The notes under the pieces: generated by a model | Seen by the model: the letters and a program-made list of their open reading frames with translations, nothing else | Databases searched by the model: none | Told to the model about the DNA's origin: nothing | In this document: positions 1-64,000 of the stretch, piece after piece | Layout of the letters: each line of letters starts with the position of its first letter | Numbering within the stretch: position 1 is the first letter of the stretch | NCBI RefSeq assembly: GCF_029873635.1 | Contig: NC_080418.1 | Location: 150,777,748 to 150,841,747, forward strand | Length of the DNA stretch: 64,000 nucleotides | Reading direction: 5' to 3' | Source of the DNA: Malania oleifera | Taxonomy: Eukaryota > Streptophyta > Magnoliopsida > Santalales > Ximeniaceae | Made by a program: the position numbers and the translations under genes

Positions 1-1301
1 GCCAAAGGTGAGAGACTGGTGGTGGTACATCTCAAGGTACCAAATTTTCTTAACTTATCCCACTTACAGCAAGCAACATGTAGGGAAGTGCTTGTTGGGT
101 TCAGGTGTTTGCTTTTGGTGTGGTAAACCAAGGCATCTGGTGTAAGATTCTAGCACGCCGAGGAGCAATGCTCCCCCACAGCAGCCATATAGAGGAGGTA
201 CTCAAGTGCCACATGGTGGGTACCAAAGGGGTACAACTCAGGCAAGGGTGTATTCCCTAACTCCAGGCAACGCAAAGAATGCCGGAGATGTGGTGACAAG
301 TAATATTTATATGCTTTTGAATAAAACTATAGTACTTTTTGATTCAAGTGTGACACATTCCTTTATTTCCCAAGGATTCGTCAAAATATGTGGATTAGAG
401 GTACAACGGTTAGATGATGAATTAGCAGTGGCTACACCGTCAGGGTTAGTAGTCGTATATAGTAAGGTGAGTCGGGATTTCCCAGTAGAGATTTAGGATA
501 AAGTATTACCAGTACATTTAATTGCGTTTGATATGCATGGCTTCGATATCTTTTTCGGGATGGACTGGCTATCATCCGATTATGCCAACATCGATTGCCA
601 CAAGAGAGGTAATATTCAGGCCTCTCATGGAGTAGGAATTCAAGTTCGTAGGGTCATGTGTGCGTTCTACACCACGGATCCTTTCAGCTATATAGGCTAG
701 GAGGTTACTTCTGGAGCGATGCTAAGGGTACTTGGCATTTGAGAAAGAAATGTTGAGAGCTGGAGGAGATTCCCGTACTAAGCAAGTTCTCAGATGTGTT
801 TCCAGACGACTTGCTAGGATTGCCTCTGAATCGTGAGGTGGAGTTCGCTATAGAGTTGACATTAGGGACAACACCAATATCAAAAGCTCCGTATAGAATG
901 ACTCCACCAGAATTGAGGGAATTGAAGGAGCAGCTACATGAGCTACTAGATAAAGGTTACATCCGACCGAGTGTTTCACCCTAAGGAGCACCAGTGTTGT
1001 TTGTGAAGAAGAATGATGGGTCAATAAGGATGTGCATCAACTATAGAGAGCTTAATAAGGTGACAGTGAAGAATAAATACTCGTTACCCAGAATTGACGA
1101 TCTATTTGACCAGTTACAGGGCACATAGTTCTTTTCTAAGATCGATCTACTATCCGGGTATCACAAGCCGAAGGTTAAATTGGAAGACATACCGAAGAAA
1201 GCTTTCTGAACCCGGTATGGACATTACAAATTTTTTATTATGCCATTCATCTTAACGAATGTGCTTGCCGCATTCATGGACCTGATAAACAGGGTGTTTC
1301 A
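1..1301 (+). pseudogene. Ty3/gypsy (Tekay-type) gag-pol fragment, degraded
   Basis: The internal part of a Ty3/gypsy retrotransposon enters the window already in gag and stops abruptly at about 1301. Seen in order: a broken zinc knuckle (CFWCGKPRHLV near 103-140, last Cys lost to a stop), the aspartic protease (FDSSVTHSFIS, about 337-372, in place of the usual D-S/T-G-A), a second protease motif (FGMDWL), and the start of reverse transcriptase ([20 protein letters not shown], then [23 protein letters not shown]). It is not functional: in-frame stops occur near 493, 981, 1126 and 1207. It ends at NRVFH, where an L1-type LINE in the opposite orientation is joined. The pol sequence closely resembles the Tekay-type element at 34911-43627. 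No LTR of this copy lies in the window. Confidence 0.9.
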
Positions 1302-1595
1302 CGCCCAAAAACCGGCATATTCCATGCTCTAAGAGCTATCTTTGTTTTTTTCAGTTTGGCTACAAGCTTCAAAAGACCCTTGGCATATACCGGCTCAACC
1401 CACGCCTTCATCACACAGTCAATAAAAGAATCATGTGAACACCACATATTATGAAAACGAAAAGGTGATGGGTCATACCTCATCTCTAATTTGTCAAAAT
1501 TGATAACCATAGGACTATAATCCAACAACTTCCTCATTAGATACTCCAAATGAGCATTAGGGAAGGTGTTAGAGAAACTCGTATTCATAACCGCT
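1302..1595 (-). pseudogene. L1-type LINE ORF2 fragment, part 2 (between endonuclease and RT)
   Basis: Minus-strand sequence reads as the linker between the endonuclease and reverse transcriptase domains of a plant L1-type LINE: NTSFSNTFPNAHLEYL, LDYSPMVINF, PFRFHNMWCSHDSFI, then [13 protein letters not shown] and PVFGR. It is the direct continuation of the endonuclease piece at 3668-4258. The two are separated by a solo LTR, and removing that insert restores the frame through the D-R-A-V-M-N junction. The reverse transcriptase that should follow is missing, because the fragment is joined to gypsy pol at 1301/1302. Confidence 0.8.
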
Positions 1596-3667
1596 TGATG
1601 GAATTGGTGTGATCCCATGAGGGGGGCAAATTGGGTTTTAAAGCATTTTGGATAAATTAAACATTTACGCCGATTCACCACATATCATATCTAATTCAAT
1701 ATAATAACGTGTATGAAAAAATGATTAACCTGTAAGTGTGAACATACACGTGCAGCATGTCTCATTTAAATAAAAGTGTGCATGTAAATAATCATAACCA
1801 TAAATGAACAAGCATACACATGCTGAATCTAAAGGGCATAAATTAAATGAGATAAGGAGATAAGGAGAGAGCGACACACAATATTTGTTAATGAGGTTCA
1901 GCCAAACCAGCCTATGTCCCCGCCTTGGGCATACCCCCCAAGGATTCCACCAAACCTGCTCACTTAAATGGGCAGAGCAGAAGTTGTTAGAACCTCTCCT
2001 TGCGAGACGAGGTAAATCTCAACTCAATTACAAGGCTGAGCTCAACTTGTCTCACTGACGGGGTTGAGACTCCCTAGTTTAATTTTTGGGCTAAACCGAA
2101 CCGATTTCACTTACGGGGCTGAGACTCCCTAGTTCAATTAATGGGATGAACCCAACCGGTACATTAAAACATTTTTGTACATAAAGCATGCTTCTGAAAT
2201 ACAAGTAGAGATGTATACATTAAAGCTCAAATATATGCACTCTTTTATGATTTGCATTATCCTTAGTAGAGTAAGGGTGCTATCAAATAATTTTGCACAA
2301 ATTAAATGTATGTGAAAAATGAGTATTATTGTTCTCCTATAAATATTTTTGTAAATAAAGAATATTTGAAGAATCTAGGAATTTAAGTTCAAGAAAATAT
2401 TTGTGCAAAAAATAACTTTCTCCCAAAAATATTTATCAAGGAAATAACAGGGGGAAACCAAAGCTATACTCTCAAAAAGTATTTTAAAATATAAATAATA
2501 AGTGAGAGTAAGCATGTAAAAATAAATGTCCAAAAATAAATATACTCTCGTCAAAAGTAATTTTGAAATGAAGGAGTGGAAGAGAGTTGGAGAGTTTTGC
2601 TTAAAAAAATTTTGCCCCAAAGAAGAGATTTTAGTAATAAAAATTGGTTTGAGGGAACTTTGATTAACAAAGGTTTAGAGAGAATTTTAGAGTTAATAAA
2701 AGTTGCTAATTTAGAGTAAGGAGGGGGTATTTACAGATTTTTCAAAAAATATGATTGTTGGGAATGCGCTCAGTATTTTGGAAAAGTTTAATTAAAAAAT
2801 TAATGACATTTTAGCCCTTAAAAAATTTCCAACCTGAGAGGTTCAATCGACTGTATTTTAAGTTCGGTCGACTATATTGATAAGTACGGCTGACCGAGGC
2901 ACCTTTGAACCACAAATGTAGTCGACTGAATTAAGGCGATTTTGAAAACGTTCGAGGTTCGATTGACTATATTTGAAATTCAATCTGCTATTTATATGGT
3001 TCAGTCAACTCAATCATAAATAAACTGAACATTTGGTCGGCTAAACCGTTGGGGGTTAGACATGTTCTAGTTCAGTTAACTGTAGAAGATACGTTCAAAA
3101 ACATTCGATCGACTGAACCTTGGTCAAACTGTCAACCCCTGAATGGTTCGGTCGACTGAGCTGAATATACACAGTTGGGTTTGGTCAATCGAGACCCTTT
3201 CAAATTTCATTTTGGGTCTAGATTCTTGCCAGAGTTTACCCCTGATACACATGTATGATTTGTAAGATAAAGGGGATTTGTGCAAGTGATGTGTAGGGAC
3301 CTAGGGTCGATTTAAGATCATTGAGTTAACCCCAAAAATTCGACATCGGTCGACCGAAGGTGATCCCTAAGGTCAATCTATAGTCATCTAAGCATTCAAG
3401 TCATATCATGCATATGCATACATTATTACAGACCAAATAATAAGAGAACTTAAATGCAATACAAATTAAAATGAATGTCTTTGTCTTTTGCTCTTCAATC
3501 TTTATAGAATACGCCAAAATAATATAAGCTTTACGTTCCTCTTGGCTTCCATTTTCCTTTGATCTTTGTGTGATTTGAATTATATACCTGTTCACAAGCT
3601 AAGTATACACATAAGATACATGTTCTTTGTCAGCATCAAAACAGGGATCGGACTCAAAAAGTCAACA
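1596..3667 (-). mobile_element. Solo LTR, copia Maximus/SIRE-like (2.07 kb), inserted in LINE
   Basis: Read on the minus strand it begins TGTTGACTTTTTGAGTCC and ends CCAATTCCATCA. It interrupts the LINE open frame, and the flanking 5 bp are AGCAA on one side and AGCGG on the other (plus-strand ccgct at 1591-1595 and ttgct at 3668-3672). The two differ only by C-to-T type changes, and AGCGG is the version that restores the LINE frame. Internal landmarks (a GGACATAGGC-like U5 motif and TCACCCCCCTCATGGGATCA at the end) match the solo LTR at 22802-24657, so both belong to one long-LTR copia lineage. No gag-pol is present, as expected after LTR-LTR recombination. Lineage name is from recollection of long-LTR copia elements. 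Confidence 0.8.
2839..3356 (-). repeat. U3 palindrome array, YRGTCGACTG type, in Maximus-like LTR
   Basis: About a dozen degenerate copies of a GTCGAC-centred palindrome (extended form TTCGGTCGACTGAA). Centres are near 2848, 2869, 2891, 2923, 2964, 2985, 3006, 3038, 3077, 3120, 3153, 3190 and 3350. Several neighbours are 21-22 bp apart; others are 32-43 bp. The array occupies the promoter-proximal third of the LTR (minus-strand reading), the same place as the GGCGCC array in the related LTR at 22802-24657. Confidence 0.7.
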
Positions 3668-4258
3668 TTGCTCTATCAAGCCTTGCCCAGTTACGAGAGT
3701 TACCTTCATGACCATTACACCATGAGAACCTCCTCCCACTAAAAGACATTTCCATGAGACCACAATTATCCAAGCAAGAATTGAACTCATTAATGGCTCC
3801 AATTGGTCATGGATTGCCTCTAATCCTCTCCCCATCCTCTCCAATCACATTAAAATCCCCCACCACAATCCAAGGGTGATCCTCAAGTTGTAAATCCTCT
3901 AAAGCTTGCCACAAATCACTGCGTTCATTCAGAGTACACTTCACATAAATGAAAGAAATAAAAAATTTCTTGTTATCTAAAAGTAACCAGCCAGAAATCA
4001 TTTGATTATTCATACAAATCGTCTCAAAATTTAAGTCTTCTCTCCAAAATACCCACAACTTACCTCCCACCTCGCCATTACTACAACAGTTAAGAAGTAG
4101 TATCTGGTTAGCTAGTTGGGACATCCGGGTATCCTCCAAGAACGACTCAGCGATAGCTACAATAGCAACTCTATGATGTCTAACTAAACCTTTCAACATC
4201 CTCCTCGATCTTCCTAAACCTATTACATTCCATACTAGCATTGTATCAATCATAGATT
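3668..4258 (-). pseudogene. L1-type LINE ORF2 fragment, part 1 (AP-like endonuclease)
   Basis: Minus-strand reading gives an exonuclease-endonuclease-phosphatase type domain: LVWNVIGLGRSRR at the start (WN of motif I), VAIVAIAESFLED, WIVVGDFNVIGEDG (the GDFN motif) and FSGRRFSWCNGHEGNSRNW near the end. A frame change near 3807 separates the last part. This domain nicks target DNA for target-primed reverse transcription. It is a relic: no initiation context, a shifted frame, and the rest of the element is displaced to 1302-1595 by a solo LTR. Confidence 0.85.
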
Positions 4259-4333
4259 AAGTTTTGAGGGATGAGTAAGAACTTGTCGAGAATGACACAC
4301 ACCTTGTCCTAGCTGGTCCTTCAATGATGCCAC

Positions 4334-4683
4334 TGTTAGGAACCTGTGAGCAATAAACAAACACCAAAAAATTGAGAGGCACCAAAAATTTATGTGGTTC
4401 GGTCTAGATCGACCTACGTCCACAGAGCACGCTACAATTCACTATACAATCGGGAAAAAATACAATCTCTCAGCTCTCTTTCTCACTTCTCTACACTCTC
4501 TCATTCCTCTCTATATATATCCACCTCTCAACAGATCTTCTCTATTTATAGATAGCCGGAAAAAATTACAATAAATTGAAATTGAGGAATTACAGTAAAT
4601 CATTCAGTCAATATTTGCGAATTACAGCTACGCGGACGCGTCTCCAGCTTGCGTGCATGCGTCTCCTTAGCTCTAGCTACACA
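4334..4683 (-). mobile_element. 3' LTR of a copia element (element C)
   Basis: On the minus strand this 350-bp segment begins TGTGTAGCTAGAGC directly after a polypurine tract (CCAAGTGGGAGATTGT, 4684-4699) and ends GGTTCCTAACA. The end region with GTGCTCTGTGGACGTAGGTC and GACCGAACCACATAAAT is also recognisable in the LTR at 50982-51454, so the two copia tails are from related families. TATA-like sequence lies within CTATATATAGAGAGG on the minus strand near 4510-4525. Confidence 0.75.
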
Positions 4684-5843
4684 ACAATCTCCCACTTGGA
4701 GATAAAGATGCCTCCTTAACCAGTATCAATATATAAATAAATGATGTGCTCAAATATCTCTTCAGGCATGAAGACCAGCTGAAGTTGAACACAACTTCAG
4801 CTTCTATGTAGTCAACACCTTTGTTAACATATCTGTCGAATTCTTGCTACCTTGGATTTTTTCAATCTCCTGCTTTAATCCAAGCTCTGTTAACAAACCC
4901 TGAAGCCAAATCATCTCTTTATTGGTTTCTGTCACTACTACATACTCAACTTCTATAGTGGATAGAACAACAATCTTCTGTATCTGTGACATCCAACTAA
5001 CAGTTGTTGTACCAACAGTGAATATATATCCGGTGGTACTTCTACGATGATCTATTTTACCTGCCTTCATACCCGTGAATTTTCAAATCGTTTTTTCCGA
5101 AACATAGGCACTTATCAATAGTGCCACATAGATATCTCAAAATCTACGTCACTGCTTCTCAGTGTGTCTTCCATGGATTTGACATGTACCTGCTGATAAC
5201 TCCCACTGCTTGGCCAATATCTGGTCTAATACCAACCATAGCATACATAAGACTTCCAACGGCTGAGGCGTATGGTACCTTAGCCATGAAATATTTTTCT
5301 TCATCTATCTGGGGAGACTGATCCTTTGGGAGACGGAACTGACCTGCCAATGGTGTATTTACATCTTTGGCGCTACTCATGTTAAACCTCTATAAAACAC
5401 GGCTGATATACTCTGATTGAGTTAACTGCAATGTACCTTGTTGCTTATTTTTAGAGATCCGCATCCTAAGCGTCTATTTTGCAAGACCCAAGTCTTTCAT
5501 ATCAAACTCCTCTGGCTGTTGCTGCTTCAATTTTCTGATCTCTTCTATATCTGATCCTATGACTAACATATCATCAACATATAACAATAAGATAATATAA
5601 CTAGTACAATACCTCTTGAAGTAGCAATAGTGGTCGGCATTGCACTTCTGAAAATTGTTCCTCTGCATACAACTATCAAATTTCTTGTACCACTGCCTAG
5701 GAGCTTGTTTGAGACCATATAAGTTCTTCTTCAATCTACAAACAAGATTCTCTTTACCTTTAACTGAGAAACCTTCTGACTGTTGCGTATAAATTTCCTC
5801 ATCAAGATCATCGTGAAGAAACGTCATCTTCACGTCCAACTTG
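4684..5843 (-). pseudogene. Copia pol 3' fragment (RT and RNase H), element C
   Basis: Minus-strand translation shows the C-terminal half of copia reverse transcriptase: DVKMTFLHDDLDEEIY, LYGLKQAPRQWYKKFDS, and the catalytic LLLYVDDMLVIGSD. Ribonuclease H follows with GSLMYAMVGIRPDIGQAV and HRRSTTGYIF. Frame changes and stops occur between the blocks (near 5470, 5380, 5150 and 4980). The piece is cut off upstream at 5843 at DVK, where AT-rich DNA begins, so gag, protease and integrase are absent. Orientation and the downstream PPT plus LTR show it is the 3' end of a once complete element. Confidence 0.85.
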
Positions 5844-6260
5844 TAATAATTCGGGAAAAAGAAAGAAAATTAATTAATTAAAATTATTAATCAATTAATT
5901 AGTTAAACATTATTAAATTAATGTATCAAATAAACAAAATAGAAATAGTATGAAAAAAAAAAAGTTAAGAGTAATTATTAATTAATTAATTAAAAAAAGT
6001 TAGAGTAACTATACTATTTATATTATTTATATATTGAAATATTAAATCGATTAAAATCAGTTAACCAATTCAACCAAAATTTGGTTCGGTTGATTTTGAG
6101 TTCTATTAAATATGAAATTTCGGTCGATTCGGTTAAAGAGGTTTTTTAACCAAAATTTTTCGATTAATTAACCGAATTCAACGAACTAACTGAATGCTCA
6201 CTCCTTGACTTCTTTTGAATCATAGGCCTTTAACCACATAATACTAAAGTTATATAATTT
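5844..6260. other. AT-rich non-coding DNA with AACCGAAT-like reiterations
   Basis: No gene seen. The stretch is rich in TTAATTAATT and, around 6050-6190, in degenerate GGTTCGGTTGATT / AACCGAATTC words on both strands. It may be the remnant of an unclassified repeat. Confidence 0.5.
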
Positions 6261-6565
6261 TGGATAAAAGACACGAACCTCCCAAAGTTTGACAAAAAGA
6301 CAAGAACTTCTTTAGAGCTTCAAAAATCTCAAAACCTCTTTCGAGATTTTAAGAATTCAAGAGACTCACCTTGAGGTTTGTCAAAAAGACACAAATATCC
6401 CCTTATATTTTGCTAAAAGACAAGTCTTTTAAGGGGAGATTTGTGTCTTTTTGTCAAATTTAAGGAGAGGTTTATAACATTTTTTAAAGTTAATGGAATG
6501 TTTAAAACCTTATGGAAGATCCTTGTCTTTTTTCTAAGCTTTAGGAGAGGTGAATGTCTTTAACT
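6261..6565. mobile_element. Foldback (long-TIR) MITE, copy 1
   Basis: The first half (GGATAAAAGACACGAACC ...) is an imperfect inverse complement of the last half (... GGAGAGGTGAATGTCTTTAAC), with the fold centre near GACAAGTCTTTTAAGGG at about 6420. It is flanked by TATAATTT at 6253-6260 and 6566-6573, consistent with an 8-9-bp target duplication of the Mutator type. Related copies lie at about 31491-31731 and 34232-34552. No coding capacity. Confidence 0.65.
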
Positions 6566-6573
6566 TATAATTT

Positions 6574-6935
6574 CAATTCCACAAAATTTTGTAGGGTCGA
6601 CATTAAACTTCAAAAGTAAAAAACGGAAAAAAATGAAAAAAAGTAAAAAAATTATTGTTATATTGAATATTGGCAAACAAATAAAAAAAAAAATCCCAAT
6701 CAAACCTTTTGAAACCATTTATAAAAATGAAACATGGATTACAAGACTTTAAATTGAATTTATTTAGATTTGAGAACCACTCAATATTATATTTTATATA
6801 TATATATAATTCACACAAATTCAAATCCAAATTCAAAGTTTCAATTCCACGCTCTCGAACAATATAAAATTTTTCGAAAAATCCTCCGATTGTTGGTGTC
6901 TATAAACAAAAACATATATGTGTGTGCGCGAGCAC

Positions 6936-6976
<41 letters not shown>

Positions 6977-7250
6977 TTCCCATGTGTACCCATGTTGCTA
7001 GGTTGCTTGAATTGGTTCATTATATTTAATTTACAAAATCATTGTGTAACACTACATTAACCCATTTCTCCAAACCAATTAATATTACAAAGCTGATCAT
7101 CTGTGGAACTCTAGCTGATTAATCAACGTGATACAATAAGATGATGTGTGTAACGTGCTCTGGATAGCAAGGCAATGTCATAAACATGTTTTAAGTTTTA
7201 AAGAACTCTTTTTTCATACAAAAACTCTCCATTAAAACTGGAGACCCGCG
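6574..7250. other. Spacer downstream of the kinase gene, with (GA)n microsatellite
   Basis: No gene seen. It contains an AT-rich part, a (GA)n run at about 6938-6972, and, near the kinase stop codon, the presumed 3' UTR of the minus-strand kinase gene (roughly 7050-7250). I could not place the poly(A) site. Confidence 0.5.
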
Positions 7251-7648
7251 TCACTTGCAATGTGTCTCCTTTCTTTGAACCTCTGTATCCGAGACCTCAC
7301 TAATCAACGTCACGGTAGTTTTTTCAGTTAAAACCTCGGTCGCAGGTACTTGAAGAGGCTCCAGAGAATCTACGATATCTCGCATCAGAGGCCTTGCTTT
7401 TGGGTTACGGTTGAGACAGTGATAAGCCAGCATTGCTGCCTTGTGAACTCCTTTCCCCGGGTAATCTCCTTCCAGTCTTGGATCGATAATGTTCAGCAGT
7501 TTCTTCTTCTCCCGGAGCAACGGGTGAGCCCAATCCGTGAGGTGCTGCTCTCGCGCCGGCCTGCATTTGTCTAGAGATTTTCTTCCCGTGAGGAGTTCAA
7601 GAAGAACAACCCCGAAGCTGTAAACATCGCTTCTAGGACTAAGATGGC
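7251..7648 (-). CDS. PBL16: PBL16-like kinase exon 6 and stop
   Basis: 398 bp. Acceptor is TGTGCAG|GCCATC. Encodes the rest of the C-lobe ([38 protein letters not shown]) and a tail rich in Thr, Glu and Ser after the kinase domain. The stop codon is at 7251-7253. Confidence 0.93.
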
Positions 7649-10600
7649 CTGCACAAAGGGAGGTGGCTTCAGCATGCATGATCAGTCTCAACCTTGAAAA
7701 ATATTAAATTGACTTCTCATCACTGCAAAATTTTTTATGGACTATTTCAGATACCAAAAAAGGGGAAAAAATAATAATTCAGGACAGCAAATGGCAATGA
7801 AATATGCTCATTTCTGTCATTTAAATTCACAAAAACCAAAGATTTATGCTATTTAAAGCTACCCTGTGATTCCAAAGGTTCAAAAGATCCGAGTATGCAG
7901 CATATGAATTCAGCTCAAATGACAAATATAGCGAAATAAAGTTGCTTCGAATGGCAGACGAAGAACCAAAAAATGGAACTATTTCATTTCCAATTTCTCA
8001 CGTCAGTCACACAGGCCTCCTCATATAGTGCAGAAGTTTTTGTAGCGAAGATTTTAAAAGTTCCAGCAGTGAAGGCAATAAGTTACCTGTCATGATATAC
8101 TCAGGAGCTGCATACCCATATGTCCCCATTATTCGAGTAGATACATGAGATTTATCGCCTTCTGGTCCATCTTTTGCAAGGCCAAAGTCGGCTAGCTTTG
8201 CATTATAGTCCTGTTCATACGAGTGTAAAATCAAACCAAAACCGCAAGTCAAAGCTAGTAAGATGATAATAAATTTGTGGAAGACAGGTACCTTTCAGGC
8301 TTTGTTTGGAATATGGAAAATATGAAGGAAAACAAAAGAAAATAAAAAGGAATTCACTTTTCCCTTGTTTGACTGCCAAGAAAAAGTGAGAAAATGAATA
8401 ATTTATATAGCAAATCAATGAAGAAAATCTGTATTTTAGATCATATTCATTTGAACAAATTCTCATTCTTAGTATTTGATACAAAAAGAAAATATAGTAG
8501 AAAATTAATTTCTTTCTTATTTTCTTTTCCTTTTCCTCTCTCGCACAAAATCCTTAATGCATACAAATCCAAGGAATTGAAAAATCATTTTCCAACAGTC
8601 CACAAATATCAATGCTTTAGACCCAATGTTCCAAATAAAGCGGGTTTTGGACAGCAGCCAATTTGTAACTGAAACCCGTCTTTGGTACCATGAAAAGTAT
8701 ACACACAATATGATTCCACAATTTTCACCACCAATATTAGCAAGCAGTAGAAAGTCATGCGCTGCAGACTTCAAGTTTGCTCCAAACATAACACAGACAT
8801 TTGACTTCTTCTTTTTTTTCAGGGTTTATTTCCCGGGAAAAAGGAAGGCTCCATGCCTCGACAAATTACACCCTCATCCAATAACATTAAAAACTCTTGC
8901 AGTTCTGAATTTATTTGTTCATCAAACAAACGAAACCCATATGGATTACTTGATAATAAACTAATATACAGATTCTACTATACTAACCAGGTCTAACAAA
9001 ATATTTGAGGTCTTAAAATCACGATAGATGACGGGTTTCTCAGCTTCATGGAGAAAGGCAAGTCCCTTTGCAGCACCGAATGCAATCTTCATTCTAACAG
9101 ACCAAGAAAGAGGAAGCAAAACTCCTGCAACCATGATGCCATCTTTAAAAATAATAAATTATACCAAAATATTAAGAAGATTAAACGGAATACGATAACA
9201 AAGACAATGAACAATTGGTCTGGCACGTCAATGAAACCTGAAATATTTGCTTAAAATACAAACAGAATTCCAGAAATTTCTGAAGCATGTCCAAAAACAA
9301 GCCTCACTTTCAAATTCTTCTCCAAATGTCTTCTTAGAAACTGCTAGAAATCATTCCTCCGGGATGTCACTTTCATCCAGAAGCAACTATCTACTTACTA
9401 AATTTAATAACTTCCCTATCAAATTAATCATATAATGCAGCTAGAGTGCTGTTTTTACCTTCACCTTCCTTTTCTTGATTTGAGAAACACATCTAACAGA
9501 GCACTACAAATCCTTATATCAGCCATTGCTAGTTGCTGTTTGTTTTACTTCATTTGAAAACCACAATTACATCCATATTTGATTTGATTTTACTATGTTT
9601 GGAGGTTTGAGGGGGAGGAAGGATTTTTCAAATGAAAGGAATGGAAAAGGATCCCCCTCCCCTCCTTCCAAGCATAATGAATATGGGTCCTAAATTAAGT
9701 CTCACTGTACCAACAATGATGGGGCTAGGATCTCCTTCATTACAATTAAATTCTCTCAATGCATCTTTGGGTAGCTGGACGAATGCCATATAGGATAGTA
9801 GTTCAAATTTTATCCATGTGAATTTAAATTTTATCAATGTGGCATTTGTTAAAGCTTGATATACATTGTTGGCCCACAACCTAAGATGTAGAGACCCGGA
9901 AAATAGAAATAATAAGAAAAACAAAGAAAAAGAGGATAATGGTTTGGTAAGGACAAAAACGACGACAATTTTCAGGTTTCTGGAGTGCTCAGAAAACCAT
10001 CGACGATTTTCTCGGCAGTGCTGAAATTAAAGAAATCCCGCGAGCTTCATTTGTTAAATCAAAAACAAAATCTCTCTCTCTCTCTCTAAACTCTACGGCC
10101 CTAACCCCCTTTTCTCTTCATTTTCGCTCCAATTATGGCCTGTTTTGACGATCAAAAGTTACCATGAGGGTCGTGGGGTGATTCTCTGCAAATTAACCGG
10201 AGTGGATTGTTGAGTTGGAGCTTTGGGGCACCACTCCAAAACCAGGGTAAGTAAGGTATTTTAAGGTTTAATTGTTAATTTGGAGTATATAGGGTTTAGG
10301 AAATGCTAAATGAGAAATATTATGAGGGTTGAGTTGATTATGTGGGGAAAATGTGATTTCAGGGTTTTGAACTTCGAACGCCACGGGGCGTGGATTTAGG
10401 GTTGTTAGCAGGCTTCTCAATAAGCCAGGTAAGGGAATAGATTAAGTCAGGTATTTTCAGAAAATTAATTATTGAATATACAGTATCTGATTCAGAAATT
10501 TATATATGATTTAGTATAGCTTTTGGGAATATTGATGTTGAACTGAGGAAACTTCGAAAACAGATTTAACATTATTTTGTCAGCAAAATATGTTTTCCCA

Positions 10601-13600
10601 GGCCAGATAATTTATTACAGGGTAGTACTCACTTGTGTGTGGCATGAGTATAAATTTTACTGTAAATAATGATATGTCAGAATATTTTATGAATTCACAG
10701 TACAAGCCTGAATTGACAACAGTTATTTTAGAAAAACTATAAACAGTACAAAAATTATATTTTCAATATATTATGATATTCAGTCGGCCCAGATGTCGTG
10801 AACAGATTTATATATATATAATAGTTTATTAAAAAATTATGATATGACAGATTTTATGCAGAAATATGAAATGAAATATGTTTCAGTTATATATTATATA
10901 AAATGTACTATATGATATCAAAATCCCTGATGGACTAGGTATGTTATGAGCATGGTACCGTAGCTAGCTAGCCAGATCAAACAGTATAGCCCCTATTTGC
11001 CGACTCGAGAAGTGTTGCGGAGAGTAGGATGGGCGGACTAGGTCGGTGTTAGCTGACAATGTAACCCCTGTGTACCAACCCGGGAAGTGTTGCGGAGAGT
11101 AGGATGGGCGGACCAGGTTGGTGATAGCTGACAGATTAATCACACTATTTAGAAAGTGTTGGGTCGGAGGCCGATTAGCCTCGAAGTGTTGCGGAGAGTA
11201 GGATACCCACTGTGTGCCGACCCAAGAAGTGTTGTGGAGAGTAGGATGGACGGACCGGGTTAGGTGGGCAATCGTGCGTAGTTATGTCATGTTTGACTTA
11301 ACCTGATAAGTCAGCCAGAGTTAAGTCCAACCCACGGGCCGCACAACCCAAATCATGCGGGGTTAATTCATGATATACAGTTATCCATCTAGGGCATAAT
11401 TTTAGTAATATACAGATATAGTAGATGTTTTATATGTATACAGAAATTTAGTACGATACAATATGTTATGTTGATTTACGATTTATTCAGATTAATACAG
11501 AACAGTTTTACCTGACTTGTCAAATGCAGTTAAATTATGTACAGATCTTCCTTACTTATCAAATATAGTTTATCACAAATAATAGATGTTTATAACACAA
11601 TAATACTCATATTACCACACACTGATATTAGTTTATTTCCCTTATTGAGAGGTGTCTCACCCTAACAATACAAACATTTCAAGAAACCCTGATAGACAAG
11701 TGGACCGAGCTCCGAGATAAAGGAGGCTGATAGTGCTACCTTGATTGAAGGGTAAGTATTTGGATTAAAATCAGGATGGATTTTTGGGGGTATGACCTTA
11801 GGATATTTATGGTTCTTTTTGGTATGTACATGTGTATTTTGGTTATAGTAAAACTCTGGTATTGTATATAAGGTTGAATAAATCGTGGTTTCCGCTGTGT
11901 AGTTATCATGTATGTATGGACAGGTATATAACCGGTTTCCTTTGGGGTCCAGGTTGATTTAGTGTATGTTTTATGGTATTGGAGTTATTATTATTATTAT
12001 TATTATTAATATTATTATTATTATTATGTGGGAAAAAATATATAACTGAATTTTCGGGGCTTTACATAAGAGCTTAAGCTTTTAGGTAAAGCAGTAATCT
12101 AACATGGTACCAGAACTCTAGTTATCAGAAGGTCCTGAGTTCTAGTCTTGTCGTCCGCTTTTATTCTATGGTGTTATTTATCATTTGTTTATCTCTCCAC
12201 GTGTTGTCGGGCTGCACGTGCGGGGGAGTGTTAAACCTTGATATACATTGTTGGCCTACAACCTAAAAGTTTAAGCTTTTAGGTAAAGTGGTAATCTAAC
12301 AACATTCACCCAAGGAGTGCACTGAGGAAATCACCTATAACCCAACATATCTAAAAGCGGATTGGCAATGACAATATCTATTACGTACTATGTAACTTGA
12401 GGTTTTGGGAAAAGAGAGGAGCCAAAAGAGAGGAGGGAAATGAGAAAATAAGGGTGGACAGGGAAATTAACATTGCTGTGAATGTTTTAACTGCCATTTT
12501 ATTAGATTCATTGATTTTTTACACTTTTGTTCTGTACTAGTTATCATTTTGATCCCTAGGCTATTTCCTTTATCGTTTATTAATGAACACGTTAAAGGCT
12601 TGATAAACATTGTCGGCCAACAACCTAACAGATTAAGCAATTAGATAAGGTGGTGTTCTATAATGAGTAATGGTCTCCAGGAGGTCTTGGAGCCTAGTCT
12701 TGTTGCCTTCTTTTTACTCTATGGTTGCTAAAACTCATTATCTAATTCCCCGTAACAGGTGTTATTTATTATTTTTATTTTATCTCCACATTCAAGCATG
12801 GAATCAGGCTGCACATAGTAGATAAAGTGTGTTGATCTCAGTTAGCTCAATCTTCATCATAATCTGCAGTAACAAATGCTGCAATACAAAAGCAGCAGCA
12901 GATCATCTCTCACTCAGCTAATCAGTTAATTCTTGTGTAACAGCAATCAGTTGTATCAGTTGATTAGCATTGTAGTTAGTTAAGTTAGTTGTTTAGTTAA
13001 GTTGTTATTTGATTCTTTGGTTGTTTCTTTAGTTGTTAAATCATTGTATATATTTACACCCTTGTAATCTTCTCTGAATATGGAATAAGATTGAAATACT
13101 TTCATTCAATTTTAACATGGTATCAGAGCATTTTACTCTCTATTTTCAATTTCTAAATTCTTGATTTCATTTTTTTTTTTTTTTTTTTTTCGAATATCTC
13201 AATGGCTTCCACTGCTAGTTCATCGCAAACAACATCTACTTCCAATTCTTCGCAAGTTGTGTCCAATTCAAGCACAGCAATGGCGGACGAATATGCTAAC
13301 AATCCTTATTTTCTTCCTGCAAATGAAAATCTAGGTTTTGTTCTTACCTCTCAACCTCTCACTGGTCAAGAAAATTACATGAGTTGGGCTAGATCAATGT
13401 TCTTGGCTTTGAGTTCCAGAAACAAGTTTGGATTTGTAAATGGCTCAATCACAGAACTAGATTCTTCTTCCCCATTATTCAATTCTTGGAATCGCTGCAA
13501 TACCACAATTCTTTCTTGGCTAACCAATTCTCTGAGTATGGAATTGAAAGCTAGTGTGATGTACATCAATAATGCAAAGGATTTGAGGTTTGATCTTAAG

Positions 13601-16600
13601 GATAGGCTATCACAGGGTAACACACCACGATTGTTTGAACTTGAGAAAGAAATCTCTAATCTTTCACAAGGTTCACTCTCAGTGAGTTCCTATTTTACAA
13701 AATTCAAGACTTTATGGGATGCATTTATCAGCTATCAGCCTTTTACTGTTTGTTCTTGTGTTTGTACCTGTGGATCCAAGGCTTCTCATTTGGATGCTCA
13801 GCACAAGGAACATGTTTTCAGGTTTCTGATGGGCCTAAATGATAGTTATAGCAATCTTATTGGTCAAATATTATTAATAGAACCATTTCCTTCATTAAGC
13901 AAAGTTTGTTCTTTGGTTCTACAAGAAGAAAAGAGAAGGAACATTGGTCATGGTACCATGGGTTATAATCTCGAAGCTGCTGCTGCCATGTTTGTTAACC
14001 ACAACAAAGGGCAATTTCAGAATCACAATGGTGGCAAAGGAGGGCATTCTAAGAAAGAAAGGCCAGTTTGTACCTATTGTGGTCTAACAGGTCATATAGC
14101 TGATAAATGCTATAAACTTCATGGTTATCCTCTAGGATACAAACCCAAAGGAGGAAACAAGATTATGGCTAACCAAGTGACAGGTGGTTTTAGGAATTCT
14201 GATCCCACTACTGCTTTGACCAATTCTCAGGGCACTAATTCTCAAGTTAATGGTCGTTTGCCTGGTTCTTTGTCGCATCTTGGTCTTCACTTAGAGATCA
14301 TGCATGCATCAAATAATTTTGGTGGTTCTTTTGGAGCAGCTTCTATGGAGTCAAATTTCTCACAACAGCCTTCCTTGGCACAATGTCCAATTACTCAAGC
14401 TCAATGTGAGCAGTTGCTTTCCTTTTTGAAAAATCATTCAGCATCCGAATCAGGAATTGGTACTCAAGTTTCTCATCAGGCTACATATGTTACGGCACTT
14501 GTTGCATCTTCTACTCCCTATTGTTCTTCCAATTTTTCAGGTAACCCCTTTTGGTTTCAACCAAATCTATCTCATTTCATTTTTTCTACCCAATCTGTTC
14601 ATACACATGACTTTAAATCCAATGATTGGATCATTGATATTGGAGCCACTAGCCATATGGTCCATTATGTCTCTCAACTGACTTCCTATACTTCCATTGT
14701 ACAGTCTTATGTCTACTTGCCAAATGGGAAAAAGGCCTTATTCACACACATAGGCACAGTGCAACTTTCTTCTACTCTGACTCTCACTAATGTTCTATGT
14801 GTCCCTACCTTCAGTTTCAATTTAATTTCAGCTAGTAAGCTTAACAAAAATCTTTCTTGTTGCCTTATATTTCTTGGTAATTGTTTTTTCATTCAGAACC
14901 TTGTTCTATGGAGCACGATTGGTCTGGGTAAAGAACATAATGGGCTGTATTTGCTGCAAGATTCTACTGTGCACACTGCTCTTGCTGTCAATACTGTTCA
15001 TGCTGGTCATTTTTCTTCAGAATTGTGGCTCACTAGGCTGGGTCATCCTTCTTATTCCAAGTTTTCTTTGCTTAAAGAAGTTCTTGACATAAAAACTTCT
15101 AAGAAACCAGATTGTTGTGATGTTTGTCATTTTTCTAAGCAAGAAAAGACTACCCTTTGCTTGGAGTAGTCATGTTTCAAATAAGCCTTTTGAGTTAATA
15201 CATTGTGACCTATGGGGTCCTTTTGCTACTTGTACTCTTGAAGGTTTTAGATATTTTTTATAACAATTGTGGATGATTTCACTAGATGTACTTGGGTTTA
15301 CCTTGTTAAACAAAAATCTGATACTCAGTTTCTTCTTCCTCAATTTGTTGCATTAGTTAAAACTCAATTTAATGCCATAATTCAGACCATCAGGAGTGAC
15401 AATGGCACTAAATTTTTCCTTAAGGATTTCTTCCATAATAATGGCATCTTGCATCAGTTGAGCTATGTTGATACTCCTCAACAAAACACCATTGTTGAGA
15501 GGAAGCATCAACACATCCTAAATGTTGCAAGAGCATTGTTATTTCAATCCAAGGTACCATTGAACTACTGGGGTGATTGCATATTGATTGTTGTTTACTT
15601 ACTCAATAGGATTCCTTCCAAGTCTTTAGAAAATAAGAGTCCCTTTGAGCTTCTTTTCAATAAGTCTCCTTATTCTCATTTAAAATGTTTTGGCTATTTA
15701 TGCTTTGCTTCTACTCTCTCTCACAATGGGCACAAGTTTGCACCTAGGGCTAGAAAATGCATGTTTATAGGCTACCCTCATGGCATTAAAGGATATAGCT
15801 TTTGGATATTAAGACTTGTTTATGGTGTGACTCTTATACTTTGGATTTCATAAACAAAGAAGAAAGAGAAACATGAAGGGGCAGCACAGTAGGGGCTTGT
15901 CGATGAGTGTCCTGTGATCGTCGACGAGGAGACAGCAAGGACTCGTCGACGAGTGACCAATGCTCGTCAATGAGAAGATCCCGAAAGGCCCAAAAGTTCA
16001 AAGTTTCTAAGATACCGAAAGCAAAAAAATGGGATCATAGACGAGTGGAATGAGTCGTCGACGAGTGTTCTTCTTGGTCTCGTCGATGAATCCCCTGTTC
16101 TCGTCGACGAGAAGTTCTGGGCTACGAGCAGTTTTTTGAATTTTGAATTTGAACGTTGGGGTGGTTGAGTAAACAGAGGGAAACCTCTGAGAGTGTTATA
16201 TATGTCATTCTAGGCATGTATTGAAAAATGAGAGTGATCATTTGAGAAGTGTATTGTGTACTTTGTGATTTCCATAGTGAAATTTGTGTGTCATTGCTTC
16301 CGTGGATGTAGGCTTTGCCGAACCACGTAAATCTTGTTGTTGTTCTTGTTCTGGTTCTGTTTCATTTGCTTGTTATATTTATTCTGCTGTGTATCTTTAT
16401 TATTCGATCCATATCTCAACAAATTGGTATCAGAGCGATTGTTGTTATGGCATCGGGATCGTCTTCTGCAAGATTTGACATCGTCAAATTTGATGGAACC
16501 GGGAACTTTGGTTTATGGCCGAGGAGAGTGAAGGACATTCTTGTACAACAAGGAATGGCTAAGGCTCTACTTGATACTCAACCAGAAGGAATCGATGAGG

Positions 16601-19600
16601 CAACATGGGTAGATTTGAAAGCAAAGGCCGCTTCTACAATACGCTTGTATTTGGCCGACGAAGTACTCTATCGGGTGATGGAGGAGGATTCTCCAGTAGC
16701 TATATGGCGAAAGTTAGAGAGTTGGTACATGTCCAAATCTCTTAATAATAAACTTTTTCTTACGCAATGCTTGTATTGACTTAAGATGGTTGAAGGATCA
16801 AACTTAGATCAACACATTAATGCTTTCAATCAAATTATTTGTGATTTGATGAGAGTTGGTGTTAAGTTTGATGAGGATGACAAAACTTTGATGTTGTTAA
16901 ACTCTTTGCCCTCGACCCATACCTATGAAAATCTAGTGACCACTCTTATGTGGGGAAAAGAAACTCTTGACCTAGAAGAGGTAACAAATGTTTTGCTAAA
17001 TTTTCATCAAAGATTAAAAATATGTGATGAAGGAGAAGGACTTGTGGTAAAGGGTAATAACGAGCGAGGCAAAGGAAAATCCAAACATGGATCAAGTCAA
17101 AAATCCAGAAATCAATCCAAGAAGAAGAAAGAAATCCAGTGTTATAAATGTGGTAAAAAGGGGCATGTGAAACTAGAGTGTCCAGATTGGAAGAAGGGAA
17201 ATTCTGAGAAACATGAGGGTACTTCAAAATCTGTGAATGTTGTTCAAAAAGGAGGTTCAACGTGTAATGATGGTGATGTTCTATCAGTTTCAACGGGGTC
17301 AGATAATCTAACAGACTCTTGGATACTTGACTCGGCATGTTCTTATCACATAACTCCGAACAAGGAGTGATTCAACACTTACAGGTTAGTGAATTATGGA
17401 TCAGTTCTTATGGGTAATGATGCTTCTTGCAAGATCATTGGCATAGGAAATGTAAAGATAAAAATGTTTGATGGTGCTGTAAGAACGTTGTGTAAAGTAA
17501 GACATATACCAAAGTTGAGGAAGAGTTTGATATCATTCGGTACTTTGGATTGTAATGGCTTTAATTACAAGTCCAAAGATAGAATTATAACGGTATGGAA
17601 AGATAATCTAACTATAATGAAAGGGTGGAGACTGGATAGGAATATTTACACATTGCAGAGAACTACCGTTGTAGGTGGAGCTACAGCCATAGAAGTTGAA
17701 TCAGATGAGACCGTCTTGTGGCATATGCGTGTAGGGCATATGGGGGAACATGACATGAAGGAACTACACAAGAGAAAACTTTTGAAAGGCTTGAAATCAT
17801 GTCAGCTAGAATTTTACAGGATTTGTGTTCTTGGAAAACAGAACAAGACAAAGTTCGAATCAACTAAACACAAGACAAAGGGTAATCTTGATTATGCGCA
17901 TTCAGATGTTTGGGGCCCGGTTAGAGTTGCATCAAAGGGTGGACATGTGTATTATGTAAGTTTTATTGATGATTACTCACAAAAGGTCTGGTTTTACTTC
18001 ATGCGTCACAAATCAAGTACGTTTTCCAAGTTTAAAATTTGGAAGGCTGAAGTGGAAAACTTGACAGGGAGGAGAATCAAATACTTAAGGTCGGATAATG
18101 GGACCGAGTACGCTGATTCTCGATTTATGGAGTTTTGTGTGGAGCAGGGCATCAAAAGACACTTTACAGTTCGCCGGACATCTCAGCAAAATGGTATAGC
18201 ATAACGGATGAACCGGACTCTTAATGAAAGGGCCCGATGTCTCAGATTAAATGCAAGGCTACCGAAAAACTTCTGGGCCTAGGCAATGAGTATGGCTTGT
18301 TTTCTAATAAATCGATCACCAAGAGTGTAGTGACCCAAACATTTAAATAATTAAATAATGGAAGAAGGGGAAAAGGAAAAAGAAAAACAAGGCCTTGTCG
18401 ACGAATTCAGGGGGTTCGTCAACGAGACCAATCGTCGACAAGGGATCATTTCGTCGACGAGAAAGTACCGAGAGTACGTTTTAGGCATCTTTGAATTTCG
18501 TCGACAAGAGAAGAGTTCGTCAACGAATTGTCTTCTTGACCTCGTCGACGAAATAATGTGGCTCGTCGACGAAGGTCAGTGTATAAATAGTTCTAAACGC
18601 GATTTTTCAGTCCATTTTCACGCAGGAACCCTTCTCTCTCTCTTCCTTCGGCTCCCCTTACTTCTCTCTAGGATTTCAGGTCGATCTTTTACCGGTTCGA
18701 CGATCCGAGGCCACCACGACGCTCCTGGGGAAGTTCTCTTCATATCTGCCGAAGTAGATCATTGGTGGGGTTAGTTCGGAATCCATCCCAGATTCAGGGT
18801 AAGACTTTTTACTCAATATTTGACTTCTTCACAGTTGTAGAAAGCGTAGTACGCGTAGAAATACTGAATTTTAGTTCTGGAGAATATCATTTTCAGGATG
18901 TTAAACGGGGAACCCTGTGAATGCAGGACTGTTTTTCTTAAGGGATTTTCAGGAATCAGGTAAAGGGATAAACTAAGCTAATTGTATTATGAAAATTATG
19001 AGTAAAATTGTATAGCATTTGATTTCATGAAAATATATGTATATAAATGTATATATGAGTATTATGTTGGAAAATACTGCTAAAAATGATGATATGTTTT
19101 GGATATACATAATACCCATTTTTGTGTGGCATAAGTAAAATTTATGATGAATTACTGTTTTCTGAGAATATGATAATGCTATGGATATGTTTTGCTGGCG
19201 TACGAGCCGAGTTATGGATATGTTTTGCCGGCGTACGGGTCGAGCTATGATAAAATATGAAATGCCGACGTACGGGCTGATGATTTTCATGATATAAAAA
19301 TGTACAAAATGATGCGATGATATTGAGTTGGTAGTTAATAATATGAAATATCCATGTATCACAGTTTGATTATATGTTATATGTTATCAGAACCTAGTTG
19401 GCTTGGTTTAGGCTAGCACTTGCACGGTACCGTTGCTATGTATTCATGATCATCGTGATATTGTGTTAACGTTGCTATACGGAATAGCGTGAGGACGGAT
19501 AGTCGATGTGGTTTTACGAAGTGTGGATACCCCTGGTGCACAGACCAGGTCTGGTAGACTCATTGGACTTACAGACTGTACTTTTGACTTAACAGTGGTT

Positions 19601-22600
19601 GGCCAACCATTGTCAGGTCCCGCCTTCGGGTCACATAACCCAGTTATGTGGGGGTAATACATAACAACAGCAAGCTAACCTACCAAAGTTGTTTTCTTAT
19701 TATTATTATTGTATGAGATGAATTATGCTTAAAGAAATCCTGTATATTCTGTTATGCTATGATTATACATGTTTTTCCCAGAAATGATACATACAGTTTT
19801 ACTGGTTATGTTTATGTATATGTATATCACAGAAAAGCTCATGTTGCCACACACTAGCATTAGTTTATTTCCCTTACTGAGAGGTGTCTTACCCCAAAAT
19901 TTCATAAACATTTCAAGAGCCCCAGATAGAAGAGCGGATAAAACTCCGCTGAAATAGTTACGGCTGGTCTGCCCTCTCTGAAGGGTATGTATTTTGTGAT
20001 AGGGTCAGATGGATTTTTGTGGGAAGTGACCCTATGACTCTTTTGGGTGGTTTACATATGTACATACAGTGGATATAGTAACTCTGGTATTGTGATGGAT
20101 GACATTGTATATGGTATTATGAGTTATTTACGATTTTATGTTTTCTGCTGCTTAGGCTTCCATGCTGTTGAATCCCTGGTACCCACGGATTCAGGTTGAT
20201 TATGGCCAGCTAGATGTGTTATACTGGCTTTATTATATTATGGAAAAAAAATATATGTGAAAATTAGGCAGGTCATTACAAAGGGCATCACTAGAGGGTA
20301 GAGTGGCAGAAGAGGTTTGGACAGGAAATGCAGTAGACTATTCCGAATTGAAGGTATTCGGGTGTCCAGCCTATATTCATGTATCTAGTGAGGAGAGACC
20401 TAAACTTGACCTAAAGTCTCGTCATTGCATCCTTTTGGGATATCCAAAGGGTGTGAAGGGGTACAAGCTATGGGACCCAATGACAAACAAGGTGGTGATC
20501 AACATGTAGTCTTTGATGAAAAAGCTACGGTGAAGCGTACTCAAGAGTATGATGAACAGAAACAAGAGCCAGAAAGCTAGGGCAGTGATGAACATGTTGT
20601 GCAGGTGGAGTTGGAAGCTCAAGGCAATGAAAATGATCATGGTCCTATGGTTGTAGAGAGTTCTAACTCAGGAAACCAGCAAGTTGACGATATTCCTATA
20701 CGGAGATCCAGATGCACCCTCAGGCCTCCACCAAGGTATGGACTTGAAGAGTTAGTATCTTATGCTTTCCTTACTAGTTGCAACGATCCGACTACTTTTC
20801 AATAGGCAATGCATGGCCAGGAGAAAGATAGGTTGATGGGTGCGATGATTGAGGAGATAGAATCACTACATAAGAACCAAACTTTGGATTTGGTGGAGCT
20901 TCCAGATGGGAAGAGACCAATAGGTTGCAAATGGGTATATAGAAAGGAGGAGGCAATTTCAGCAAAGGAAGGAAAAAAATTCAAGGCACGGCTGGTGGCA
21001 AAAGGATACTCACAGAAGACGGGGATAGATTATGATGATATCTTTTCTTCAGTGGTCCGACATATTTCTATCAAAATTATGTTGGAGTTGGTAGCCCATT
21101 ATGATATTCATTTGGAACAAATGGACGTGAAGACGGCATTTCTTCACGGTGACTTGGAGGGACAAATCTACATGGTACAGCCGAAGGGGTTCATTGAACC
21201 GAGAAAAAAAAATTTTGTTTGCAGGTTGAAGAAATCTCTTTATGGGCTGAAACAGTCTCCAAGGCAATGGTATAAACTGTTTGATTCTTACATGATCAAG
21301 ATTGACTACAAGATGTGAGTATGACTGCTGCGTATATGTGAACAAGCTTGAGGATGGTTCTCTTATTTTCTTGTTATTGTACGTCGATGACAAGTTGATA
21401 GCTGCAAAGGATATAATTGAGGTGAATCAGTTAAAGGACCTGTTGCATAAGGAATTTGACATGAAGGATCTTGGTTCAACCAAGAAAATACTTAGGATGG
21501 AGATTTGCTGTGACAGAACTACTCCATGTCTCCAAGTGATAGAAGGGAGACATACCCAACCAAGCATTTCAAGTTCAAGGTGGAGCAGTTAAACATGTTT
21601 TTCAAGATTCTCCTAAGGGGCGTATAATCGCCAAGGTGGAGATTGTTGTTTGTGGTGTGGCTCTTATACTTTTGATTTCATAAACAAAGAAGAAAGAGAA
21701 ACATGAAGGGGCGGCACAGTAGGGGCTCGTTGACAAGTGCCCTATGATTGTCGACGAGAAGACAACAAGGACTCGTCGATGAGTGTCCTGTGCTCGTCAA
21801 CAAGAAGATCCCAAGAGGCCTAAAAGTTCAGAGTTTCTAAGATACCGAGAACAGAAAAATGGGATCGTCGACGAGTGAAATGATTCGTCAACGAGTGTTC
21901 TTCTTGGTCTCGTCAACGAGAAGTTCTAGGCCTCGAGCAGTTTTTTGAATTTTGAATTTGAACGTTGGGGTGGTTAGGTAAACGGAGGGAAACCTCCGAG
22001 AGAGTGTTATATATGTCATTCTGGGCATGTATTGAAAAATAAGAGTGATCATTTGAGAAGTGTATTGTGTACTTTGTGATTTCCATAGTGAAATTTGTGT
22101 GTCATTGCTTCCATGGGTGTAGGCTTTGCCGAACCACGTAAATCTTCTTGTTGTTCTTATTCTAGTTGTGTTTCATTTACTTGTTGTATTTATTCCGCTG
22201 TGTATCTTAATTATTCGATCCATATCTCAACAAGACTAATTTTTTTTTCATATCCAGAGATGTTCGATTCTATGAGCACATTTTTCCTTTTGAAAATTCT
22301 GTTAATCCTTCTATTTCTTATCTAGATAATTTTGTTTTTCTTCATTGTACTTCTGGTTCTTCTGATTTTCATTATGTTCCTGTTTCTTTATCTCCTCAAT
22401 TTTCTTCACATTCTCCCCATTTTGATACTTCTCCACAATCTAGTCCACCTTTACCTACTTCTACAGAACATTATTCTTCTAATCATGATTCTGAAATTCC
22501 TAGTTATTCAGCAAATGATCCTTCTAGCTTTGATTCTGCAGATGCTCTAGTGCCTACTCTCCCCTCTCCTTCCATAATTCCTCTTCCTCCTTTAAGAAGG

Positions 22601-25600
22601 TCTACTCGATCTCATCATCCTCCTTACTTATCAGATTATTCTTGTAAGCTTGTCAGTACCAAACCTGCCCCTAGTTTGCCATATGATGTTTCTAATGGCC
22701 TAAGCTACTCTCATCTTGGTCCCTTTTTTCACTCTTTAGTCATGGCTGTTACTTCTACTCCCTCAGAACCTGTTTCCTTTCATCAAGCAATGTAATATTC
22801 TTGTTGGCCTAACAAGGCTTACGACTCTAATTTTGATTATAACAAATCAAGGTAATTTGATATGTTTCCAAGTTGAAATGTTTCAAGAATCAAACGTTAG
22901 AAAGCTCAAGTTCAAGCAAATATAAGCATACAAACAAGTGGTTCAAAGCTTAGCTCAAAGGTTGTTAAAATTCAAAGATTGACATATTCTATGAAAGCTT
23001 AAAGTTTGAAAGATTATGAAGCTCAAAGAAAGGACTCAAAATAAAGACATGCATGAAGACTACAAGAGTTGAAGGATTTAGAGTCTTAAGGAAGCTTTCG
23101 TGTAAGTACTTCAAGTAAAACTCAATATAAAAAGTATTGAAACTCTTTAAGGACAAATTAAAATCTTAAGAAACCATTTTTAAAAACCTTGAAATATGAT
23201 TTCCAAAGTTATAAGGTCTCAAATGAAAAGAGTTTTCAAAGTCAAATCTTAAAAAACAAAGCTAGTTGAAAGCTCAGGCGCCTGCCCAAAACTCCCAAGC
23301 GATTGAATTGTGTTTTTTAAGAACTGGAAGACAGAAAGGTATCAGGCGCCTGATGGTAGCCTGACAGACGCCTGCCTGGTCATCTAAGGCGCCTACCTCT
23401 GTTTTGACAGGCGACTGCCAATGTTCTGACTTTTGAATTTAACTGAGACAGGCGCCTGACTAGTCATGCCAGGTAACTGCCACTCAAGAGATTTTTAAAA
23501 ATACTAACGGGAAAATTTTTACATTTGGTTTCTTGGGCTCCAATCTTTTTGTAAACTTGACCAACACTCCAAGTAAACCTGGGGAGCAAGGAATTAACTT
23601 TTTAAACTCTATAAATAACCCCCAAGACAAATATTTTAATTACCAAAAAATATTTTTCAGCAATCTAATACTCCCAAGTACTCTCAATTCTCAAAAGCTT
23701 TCTTGCTCACATCTTGCTAGTATCTCAACTGAGTTCTTGCTGATCATCTCACACGAAGTTGTACTTTAAAGTCTGAATCTTTCGATCAAAGGAAGATTAA
23801 TCTGGTGATAGAATTTCATTGAGCTTCAATTTCTTTATATTGAATTTACATTGAAGTATATTGTGCTGATTGTTGTACTAACCTACTCTATCTGAGAGTG
23901 TCTCTTATACACAAATTCTCTTCTACTTGTTTCTTGTTTCTTGTTTCTTGATGGTTCAAGGCAATTGGATCGTTGTAACCAAGTGTGGGGTATCACTTAG
24001 AGAGGAATTTCTACCTGTAAAAGAGGGAATTGTAAAAGGTTTGCTCCGCCCGGAAAGGAGTGTCTAGTGGAATCCTTTGGTGGTATTGGCCAAAGGCGAG
24101 GACGTAGGCTGGGGATAAGCCGAACCTCGTAAAAATCTCAGTGTTCTTCTTTCCCTACTCTTTATTTTCAGCACCTTTATACATTGTATTGTGTTGTATG
24201 CTAAGTGCAGGCTGCAGAGAACAAAACTGAAATTAAAAGAAAACTCTTAATAAAAAGAAAGTACGTTTTGATTAACACTTTGCGGAAACCCAAAAGGGAG
24301 TACGTTGGTTAATCGTTTGCGGAAATCTTAATTAAGAGAGCAAATAATTTCATTTAAATTCAGGGCTTGCAATTACTCACAGGGCTGCTAAAACAAAAAT
24401 TTTCAAAAGCTGAATCCACAAGTGCTACAAATTGTGATTGATTGAGTATTTTTGATTGGTTATTTTGAGTTATTGATTGGTTGATTGATTGGTTAAGTTT
24501 TTATTAACTTGTGGTGTGTTTAGTTTTGGTTTGTGAATTGATTGAATTAATAAGCGGTGTGTTTGATAAAACAAGTAATTCAAGAATCCAGAAAAGGAAC
24601 TAAAATTTTTTAATAACCCAATTCACCCCTCCTCTTGGGATAACTACATCACTTTCAATTCTAAGTGGAGAGAAGCAATGGACAAAGAGATTGCTGCTTT
24701 CGAACTCAATGACACAGGGACTCTCACTACACTGCCTCCTGGTAAATCTCCCATTGGTTGCAAATGGGTGTACAGAATTAAGTATCACCCTTATGGTTCC
24801 ATTAAAAGGTACAAGGCTCGTTTGGTTGCCAAGGGTTTCACTCAAAAACTTGGCTTAGATTACTCAAGAGACTTTTTCACCTGTTGCCAAGTCTGTTTCA
24901 GTGAGGATAGTGCTTGCTTTAGCTGCTGTGAAAGGGTGGTATTTACATCAACTTAATGTCAATAATGTTTTTCTTCATGGGGATTTAGTTGAGGATGTGT
25001 ACATGTCTCTTCCACCAGGCTTTCACAGCAAGGGGGAGCATCTTGTTTGTAAATTGAATAAAAGTCTTTATGGACTTCAGCAGGCCTCTAGGCAGTGGTT
25101 TGAAAAATTCTCTACCACAATTTTGCAGATGGAATTTGTCCAATCAAAGTCTGATTATTCATTGTTCACACACACATCTGGTTGTTCTTTCATAGTACTA
25201 CTGGTTTACGTCGATGATATCTTGATTACTGGTAATTATCCTTCTTGTGTTGACAATTTGAAGCAAGTACTTGATGCCAAGTTTGGTTTGATAGATCTGG
25301 GATCACTAAGATATTTTTTAGGACTTGACGTGGCCAGAACTGATAAAGGGATCAGCTTAAACCAAAGAAAGTATGCATTAGAGATTCTGAAAGATACAAG
25401 TTTTATAGGCCAGATATTACCTATGCTGTGCATAGGTTAAGCCAATTTGTATCACAACCTAGGGAGCCTCATCAACTTGCAGCTAATAGAATACTTCAGT
25501 ATCTTAAAGGCTCACCAGGCAAAGGACTTTTCTTTCCAAGCAATTCAGAGCTGCATATTAAATCCTTTTGTGATGCAGACTGGGCTGGTTGCCCAGATAC

Positions 25601-27188
25601 AAGAAGATCATTAACTGGTTATACTGTTTACTTGGGTGAATCATTGATATCTTGAAATCAAAGAAGCAAGGAATGGTTTCAAGGTCTTCTGCTGAAGCTG
25701 AGAGCTGAGTACAGGGCTATAGCAAATGCAGTCTGTAAGATCACATGGGTGTTACAATTACTTAAAGACTTAAAGATTGAACAACCTAAGCCAGCCATGC
25801 TATTTTGTGACAATCAAGCATCTTTATACATAGCTGCAAATCCTGTATTTCACGAGAGGACAAAACACATTGAAGTGGACTGTCATTTAGTGAGAGACAA
25901 GATTATGGAAGGCATGATAAAGACTCTTCATATTGCAACAAATTCTCAGGTAGCTGATATTTTCATCAAGGCATTAGGATTCTCTTCCTTTTCAAGGCTA
26001 TCAGAAAGGTTGGGATTAAAGGACATTTTTGTTCCAAGGCAAAGCAAGATGAATTCTTCAGTGCAAGTCACAGAGATCAAGGATTGTGACTTGAGGGGGA
26101 GTGTTGATCTCAGTTAGCTCCATCTTCATCAGAATCTGCAGTAACAAATTCTGCAATACATAAGCAGCAGCAGATCATCTCTCACTCAGCTAATAAGTTG
26201 TTATTTGATTCTTTGGTTGTTTCTTTGGTTGTTAAATCATTGTATATAAATATACACCGTTGTAATCTTCTATGAATATGGAATAAGATAGAAATACTTT
26301 CATTAAATTTTAACAAAGTGATATTCTGAAGCCATCTTACAAGACAAGGCACAGGAAATACTTACTCGAGAAGAGATTATTTTCAACGCTACCTCGAGCC
26401 ATATATTCATATATTAGTACCCGGTGGTCATCTTCGCAGCAGTATCCAATTAGTTTCACCAAATTTGGATGAGAAAGCTGCCCCAAGAATATGACTTCGG
26501 CCTAAAAACCCACAAAACTTATAATGAAACGACAAAGGAAACCAAATGGAGTAAAATATAAGATGATAAAACATGTAAACACGGAGAACTTTTCTCCAAA
26601 GAAGTGGAGAAAAAATACCAGCCATTCTCTGTGGCCCTGAAAACTGTTATCCCCATCGTGAACTTTAACAGCTACTGGAAGAGACTGAAGCCCTTCCCTT
26701 ATATCCTTGGAAATGAATCCTTTATAAACACTTCCAAATCCTCCTCCACCCAGCACAAAATCTTGCCTAAAATTTCCTGTAATTATCTTTAATTCATCAT
26801 ATGCGAACACAATTAATGGATTTGCAGCTGAATCACGACGTAGGTACTCTACTTCTTCAGGATTTGAAGGCAATTTACTGTCATCCTTCCTTTGTTTCAC
26901 TGAGGGGCTCTGATCTTTTGGAGACTCTGAAAAGAAAAGACAGGAAAGCAGACCATCTTATTGTCTGACAAAGAGCAGATTGTATTCTATTATGCACCTT
27001 TCACCAAACATATTGACCTAAAAAAATCAGCAAAAGAAAAATTAAATTTCTACCTTCGAATAATAACAAGCTCTGTAAACTATACCAACAAAAGTTAAAA
27101 TTCTCTCTATAAGAATCAACTCTAATGGCCTAAAGTTCAACAAATATATATACATACACATACATACATTTATATGTATACATACATA

Positions 27189-27230
<42 letters not shown>

Positions 27231-30200
27231 CATACATATATATTCAAACTCCATGCAAAAAGAGAAGAGGCTCAGTATGTAATATTGCAGAGTTAAAAGC
27301 ATAATTTACCTGTGCAAAAAAGCATAAGTGTAGTCAAAGAGAGTAATCAGTTAAAAGCTTAATGAGCATATCCAGCACATGTGACGGAAAAGAACTTTGA
27401 AGATACCTTGTGATCTAGAATAAACTGAATGAGCACAAGATCAAACGTGCAACCATCTAATGCTATAACAAGAAAAAGTTTATTTATGAAACAACAACAA
27501 CAACAACAAAACCAAGCCCTAGTCCCACTAATTGGGGTCGGCTATATGAATCTTTTTCCGCCAATTTATGCGATCATGGACCATTCCTTTTGATAGATTC
27601 AAGGATATTAAATCCTTACTCACTATCTCCTCCCAAGTTATTTTAAGTCTACCCCTACCCCTTCTACTACCCCCCACAGTAACTAAGTCACTCTTCCTCA
27701 CAAGTGTACTATAAGGCCTACGTTGCAAGTGTCCATACCATCTAAATCGTCCCTCCCTTATCTTATCTTCTATAGGAGCTACACCTAACTTACCACGAAT
27801 ATGTTCATTCCTTAATTTATCTTTCAATGTTATACCACTCATCTATCTAAGCATCCTCATCTCGGCAACTTTTACTTTTTGGATATTATTTATGAAACAT
27901 AAAAGGAAAAATAAGAATAAATGGCAAAGGAAAAATATATGTAGACATATACAAAAAGAAAAAATGAAAAAAATTAAACTTTGTTAAGTTTGGCTGCAGA
28001 ACATCTAAAGGATAGAATGGCCGTGGTATAAGGACTTGATAGTTTATAGAAATAGACGAGGCAAATGGCAATGCAAAAAATTTTATTAGTCTATAACATG
28101 AAATAGACAATGAACGATTACGCCCAAATTTTTCCATGGGAATGTGTATTCCACTCCTATTCCATGTTGGATGGAAATTTGGAATAACATAAACTTTTGC
28201 ATGAATGACTTTTTTGTAAAATATAATATTCCTATAAATTTTTTTCTATTATCTTATCCCATTCCATGGACCAAACATAATCTAATGTGTTTTATATACT
28301 TATATTACTATTAAGATAACATTAAATTCAACAAACTTGACATGGTCGAACTCCAATCAAATGCAATAGTAAACAAATAAGCAATCCAAACGAAAACAGC
28401 AAAAGAAACACCATAATTTACTCAATTCAGCTTTCAATCCTACATTCACCGATGAGGGAGGAGAGAATATTTCACTATGAACCAAAGACAAAATGAAGAT
28501 CAACATTGTACGACACTCAATCCCTATCCCCACACATACCCAACCTAGGACTGCAAACAAGATAGCTGCTCATGAGAAACTTGGTACTGGACTCAATAGT
28601 GGCTCATCCAAGCCTATCGCTAATATAATTAAGCCGAGCTTGAGCTTAGTTTGAAATTCAAAAACTAAACGAGCCAAACTTGAGCTACATGATACTCGGG
28701 TCGCCAAGCTCGCAAGTTGGCTTATTTAAAAACTCAAACAACAAGCATGTTCTTATTAAGCTTATAAATTAATGAAGTAAATTCATGAACTTTTTTGTGC
28801 ATAGGCTCAAAAAATGACTTGTCTAGTTTGTTAAGAGGATCATTAATTTACATATAGTTTAGAGCTCATTTTAAATTCACATAATTTTGCACATATATTA
28901 TAAAATTATATTCTCTATCCACCACTAATTACATATTTATATATATTTTTTCAAAGATATTTTCATAACAGAAGATAATAATAGTAAAACACAAATCAAA
29001 GTATTAAACCTTGGGTTGTAAATGACCTAAATCATTTCTTTGTTTAGATTGATGAGGAATTTTAAGTTTAGTTTTAACTTGAAGCCCATTAAAAGACAAA
29101 AAAAAAAATTGATTTCATTTAGGCTTATTTTAAACTCTATCAATAAACGAATTGAACATGAACAAGGTTGAACTCAACTCTTCTAGTTAACGAACCATGC
29201 TCGAGCATAATTTTAAACCTAGTTTGTCAAACAAACCAAGCCTAATCATATTAACGTTCAGCTCTACTTGGCTCAATTGTAGGCCTAACCCAACCCCATA
29301 ATTTTTTCTAAAAGAAAGTCCAAATCCTACTAACACAAAAAATATAAATGACCCCTATGAATGAGAAAGAAATTGTTGGGTTAGGTCAAGTCCATACCGA
29401 GAACCCCAGCAACCCAAAAAGATTTCACATAGCGGCGGCAAACATAATAAGCAAAACTCAACGAGTGATAAGCCCTACCCTCAGCAAAGGGCCCCCTTTC
29501 TAATGAGCCTGCGGAAAGGGTTCCAAAACATCAACAACAATTCTATAAAGAACATTCCACTATTCCAGGACCACAAAAGAGAAAAGCAAGCCTCCTTTAC
29601 TCTCTTTAAAAACAAATGAAAAAGGAGCAAAACTTTATGAGTGAACATAAAGAAACCTTAAGGTATGCGCGTGTGTACATATATTAATTTTAGTTGTTTT
29701 CGTTGCAAAGAATCGGTAAGCCAATTCAAATTCCAGATTAAACATCCTTAAAATTCAGAAAAAGCAAAAAGAGGATGGACAATAAAGAAATAAATAAAAA
29801 TTAGAACAGCGCATGAGCAGAGTATCAAATTTTAATACGTGGCTGGAGGGAATGCTAATAAGAATCATCAAATTTTCGTCCCAGATATCATGGGAAAAGC
29901 AGAATCAGCTGAATGAAACAAAACAAAATAACAGACTATGAGGAGTTTGAATCAAAGTTCTATTCAACGTTCACTAATTTTTAGACAGAAACCAAAACCC
30001 AGCAAAGAAATCGCACAAGAAGCAGAACCCAAAGATCAAATTTTAATATGTGGCTGAAGGGAAAGCTCATAAGAATCATCAAATTTTTGTTCCAGATTTC
30101 ATGGGAAAAGCAAAATCAGCTGCATGAAACAAGACAAAATAACAGAGTATGATGAGTTTGAATCAAAGTTCTATTCTACATTCACTAATTTCTTCAATGA

Positions 30201-30430
30201 GATTTCATATTAGACAGAAACCAAAACCCAGCAAAGAAATCGCACAAGAAGCAGAACCCCAACTCCCCAAAAAAAAAAATCAGCCTGACTAGAAGAACAA
30301 GATTATAAAAAATAAAAAATAAAAATAAATAAATAAATAAATAAATAAAAGTTCACGACAACCCACCTGACTTTGCGTTCGAAGAGACCCTGTGAATTGA
30401 TGCTTCCCGCCCAAAACAGCAGTTTCCCAT
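7251..30430 (-). CDS. PBL16: Receptor-like cytoplasmic kinase VII, PBL16-like (6 exons)
   Basis: A serine/threonine protein kinase of the RLCK-VII/PBL family, whose members act at the plasma membrane downstream of immune and growth receptor kinases. Exons on the minus strand: 30430-30367, 26926-26619, 26501-26366, 9124-8988, 8210-8087, 7648-7251. All introns are GT-AG and phases match, giving 1167 nt (388 aa). Visible: MGNCC start (myristoylation Gly2, palmitoylation-type Cys4/5), glycine loop [12 protein letters not shown] (residues 80-91), VAVK Lys109, alpha-C Glu126, YRD catalytic loop (Asp205, the H-to-Y form usual in this subfamily), DFG 223-225, APE 250-252, and a complete C-lobe. Length is normal for the family. 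Intron 1 (3.4 kb) and intron 3 (17.2 kb) are enlarged by transposons, yet no coding base is damaged. The PBL16 assignment is from remembered similarity ([29 protein letters not shown]); another close PBL is possible. Confidence 0.9.
8087..8210 (-). CDS. PBL16: PBL16-like kinase exon 5
   Basis: 124 bp, [13 protein letters not shown] through [13 protein letters not shown]: the activation segment with DFG and APE. Ser236, Ser239 and Thr240 sit in the usual activation-loop position. Acceptor is GAACAG|GACTAT and donor ATGACAG|GTAACT. Confidence 0.92.
8298..8641. mobile_element. MITE-like insertion in kinase intron 4
   Basis: About 344 bp bounded by imperfect terminal inverted repeats: GGCTTTGTTTGGAATATGG on the left and CCCAATGTTCCAAATAAAGC on the right. 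No coding capacity and no clean target duplication found, so superfamily is uncertain (hAT- or Tourist-like ends). Confidence 0.5.
8988..9124 (-). CDS. PBL16: PBL16-like kinase exon 4
   Basis: 137 bp, [20 protein letters not shown] through [15 protein letters not shown], containing the catalytic loop. Acceptor is GGTTGCAG|GAGTT and donor GACCTG|GTTAGT. The first two bases complete the Arg codon begun in exon 3, 17.2 kb away. Confidence 0.92.
9592..9680. mobile_element. Small foldback element in kinase intron 3
   Basis: TGTTTGGAGGTTTGAGGGGG on the left pairs with CCCCCTCCCCTCCTTCCAAG on the right around a short A-rich loop, making a roughly 88-bp hairpin. Probably a miniature inverted-repeat element; no target duplication was established. 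Confidence 0.4.
9887..12066 (+). mobile_element. Solo LTR, Ty3/gypsy Tekay-like, inside the TRIM LTR
   Basis: 2180 bp beginning TGTAGAGACCCGGAAAATA and ending TTCGGGGCTTTACA, flanked by perfect TAAGA target duplications (9882-9886 and 12067-12071). The start and the internal GAGAGGTGTCTCACCC block match the LTRs of the element at 34911-43627. It has no internal domain. Near its start only weak traces of the CGTCGACGA palindrome remain (about 9959 and 10002). A (TTA)n run lies at about 11983-12027. Confidence 0.9.
11011..11248 (+). repeat. Four dispersed copies of GTGTTGCGGAGAGTAGGAT in gypsy LTR
   Basis: Copies at about 11011-11030, 11085-11105, 11183-11204 and 11227-11248 (the last with one change). 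Most are followed by GGRCGGACYRGGT. Three inverse copies occur at the equivalent place of the LTR at 41501-43627 (about 42239, 42278 and 42376). They sit in the middle of the LTR, downstream of the promoter region. Confidence 0.8.
12590..12829 (+). mobile_element. Second TRIM relic, 3' part lost
   Basis: Starts GTTAAAGGCTTGATAAACAT and continues through an LTR-like and core-like sequence homologous to the TRIM at 9847-12301 (CTTGGAGCCTAGTCTTGTTG; AATCAGGCTGCACATAG). It stops where copia A begins. The right LTR is not found on the far side of copia A, so it had been lost. Confidence 0.65.
12830..13117 (+). repeat. Copia A 5' LTR
   Basis: 288 bp, TGTTGATCTCAG to TTTTAACA. A TATA-like TGTATATATTTACACC lies near 13046-13061. 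It is about 70 bp longer than the 3' LTR, which lacks the AGTTAGTTAAG-rich stretch. Confidence 0.9.
13118..13130 (+). other. Copia A primer-binding site
   Basis: TGGTATCAGAGCA directly follows the 5' LTR; it is complementary to the 3' end of initiator Met-tRNA, the usual copia primer. Confidence 0.85.
13202..15816 (+). pseudogene. Copia A gag-pol, part 1 (gag, protease, integrase)
   Basis: Starts [14 protein letters not shown] at 13202. Gag shows [15 protein letters not shown] and the zinc knuckle [14 protein letters not shown] (about residue 290). Protease motif is [11 protein letters not shown], with DIGA instead of DSGA. The integrase zinc region has LGHPSYSKF and [10 protein letters not shown]. 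After a stop at 15167-15169 and a frame change near 15260, the integrase core continues with [10 protein letters not shown] and [11 protein letters not shown], so the catalytic D-D-E residues are present. Reading ends at SFWIL where copia B inserted. The 655-codon first frame is the longest open frame in the window, but the protein as a whole is broken. Confidence 0.9.
15817..16421 (+). repeat. Copia B 5' LTR
   Basis: 605 bp, TGTTTATGGTGTGACTC to ATATCTCAACA. The U3 region holds eight palindromes (see 15896-16111). A TATA-like GTTATATATGTC lies at about 16195-16206, and the end region is GTAGGCTTTGCCGAACCACG. Confidence 0.93.
15896..16111 (+). promoter_or_regulatory. Eight-palindrome U3 array (YTCGTCGACGAR), copia B 5' LTR
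   Basis: Eight copies of a 12-bp palindrome, best form CTCGTCGACGAG. Centres fall after 15901, 15922, 15947, 15968, 16039, 16059, 16084 and 16105. The spacings are 21-25-21-71-20-25-21. The central spacer contains GATACCGAAAG. Most departures from consensus are CG-to-TG or CG-to-CA transitions. The role is inferred: a cluster of dimer-binding sites phased at about two helical turns in the LTR promoter. Confidence 0.8.
16425..16436 (+). other. Copia B primer-binding site
   Basis: TGGTATCAGAGC, three bases after the 5' LTR, complementary to initiator Met-tRNA. Confidence 0.85.
16447..18325 (+). pseudogene. Copia B gag-pol, part 1 (gag, protease, integrase)
   Basis: Starts [15 protein letters not shown] at 16447 (gag, UBN2-like). 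One frame stays open for about 1.8 kb except for nonsense codons at 16777, 17368 and 18202. Zinc knuckle [14 protein letters not shown]; protease [11 protein letters not shown]; integrase zinc-binding [15 protein letters not shown]; catalytic core [13 protein letters not shown] and [13 protein letters not shown]. In the third catalytic block (SQQNGIA*RMNRTL) the essential Glu codon has become TAA. This resembles the TNT1-94/Tork copia group. It continues after the gypsy LTR at 20281. Confidence 0.92.
18326..20280 (+). mobile_element. Solo LTR, Ty3/gypsy Tekay-like, inside copia B
   Basis: 1955 bp, TGTAGTGACCCAAAC to GCAGGTCATTACA. Flanks AAGAG (18321-18325) and AAGGG (20281-20285) are a 5-bp duplication with one change. 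Removing the LTR restores the copia frame as P-R-A-S-L-E. It contains a U3 palindrome array and a TATA box (GTATAAATAG, 18581-18590). The block GAGAGGTGTCTTACCCC at 19879-19895 is shared with other gypsy LTRs here. Confidence 0.93.
18394..18573 (+). promoter_or_regulatory. Eight-palindrome U3 array, gypsy solo LTR
   Basis: Eight YTCGTCGACGAR copies with centres after 18399, 18420, 18436, 18455, 18502, 18521, 18546 and 18567 (spacings 21-16-19-47-19-25-21). The spacer holds GTACCGAGAG. The TATA box GTATAAATAG starts 14 bp after the last centre. Same 4+4 layout as the copia B LTR. Confidence 0.8.
20281..21640 (+). pseudogene. Copia B gag-pol, part 2 (integrase end, RT, truncated RNase H)
   Basis: Continues with [20 protein letters not shown] and [17 protein letters not shown], then a stop near 20507. 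RT starts with [33 protein letters not shown] and [18 protein letters not shown] frame shift at about 21315 precedes the catalytic [14 protein letters not shown] (usual M/I after DD is Lys). After LRMEICCDR the RNase H domain is missing: about 100 bp of residual sequence leads straight to the PPT. An internal deletion is the simplest explanation. Confidence 0.9.
21647..22232 (+). repeat. Copia B 3' LTR with seven-palindrome array
   Basis: 586 bp, preceded by the PPT AAGGTGGAGATTGT. Its U3 array (about 21725-21927) has seven palindromes, because one 21-bp unit is missing compared with the 5' LTR: the GGTCTCGTCGATGAATC ... CTCGTCGACGAG pair is fused into a single GTCTCGTCAACGAG. Confidence 0.9.
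22238..22801 (+). pseudogene. Copia A gag-pol, part 2 (linker after integrase)
   Basis: Continues directly from part 1 after removing copia B: the codons around AGACT read ...K-T-N... and go on to [10 protein letters not shown], a Ser/Pro/Thr-rich linker ([32 protein letters not shown]) and [10 protein letters not shown] stop codon occurs just before the next insertion. Frame shifts separate the first part (to about 22550) from the second. Confidence 0.85.
22802..24657 (+). mobile_element. Solo LTR, copia Maximus/SIRE-like, inside copia A
   Basis: 1856 bp, TGTTGGCCTAACAAGG to ACATCACTTTCA, with perfect ATTCT target duplications (22797-22801 and 24658-24662). It splits copia A between HQAM and KWREAM. 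U5 landmarks: GGCGAGGACGTAGGCTGGGG and CCGAACCTCGTAAAAATC. The last 60 bp (ACCCAATTCACCCCTCCTCT) match the LTR at 1596-3667. A TATA-like CTCTATAAATAACC lies at about 23608. Confidence 0.9.
23275..23480 (+). promoter_or_regulatory. U3 palindrome array, CAGGCGCCTG type
   Basis: Eight copies of a degenerate CAGGCGCCTG palindrome with centres after 23279, 23300, 23347, 23369, 23390, 23412, 23453 and 23474. Spacings are 21-47-22-21-22-41-21. It is about 130 bp upstream of a TATA-like CTATAAATAA. The palindrome is a different sequence from the TCGTCGACGA arrays, but copy number and helical phasing are alike. Confidence 0.75.
24658..26101 (+). pseudogene. Copia A gag-pol, part 3 (RT and RNase H)
   Basis: Resumes [19 protein letters not shown] after the Maximus-like LTR. 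RT motifs: [25 protein letters not shown], a frame change near 24880, [29 protein letters not shown], and the catalytic [13 protein letters not shown]. RNase H shows [25 protein letters not shown] and [18 protein letters not shown] short deletion lies between KDT and the YRPDITYAV block (about 25398), and a stop occurs at about 25655. Inactive. Confidence 0.9.
26366..26501 (-). CDS. PBL16: PBL16-like kinase exon 3
   Basis: 136 bp, from [17 protein letters not shown] through [15 protein letters not shown]. Acceptor is GTTTTTAG|GCC and donor CTTCTCGA|GTAAGT. It lies only 46 bp from the 3' edge of the giant transposon-filled intron (copia A ends at 26315, its target duplication at 26320). Confidence 0.92.
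26619..26926 (-). CDS. PBL16: PBL16-like kinase exon 2
   Basis: 308 bp, residues 22-124. Acceptor is CTTTTCAG|AGTCTCC and donor GAATGGCTG|GTATTT. Carries the basic N-terminal linker, the [13 protein letters not shown] entry to the kinase domain, the glycine loop and the catalytic lysine. Confidence 0.9.
27189..27226. repeat. (TA)n microsatellite in kinase intron 1
   Basis: An uninterrupted TA run flanked by ACATACAT-type repeats. Confidence 0.9.
27493..27885 (-). mobile_element. RTE-type LINE, 5'-truncated, in kinase intron 1
   Basis: Minus-strand tail of an RTE non-LTR retrotransposon encoding the last ~105 residues of its ORF ([20 protein letters not shown] ... [12 protein letters not shown], intact to its stop) and ending in a (GTT)n tail. 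Perfect 13-bp target duplications TTATTTATGAAAC flank it at 27480-27492 and 27886-27898. It is nearly identical to the 3' end of the LINE at 55246-56604, pointing to recent activity of this family. Same orientation as the kinase gene. Confidence 0.92.
28590..29290. repeat. Intronic repeat rich in GAGCTTGAGC / CTCGAGC words
   Basis: Degenerate AAGCTTGAGCT and GCCAAGCTCGC words on both strands (AGCCGAGCTTGAGC, GCTCGAGCATAA). Similar words flank the LINE at 55246-56604. Probably a derived non-autonomous element; class not determined. No coding capacity. Confidence 0.45.
29824..30260. repeat. Tandem duplication of about 211 bp in kinase intron 1
   Basis: Copy 1 is 29824-30034, copy 2 is 30035-30260. 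Both begin ATCAAATTTTAATAYGTGGC and end with ACCCAGCAAAGAAATCGCAC and AGAAGCAGAACCC. Copy 2 has an extra TTCTTCAATGAGATTTCAT segment. It lies about 170 bp from exon 1. Confidence 0.9.
30367..30430 (-). CDS. PBL16: PBL16-like kinase exon 1
   Basis: Encodes [15 protein letters not shown] and ends S + G|, 64 bp. Donor is AAAGTCAG|GTGGGT. The ATG at 30430-30428 is chosen because it gives the MGNC acylation signal typical of RLCK-VII kinases and joins in phase 1 to exon 2. It is too short to appear in a simple ORF search. Confidence 0.85.
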
Positions 30431-31060
30431 TATACCAAACTCAGAAAATAACAGCACAATACCCACTTCCTCAGCAGGAACCCATCATCAGAACCAAAGC
30501 TTTTCACGCCCTACTTTATAAAGATCAGATAGATTCACACCTCAAAAAATAATAATAAACTTAAAAAGCACATACACACTGGGGAGAGGAGAAAAAAAAA
30601 ATAGAGAGAAGAAGAAACAGAGTATGATACAAATCTAAACTACCTGAGACGGGGCTCTGGAGAGTACCATACAAGTTTCTGAACGAACCTCCTCAGCAAG
30701 AACTCATCATCAAAAGATTCAAAATTCAAAGCAAAAGCTCTTCACCACCTAATATAGAAAGATGAACCGTAATTTGACACCCCAAGTACGAAATAAAAAC
30801 GCAGAAAAAACCCAGCATCAGAACAATCAATCTACCTGAGACAGGGTTCTGGAGAATGCAACAGAGCCAAAAAAAAAATTTGCAGTGGGCAATATGTGGG
30901 TGAGTGAAAATGTTGTTAATCTATGGAGATTTGTTCTACAGGAGAATGATGACGGGCGGAGGTGGACGTTGAGACTTGGCTATGGTGGAAGTATTGCGCC
31001 CAGCTGGCGTCGAGCACTGCTCTGTTTAACTCGATTCAAAAATAAACAAATATATATACT
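30431..31060 (-). promoter_or_regulatory. 5' leader/promoter region of the kinase gene with duplicated donor sites
   Basis: Upstream of the kinase ATG (to the right on the plus strand) a block recurs: CCTCAGCARGAACYCATCATCA (about 30469 and 30691) and a splice-donor-like end, CCCGTCTCAG|GTAGTTT (about 30640) and CCTGTCTCAG|GTAGATT (about 30831) on the minus strand. Exon 1 itself ends with the comparable CAG|GTGGG. This suggests duplicated leader exons or alternative first exons. A TATA-like minus-strand TATATATATTTG lies near 31049-31060. Start site not determinable here. Confidence 0.45.
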
Positions 31061-31099
31061 CTTTTTTTGTTTGTGCGCTTTCAATTTTGATTCCCCGTA

Positions 31100-31490
31100 G
31101 TGCGCCACGGCGCATTTTAATCCCTCCCAATCATTTTCCTTCGCTGGCTGAGCTCTCCTTTCCCTTAGCGTGCGCCGTTCTCTTTAACCCGTTCCCACGC
31201 CACCACTCTCCGGCCGCCACCCAACGCCACACAAGCCCTACAACGACCTTACCTACCGTTACTCTTTTCTTATTTTATTTTTCTGTAATAAAATTTACAA
31301 ATTAATCTAGTAAAATTAATAAAATTATTCAGTTCTGAAATTTATTTTTTTTACTTATTTATTTTCAAAAATTGTATAGAAATTATGGCCTTATTTTTTG
31401 AAGAATAATAAAAGCTTATCTCCCAAATTTTATAAACAAATACAAGAAAATAAAAAATCAAGTGACGCTTTCATATTTAATAAAAATAAA
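31100..31490. other. Intergenic DNA upstream of the kinase gene
   Basis: GC-richer to about 31260, then AT-rich. No convincing gene; short open frames have no recognisable domain. Confidence 0.4.
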
Positions 31491-31731
31491 AGGTAAGAGA
31501 AAGATCTTTCCTAGATTTTAAAAATTTTAAAGATGTTTTTTGAGATTTATCAAAAAAACATAAATTTCCTTTACATTTTGTTAAAAAACAAATATTTTGA
31601 GAGGATGTCTATGACTTTCGGACAAATCTTAGAAAAGGTATTTGGTATTTTTAAAACCTCAGAGTTTTGAAATCTTAGGGAGATCTTAGTATTTTTACCA
31701 AATCTCAGGAAAGGTGAGTGTCTTTTGCCAT
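31491..31731. mobile_element. Foldback (long-TIR) MITE, copy 2
   Basis: Homologous in layout to 6261-6565: left half with CTTTCCTAGATTTTAAAA and AACATAAATTTCC, right half with GAGAGGATGTCTATGAC and AGGAAAGGTGAGTGTCTTTT, each the approximate inverse complement of the other. Flanked by A-rich AAAATAAA direct repeats. Confidence 0.55.
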
Positions 31732-33123
31732 GAAAATAAAAATAAGTATTTTATACTGAACAAACCTTAATGCTAGGTAAAGAGCATAGATTTCGAACAC
31801 TGAATTTATATTTGGATAAATTTGAACAAATTTTAATATAATTTTATATTATATTTTATTTAAATCCAATACAAATTCAAGTGTCTCTTTAAATATAGGA
31901 TAAATGTTGAATCAATTAAGTATGTTGCTCTTCGAATTTCTCTCTAACTTATTTGGGTAATCATGGTTTGCTTTATGAAGAAAAAATCAAATTAAATACA
32001 CGAGTACTTGTACGAGAATGTACTTTACTAACAAATATTTAAGTACGAGGTGCACAATCATGTTGAAAGATTGATATGTCCAACACATATTTTCTTTAAA
32101 AGAAGGAGAAATAGAGCATGAGATTGACGAAGGAAAAGGTGAAGATTAATAAACCTCTAATTAATGATCAAGAAAATAAACTTAAGAAAGGAAGCAGATA
32201 GTCTTTTTCATGGTCTTAATTAAATATTGCATTAACATTAATCTTCTATTATCTAATTAAAGAATTTTTCAAAAAATATAGATAAAAAAATTACATGGGA
32301 AACTAAGGGGTTATTTGATATCATTGTTAAATATTGTGTAACAAAAACACAAATTATAAATTATAAATTATAAACAGAAACTAAAAATAAAAAACTAGTA
32401 ACTTATTTAGTTAATATTTTTAAAAATAAAAATAAATTAAAATATTAACTAAAAATATGATGTAAATAATAAAATTGCAAAATAATACAAATTAAAATTA
32501 CGGCAATAAAAATAAAAATAATTATAATTATTTTACTAAATTATTATATTTTCAAAATTCACTTTACAATAATAATCTTATTATACATGACAATTGAAAA
32601 ATAGTAACAAAATGACATATTATTCTTTATATTTTTTGAATTAAATAATAATTTTTATCATAGATATTTTTTAAAATTATTTTCAAATTAGAAAAAAAAA
32701 TAATCTCATTTTTACCACTTTAACCAAAGATTTGATCAATTAGTATTCACTTATTTATTAATCGCAATCGAGAAAAAAATAATTAAAAAAAATTATAAGA
32801 GAGATTTATTTGACTACAAATGTTCACCTCTGTCTCTTAAGGAGCATTCTGTCAATCATTAGAGCAGAACATAATAGAATAGAATTAGTTTTTTTTATAA
32901 TTTTATAATTTTATATTCAATTCTATTATCATTTTATTTAATTCTTACCCACCAAATATTATGGGATGCATGTCCTCTTTCTTAGAATATTTAAGATAAA
33001 AGATCTTAGCTGTTTATAATTGTCTACTAATTAATATAGATCAAACAAGAGACTTCGTGCAAACAAAAGAAAGTAATTAAAAAAAAAAAGGCTAAAAATT
33101 TATAATTAGGTAAATAACTATAT
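31732..33123. other. AT-rich intergenic DNA
   Basis: Very AT-rich with poly-A/T runs. No gene, RNA gene or clear element boundaries seen. Confidence 0.5.
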
Positions 33124-33140
33124 ATAACCGGTTAAGGGGT

Positions 33141-33583
33141 AAATTAAAAAGAAAGTTTTATAAAACAATTATAGGACCAATTATGTTATATGGATCAGAA
33201 TATTGAGCGACGAACAAACAGATACCCAAAAAGTAAAAGTTATCGAGATGAGAATGCTTAAATGGATGAATGGTATAACATTTAAAGATAAATTAAGGAG
33301 TGACATATTCGCGGTAAGTTAGGTGTAACTCTTATAGAAAACAAGATAAGGGGATGACGACTCATATATTATAAACACTTGCAACGTATGCCACATAATG
33401 CGCTAGTTAGGAAGAGTGAGTTAGTTATTGTGGGGACAATAAAAGAGGTAGGCGTAAATCTAAAATAATTTGAGAAAAGATGGTGAGTAAGGATTTAATA
33501 TTCCTAAATTTATCAAAAGAAATGACTCATGACCGCTCAAATTAACTTGTGAAACTTAATGTTTGGTTTTGTTGTTATTGCTC
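33141..33583 (+). mobile_element. RTE-type LINE, old 5'-truncated copy
   Basis: Decayed copy of the same RTE family: nucleotide homology to the C-terminal ORF region (GAGATGAGAATGCTTAAATG; GATAAATTAAGGAGTGACAT) through a GGTTTTGTTGTTATTG tail. A 17-bp target duplication ATAACCGGTTAAGGGGT / ATAACCGGTTATGGGGT (33124-33140 and 33584-33600) has one mismatch. Stops and shifts in every frame. Clearly older than the copies at 27493 and 55246. Confidence 0.88.
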
Positions 33584-33600
33584 ATAACCGGTTATGGGGT

Positions 33601-34231
33601 CATTATCAATGTGATTTATCTCCGATTAGATGATATAAACTAGTACCACAAAAATGGAGAAATAAAGCTAATGAGCACTGTATGATTCAAAATAAAGATT
33701 TTATACACGAAAAATAAAATGATTATGAAGAAAACCCATTATCAATTTTTATAAAAATATATATATTAATATAATATATATTAATTAACAAATTGATGCA
33801 TTAATGGTGAAAAAGCGATACAGCCATGTAGAGTGAGGGGCAGCTGGCTCATTGAGAGGACATGTGTGAAAAAAAAGTAAAGAGGAATTGAAATTTGAAA
33901 AGAAGAAATGAGTTTGTAAGAGTGAGAACCAATTGCAGTGCATCCACTGAACAAATCGCACTGTGTAATTAAGAGATGAGTATGATAGCTTGTTTTACAT
34001 TTGTAAAGTCAAGGCATGTGTAGCTACATTGCCAGACAGGCAATGCAAATTTCTAAGGCTCAAAATGCCGATGCATTGCATATTTTCACATACTTTCTTC
34101 CATGCCTCTTTAGTTCTTTAAAATTTGTTTGGACCAAAAAAAAATTTATTTGAATAAAGAAAATAAAAAATTCGTTCTTCCTTCTATTTTTTTTTTTTTT
34201 TTGGTTACATTTTATACAAAATAAAAATTTA
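33601..34231. other. Intergenic DNA, no gene seen
   Basis: AT-rich, with a poly-T run near 34188-34202. No supported feature. Confidence 0.45.
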
Positions 34232-34552
34232 TTTTAGGATAAAATGTACTGTCCTTTCATGAGATTTTAGACAAAAATAGAAAAAAAATTTAAAGTTTTA
34301 AAAGTTCTATTGACCTCCCGTAAGATTTCAAAAATATCATAGACAAAACTAAGATTTGTCAAAACACACAAACATCTCCTCAAATGACTTGTCTTTTTAT
34401 AAAATATAGGAGGAAATCTGTATCTTTTTAATAAACCTGACGAGAGGTCTTTAGAATATTTGAAACTTTAAGGAAAATCCTTAAGATTTTTAAGATTTCA
34501 GGGGAGGTCCATATCTTTTTGTTAAATTTTAGTGAAAGCAGTGTCTTTTGCT
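34232..34552. mobile_element. Foldback (long-TIR) MITE, copy 3
   Basis: Left part GGATAAAATGTACTGTCC and TTGACCTCCCGTAAG; right part GGGGAGGTCCATATC and AAGCAGTGTCTTTTGC. It folds around CAAATGACTTGTC near 34387. Third member of the family at 6261 and 31491. Confidence 0.5.
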
Positions 34553-34910
34553 CTTCATTTTAATATGACTAAAAATTAAGAAATACTAAACATTAATAAT
34601 GTGTGAAATCAAAATTTTGTAATAAATTTGATTATTTTTTTTATTTTTTTTTCTGAATTTTCTCGATAACTAGACATGTGGATTTCTCGATATTTTTCTT
34701 TCATTTCCTCATTATTTTTTCGAGTTCTAAACAAAACCTTAATTAATTTTATTTTCACAAAGAAAATATATTAATGCATTTAGTTTTTATATAATATTAT
34801 ATATATATATATATGTATGTATATATTGAAAGAAAATTGTGTTTTAATTTAGACTTCTACATCCAACTAAGAGGAAAGGAGACCATGAGTGTGGAAACAA
34901 ACAGTGAGTA

Positions 34911-36350
34911 TGTAACGACCCCAAATTTCTATTATATTTTATTATTATTGTTTTTTTACATAATATTAATAATACTCTGATATTATAAAACGTAGTTAAA
35001 GTCAACCTGGACCCATAGGTACCTAGGATCCACTTGTTTATACATACATGCTAACTAAGCAGCGAAAATCATAAAATATTTAAACTTATACACAATACCA
35101 GAGTTTACTGTTTATATATATACACATATACATCCCAAAAAGACCATAAATCCTAGAGTCATACCAAAAAATCCATCCTAATCCTGACTCAACTACTTAC
35201 CCTGCGACTGGGGTAGTACCAACGAACTCCTCTATCTCGGAGCTCGCTCCACTCGTCTGTCAGGGTTTCCTGAAATGTTTATAATGTTGGGGTGAGACAC
35301 CTCTCAATAAGTTAGATATACTAATATTTGTACCGACTGAATATCATAATATACTGAAAATATAATTTATGTACTGTTTATAGTTTTTCTAAAAATAGTT
35401 GTCTATTTAGGCTTGTACTGTGAATTCATGAAATATTTTGACATATCATTATTTAAGTAAAATTTATACACATGTCACACACAAATGAGTACTATACTAT
35501 AATATATTATCTAGTATGGGGAAACATGTTTTGTTGACAACAAAATATTAAATCTATTTTCAAAGTTTCCTCAGTTCAACATCAGTATTTCCAAAAATTA
35601 TACTAAATCATATATATATATATATATACTTTTCTGAATCAACTACTGTATATTCAATGATAAATTTACTGAAAATACCTGACTTAATCTATTCCCTTAC
35701 TTGTTTCTCGAGAAGCCTGTTGAAAAACTCTAAATCACTCCTACAATGTCCAGAACTCCAAACCCTGAAATTGCATTAACTCCAGTTCAATCAACTCAAA
35801 CCCCAATATATTATCATCTAACACATTTCTTGGGTTCACATATCCCAAATAACCACATAAACCCTAAAATAACTTACTTACCCTAATTTTGGGATAGTAC
35901 CCAAGAACCCTAAATCAACAATCCGCTTCAATTATCTTATAGAGAATCATCCCGGGATCATCATGATAACCTTCGATCGTTGAAACAGGGTAAAACAGAG
36001 CCAAATCAAAAGAGAGAAGGAAGGAGAGTCGAAGGTAAAAAGAGAAACTGAGAGAGGAAATGAATTTCTCGCTATAAATCTGATTCTCGACCATATATAG
36101 GCAGCTGTCCACATGACTTTGTCAATGAGACATGTGGACTCGTCGACGAACCGAAGAAGGAAGTTCATCGACAAAACCGGTGAGTTTGTTGACGAACATT
36201 TTAGGGTCTGAAATTTTTTCCCCTCTCGGTATCTCCTTATCGACGAGACATATGTACTCGTTGACGAACCTTGATCCCTTTTTTTTTTAATTCCTTTTCT
36301 TTCTTTCTCTTTTCCTTGTTTTCTCATAATTTAATTTTTAGGTCTCTACA
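34911..36350 (-). repeat. Tekay element 3' LTR, internally deleted
   Basis: 1440 bp against 2127 bp for its partner. It lacks about 670 bp in the middle (junction near 35330) and two palindromes of the U3 array. PPT AAGGAAGGGAGGA (minus strand) abuts it at 36351-36363. Confidence 0.9.
36118..36268 (-). promoter_or_regulatory. Contracted six-palindrome U3 array, Tekay 3' LTR
   Basis: Centres after 36123, 36144, 36169, 36190, 36241 and 36262 (21-25-21-51-21). The two outermost units of the 5' LTR array are gone: 46 bp, exactly 25+21, deleted between repeated GACGAACC sequences. TATA-like CATATATAGG at 36092-36101. Confidence 0.8.
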
Positions 36351-36635
36351 TCCTCCCTTCCTTATAAAAATTTCGTCCTTGAAATTTTCTATTCCTCTCT
36401 TGCACCAAACCTTGAAGAAAAATATTGAAATTTTATTAATTACCCTCACTTAAGGCGGAGGAAAACCGTGGTTACATTTACGGTTCTAGGATAGTACAAT
36501 AACCAAACAAAATCTCCAAAAACCAACCAAAATAGAAAACTATTACATACATTTGTTTTATCTACACAAAAACCTATCTATTTACATGATTTCTTACCTG
36601 TACCATTACCTTTCTTTGGCTAATGTTGTTTCCCT

Positions 36636-39600
36636 CTAAAATAGATGTGGGTACTTCTATCGCATTTCCTCCTCTAACTCGCACGATGCTTCCTCAACTG
36701 CATGATTTCTCCAGAATACTTTCACTAGTGGGATTTTATTGGTACGTAGTTCTTTCTCTTTATAATCTAAGACCTGAACTGGTATTTCTTGATAAGATAG
36801 AGTCTCATCAATTTCCAGTGTTTCATAACTTATTATATGAGACGGATCTGGGATGTGTCTCTTCAACATTGACACATGAAATATATCATGGATTCTAGAT
36901 TGCGCTGGGGGTAATGCTAACCTGTAGGCTACTGGGCCAACTCTTTCTAATATCTCAAATGGCTCAATAAACCTAGGGCTTGGTTTACCCTTTTTCCCGA
37001 ATCTCATTACTCCTTTCATTGGCACAATTTTCAAGAGCACATTATCACCCTCATCAAATTTCAGCGCTCATTGATGGATATATGCATAACTTTTCTATTG
37101 GCTCTAAGTTGTCTTAATTCTTTCTAGAATAAGCTTAATTTTCTTATAAGCCCGCTGTACCATCTCTGACCCCCAATATTTGATTCTCTCCAATTTCATC
37201 CCAATATAATGGAGATCGACATCTCCGACCATACAATGCCTCGTATAGGGCCATCCCAATATTAGCCTAGTAACTATTGTTGTAAGCAAACTCCACCAAT
37301 GGCAGGTACTGAATCCAGCTTCCTCCAAAATCTAGCACACGGGCACGCAGCATATCTTCCAATATCTGAATAGTCCTTTCTGCCTGTCCATCGATCTGAG
37401 GATGAAAGGTTGTGCTAAAAGCTAACTGGGACCTCAAAGCTCTCTGTAAACTTTTCCAGAATTGTGACGTGAAATGTGGATCCCGATCACAAACGATGGA
37501 CACAGGCACTCCTGCAGTCTGACCATTTCCTGTACACATGGCTCTGTCAATCTACCCATGGAGTAATTATCTCGAATGGGAAGAAAATGGGTAGTTTTCG
37601 TCAATCTATCAACAACCACCCAAATGACATCCTGTCCATGCAACGCAGGTGGTAGCCTTGATACAAAATCCATAGAAATATGTTCTCACTTCCATTCAGG
37701 AATGTGAAGTGGTTGCAAAGGCCTCGCCAGTTTCTAATGCTCAATCTTCACCTGCTAGCATGTCAAATACTGCCCTACATAGTCTGCAATCTCTCTTTTC
37801 ATATTACTCCTCCAAAAGGATAATATCAAATTCCTGTACATTTTTGTACTCCCTAGATGTATTGTATACGGGGAACGGTGCGCCTCTTCCATAATGGTTC
37901 TTTTAATTTCAGTATTTGTAGGCACACAGAGTCTAGTACGGAATATTAAGACTCTGTCATCTGAAATACAGAACTCCGTGCCCTCACCACTCTGCACCTT
38001 ATCCATAATCTTCATTAACTCCACATATTTCACCTGAGCAGCTTTAATTCTATCCAGCAATGTGGGTTGTATCACCAGATTGGCGATAAACGCCTAATGA
38101 TTACCCTCTATAAGCTCTACCTCAAGTCTTTCCAAATCCATTTTGATATGACGTTCAATTATTATCGTTGATACGGACACGCTCTTTGATTTACGACTCA
38201 ACGCATCAACTACCATATCAACTTTCCCTAGGTGGTAACTGATGGTGCAATTATAGTCTTTAATTAGCTTAAGTCATCTCCTTTGTCTCATATTCAACTC
38301 CTTCTATGTGAAGAAGTACTTTAAACTTTTATGATCAGAAAATATTTCACATCTCCCTCCATATAGATAATGCCTTCAAATTTTTAGTGCATAAACCACC
38401 GCTGCTAACTCCAAAACATAGGTTGGGTAATTCTTTTCATATTCTTTCAACTATCTAGAGGCATACGCAACAACTTTTCTCTTTGCATCATAATACATCT
38501 GAGCCCCTTCAGAGGCGCATCGCTGTAGATTACATATCCATCCTCTCTTGATGAAATAGTCAATATTGAAGCAATGACGAGTCGCTGCTTCAATTCGTTG
38601 AAGCTCTACTCACAATTATCATTCCATTCAAACCTAGAATTCTTCCTAGTTAGTCGTGTCAAAGGCTTTGAAATCCTAGAGAATCCCTCTACGAATCGAT
38701 GGTAATATCCCGCCAGTCCCAAGAAACTTCTGACCTCCTGGACGTTTCTCAACCTTGCCCAATTCACCATTGCCTCTATCTTGTTGGGATCTATTGAAAT
38801 TCCATCCCCGGATATAACATGCCCATGGAATGCAACTTTATCTAACCAAAATTCATACTTCTTAAATTTGGAATACAACTTCCTTTCTCTGAGCATCTAA
38901 AGTACCAGCCTTAAGTGCGTCTCGTGCTCCTTAAAACTCCTCAAATAGATCAATATATCATCAATGAAAACCACTACGAACTGGTTCAAGTACTGATGGA
39001 AAACTCTATTCATCATATCCATAAATACAGTAAAAGCATTCATCAGTTCGAATGGCATGACCAAAAACTCATAGTGGCCATACCGAGTTCGGAATGCTGT
39101 CTTGGAGATATCCTCTGCTTTGACCTTCACTTGATGGTATCCAGATCATAAATCAATGTTTGAATAGACATGTGTTCCCTAGAGCTGATCAAATAAATCA
39201 TTAATACAGGGAAGATGATACTTGTTCTTAACTGTTACTTTATTGATTTCTCTGTAGTCTATACACATTCTCGTTGTCCAGTCTTTCTTCTTCACAAACA
39301 GATCTGGCGCTCGCCAAAGAGATACATTGGGTCTAATAAAACCTTTATCTAACAATTCTTGCAATTGATCTTTTAACTCTTTTAACTCTACTAGAGCCAT
39401 TCTATAGGGACCTTTGGAAATTGATGTCGTCCATGAAAATAAATCAATAGCAAATTCAATCTCACGGTCAGGAGGCAATCTAGGTAGCTCCTTTGGAAAA
39501 ACATGTGAAAATTCCTTCACCATTGGAATATTGGTAGGCTTCAATTCTTTCTCTATCACTTCCTTTACGCAGGCTATATACCCCTGACATCCATCCAAGT

Positions 39601-41104
39601 GTAGCCTCCTTACTTGAATAGCTGACACTAACTGTGGTGAGGAACACGCGCGTGACCCCACAAATCTGAACTCCTTCTCTCCAAGAGGTCTGAATATCAC
39701 CTCTTTCTGATGATAGTTGATGCTAGCATAATTCGCAGCTAAACAATCCATTCCCAAAATCATATCAATTCCATGCATGTCTAACACTACTACGTTAACT
39801 GATAATACTCTTCCTTGAACATCTACGGGGTAGGCTCTGAGCACCCCTTGACACCTCACTACTGAGCCTGTCGATGTAGCTACTAACAACTTGGTGTTTA
39901 ACATCTGAGTTTCTACCCTACTTAACTTGACATATCCCACAGACACAAACAAGTGTGTGGCTCCTGCATCAAATAAAATAATAGCTTTAATTGAAAGCAT
40001 ATTAAATGTACCTATCACCACATCACTAGCTGCCTCAGCATTACCTAGTGTCAGTGTGTAGACCCGCACTTGCGCGGTATTTCTCTGTTGTCCGCCTCGG
40101 GGCACCTAGGTATTTCCTTGAAATCGTCTAGAAGCGGGAGCATTACTCCGCTATACATGACAGTCTCGTTCCAAATGCCCCGGTCTACCACACTAATAGT
40201 AGACATTTCTTCCCACTCGACACTCTCCCAAGTGTCTCTTACCACAACTAGGACAACTGGGATGAGTCTGCTCACCTTGCATCTCACGGCTCCCCGTCTC
40301 CAACCTTTATCCCCCATGGTATCCACCTCTCCTCCACGGGCCTCGGCTAGAACCCGCCTAAGATCTGGGAGGTGTGGGTCTCTTCCTATGACCTTGTACC
40401 TCAGCACTGCTTTGCTTGCTCGCCTCTGCCACGGCAAATCCATCCACTAGCTTAATGAAATCCTACACCTTTAAAACTGCCACATGTTCATAGATTTCTT
40501 GCCTCAGACCCCTCTCAAATTTTCTTGCCTTCTTTGCTTCATCAGGAACGATATACGGGGCAAAGCGGGACATGTCAATAAATATTGTTGCATACTGCTG
40601 GACTGTCCAACTACCCTGAGTTAGGTTCAAAAATTCCTCCACTTTTGCTTCTCTAGTGGTGGTAGGAAAATATCGATCGAAGAATATTTCTTTAAATCTA
40701 CTCCAGGTCATGGCCACAGGTATCGGTCTATGTTTGTCCAAGAGTCTCACAGCAGACCACCAACACTCAGCCTCCCCTGCCAATCTGAATGTAGCATATA
40801 ATACTCTCTCCTCATCAGTGCAGCATAGTACAGTCTGTATCTTTTCCATTTCCTATATCCAGTTCTTTGCCGCAATCGGGTTTGTACTCCCTGAAAAAGC
40901 CAAAGGCTTCATTTTGGTGTATTGTTCTATAATACAACCCTGGCCTGCTGATGGGCCTCCCTACTCCCTAGAGTTCTGTGCAATTTCAACTATAACCTAC
41001 TGAGCTACACTGCCTAGAATTGCATCTGAATCACCGCTGACTATACTAAAGGGCCCTGCACCATCATTGCCACTGACGTGACCAATGCTACCCCCAGGGT
41101 CCAT
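36636..41104 (-). pseudogene. Tekay gag-pol polyprotein, multiply broken
   Basis: Begins MDPGGSIGHVSG at 41104 (minus strand). Gag: [15 protein letters not shown] and [14 protein letters not shown]. Zinc region near 40200-40260 (SCPSCGKRHLGECR). Protease: [15 protein letters not shown] and [57 protein letters not shown], catalytic [13 protein letters not shown]. RNase H follows around 38600-38250 (IYSDASEGAQMYYD). Integrase: [19 protein letters not shown] and [17 protein letters not shown], then FHPQIDGQAERTIQ. C-terminal part: [19 protein letters not shown], and [14 protein letters not shown] followed by a stop and KYPHLF, as in chromodomain-like Tekay ends. More than ten stops or shifts. 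Confidence 0.92.
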
Positions 41105-41484
41105 CCATGAAAAGAAAATAATCATAATCTGAGGACCCTATCTTCATAACATAACTATGATATTTATCTAACTAAAATCTCATGTCATCAATTAACCTGA
41201 CGTCCTTATTTTCAATTTAAGATTCATTCTTGCAATTTAGAAATACAACTCGACAATAGTTTACTATGACTTTCCTGAAATCGTCACCCTATAAAAAACA
41301 CATAAACCACTACGGAAATCCTATTTCCACACTGCATAACAAAATCCTAAATTCTCATCTTAACTTCTCAACATTGACTCACTAAATTCCTGATCTACCC
41401 ATTCTTTATCTTCTTCAAAATCTATTCCTATACTCTGCTATTGTTTCTACTGTACACTAAAGTCTACAAAACCTAGCAACTTAA

Positions 41485-41496
41485 GCTCTGATACCA
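41485..41496 (-). other. Tekay primer-binding site
   Basis: Minus-strand TGGTATCAGAGC, four bases inside the 5' LTR; Met-tRNA type primer site, as usual in Tekay elements. Confidence 0.85.
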
Positions 41497-41500
41497 CAAT

Positions 41501-43627
41501 TGTAACGACCCCAAATTTATGTTATATATTACATAATATTAATAATACTCTGATACCATAAAACATAGTCAAACTCAACTCGGACCCAAAGGTACTTGGG
41601 ATCCACCTATTTATACATACATGCCAACTAAGCAGCAGAAATCATAAAATAGTTAAACTTATACACAATATCAGAGTTTACTATTTCTATATATATACAT
41701 ATACATCCCAAAAAGACCATAAATCCTAGAGAGTTATACCCAAAATTCAATCCTGATCCTGACTCAACTACTTACCGTGCAACTGGGGTAGTACCAATGA
41801 ACTCCTCTATCTCGGAGCTCGCTCCACTCGCCTGTCGAGGTTTCCTGAAATTTTTGTAATGTTGGGGTGAGACACCTCTCAGTATGGGAGATAAACTAAT
41901 ATCAGTATGTAGCAACATAAGTATTATCGTATTATAAACATATACCGCAAGTAATACAACTATAATATTTTAAGTCGTAACTAATAACTCATGGAAATCT
42001 GTGCTTTTAAACATAAGCATACTATATCATAATAAATTTTTGTAACATGTAAATCATCTGTTATATTTGTATATCACTAAGATTTTCCCCTGGATGGATA
42101 ACTGTATAGCATGGATTAACCCTGCATGATTTGGGTTGTGCGGCCCATAGGCTGGACTTAACTCTGACCGGCCTACTAGACTAAGTCAAACATGACATAA
42201 CTATGCACAATTGTCCACCCGACCTGGTCCGCCAATTCTACTCTCTGCAACACTTCTCGAGTCAGCACACAGTGGGTATCCTACTCTCCGCAACACTTCG
42301 GGCTAATCGGCCTCCGACCCAACACTTTCTAAATAGTTTGGTTGCACTATCGGCTATTACCAACCTGGTCCACCCATCCTACTCTTCGCAACACTTCTCG
42401 GATCGGCACATTGGCTAGTTAGTTACGGTACCATGCTCATAACATACTTAGTCCATTAGGGATTCTGATATCATATAGTACAGTGAAACATATCTCATTT
42501 CATGTTTCTACATAAAATCTATCATATCATAATTTCTAAATAACTATTATATAAATCAATTCACGGCATCTAGGCCGACTGAATAATTACGGCATCTACG
42601 CTAGCTGAATTTTATAATATACTAAAAATATTATTTCTTTACTGTTTATAATTTTTCTAAAAACTATTGCCCATTTAGGCTTGTACTATGAATTCATGAA
42701 ATATTTTGACATATCATTATTTACAACAAAATTTATACTCATGGCACACACAAGTGAGTACTACTCTTTAATGTATTATCTAGTATAGGAAAACATGTTT
42801 TGCTGACAACATAATATTAAATCTGTTTTTAAAGTTTCCTCAGTTCAACATCAATATTCCCAAAAACTATGTTATATATATATATACTTTTCTAAATCAA
42901 ATAATGTATATTCAATGATAAATTTACTGAAAATATTTGACTTAATCCATCCGCTTACTAGTTTCCTGAGAAACCTATTGAAAAACCCTAAATCACGCCT
43001 ACAGCGTCCAGAACTCGAAACCCTGAAATAGCATTAACCCCGGTTCAATCAACTCAAACCCCAATATATTACCATCTAACACGTTTCCTAGGTTTACATA
43101 TCCCAAATAACCACATAAATCCTAAATAACTTACTTACCTTGATTTTGGGATGGTGACCAAGAACCCAAAATCAACAATCCACTCTGATTATCATGGTAA
43201 CCTCCGATCGTTGAAATGGGGTAAAAAAGAGCCAGATTTGAAGAGAGAAAGAGGGAGAGCCGAAGGTAGAGAGAGAAAATGAGAGGAGAAATGAATTTCT
43301 AGCCAGAAATATGATTCTCGGTCATATATAGGCAGTTGTCCATGTGGCTTCGTCAACGAGACACGTGGACTCGTTGACGAACCAAAGAAGGAAGTTCATC
43401 AATGAAACGGTGAGTTTGTCGACGAACATTTTAGGGTCTGAAATTTTTTCCCCTCTCGGCATCTCTTAGTTGACAAGACACGTATACTCGTTGACGAACC
43501 AAATAAGGGCGTTCATCGACGAAACCAGTGGGATCGTCGACGAACCCTGATTCCCCTTTTTTTTTAAAAATCATTTTCTTTCATTCTTTTCCTTGTTTTC
43601 TCATAATGTAATTTCCGGGTCTTTATA
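41501..43627 (-). repeat. Tekay element 5' LTR
   Basis: 2127 bp. Minus-strand start is TATAAAGACCCGGAAATTAC (TG mutated to TA) and end AAATTTGGGGTCGTTACA. It is the more complete LTR: it keeps the middle region (about 41925-42596) that the 3' LTR has lost, including three inverse copies of the GTGTTGCGGAGAGTAGGAT motif. Confidence 0.9.
43348..43545 (-). promoter_or_regulatory. Eight-palindrome U3 array, Tekay 5' LTR
   Basis: Eight copies with centres after 43354, 43375, 43400, 43420, 43471, 43492, 43517 and 43538. Read in the element's own direction the spacings are 21-25-21-51-20-25-21, differing from the copia B array only in the central spacer. The spacer contains GATGCCGAGAGG on the minus strand. 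A TATA box (minus-strand CCTATATATGAC, about 43322-43333) follows the last palindrome by about 22 bp. Confidence 0.82.
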
Positions 43628-43632
43628 GAGCA

Positions 43633-46380
43633 CCTAATGAGTAATCCAATTATTATCATTGTCTCTCTTAATTCTTTCTTTCTTTCTTCCATCCTTTCAT
43701 TTTTCTTTGGCTTGCACGAAAATTTTTTATCTAAAAGGGTTTTTTATTTATTTATTGATTTTAAAACTAATCAATGCTAAAATATTTGTTTAAAATAAAT
43801 AAAAAGTCTTATAATTAAAAGTATAATTTATTTTTTGTTATATTTTCTCTCTATGTATAACTCAAAATCTCTTTCAATCCCTTGTTTGCCCTTAACATTG
43901 AGTCGCATCCTAATGAGCAGGTCCTCCCCCCCCCCCCCCTCCCTCTTTAATTACAAGGATCATCACATAGAAAACATACTTTCACTAATTTACAAATGAA
44001 TCATGTTGGTATAAATGACATATATGAGTATTGCTTATAAATAAATAAACCCTATCTCATATATAGTATATATGAGTTCTATTCATAATTGGCATATATG
44101 TCACGCTAATAAAATAACATGTGATTCTCACTAATAAAATGATTGATGAACTCTCTGCACGTAATCAACATATATGTTGCCTTTTATATAATTAAGTAAC
44201 AGACGAGTTTGACTCGTAATTGACAAATAGCTTCTCGTAATCTAAACACAAATTAACATGAAAAAATTAAATAGTCTCAAACTTGAAAGTATCTTCGAAG
44301 GGTTGAGAGTTAGGGGCATGCAATTGATGAAAAACAAAATAACACCACAACCTTGTGAAAGAAGATTTTGATACATTAGCTCAAAGACAATTAATTAAGA
44401 AATGACAATAAATGTCTTGTAACTCTTGAGAAAAGGAAAAATAAATGAGTATAACCTCTCTAACTTCCTTTAAATTGAAGGTGCCTAATCAATTCAGATT
44501 AATATTTAGGGATAGATTTTGCCTCTCTCCTTCGACATTCAAACAAGTTGAAATGATTGAATTTTTTTTATTGGGATTCCTATTACTTTCATTGGATTAT
44601 TTGTAACTGCACGCGGTGATCAGTTGGACTTTTGATTAATTATCTTTTTTGTTTTATTGACTTCCTTATTTCTTTAGTCCGCTCGAGGTGAAAGTCGGAT
44701 TATTAAGTTAATGAAGTTACTTCACACCAAATTAAAGGTCTCCTACTACTATAAAATTAGACTCTAAGAGAAGGTGCCTAAGACATACCATAAATACTTT
44801 TTTAATTGCGGCCATATTTTATTTTATTTATTTGATTTATGATCTAAGCATCAGAGAGATTCCTGAAATATACAAGCTAGGTTCTCCAAAAAAAAATTTT
44901 TCCTTTCCTTTCAAGAAATCAAGATTGCGATGTAGTCGAACAAATGCTAATGGGAACAGTTATATATTAATTTTCTTCCTCAATTTTCCTAGTAATCAAA
45001 TACGAAGAAGTTCACTTGTATTTTAATTCTATTTCTTAACATTTTTCAAGTTTTAATGGGTCCTAAAAATTCACCTAAATTAAGGATTTTGCTTGAAAGA
45101 AGTAGAGGGAAATAACAAATTCATTTTCAACATATATTCTCTCCACAACACGTATTATTAAATTATTTTTAAAAAATATGATTAAAATAAAATTAAAAAT
45201 CAAATATCCACAATTTGAAAAAAAAAACAATTTTTTATAATTTGCTATATTTTTTATTTTTACTTTCACGTTACATAATAATCAAACTTAAGAAATAAAA
45301 TTCCTTTTTTTTTTTTTAATGTTTTGAAGGCTAGGAGAAAAAAGTAACATCAAAGAGTAATTTTATATTATAATTTATCTAAATCTACGCAAATATAAAA
45401 TCAAATCCCAAAATCAACGCTTCCAAACATTACATAAAGTAAATCAATTCTCAATTACCATACACATACACACACATCATATAAATACTGTCGTGAAATA
45501 AATGCTATATAAATATATTGCGTCAAATTATTAATAATCAAACCAAAATTGATAATAAATAATATAAAAAATAAATTTGTAACTATCTATTGAGATAGTG
45601 TTCGGGAAAGTGCTAAAAATTTTGATTCTTTACTCCGTCTGTAACTCATCAAATATTGGGAAAATGAAAAAATATTAAAAAATTCACATTTTCATATTTG
45701 GTTATTGAGGAAAGCGAATATATATATATATATAAATCAAATTTATAAATAAAATTTTGATTTTACACGTCATTAAAATTTAGTTTTTCTTAATTTTTAA
45801 ACGCATTAAAACAAACTTTTATTTTTGAAAATATTTAATAGAGAAGGAAAATGTAAGGAAAAATGAGTTTACCCATTTTTTGGTTTTTTTTTTCTTTTCC
45901 CGAGTTAAATATTTGATCCAAACAGGCTCTCATGGTATCTTAAAAAAAAAATTCAAAATCAATAAATATTGAAATTTGTAATTTTTATGTCACAAGTATT
46001 CAATTTTATGAAAAGTAAAATTGAATACTTGCCCAGGCCCATCAGTTCTGTTTTAGGCTTTTATAAAAGCCTGCTGGCAGACCTAATAACTAATTCATGG
46101 GCCTAACCCTTCCTTGGACTTAGGTAGGCCACTTGTGGACCAAGACATGGGCCTCATCTGTGAGGCCGTGACCCTCCAAGGCTTGTAAGAGGTATATAGA
46201 GCATCTGTTGTGATGGCTTAGACTATATTAGGTTAAGCTTAGTATAATAAAGGTATGGAAGAGGAAGGCTCTTATCAATTTACATAGTATAAGATTAGTT
46301 AATCAAGCTTCGGTATGGACATTTTATGCCATGCAATTCATAACTAAACTTAAAATAATATGCGTGTGTAGAGAGCGGAC
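43633..46380. other. AT-rich intergenic DNA
   Basis: No gene seen. It contains a C-homopolymer (about 43927-43939), many poly-A/T tracts, and an unassigned GC-richer stretch at 46030-46230 (AGGCTTTTATAAAAGCCTGC hairpin at about 46051). Confidence 0.45.
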
Positions 46381-46384
46381 TATT

Positions 46385-46612
46385 CCTTTCCCTCTTTCTC
46401 GAGTTTTTTACTTGATAGAAAACCACAATAGCATTATGATGAAAAAATGAAACTCTCATTATGTTTATATACCGTCTATGACAAATCTTAGACTATTTTC
46501 TTCTCTCTTTCTCGATTTTTTTACTTGGTAGAAAACCACAATAGCATTAGGATGTAAATATGAAACTCTCTTTGTGTTTATATACCGTTTGTGATAAATC
46601 TTACTCTTTGTT
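46385..46612. repeat. Tandem duplication of about 115 bp
   Basis: Two adjacent copies sharing AGAAAACCACAATAGCATTA and GTTTATATACCGTYTRTGA: about 46385-46498 and 46499-46612. Confidence 0.85.
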
Positions 46613-47463
46613 GGTTCTGCCTGTCCAAATAAGCACATACTAGCCTAATTTCATTAGTTAAAGGTATGAATATATTGAATATGAAATATGACGATCGCAT
46701 GTCATCATACTCATTTATTTCAAAATCTTGAAAGGTCTAAAATTCAAGTTAGCATGTCTGTCACGAAGTAAGATATATCAATCTATAAAATTCTAATGGC
46801 TAAGTAATAAAAAGGATTATATGTACTACCCTTTGCATTGTTTTATTTTCATTACGGATATTTTAATATATTTAACAACTAGCGTGTATTTTATAAAAAT
46901 AATTATAATCAAAACATGAGATAGGATAGTTATTATAGTTGGTCCAATTCAGTCCCGCAATTGGTTTAATTTTTTTGGGAAAAAAAAAAAACCTATATGT
47001 TTTATTGCACTAATTAGGGCCTTAATGCATGTAATGTTCTTTCTCTATTTATGAGTTTCTATTTATTTATTTTATTTATGAAGACTTGCTATTAGGGGAT
47101 GTCAACATGTTTTTTAGTATTGAAAAATAGTTATCTTTATTAGTTGATGATGGGTACTATTTTTATTTTTATTTTCATTTTTAATTTGTTCTATTTTGTT
47201 TTTTATAGAGCCATTCCAATGGGCAAGAGTACTATTAGGAAAGTGTATAAGTAGGGCATGCCAATCGATTTCATTTTTAAGCATCCTCTTCAACATCAAA
47301 CTCACGATTATGCAATTGAAATGGCGCTTCTTCTAAGTTACGTTGGCTTTGAGGCAATATCATCCTTTTTTCAACTCTAAAAGTTAGCTCATGAGGTGAG
47401 ACTTTCTTTCACACTTAATAATTGACCACTAAGCCCCTTCCACAATCGATGTGGGACAACTCC
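46613..47463. other. Intergenic DNA, no gene seen
   Basis: AT-rich; no recognised protein, RNA gene or element boundary. Confidence 0.4.
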
Positions 47464-47849
47464 TGTAACAACCCCAACACGTCACATGGGCTTGGGGTGC
47501 TACTTTAATGACGTCTAGGTACCTGATATCTTATTCATCAAACATAATACACATATACGCAGCGAAAATAAAATACAAAATTCTCAAATTACATTACCAG
47601 AGTTCTAACTATCATTATACAACCCATAAAATTCCACAAAAATATACTATCTGTCCATACACAATACCTATATTTATATGACTATGAGGATATATTTGCT
47701 AGTGTATTTTTGCAGATGAAATGTTATTTTGAAAAGTAAAGCATGTTATAACTAAACTCATATGACCACACACTGTAAATAATTTATTCCTTCGTACTGA
47801 GATGTGTCACACCCAAATTATCTAAATTTTTTTAAGGGAACAAGGATAG
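47464..47849. repeat. Two gypsy LTR fragments in opposite orientation
   Basis: 47464-47690 starts TGTAACAACCCCAACACG and has GCAGCGAAAAT, matching LTR ends read on the minus strand (compare 34911-35070). 47750-47840 (GACCACACACTG, TGAGATGTGTCACACCC) matches the plus-strand LTR block seen at 11616-11690. Both are truncated. Confidence 0.6.
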
Positions 47850-49778
47850 TGTAACTACCCGAAGAATAATGGTATTTAAATAATAAAAAGGGAAAGAAAT
47901 GAAAATAGTAACAGAAAGAGGCAGTTGATGACATTGCACTTTGGGGATAATAACCGAAAATTTTTCCTTGGTCCTCGTCGATGAATACAGAGGATTCATC
48001 GATGAGGGTATAGCAGGACCTCATCGACGAGGACGAGCTTCATCGACGAGAAGATACCGAGAGAGGATTATTGGAAAGTCTGAAATTCGTCGACAAGGAG
48101 TTAGGTTCTTTAACGAACTTTCTACAGGACTTGTTGATGAGGTGACGTGGCTCATCGGCGAATTCCACAGTATAAATAGCACAAAACCTCGGTTAAACAC
48201 AGAATTTTAGCGCTGCTCTCTCTCCTCTCTCTCTCCTACGGCCCCTCTTCTATCTATCTTCGATTTCGGTCCTATCAGTCACCGGATCGACGATCTGAGG
48301 CCACCACGATGCTCCTGGTGAAATTCTCTTCAAGTCTACTAGGGCGGATCGTTGGTGGGATTGAGTCGAATTTCTCCCCATAATCAGGGTAAGGTCTTTT
48401 ATTCAGTTTTTGACCTTCTAACAGTTGTAGGAAATAATGTAGACCAAAAAATATTGATATTCTGTTATGGGAAATGTGGTTTTCAAGGTGTGGAATTGGA
48501 TGCCCTGCAAGTGTAGGACCAGTATACGATAGGGGCTTTTCGACAATTAGGTAAGGAAAACATGTTATGCTAAGAAAATCTAGTATGATTACAGTATGAA
48601 ATTTATGTTTTTACCAGATTATTATTCAGAGTATAAATTTATGCAATTTATTATTGAGGTTAAAGTGTTTTAAATTATTGTGTGGCATGAGAGTATAAAT
48701 AGCGTATAAAAACATGTTTATATAGTATTTTCAGGAATATGTTTTATAGAATATATAGACGGTGAAATGCGTTTATAGTGTCTTTCAGAATACCATGATT
48801 TTACAGTTTTACAGCACCATAACAAGTAGATTCACAGTTATCTCAGAAAAATATTGCTGATATAGTTACGGATTATTACAGTATCATGATTTATACAGTT
48901 ATTACAAAATCTGGTAAAACAGTTAGTTGTATATAAAAACATATTATATAGTATCAGACCTTGATGGATCAGACAGCAAAGCACGGTACCGTAGCTACAG
49001 ATAAACATATATTCAGTTCAGAGTGCAACCATTTAACTCAGATAGTAAGTGGTATGAGGTAGATCGTGCCTAGTTATGGACAAGTTCCCCATCAAATATG
49101 GTTGAGGAGGGCCGATTTGACCGAGGAGTATAGTGGTTTACCCTGGTCGGCCAGCCACGATAGATCCAGCTTTCGGACCGCACAAACCTGTTATGAGGGG
49201 TTAAATCATGATATACAGTCATCTAGGGAAATATTCTTAGATATTATAGTCTTATCAGATTTTTCGAAATAGTAGTATTATTATGAAAAGTAATTTCATA
49301 CAGTTTGACATGTTAAATTATGTAGTTAAAGGTTTTATAATATGTTATGTAGTATCAGCATTTTCAGTTTTAGTTATTTGTACTACTCTTAACTCAGATT
49401 AATTTTTACAAATCTACATCTCAGTAGCCACATACTAGTAATAGCATGTTTCGTCTTACTGAACTTTGATTCATTCTAGTGTTGAATTATTTTTCAGGTG
49501 AGTCAGTTGGGCGAGTGGAGCAGGCTTGCAGATAGAGGAGTTGTCAATTTGTCCTTTTGAGGGTGAGTGTTTTGGTGTTCAATTGTGTTAGCTCTAGTAT
49601 TAGTAAGAGTAGTTATTGAGAGTACAATGAAATATGTAATATTTGTGGAATATTTAGACACTTTGGTATTGTCTATATATATAAGGTTGTGTTTCATGTT
49701 ATTTGTTTTCCGCTGTGTAGGAAATTGTTTTAATTTAAAATAACAAAGAAGGTATAATTTTATAAGAAGGTTGTTACA
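47850..49778 (+). repeat. Tekay-like gypsy LTR (5' LTR of a mostly deleted element)
   Basis: 1929 bp, TGTAACTACCCGAAG to AAGGTTGTTACA, followed by a primer-binding site (TGGTATCAGAGC, 49782-49793). This makes it a 5' LTR. Almost no internal domain follows. It contains a U3 palindrome array and the TATA box GTATAAATAGC at 48170. Confidence 0.82.
47974..48162 (+). promoter_or_regulatory. Eight-palindrome U3 array, gypsy LTR at 47850
   Basis: Centres after 47979, 48000, 48025, 48044, 48091, 48111, 48135 and 48156; spacings 21-25-19-47-20-24-21. GATACCGAGAGAGG lies in the central spacer. The TATA box begins about 14 bp after the last centre. Confidence 0.82.
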
Positions 49779-49859
49779 ATGTGGTATCAGAGCATTATAA
49801 GTGTTATAGTATAAAAAAAAAAAAAAAAATAGATCGGGTGATAGAACTCCGTGACCATA

Positions 49860-50187
49860 GGGAGTTGGGACCCTGACACGAAGGGCGAGTTTTTGGTGGA
49901 CTAGGGAGGTGTGATTCCCTAGGGTTGTATTGTTTTTGGGTATGAGATAGTATTGTGTATATGTGTATGTTAGTACTCTGGATATTGTATTATGGATGAT
50001 ATGAAAATACTGTCTTCCACTGTTAGATTTTATAAATAAAATAACTTTTTACCCGGTATCCAATGCTGGTTGGGTCATATGAATAGTAATATGGTGGTTG
50101 ACGTGGCCGATTTGTGGATGTTGTTGAGGACGTGTAAATTATTTATTATTATTTATAAAAAAAAATTACTAAAATCAGGGTGTCACA
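49860..50187 (+). repeat. 3'-terminal piece of a gypsy LTR
   Basis: The order of words (GGTGTGATTCCCTAGGG, GTACTCTGGATATTGTATTA, ACCCGGTATCCAATGCTGG, ending AAAATCAGGGTGTCACA) follows the last 300 bp of the solo LTR at 18326-20280 more than it follows the neighbouring LTR. It abuts copia pol at 50188. Confidence 0.6.
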
Positions 50188-50981
50188 CCGGTCACTTTTG
50201 TCTCTCTGAGGACCAGGCTCCACAGACAGATGAAGAGAAGGACTTCAAGGCCAAGGTACCGTACGACCCAGCCATTGGAAGTTTTATGTACGTCGTGGTT
50301 GGTACTAGACCAGGCATTAGTCAAGCAATGGGAGCTGTCAGCAGGTTTATGTCAAATCCAGTGAAGACTCATTGGGAAGCAGTGAAGTGGATATTGAGAT
50401 ATTTATGTGACACTATTGATAAGTGCCTATGTTTTGGCAAAGGATATTTGAAAATTTGAGGATATGTTGATGCCAATTTTACAGGTGAAATAGATCATCG
50501 TAGAAGCACCACTGGATATGTGTTCACTGCTGGCACAACAACTGTTAGTTCGATGTCACAAATACAAAAGATTGTTATTTTATCTACTACGAAGCTGAGT
50601 CTGTAGCAGTGACAAAAACCAGTAGATAGATGATTTGGCTTCAAGGTTTGTTAACAAAGCTCGGAATAAAGCAGGAAGAAATGTTTTACACGACGACAGT
50701 TACAGTGTGATATATCTGGTAAAGAACTCTGCATTTCATTCAAGAATCAAACACATTGGATTACGTTATCATTTCGTCAGATCTCTGTTAGAGGATGAAG
50801 TGTCGACACTGGAACAAATCTAAGGTAGCAGGAATCCGACAGATATGTTGACAAAGATGGTGAATACAGAGAAGTTAAAGTTGTGCTCAACTTCAATTGG
50901 TCTTCATACTTGAAAGCAAATTTAAGCACATCATTATTTATATACCGATTGAGATAGTATCTCCGTCTCCAAGTGGGAGAT
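50188..50981 (+). pseudogene. Copia pol 3' fragment (end of RT, RNase H), element D
   Basis: Encodes TGHFCLSEDQAPQTDEEKDF, GSFMYVVVGTRPGISQA, HWEAVKWILRYLCDTIDK and, after a stop at 50458, HRRSTTGYVF. Many later stops and shifts. It ends with the PPT CCAAGTGGGAGATTGT and a 3' LTR. Related to copia C (4334-5843) but in the opposite orientation. Confidence 0.88.
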
Positions 50982-51454
50982 TGTTAAGCTGAAATGGAAA
51001 TGGATAAAATGGAAACGGATTAAATGGAAATGGAAAATTAAATGGCCTTGAAGAGGATGAGTTGTAGATGAAAATAAGTCGCGGAGGAGCCAGGTTTCAT
51101 GTGCTGTAATGATAATGCCTGCGTGCTAAAATAACCCATTAAATATCCAAATTACTCCCTTCGCTTCCTATCAATTCAATATAGCTATATAATAAAGCAA
51201 TTGTACGCGAATGTGAATATAGTAAAGTGAGTGAGCAAGGAATGCGAGAGTGCTGAAGGTGAGAGAGAGAAAAATGTGAGAAGAGTTGAGTTGAGTGTGT
51301 GTGTCTACTCCTTTTGTTTTTCTCGGAGGTTATAGTATATTTGGTGTGCTCTGTGGACGCAGGTCAGATTAGACCGAAATACGTAAATCTTGTAATTTTA
51401 TTTTGTGTGTTTATTTTACTTGTGTGTGTTATTATTGTTTTTAGATTCCTAATA
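50982..51454 (+). repeat. Copia D 3' LTR
   Basis: About 473 bp, TGTTAAGCTGAAATGG to GATTCCTAATA. Its first 80 bp consist of AAATGGAAA/AAACGGATT-type short repeats. GTGCTCTGTGGACGCAGGTC near 51341-51365 is shared with the LTR of copia C. Confidence 0.75.
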
Positions 51455-52540
51455 AGGGGGGAACCTTACTTGTTATGATACAATGTAATGCAAGGGCGAA
51501 CGAGTAGTTGTAAAAGGTCCAAAATTTGGTTTTCTTAAGGGATGCTCAACTTCTAGATTACTTGGTGTGTGTCATGGCAGACTTAGTGACCAGGTTCGAC
51601 AACAAGGTGAGAGCTCAAAAGGCCTAACCCATGCTTTCTCTTTATTTATTTATTTTTAAATTTTGATTACTTTTGTAAAAGAATAAGTTGAATCATCGTG
51701 GTTTGTTGACTTTTTAAATTTGTATTGTGCTAATATGAGAGAGAGAGAGTTAAAGCACATGTATCAGTAATTATTATTATTTTTAAATAATTACATAGTG
51801 ATATATAGTGTGATAGTTAAAGTAAGTACTAATTTTAAATTTATTTATAATGATTGACTACTTTTTAGACCAATATCTAATAATTAACCAAACCGAATTA
51901 TTAAGTATGATTTAAAATTTAAAATCACTAAAAATATTTTTTTTTTATAATAATCAACATGTAAATTGAAAATATTTTTTTTTAAAAATTAAGTATGAAT
52001 ATTAGATTAACACAACTTTTAAAATTTAAATTATTAACATTCTATATGGTATATTGTATTTATTGAATGGGCCAAACCAAAATGAAAATGATAACCAAGA
52101 AAATAAAAACTCTCAACCAAAGCCTAGCTAAAAAAATGATTAACCGATTTTTCAATTTGATTTCATTCTATTTTATGATTTGATTCGGTTCTTGTATTTT
52201 TCTTACTCACTCCTAATTATCAGTACTTTTATAGATAAATATTTTTTGTAGGAAAATAATTTTCATAAGTGATTTTACATGATCCTTAAAACCTTTTTTT
52301 ACTCGTGTTACACTTTCTCATCGTCCATCATTTCCATCAAATATATATATATATATATATATTATTATTTGAGTAATTGAATTTAAGATGCGTACTTTTC
52401 TTTTTTCAACTTTTGATAGGACACATTTTTTGCCCTCACAGAAACAAAAGCCCCACGTCCACCATTGGCAAACAAAGAGGATGACAAAAGCTTTTATTTT
52501 TATTTTTTATTTTTTATTTTTTCTCCTTTAATCATTCTTA
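51455..52540. other. AT-rich intergenic DNA
   Basis: A 150-bp GC-richer stretch after the LTR (51455-51640) is unassigned. The rest is AT-rich with a (TA)n run at about 52340-52360. No gene. Confidence 0.45.
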
Positions 52541-52854
52541 GGCTGCGTTTGGAGTGTTTGATTTTAGAAATAGATTAGTTTTAAGAGATTAGTTACAATT
52601 AATTATAAAAAAAATTATGTTATTATTATAAAGCAAATAACAATGTGAATCATTTTATGATTCCATAATAAGGAATAGAAAATGAATAACTATTTCCAAA
52701 TTTTATATTATGGAAATGTCTATTCATTTTTTATTATATGTCGAATGAAATTATTAAGAATAAATAAAAAATAATTATTCCTTTGATTTTTAAAATTTAA
52801 ATTATATTCCATCTTATTTCAAAGAATAACTATTTTACTGAACCAAACAAGGCG
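52541..52854. mobile_element. Tourist-like (PIF/Harbinger) MITE
   Basis: 314 bp with imperfect terminal inverted repeats GGCTGCGTTTGG and CCAAACAAGGCG, flanked by TTA at 52538-52540 and 52855-52857, the target duplication typical of this superfamily. Non-coding, AT-rich interior. Confidence 0.7.
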
Positions 52855-52857
52855 TTA

Positions 52858-55019
52858 GGGCACAAGTAAAGATATTACCATTTTATATGATTTGACTCCA
52901 TTTGACAGGGATTTGACTATCACATTATCTGCGATATTACAATTTTCTAAGAGTGTCACAATGCATTAAGAAATTAAAAAATCAAAATATCTAGTTTTTA
53001 TGAAATTTCAAGACTACCAAAATAATCTTAACGCGTGATAACTTCTTGTTATTTGTCACGATTGAGGTGATAGTTTCTACCATGGTTTAAAGGTTGGATC
53101 AAACCATTTAGTTTGACTGGAACCGGTCGCCCGTCTAGTTTCAATGAAGTTAGAAAATTAAAATGTAAGAATTTAGTTCAGAACTGATCAGTATGGTTTG
53201 AACCAGTTAGAATCGACCAAAATCGGCCAGAGCTGGGTTTGTAGCTGGGTCAACCCAATTAAACTTATTTAAATTTAAAAATGGCACAGTGCATTTTATA
53301 ATTTTAAAATATTTATTATATACATTTCATGTAAATTAAATGACTAAAAAAATAAAAAAGAGTTTCCTCCACCTTTTCATTTTCATTCCTTTTGCCAAGT
53401 CCTTAGTCCAAACAGATCTATAAGCTTTCGAGGAAAAAAAAAGAAAAAACAAACAAACTTCTCTAGACTCGTGAGAAATATTTTGGATTATGACACCATA
53501 CCTTTTTTTCCCTAAATTGCTTATATATATATATATATTTAAAACAAGTTTATTCTTATTAATTATTATCTAAATTACATCTACGAACACAACCAAAATT
53601 AAATTAATTTGATCTTAAATAAATTAGTTTAATATTTCTAATATCTTTCTTATGCAATGCATTATGTTAATTTTATGAATGGAATTATTACTCTTGAATT
53701 GTATAAAATCTAAATCCAGTATAGGAAAAAATAAAAAAAATTTAATTTCAAATCAACCAAAATTCTTTTAATTCCAAATAAAAAATTTCTCACAATGTGC
53801 AATAATTCAATCTGTCTATTTTTAAAAATCTCATACTTTAACTTCGCATAAATTCAAATGGTTAAGATTTTGTTTTACATGTACAACTATTAAGCTAAGT
53901 CTCGCTGATTATGGCAAAGTTCGGAATGCGGACATGGCTTTTGTGCATTAGTTGGACGTTCGATCAGCCCGACCTCCGGGACAGGGGGTCCGAAGGGCTC
54001 GTTAGTGGCTGAAGTTCCTATGTAATCAACAAAAAAAAAAAAAAAAAGAGGGTAAAATCCAACAACACCTCCTAAATTTTTTTAATTTGACACTCCACCC
54101 CCTTGAACTTTTAGAAACTACTAAAAGCCCCGTATTGTTTAATATTATTTAGAAAACAAACCTTCTATTATTTGACTGTTACTCATTCGTCTAAATGAAA
54201 AATTAAATTGTACCCTTAATAAAATAATATTTTACCCTTTTCAGTTATTTTTGGTAAGATAAATTAAGAAAATGACAATAATTTAATAAATTAAGTTAGG
54301 AAAATGATCAATTGAGTATAGTAGATTTTAAAAATTGAACTTACAAGCGAATTGAACACGCAATGACTAGCTCGAGTTGACTAGTTGACATAAACATGAC
54401 AACATAATTAAATTATTATTTTAAAAATAAAAATATAAAAAATATATAAGTAGTGCCAATAATTTAGGAGAAAATACTCGGATATTACATTGTTCCAAAA
54501 TATTTGTTATATACATTTCATGTAAATTAAATGACTACAAAATAAAATGTAATTTTAAAATCGACTCTAATCAACTAGTTGATCGAACTGCAACTCAATT
54601 TTTCGGTGTGTAGTTGAATACTATATCTAATAATATAGTAACTTGAATAAAATTAGGAGAAAACAACGAATTTACTTGAACAAAGTTCAATCAATTAATA
54701 CAAATTTATTATGTTAATGTCAATTTGTTGATCCAAGTTGATAATATCAGGTGGACCGATCAATTTGAGAATAACTCTTTTATTTGTGTGGTCAATTTTC
54801 AAGACGTTATACTAATCAATTTCCTCAGTTTAGTTTATTAATTTGATATCTTTTTTAAAATATCATTTCATTATGGATATTTTTTTTTTCACATATACTT
54901 CACGATTGACCAACAAAAGGTTTACTATGTCAGCTAAAAATAAATTTAAATATTTTCTTTTGATAATTTCAAAAAATTCAAGGAGCAAAGTGTTATTAGA
55001 AAAATTCAGTGAGAATTGC
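52858..55019. other. AT-rich intergenic DNA with possible SINE
   Basis: No gene. 53080-53270 has degenerate AACCGGTT-type words. 53900-54045 is GC-richer, contains GACGTTCGATCAGCC (resembling a pol III B box) and ends in a 17-A run: a possible SINE, but no target duplication was found. Confidence 0.35.
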
Positions 55020-55220
55020 TAGTAGGGGTATATTCGAGTTGAGTTGAATCAACATAGTAAAATACTCGAACTTAATTCGATTCAACTTGAAAATGTTAAG
55101 TTTGAAACTCGAAACAGACTCAATTAATTTCACAATTGTTAAACTTGAATTCGAATAAGTCACAAGTTCATAAAACTCGAGTTTGGCTCGATTGTAAATT
55201 AGTAGTAAATGCATTTATGA
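55020..55220. repeat. CTCGAGTT-rich repeat, left of LINE
   Basis: Degenerate AAACTCGAGTTTGGCTCGA words. Continues in kind at 56665-56830, so the LINE appears to lie within this repeat. Confidence 0.5.
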
Positions 55221-55245
55221 ATAAATACAATTGTAAAAACTAAGA

Positions 55246-56604
55246 AAATGCCAGATGAATTGAGGAAAAGCACTTTAATACCTATATACAAAAATAAAGG
55301 AGATATTCAAAATTGTAATAACTATCGTGGAATTAAACTTATGAGTCATACGATGAAACTATGGGAAAGAGTAGTTGAACAAAGATTAAGGTTAGAAACG
55401 AAGATCTCAGAAAATCAATTTGGTTTTATGCCTGGGAGATCTACCACAGAAGCTATTTATCTTTTAAGAAAATTAATGGAAAAGTTTAGGGAAAAGAAGA
55501 GGGACTTGCATATGATATTTATTGACCTTGAGAAAGCATATGATAGGATACTTAGGAAAGTTTTATGGTGGGTTTTAGAAAAAAAGGGTGTATGTTGTAG
55601 GTATACCGATGTCATTAAGGATATGTACGATGGAGTAATGACTAGTGTAAAGACTATAGATGGAGAAACTAGAGAATTTCCAATTACCATAGGTGTACAT
55701 CAAGGATCTGCTTTGAGTCCTTATCTTTTTGCTTTAGTGATGGACCAATTGACTAAGAGTATTCAAAAGAAGGTTCCATGGTATATGTTGTTTGCAGATG
55801 ATATTGTATTAATTGATGAAACTAGGGATGGAGTAGAGGCTGAGTTAGAATTATGGAGAGAAGCTTTGGAATCCAGAGGCTTTAAGATAAGTAGAAATAA
55901 AACAGAATATATGAAATGTAATTTTAGTAATGATAGGAGGAATATTGGAGACAAAGTTAAACTTGATGATGAAGAAATAAATAGTACTTGTAGATTTCGA
56001 TACCTTGGATTTATTATGCAAGCTGAATGAGAAATTGAAGATGATGTAATGCATAGAGTTAAAGCAGGTTGGGTAAAATGGAGAAGTTCTTCAAGTATTA
56101 TATGTGATCGTAGAATACCCTTAAAATTGAAAGGGAAGTTTTATAGGACATCTATAAGACCAGCTATGCTATATGGATCAGAATGTTGGGCGACGAAGAA
56201 ATATAATATCCAAAAAGTAAAAGTTGCCGAGATGAGGATGCTTAGATGGATGAGTGGTATAACATTAAAAGATAAATTAAGGAATGAACATATTCGTGGT
56301 AAGTTAGGTGTAGCTCCTATAGAAGATAAGATAAGGGAAGGACGACTCAGATGGTATGAACACTTGCATCGTAGGCCTTATAGTGCACCTGTGAGGAAGA
56401 GTGACTTAGTTACTGTGGGGGGCAGTAGAAGGGGTAGGAGTAGACCTAAAATAACTTGGGAGGAGATAGTGAGTAAGGATTTAATGTCTTTGAATCTATC
56501 AAAAGAAATGGTCCATGATCGCATAAATTGGCGAAAAAAGATTCATATAGCCGACCCCACTTAGTAGGACTAAGGCTTGGTTTTGTTGTTGTTGTTGTTG
56601 TTGT
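55246..56604 (+). mobile_element. RTE-type LINE, 5'-truncated, ORF nearly intact
   Basis: Non-LTR retrotransposon carrying reverse transcriptase and the C-terminal region. The open frame starts at PDELRKSTLIPIYKNKGDI (RT motif 1) and contains FGFMPGRSTTEAIYLLRKL, FIDLEKAYDRI, HQGSALSPYLFALVMD and the catalytic LFADDIVLIDE. One in-frame TGA at 56028 interrupts it. It then runs through [19 protein letters not shown] to KKIHIADPT and its natural stop, then a (GTT)n tail at about 56580-56604. The N-terminal endonuclease is absent because of 5' truncation. This is the longest and best-preserved of three copies here (others at 27493 and 33141). Confidence 0.92.
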
Positions 56605-56664
56605 TATGTAATATACATATAATATTAAATAGATATTATATGACATATATATTACAAAAAATAA

Positions 56665-56830
56665 GAAAATTAAAAAGTTCGATTTTACTTGAAGCTTTAC
56701 TTGAGTACTATTATTGAGTTCGAACTTGACTCGTTAAAATACTTGACTCGCTCAAATTAGATTCAAACTCGAGTAGAATTGAATCGGATTGAGTTAGAGA
56801 ACGAGTAGATGTCGAGTAGGTCACAAGCAA
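56665..56830. repeat. CTCGAGTT-rich repeat, right of LINE
   Basis: GAACTTGACTCG, CAAACTCGAGTAG and GAACGAGTAGATGTCGAG words; partner of 55020-55220. Confidence 0.45.
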
Positions 56831-56869
56831 TCATGATTAACACAAATTGATTCAACCCATTATTGTAAT

Positions 56870-57314
56870 TACTGAGGCCCAAATGTGTAAACCACACATT
56901 AGATATTGAAGGAAAAGGCCCATGATGGGGAAGAGGGCCGGCCCAAGAGCGAGAAGGTCAAGGGATATGATAGGGGCGGGGGGAGAGAGACGGGGACATT
57001 TTCGTCATTTAGCAATTAGGGTGGGCCGTGTGAGTGTGGGAGGAGGGAGAGAGAGAGAGAGAGAGAGAGAGCCGTGGTGCTATTTGAATCACCACTTTTC
57101 CATCAACAAAACCCTCTCTTTTCCAAAAACCCAAACCCCTTCGACTCTCCCCCAGACCTTGGCGGCTGAGACCCCCCGGTTGTCCTCTCCACTTCTCGCT
57201 CTCTCTCCCCTAGGGTTTCTCTCTCTCCCCGCGCTTCCTCCTCTTCCGAAACCCCTGTGGTGCGGATTTATTAGGTTTTGCATCGCCTCCCTCCCTCCTC
57301 GTGAAGATCTGCTC
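56870..57314 (+). promoter_or_regulatory. Promoter and 5' UTR of the ECT gene
   Basis: Four site-II-like motifs: GGCCCA at 56876-56881, 56917-56922 and 56940-56945, and TGGGCC at 57022-57027. A telo-box TAGGGTTT lies at 57211-57218. Such combinations (TCP and telo-box factors) are known from promoters of genes linked to translation and cell proliferation. A (GA)n run lies at about 57050-57070 and CT-rich leader sequence precedes the ATG. The start site is probably within 57040-57110 but cannot be fixed here. Confidence 0.6.
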
Positions 57315-57342
57315 ATGGCTACCGTCGCTCCAGCTGCCGATC
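57315..57342 (+). CDS. ECT exon 1 (coding part)
   Basis: 28 bp, MATVAPAAD plus one base. Donor is GATC|GTATCC. The Met is chosen because it gives the N-terminus conserved in plant ECT proteins; the same exon holds the CT-rich 5' UTR. Intron 1 is 724 bp. Confidence 0.88.
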
Positions 57343-60300
57343 GTATCCTTCACTGCTTCTATCAACTCTGTCTAATCTGATTTATATCTAGGTCTAATCT
57401 TTCTTCGCCGATCTGCTTTTCTCTGGCATGTTTTCCGTGCTCTTCGTTGTTCGATTGGTGTGTTTTCTTCTTCTTTTTTCCTGTAGATCGGGGCTACGAC
57501 TGACTTGCTCTGTCGTTTACTTGTTTAGGGTTGTGTGTTGAATTCTAAGGTTTCTCTATGCTGATATTTTTGCATGCTTTCTGGTGCTCTTAACACATGA
57601 TTCCTAGTGTTTGATAGATTTGTTGTTCGAGTATTTATTTATTAGTTATTATTTCTTTGTCGCCGCGGTTTTATCTATTTAAAAGTTTTACTTGTGCTAT
57701 TATGTTTGCTATTTGTTTGCTGATTCTTTGCGCGTGTACAGGATTTATGTTTTTTTTTTTTTTTTGTTATTTTGATTGAACCGATAACGCTGGTCAAAAG
57801 AGCGATTTTATGGACGGTTTGAATATATGCTTAAAAATTTGCTGTTTGAGACGTGCCTCTAATTTTTTCATAGATCTGGGTGTACAGAATTTGCACATGT
57901 TTTTTTTCTTTTGGTTGCTATTCGGCTACGGATGGGAGCTGGTTTGCGTGAACAGTTTTGTTGGTTAGATGCCCTGTTTGAATATTTATTAACTGTAGCG
58001 TTTGGTGTTCGATAATATTGGTCTATGCATCTAGAAAAATTGGTTCCTTCACTTTTGCCCCTATAGAAGCTGCAGATTTGTTGCAGAAATTGTCACTAGA
58101 TTCTCAAACCAAGAGTCTGGAACTTACAGAGCCTGCTAAGAAGGTAATCGGAAGTTTTTTGAAATCATTATTATTTTTCTGAAGATTGAATCTTATTATA
58201 TCTTTTGTTTGCTGAGAAGGGGAGAGAAGAGGATGAAAAAGTTTAATCTCTCTTTTCTCTTTGGTTAAAAATTCTATTTTTTTGCTCTCCCAAATTCAAG
58301 AGGTTTGGTGAGGAATGGAGATAAATCAGTCTGAAAGACTGAAGGATCAAGTGACTTGTTGACTTTTCCCATCTAACCAGACAGAATGGAGAGAAGTTAG
58401 TTTGTTAGTTTTTCCTTGGGCTCTTCTCTTTTCTCTAACCAAACAAAGTGTTGTACTAATCTCTAGATTATAAAGATCCCTTGGTTAAGAATATCTAAAT
58501 TTTCACTTCTTTTATGGGCAGCCTTCTACCAATCAATATGGGACTGTTGAGTCAGGTGATGCGGCAAATGGTCAGATCCAGCCGTATGAACGATCTATGA
58601 CCCCTTTACTACAGGATTTCATGGATCCATCCATGTGCTATCTCCCTAATGCTTATACTTCTACTGCCTATTATTATGGAGGTAAATTAATATGCTTGAA
58701 TTTGCTTTTTTCCTATAACATATTAAGTTCTTTGTAGTGGTTTACCATATTTATCTTTATTTGAGAATGTAAACATTGCTGTGTTTGTTCATAGATGAAT
58801 AAGTTGAAAAAGTGTGTGTGTGTGTGTGTGTGTTTATTATGACTTATTATCTTCTTTTCTATCTCAGGCTATGAGGGGGCTGCTAATGAATGGGACGATT
58901 ATTCCAGATATGTAAACCCAGAGGGAGTTGAGATGCCACCTGTGAGTGCTTGTGCTCTCCCATTAATGAATTTGTGATTAGCATGCAATTTGACCCATGA
59001 TGTCCTTCCATGTGGATGCCATGAATCAATTTTACTTATTTATTCATCCATATTTTTTAACTTTCAAAATCTAATGTTGGGCTGGCATGCATGCATGCGT
59101 TGCTGGTTTTTTCCCAGGGAGTTTATGGGGATAACGGGTCGCTTATGTATCACCATGGTTATGGGTATGGACCGTATGCTCCATACTCTCCCGCAGGTTC
59201 CCCTGTTCCAACTCTCGGGCATGATGGTCAGTTATATGGACCTCAGCACTATCAGTACCCTACTCCTTATTTCCAGCCTCTGAATCCATCAAGTGGGCCA
59301 TACAACCCAACTGGTCACTCAAAAGTGGAGGTTACCACTTCAGCAGCTGCTGAGCAAGTGCCATTGTCTGTGGAAACAGCTAATGGGAATTCTAATGGTG
59401 TTGCAAATGGTGGGGCTTTGAAGGTGAATAATGGCTCAGCAACTGTAAAACCAGCACATCCAAATCCATCATTTAGTACAAATGGTTCTCATGGAAGGGG
59501 TGCCCTGCCAGGTCCTATTCCTGCTTCTGGCTATCAAGATCCTAGGTTTGCTTTTGATGGATTGCGGTCTCCCATTCCATGGCTAGATGGCCCAATATTT
59601 TCTGATGGGCAGCCTAGACCTGTTACCAGCTCGGCAATTAATTCTTCAATCTCAAATGGCAATAATATTCCGTCATCAAGGAACCAGAATCTTCGCCCTC
59701 ACTCTCATCTCATGGTATGTATGATTTGTTTTTCAATCAATTCTTTTTTCCACAAACTGCTCCAGGTTAAAGAAAATGCCTCCCTCCCGAGTTGTCTGGT
59801 GAGAGTTGAATGATCATGTGTCCGGGACTAATGCTCAACTTAGTTGATTGGGTTCTTCCTGTCTTACTGAGTTCTGACTATCAAGTCCGGTGTTAAACAA
59901 ACCTCTCTACCTCTCCTAGATTACTGTCATTTTATTTTTTAAACAATCAACCTTGATTGGTTTCAAAACTTCTTTCCTAATTTGAATTTACTTAGACCAT
60001 GTTCTGGCTTTGAGGTTGTTTAGATTATGTTGTGGCTTTGGGGTTGTCTTACCAAGATCTTTTGTTATCATCTGTAGGGTTTGCACCATCCAAGACCGAT
60101 GCCTGGCATGGGTGCAACACATGGATATATAAATAGGATGTATCCAAACAAGATGTATGCTCAGTATGGGAATGCTGTTAGATCTGGTTTCGGATTTGGA
60201 TCTAATGGTTATGATTCACGAACAAATGGCCGTGGCTGGTTGAATGCAGATAACAAATACAAACCTAGGGGGCGTGGTAATGGTTTCTTTGGTTATGGTA

Positions 60301-61771
60301 ATGAGAACATGGATGGTTTAAATGAGCTGAACAGGGGGCCTAGAGCAAAGAGTGCTAAGAATCAAAAGGGGTTTGCGGCTGTCACATTAGCAGTCAAGGG
60401 GCAGAATGGTTCATTGAACGTAACTAATGATGAGGAAAAGGATAAGCTGAGTGCAACTCCGGATCGTGAACAATATAACCAAGCAGATTTCCCTGAGAAA
60501 TATACTGATGCTAAGTTCTTCATTATTAAATCATACAGTGAGGATGACGTGCATAAGAGTATCAAGTATAATGTGTGGGCCAGCACACCAAATGGCAACA
60601 AAAAGCTTGATGCTGCATACCATGAAGCTCAGGAGAAGTCTGGAGGCTGCCCTGTGTTCCTTTTCTTCTCGGTATGCATCTCTATCTATAGCTAGCTTGA
60701 CTTGTTTTAGCGTTTACTTCACAACCTTCTTTTCAATAATATTCAATTTGTTTCTCTAGGTCAATACTAGTGGGCAATTTGTGGGTGTTGCGGAGATGGT
60801 GGGCCCTGTTGATTTTCAGAAAAATTTGGAGTACTGGCAACAGGACAAGTGGAATGGCTGTTTTCCCGTTAAGTGGCACATTGTTAAGGATGTGCCCAAT
60901 AGTTTGTTGAAGCACATAACCCTTGAGAACAATGAGAACAAACCTGTCACTAACAGTAGGGACACCCAAGAGGTAACTGTACACATTATTCATCATCTGT
61001 ACACATCATCATCTGGTTCTTTATTCCTGGAGGAAACTAATATTCCTGGGTTTATGGTTTTTTGTTTAGGTCAAGCTTGAGCAAGGGCTCCAAATGATCA
61101 AAATATTCAAGGATCACTCTTGCAAAACCTGCATCCTTGATGATTTTGGGTTCTATGAGGCTCGGCAGAAGACAATTCAAGAGAAGAAGGCTAAGCAGCA
61201 GCAGTTCACCAAACAGGTAAGGCATATTATTTTCATTTTGTTTTACCTAATAACCCACATCTAGAGTGCAGTTGGTTTTTCAATTTTTTTTGTATTAACA
61301 ATTCCAACACTACAGTTCCTTTGTATGAGGGTTGCAGAGGCACCATATGACGGTGTCTGGTGTTGTCTGTCTATGTTTTTTCCCTGCATAAGTCCTCTGC
61401 GTGGCTGACTTGTGCTGGTTTGTGGTTTGGCCAACTGTCTGGTCACTAATATGGTCTTGGAAATCATTTTTCTCCCATGTGCAGTAGGCTAAAATTTATT
61501 TATTGACCTAATCTTAACAATACAGGTATGGGAAGGGAAGCCAGTTGATGAGAAAAGCAAAGAAGGGAAAACTGGGGAACTGAGATCGCCCAAGTCATCA
61601 GAGGTTGCTTCAGACTTGATCAAGGAACCTGCTACAGCTGCGCAGACAAATGGGGATCTTAAGCTCTCCGAAAATGGATCTGTTGCAAAAACAGGAGATG
61701 CCCCAAAGGGTGCTAAACCTGTGGTGTCGGAGAAGAGAACTGTGACTAATGGGGTTGTAAATGGATGCTAG
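57315..61771 (+). CDS. YTH-domain m6A reader, ECT family (9 exons)
   Basis: A cytoplasmic N6-methyladenosine-binding protein of the plant ECT/YTHDF family. Exons: 57315-57342, 58067-58143, 58522-58681, 58868-58941, 59118-59714, 60078-60671, 60760-60972, 61070-61216, 61526-61771. All introns are GT-AG and phases agree, giving 2136 nt and 711 aa, slightly longer than Arabidopsis ECT2. The conserved N-terminus is [21 protein letters not shown] long low-complexity region rich in Tyr, Pro, Gly, Asn and Ser (about residues 55-450) includes an RG-type stretch ([13 protein letters not shown]). The YTH domain (about 455-605) has the aromatic-cage tryptophans at 479 (KYNVWAST), 536 and 541 (YWQQDKWNG). 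A charged tail follows. ECT2/ECT3/ECT4-type paralogue not resolved, so no symbol is given. Confidence 0.93.
58067..58143 (+). CDS. ECT exon 2
   Basis: 77 bp, completes Gln10 and encodes [19 protein letters not shown]. Acceptor CCTATAG|AAGC, donor AAGAAG|GTAATC. Missed by simple ORF searches because it is so short. Confidence 0.9.
58200..58450. mobile_element. MITE-like insertion in ECT intron 2
   Basis: About 250 bp with imperfect terminal inverted repeats: TCTTTTGTTTGCTGAGAAGG on the left and CTCTAACCAAACAAAGTG on the right. No target duplication was resolved. It makes up two thirds of intron 2 and ends about 70 bp before exon 3. Confidence 0.5.
58522..58681 (+). CDS. ECT exon 3
   Basis: 160 bp, [18 protein letters not shown] through STAYYYG. 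Acceptor TGGGCAG|CCTTC, donor TATGGAG|GTAAAT. Start of the Tyr-rich region. Confidence 0.92.
58868..58941 (+). CDS. ECT exon 4
   Basis: 74 bp, [16 protein letters not shown] through EMPP. Acceptor ATCTCAG|GCTATG, donor CCACCT|GTGAGT. The preceding intron has a (TG)n run near 58814-58832. Confidence 0.92.
59118..59714 (+). CDS. ECT exon 5
   Basis: 597 bp, [18 protein letters not shown] through NLRPHSHLM. Acceptor TTCCCAG|GGAGTT, donor CTCATG|GTATGT. Encodes most of the disordered Tyr/Pro/Asn-rich region. The frame stays open past the donor to 59813, but the conserved [10 protein letters not shown] continuation is in exon 6. Confidence 0.93.
60078..60671 (+). CDS. ECT exon 6 (start of YTH domain)
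   Basis: 594 bp, [17 protein letters not shown] through GCPVFLFFS. Acceptor TCTGTAG|GGTTTG, donor TTCTCG|GTATGC. Contains the first YTH block ([19 protein letters not shown]) and cage Trp479. Confidence 0.93.
60760..60972 (+). CDS. ECT exon 7 (YTH core)
   Basis: 213 bp, [19 protein letters not shown] through NSRDTQE. Holds cage Trp536 and Trp541 and the [11 protein letters not shown] block. Acceptor TCTCTAG|GTCAAT, donor CAAGAG|GTAACT. Confidence 0.93.
61070..61216 (+). CDS. ECT exon 8 (end of YTH domain)
   Basis: 147 bp, [16 protein letters not shown] through [10 protein letters not shown]: the final YTH helices and the basic stretch after them. Acceptor TGTTTAG|GTCAAG, donor AAACAG|GTAAGG. 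Confidence 0.93.
61526..61771 (+). CDS. ECT exon 9 and stop
   Basis: 246 bp, [15 protein letters not shown] through VTNGVVNGC, stop TAG at 61769-61771. A low-complexity Lys/Ser/Glu tail. Acceptor AATACAG|GTATGG. Confidence 0.93.
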   Translation, partial: VWEGKPVDEKSKEGKTGELRSPKSSEVASDLIKEPATAAQTNGDLKLSENGSVAKTGDAPKGAKPVVSEKRTVTNGVVNGC

Positions 61772-62500
61772 GTGCTTCTGCGGACGAGGGCCACCCGTGG
61801 TTTTCTGAGAGTTTCTTGGTGGGGGTTTGGCTAGTAGGTTCAGTGGTGGTCTAGATTAGTACAAAAACAAGCAAATGCTGGCCAACTCTTTTTATGTCCC
61901 GGGCAGCCTTAGGTGGAGGTGTTACTGCATCAGTGGTGAATAAAGGATTAAAGATGAAAGAGGACAAGTGGTGGAAAGACAAGGCTGCTGCTGTAGCTGC
62001 TGGTGGTTCTGATTCTGGGCATCACCTCCCATTGGTTCTGATGGATCTGTCTCTGTAATAGTTAGCTTCTAACAGGTTTTGTTATTGCCTAGGGGTTTTT
62101 TGGGGTATTAGGGGGGGGTCTCTCTTTCTCGTCATGTCTCATTTGTGGTCTTTTATATCATCATTGTGGTATCTTTTTTTTTTTTTTTTTTTTCGTTTGT
62201 TTTCTTCCTTATAAAAAATCTCGTTTGGTATTTTCCTGTCTTGTGAATCTAGATATACTCTGTTGGGGAGCAGCTTTGCCTCTGTATTTTCAAAGAGAGC
62301 TAGAAGCAAGGTTGGGAATGTACTTCATTATAGTTGGAGAAGCTTTCCATTTTCTTTATTTTATTTTTATTTATTTTATTGTGGTTTTTTATAATTTAAA
62401 TATTATTGTTATCATGTTGAACAAATTTTCCTAGCCTCTCTCTCTCTCTCTCTCTCCCCGGCTTATAAGAGTTATTAAGTACAGAGTATTGTTTATGAAT
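61772..62500 (+). other. Presumed 3' UTR of the ECT gene and flank
   Basis: An AATAAA-type signal occurs at 61939-61944, and a long T-run at about 62169-62193 may mark the end of the transcription unit. A (CT)n run lies at 62436-62456. No further gene. Confidence 0.5.
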
Positions 62501-62820
62501 TGCTTTTCTTAGGGAGTTTTTATCATAAGCATCTGATCGGCTGCTGTACCTAGCCAAGGAAGCTTAAAATATCCTCTTATTTTTATTACGACTCTGGTGG
62601 TTAAGCTTGTCCGACGAATTGCCCTAACGAAAGTTTTACATTTGAAAAGATTATTTTAGATACCAATAAAAAACTAAATCTAATTATGTCTCCTATGGTT
62701 TTAAAATTCATAGCTATATCTTACATTGTTTTTGAATTTAGTCATTGTAATCAATCGAAACACTTCATCCTCTTCTTCACAACTCAAGTTTCCTCATCCT
62801 TAATTCTCCAAATAACAGAA

Positions 62821-63230
62821 TGTAAGAGTTTCTTGTTATGAAAAATGGGTTTTGAAAAAGGTGACTGTCACCTCTTTCATGAAAAAGGTGAACTGTCACC
62901 TCTTTCATTACCTCATCTTTCATCGTTTTTGTTTTTTCACCTCAATAAATGTCACCTTATTCATATTGTCCTATAAAAAGACACCCTAACTCTTAGATTT
63001 GAAACATATCTTTCCATGCTTATATATACATTGTACGCTTGTATATTTACTTGCATGCTTAAAAAAGGTAGAATATATAGAAAGAGGATAGATATATCTT
63101 GTATATGGTTGGTTCCATATCATATATTTTTCCTGTGGTAGTGAAGTTTTTGATCCCATTCATTCGTAGAGTAGGTATAGTCGAATAACGTAAATTTTTG
63201 TCTCAACATTCATGCATCTTTTATAACATG
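62821..63230 (+). repeat. Possible solo LTR with palindromes and TATA box
   Basis: Tentative. TGTAAGAGTTTCTTG at 62821 and TTTTATAACA near 63230 could be LTR ends. Inside are two GGTGACTGTCACC-type palindromes (62860-62872 and 62887-62900), a TATA box CTATAAAAAGACACC at about 62972, and GGTATAGTCGAATAACGTAA near 63174, the kind of word seen at the ends of copia LTRs here. No target duplication was found. Confidence 0.35.
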
Positions 63231-64000
63231 TCTAACATTTGGGGCTCTTTACATAATGATGTTTTACTGAAGGGAATTTTTTCTAAGGCTCATAGATGTA
63301 TATAGTGGGGATAGAGATGCCAGTCTTCTTAAGAATGGTTGGTTAACCATCCTTTTCATGCAAAAGTCTACTTTTAAGCCCTTGTGTTGTAGACTTTAGG
63401 ATTTTCCCCTTTGTATTTTCCTAAAATTAATAAAGGTGACAACTCAATGTTTTCATTTAATCTTATTTTATATAGTCTTTCTTTTACTCTTATTTTTTTT
63501 GTTTAGAGGTCGCTATGTAACGCTCATTTCGTTGGGTTGGTAATACCCGACTAGAACGCATGGAGGGGATACTCGAGTGTTTATTTAAATTTTTTAGACA
63601 TGCAATATTCATATTTTTATGATTTTGATCGTCAATAAAATGTTAATATGTAAGTTATAATATAAAGTGGAACGAAATTGTTGTATCCCTTGGATTATAT
63701 TGGACTGTGAATGAATGATAAAATTTTAATTTGACTGATTTAAGATGTTTCCTAACAAAACATGCATCTCTATGTTTACCTATGTCTTGGATTAAATTAG
63801 ATTATGAATGAATGATAAAATTTTAAATTGTTTCCTTTTGAGTTGTGTGGAGCTTTGTAATAAATTAATTATTTATTATATAAAAAATTGATTCTTATAA
63901 TTTTTTTTTAATTTTTGAATTATTTAGTAAGCCGGCTTGGTTCGATTTATTAGATTCTGATATTATTGATCGATTTTGATATATATATATATATATATAT
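63231..64000. other. AT-rich DNA to the window end
   Basis: No gene seen. It has a short direct repeat (GATTATATTGGACTGTGAATG and a variant, about 63692 and 63790) and ends in a (TA)n run at 63979-64000. Confidence 0.45.

Follow-up and report, generated by a model that had tools for sequence, protein, structure and literature searches.

The closest described counterparts of the structure reported here are the repeated motifs (RMs) in Sirevirus LTRs, i.e. dyad-symmetric sequences which number 8-18 copies among the table rows considered from Bousios et al. 2010 (PMC2829016), lie a short distance upstream of a conserved TATA box in a CpG-rich patch, and were termed Sirevirus-specific and missing from the classic Ty1/copia elements compared there. 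One palindromic motif of maize Sireviruses is shared by Helitrons (PMC10760457). Clustered LTR sites for host factors are likewise found in several families of Brassicaceae COPIA elements including ONSEN, whose heat-response element grew by duplication (PMC5059998). In gypsy elements, Del/Tekay LTRs contain CpG islands, again a CpG-rich and variable stretch in the 5' part of the LTR, which the eudicot members studied there lack; the main text of that report has no word beginning with 'palindrom' (PMC4029996). In the Tnt1 superfamily, evolution of U3 is modular and separate from that of the coding part, a modularity that in the sections of the report considered here stays inside one copia family group and involves no cassette shared with gypsy elements (PMC1838419). 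In the literature cited here, in the parts considered, LTR promoters are described as arising by convergence or by gain within a lineage.

The palindrome arrays described below resemble the Sirevirus RMs as multiple dyad-symmetric copies in U3 upstream of TATA. An initial annotation of this DNA knew of no described element of this form, a statement that is not supported in that wording, because Sirevirus LTRs with palindromic RM arrays ahead of TATA were published in 2010 (PMC2829016). The present arrays differ, however, in their core (TCGTCGACGA in the carriers examined, as opposed to a CGG-CCG core there in all but Tnd-1 (ACAATCGATTGT)), in their fixed spacing code and spacer box, and in their carriers, which include gypsy elements (10 of 33 arrays lie beside pol) and a second copia family. 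As in ONSEN, growth was by duplication; whereas the Brassicaceae COPIA gains are described as independent and mostly species-specific (PMC5059998), here a long homologous module occurs across superfamilies. What is new, measured against the open-access literature, is that one motif, one spacing code and one spacer box span gypsy and two copia lineages. Among the matches listed in this literature, none has one module common to gypsy and copia; among those listed for TCGTCGACGA there was no title on LTR regulation and among those for GTCGACGA with retrotransposon LTRs none on a plant LTR array, GTCGAC arrays and copia-gypsy recombination had no match there, and for palindromes in Tekay LTRs the closest title concerns insertion targets.

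The window, i.e. the whole stretch of 64 kb analysed (C2:150777748-150841747), comes from a genome of 1.49 Gb with plant-type LTR retrotransposons. With up to three mismatches, the 12-mer YTCGTCGACGAR has 80 matches in it, three times the expectation from 100 shuffles (mean 26.3, s.d. 5.3, maximum 41), and four-member chains spaced 20-22/24-26/20-22 occur seven times, compared with none in 40 Markov-model sequences of 64 kb. The motif scan re-found all four arrays of the initial annotation with the coordinates and spacings given there, i.e. centre spacings of 21-25-21-71-20-25-21 at 15896-16111, 21-25-21-51-20-25-21 at 43349-43544 (in its own, minus, direction), 21-25-19-47-20-24-21 at 47974-48162 and 21-16-19-47-19-25-21 at 18394-18573; two LTR arrays absent from that annotation lie at 21726-21920 and 36118-36268 (table 1). 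With up to one mismatch, GATACCGARAG has six matches in the window, every one within an array.

Table 1. Array-bearing LTRs and related features in the 64-kb window.
Feature	Position	Strand	Basis or remark
Copia B 5' LTR	15817..16421	+	LTR pair 15816-16422 / 21646-22233; ends, PBS and target duplication read
Copia-B U3 module, eight palindromes, 4 + 59-bp spacer + 4	15896..16111	+	motif scan
Copia-B module spacer with two GATNCCGARAG boxes (15977-15987, 16011-16021)	15975..16033	+	box search
Copia B TATA-like box, last palindrome 85 bp upstream	16197..16203	+	
Copia B 3' LTR	21644..22232	+	LTR pair and target duplication
Copia-B 3' LTR array, seven palindromes	21726..21920	+	motif scan
Gypsy-type LTR start, inserted in copia B	18326..18589	+	68% identity over 518 bp to LTR at 48039-48554
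Gypsy T 3' LTR array, six palindromes	36118..36268	-	LTR start 36350 in own direction
Gypsy T 5' LTR array, eight palindromes	43349..43544	-	half arrays are direct repeats
Gypsy-type LTR array, eight palindromes	47974..48162	+	TATAAATA 8 bp later
Array-less LTR, internal control	9887..12000	+	TGTAGAGACC start as in gypsy T; short U3

Copia B, a complete insertion, spans 15817-22232 between two copies of the 5-bp target duplication AGACT (15812-15816, 22233-22237) and has the Pfam domains gag_2, zf-CCHC, Pol_BBD, gag_pre-integrs, rve and RVT_2, which identify it simply as copia; we presume it to be of Tnt1/Tork type. The array at 18394 belongs to a separate LTR within copia B and not to copia B itself; its end at 18573 is followed after 8 bp by TATA (TATAAATA, 18582-18589). 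Gypsy T occupies about 34.9 to 43.6 kb on the minus strand, has arrays in both LTRs and contains the gypsy protease/integrase domains RVP_2 and SH3_Tf2-1, the latter being the integrase C terminus at 36660-37067, just upstream of the 3' LTR (Pfam). Its label 'Tekay' comes from the initial annotation; Chromo matches that fall short of the Pfam cut-off (E 0.003 and 0.011) were found in two of its relatives and none in gypsy T itself. The LTR at 9887-12000, which is 76-79% identical to the post-promoter part of gypsy T, has no array, and the window scan gave no 12-mer match in the two stretches that putatively are the LTRs of copia A (12829-13117, 26101-26315); the array thus is an optional part of an LTR. 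Protein-based scans of viral contigs for relatives of the copia B RT or the gypsy T protease gave none that was confirmed, and two pattern scans of such contigs returned nothing useful (ten loci with GC 0.58-0.75 in the first, eight loci in the second). Other repeats are present in the window: a 75-bp unit is repeated at 10981-11272 in the array-less gypsy-type LTR (84% and 68% identity to the first), and two direct tandem copies of 113 bp (88% identity) lie at 46378-46603, upstream of the 47974 LTR. Related stretches at 27490-27889, 33141-33543 and 56203-56602 (95% and about 81-82% identity, one inverted) overlap or adjoin RVT_1 at 55221-56030 and look like a LINE-like (non-LTR) family, and a YTH-domain (m6A reader type) coding piece at 60078-60692 likely represents a host gene amid the transposons.

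Genome-wide, perfect TCGTCGACGA decamers form 21,522 pairs 13-43 bp apart, with zero for the backwards control. Among the 84 distinct pairs listed, 58 are spaced by 19-21 bp, 25 by 24-26 bp and one by 43 bp, single steps being 20 bp in 30, 21 bp in 20, 24 bp in 18 and 25 bp in six. Triplets of cores with a first step of 18-20 bp and a second of 22-24 bp number 700 in forward and 714 in reverse orientation (control 0 and 0), in a decamer-spacing pattern that sits one base below the 21/25 form and misses it, so that this count and the 60 arrays fetched from the triplet list, all on contig C1, are skewed to 20/24 and to young, well-kept arrays; the pair search is free of this bias, and the copia-B sample was chosen independently of the palindromes. 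A chance-level frequency was looked for and not seen, the pattern lying far above the control. The exact steps across the genome deviate slightly from the 21 and 25 bp initially proposed, 20 and 24 bp being frequent among the pairs listed. In 40 triplet-list arrays, spacings were 20 (104 cases), 24 (77), 21 (40), 19 (15), 46 (14) and 47 (10), tallies that partly reflect the choice of the sample, and eight palindromes were present in 13 and nine in 12 of the 40.

The arrays are located in U3. In 35 parsed 'gypsy-type' modules, which include the wrong-strand duplicates L039_+4980 and L044_-4963 and several partial or poorly fitted ones (29 of the 35 score 20 or more), the last palindrome precedes TATA by 8 bp in 11 and by 6-11 bp in 19, with nine unmatched; the Sirevirus-like L028 introduced below is counted as gypsy in this set and in the tree, fold, first gap and 35-stretch BLAST sets. 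Among 40 further arrays, the distance is 8 bp in 16, 7-11 bp in 23, 18-20 bp in five and 107 bp in two, with ten unmatched. The mode in gypsy-type LTRs is 8 bp, whereas TATA is 85 bp away in copia B and about 107 bp in the Sirevirus-like family; close coupling to TATA is therefore a gypsy trait. Many gypsy-type modules have GTGACGTGT, TGACGTGG or CCACGTGT as their last gap, i.e. an ACGT-core site which we take to be bZIP-type and which is missing in copia B modules; in gypsy T (43349-43544) and related modules, CCACGTGT or GTGACGTGT lies in the final gap before TATA.

Copia-B copies were identified through the LTR part following the array (16112-16422), with 40 places scored among 3,996 first-look candidates, and the array was present in 19 of 20 copies fetched from the 38 outside the window, the exception being L051. 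These copies show a spacing of 21-25-21-70/72-20-25-21, with some palindromes lost, and the 18-base form of their spacer box occurs 23+14 times in the genome (control 0). The palindrome array is a family trait of copia B.

A third carrier is a copia family of different type. L072, L075 and L102 have 12 palindromes arranged as 4+4+4, and L028 has ten, with a 112-bp unit repeated in direct order at 85% identity; the tails of these four LTRs are unlike the gypsy tail, and downstream of its array the L028 LTR has no match among ten pol-linked gypsy LTRs. In L028, L107, L108 and L109, the LTR end is preceded by CACCCCCCC...CTCTA, a polyC signal of the kind reported in Sireviruses (PMC2829016); a search for such an end across the 64-kb window found none. 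The locus L109, at the place of L102, contains contiguously an array LTR, a PBS-like site, and gag, CCHC, Pol_BBD, gag_pre-integrs, rve and SH3 pieces, and its order of gag, CCHC, protease region and integrase is that of copia (Pfam). By these sequence features, the L109 family is classified as a Sirevirus-like copia, i.e. a second copia lineage with the module. At L108:2143, about 440 bp past the first, there is a second polyC LTR-like end with a TGGTATCAGAG primer site directly behind it, as if a further Sirevirus-like element adjoined the array LTR.

An important point is how far the likeness between carriers extends. Eleven arrays are tied to gypsy pol, i.e. 10 of 33 arrays in 20 loci that are rightly placed, plus gypsy T. 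At E<1e-3, the L109 module matches 10 of these 11 (best L043, 72% over 188 bp, E 4e-25) and the copia-B module six, whereas the LTR flanks before and after the module match 0 of 11 for either family. When all gypsy-type stretches are compared, which in the flank tests extend from 150 bp before the module to about 700 bp beyond it, BLAST matches are obtained in 39 of 41 for the L109 module (best L029, 75.8% over 190 bp) and in 13 of 35 for the copia-B module, again with 0 matches for the flanks. Thus, the initial view of one U3 module common to copia and gypsy LTRs with unrelated flanks is borne out, and homology is confined to the module, with no likeness over the full U3. Minus-strand matches (copia B 11 of 35 stretches, L109 34 of 41, some stretches being unoriented) mean that the palindromes themselves carry part of the BLAST signal.

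The bases between the palindromes are shared as well. In comparison with 24 gypsy-type modules, they give z 6.5 for three Sirevirus-like copies and z 4.1 for six copia-B copies (taken from 13 regular ones), with 0 of 500 permutations reaching either value; after row dropping, the two gap tests comprised 25 and 24 modules and the ranking 56. In copia B, this non-palindrome homology is weaker and consists chiefly of the GATACCGAGAG box following palindrome 4: the signal sits mainly in the first 16 spacer bases (z 4.7), and of the other seven segments only gap 2 is below 0.05 (0.022), with gap 6 at 0.058 and the spacer end, at 0.988, below chance; the total of -18.8 barely exceeds the highest value from 200 random stretches of the window (-20.8). 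The nearest modules are L029, L091 and L084 for the Sirevirus-like family and T5, L045 and L034 for copia B, and the two nearness rankings are uncorrelated (Spearman -0.10, p 0.48, 56 modules). In the module tree, L028 groups with L029_4918 (support 78) and with L043_4869, one of the pol-linked gypsy arrays, and L027_4843 (support 90); the position of copia B is without support. No gypsy pol was found next to the arrays of L084, L087, L091 and L083 (loci L111-L114); the post-promoter LTR parts of L084, L087 and L083 match 6-8 of ten pol-linked gypsy LTRs and that of L029 eight, L091 with its 13 bp being left out. L113 contains a weak copia integrase piece. The array at L045:4868-5055 is preceded at 481 bp by the end of a gypsy integrase and followed at 2.2 kb by a gypsy gag-side piece, as if one LTR served two elements.

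Gaps between palindromes are alike in direct order (z 2.8-8.7 in gypsy-type and 4.0-12.8 in copia-B modules, the latter being inflated by the close relationship of the copies), which together with the 80% identity between the array halves of gypsy T (43348-43427 and 43465-43545) and the numbers of 8, 10 and 12 palindromes is explained by direct duplication. Among mismatches in the core, CpG transitions account for 153 of 167 in copia B and 150 of 169 in gypsy-type modules (about 90%). Pairwise comparison of 18 copia-B copies gives differences of 1.4% at core A/T, 31% at core C/G and 9.5% at non-CpG gap sites. The CpG-transition excess indicates a core that was almost invariant in the source copies and has decayed as methylated DNA would, a result somewhat favoured by accepting no more than four mismatches per palindrome.

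The initial annotation had left exchange of the module or convergence as alternatives, and exchange between superfamilies is best supported, with convergence less likely, because carriers also share bases between the palindromes. Convergence would mean separate gain in each lineage with the same host factor selecting, as in the Brassicaceae COPIA heat-response elements, where recurrent independent gain is documented (PMC5059998), and the inter-palindrome likeness of copia B is indeed weak beyond one box; overall we consider it unlikely. For the Sirevirus-like family, it is already disfavoured by the extent of the likeness to the pol-linked L043 (72% over 188 bp) and the gypsy-type L029 (76% over 190 bp), which includes the spacer and several gaps, by the nesting of L028 among gypsy-type modules (support 78, 90), and by the agreement in order, count, box position and overall layout.

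Two further readings dispense with an activator or even with DNA as the functional form. That the palindromes pair with one another within the 3' U3 of genomic RNA and form a long hairpin for packaging or for recognition as dsRNA by the host seems improbable to us: compared with dinucleotide shuffles, folding is much stronger in three modules (z -4.6, -3.5 and -8.0) and the palindromes of maize Sireviruses are hotspots of small RNAs (PMC5311732, PMC10760457), but when gaps are shuffled with the palindromes kept, mean z is -0.02 for 22 gypsy-type and +0.55 for 18 copia-B modules. The full mirror fold from P1:P8 to P4:P5 is predicted in just 10 of 40 modules, gap likeness is direct rather than inverted (with the exception of gypsy gaps 2/6, alike in both orders), and a hairpin does not need self-palindromic arms all along. 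As the gaps add nothing to fold stability, an RNA hairpin as the selected object was rejected as the main reading. The array might act through cytosine methylation as a CpG-dense target of silencing or anti-silencing, an idea to which we give very little credence. Eight perfect palindromes contain 24 CpGs, the observed/expected ratio of CpG lies at 1.33-2.12 in five modules of the window as opposed to 0.63-1.08 in adjoining DNA and 0.56 in the window, and the prevalence of CpG transitions among core mismatches is the mark of methylated decay; for such a target, however, dyad symmetry, strict spacing and a fixed place before TATA would be superfluous.

The best explanation, and in our judgement a probable one, is that the array is a promoter/enhancer cassette of LTR retrotransposons which is bound by a host dimer and has been exchanged between gypsy and copia elements. 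The sequences themselves demonstrate the anatomy, spacing and abundance of the arrays, the restriction of homology to the module and its build-up from direct repeats; protein binding, cooperativity and activation, as well as route and direction of exchange, are what we infer in this scheme. The array would be a proximal enhancer/promoter cassette, in which pairs of palindromes about 20-21 bp apart, set two by two at 24-25 bp, make up a half array, and half arrays in direct order are joined by a spacer opening with a ATACCGAGAG-type box. Each TCGTCGACGA dyad is most likely bound by a homodimeric host DNA-binding protein, adjacent dimers may cooperate over 20-21 bp, and the row of palindromes would activate the TATA box downstream. 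Enlarged through direct duplication within LTRs, the cassette would have moved between chromovirus-type gypsy elements and two or more copia lineages, probably through template switching or recombination of co-expressed elements, with U3 being replaced and the remaining LTR spared. A more far-reaching version, which we put forward tentatively and with some doubt, is that the cassette itself is the mobile part that jumps between superfamilies, two copia lineages having received it in two or more transfers whose sources were different gypsy subfamilies, that it is copied within LTRs four palindromes at a time, and that it now drives much of the LTR retrotransposon load of this one genome via a single host dyad-binding protein.

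If this sharing between gypsy and copia is true, promoters would be tradeable across superfamilies, which would also explain how unrelated elements come to be under one host regulator. With one 10-mer and one spacing code, the cassette could thus provide a ready motif both for finding this regulator and for testing the trade.
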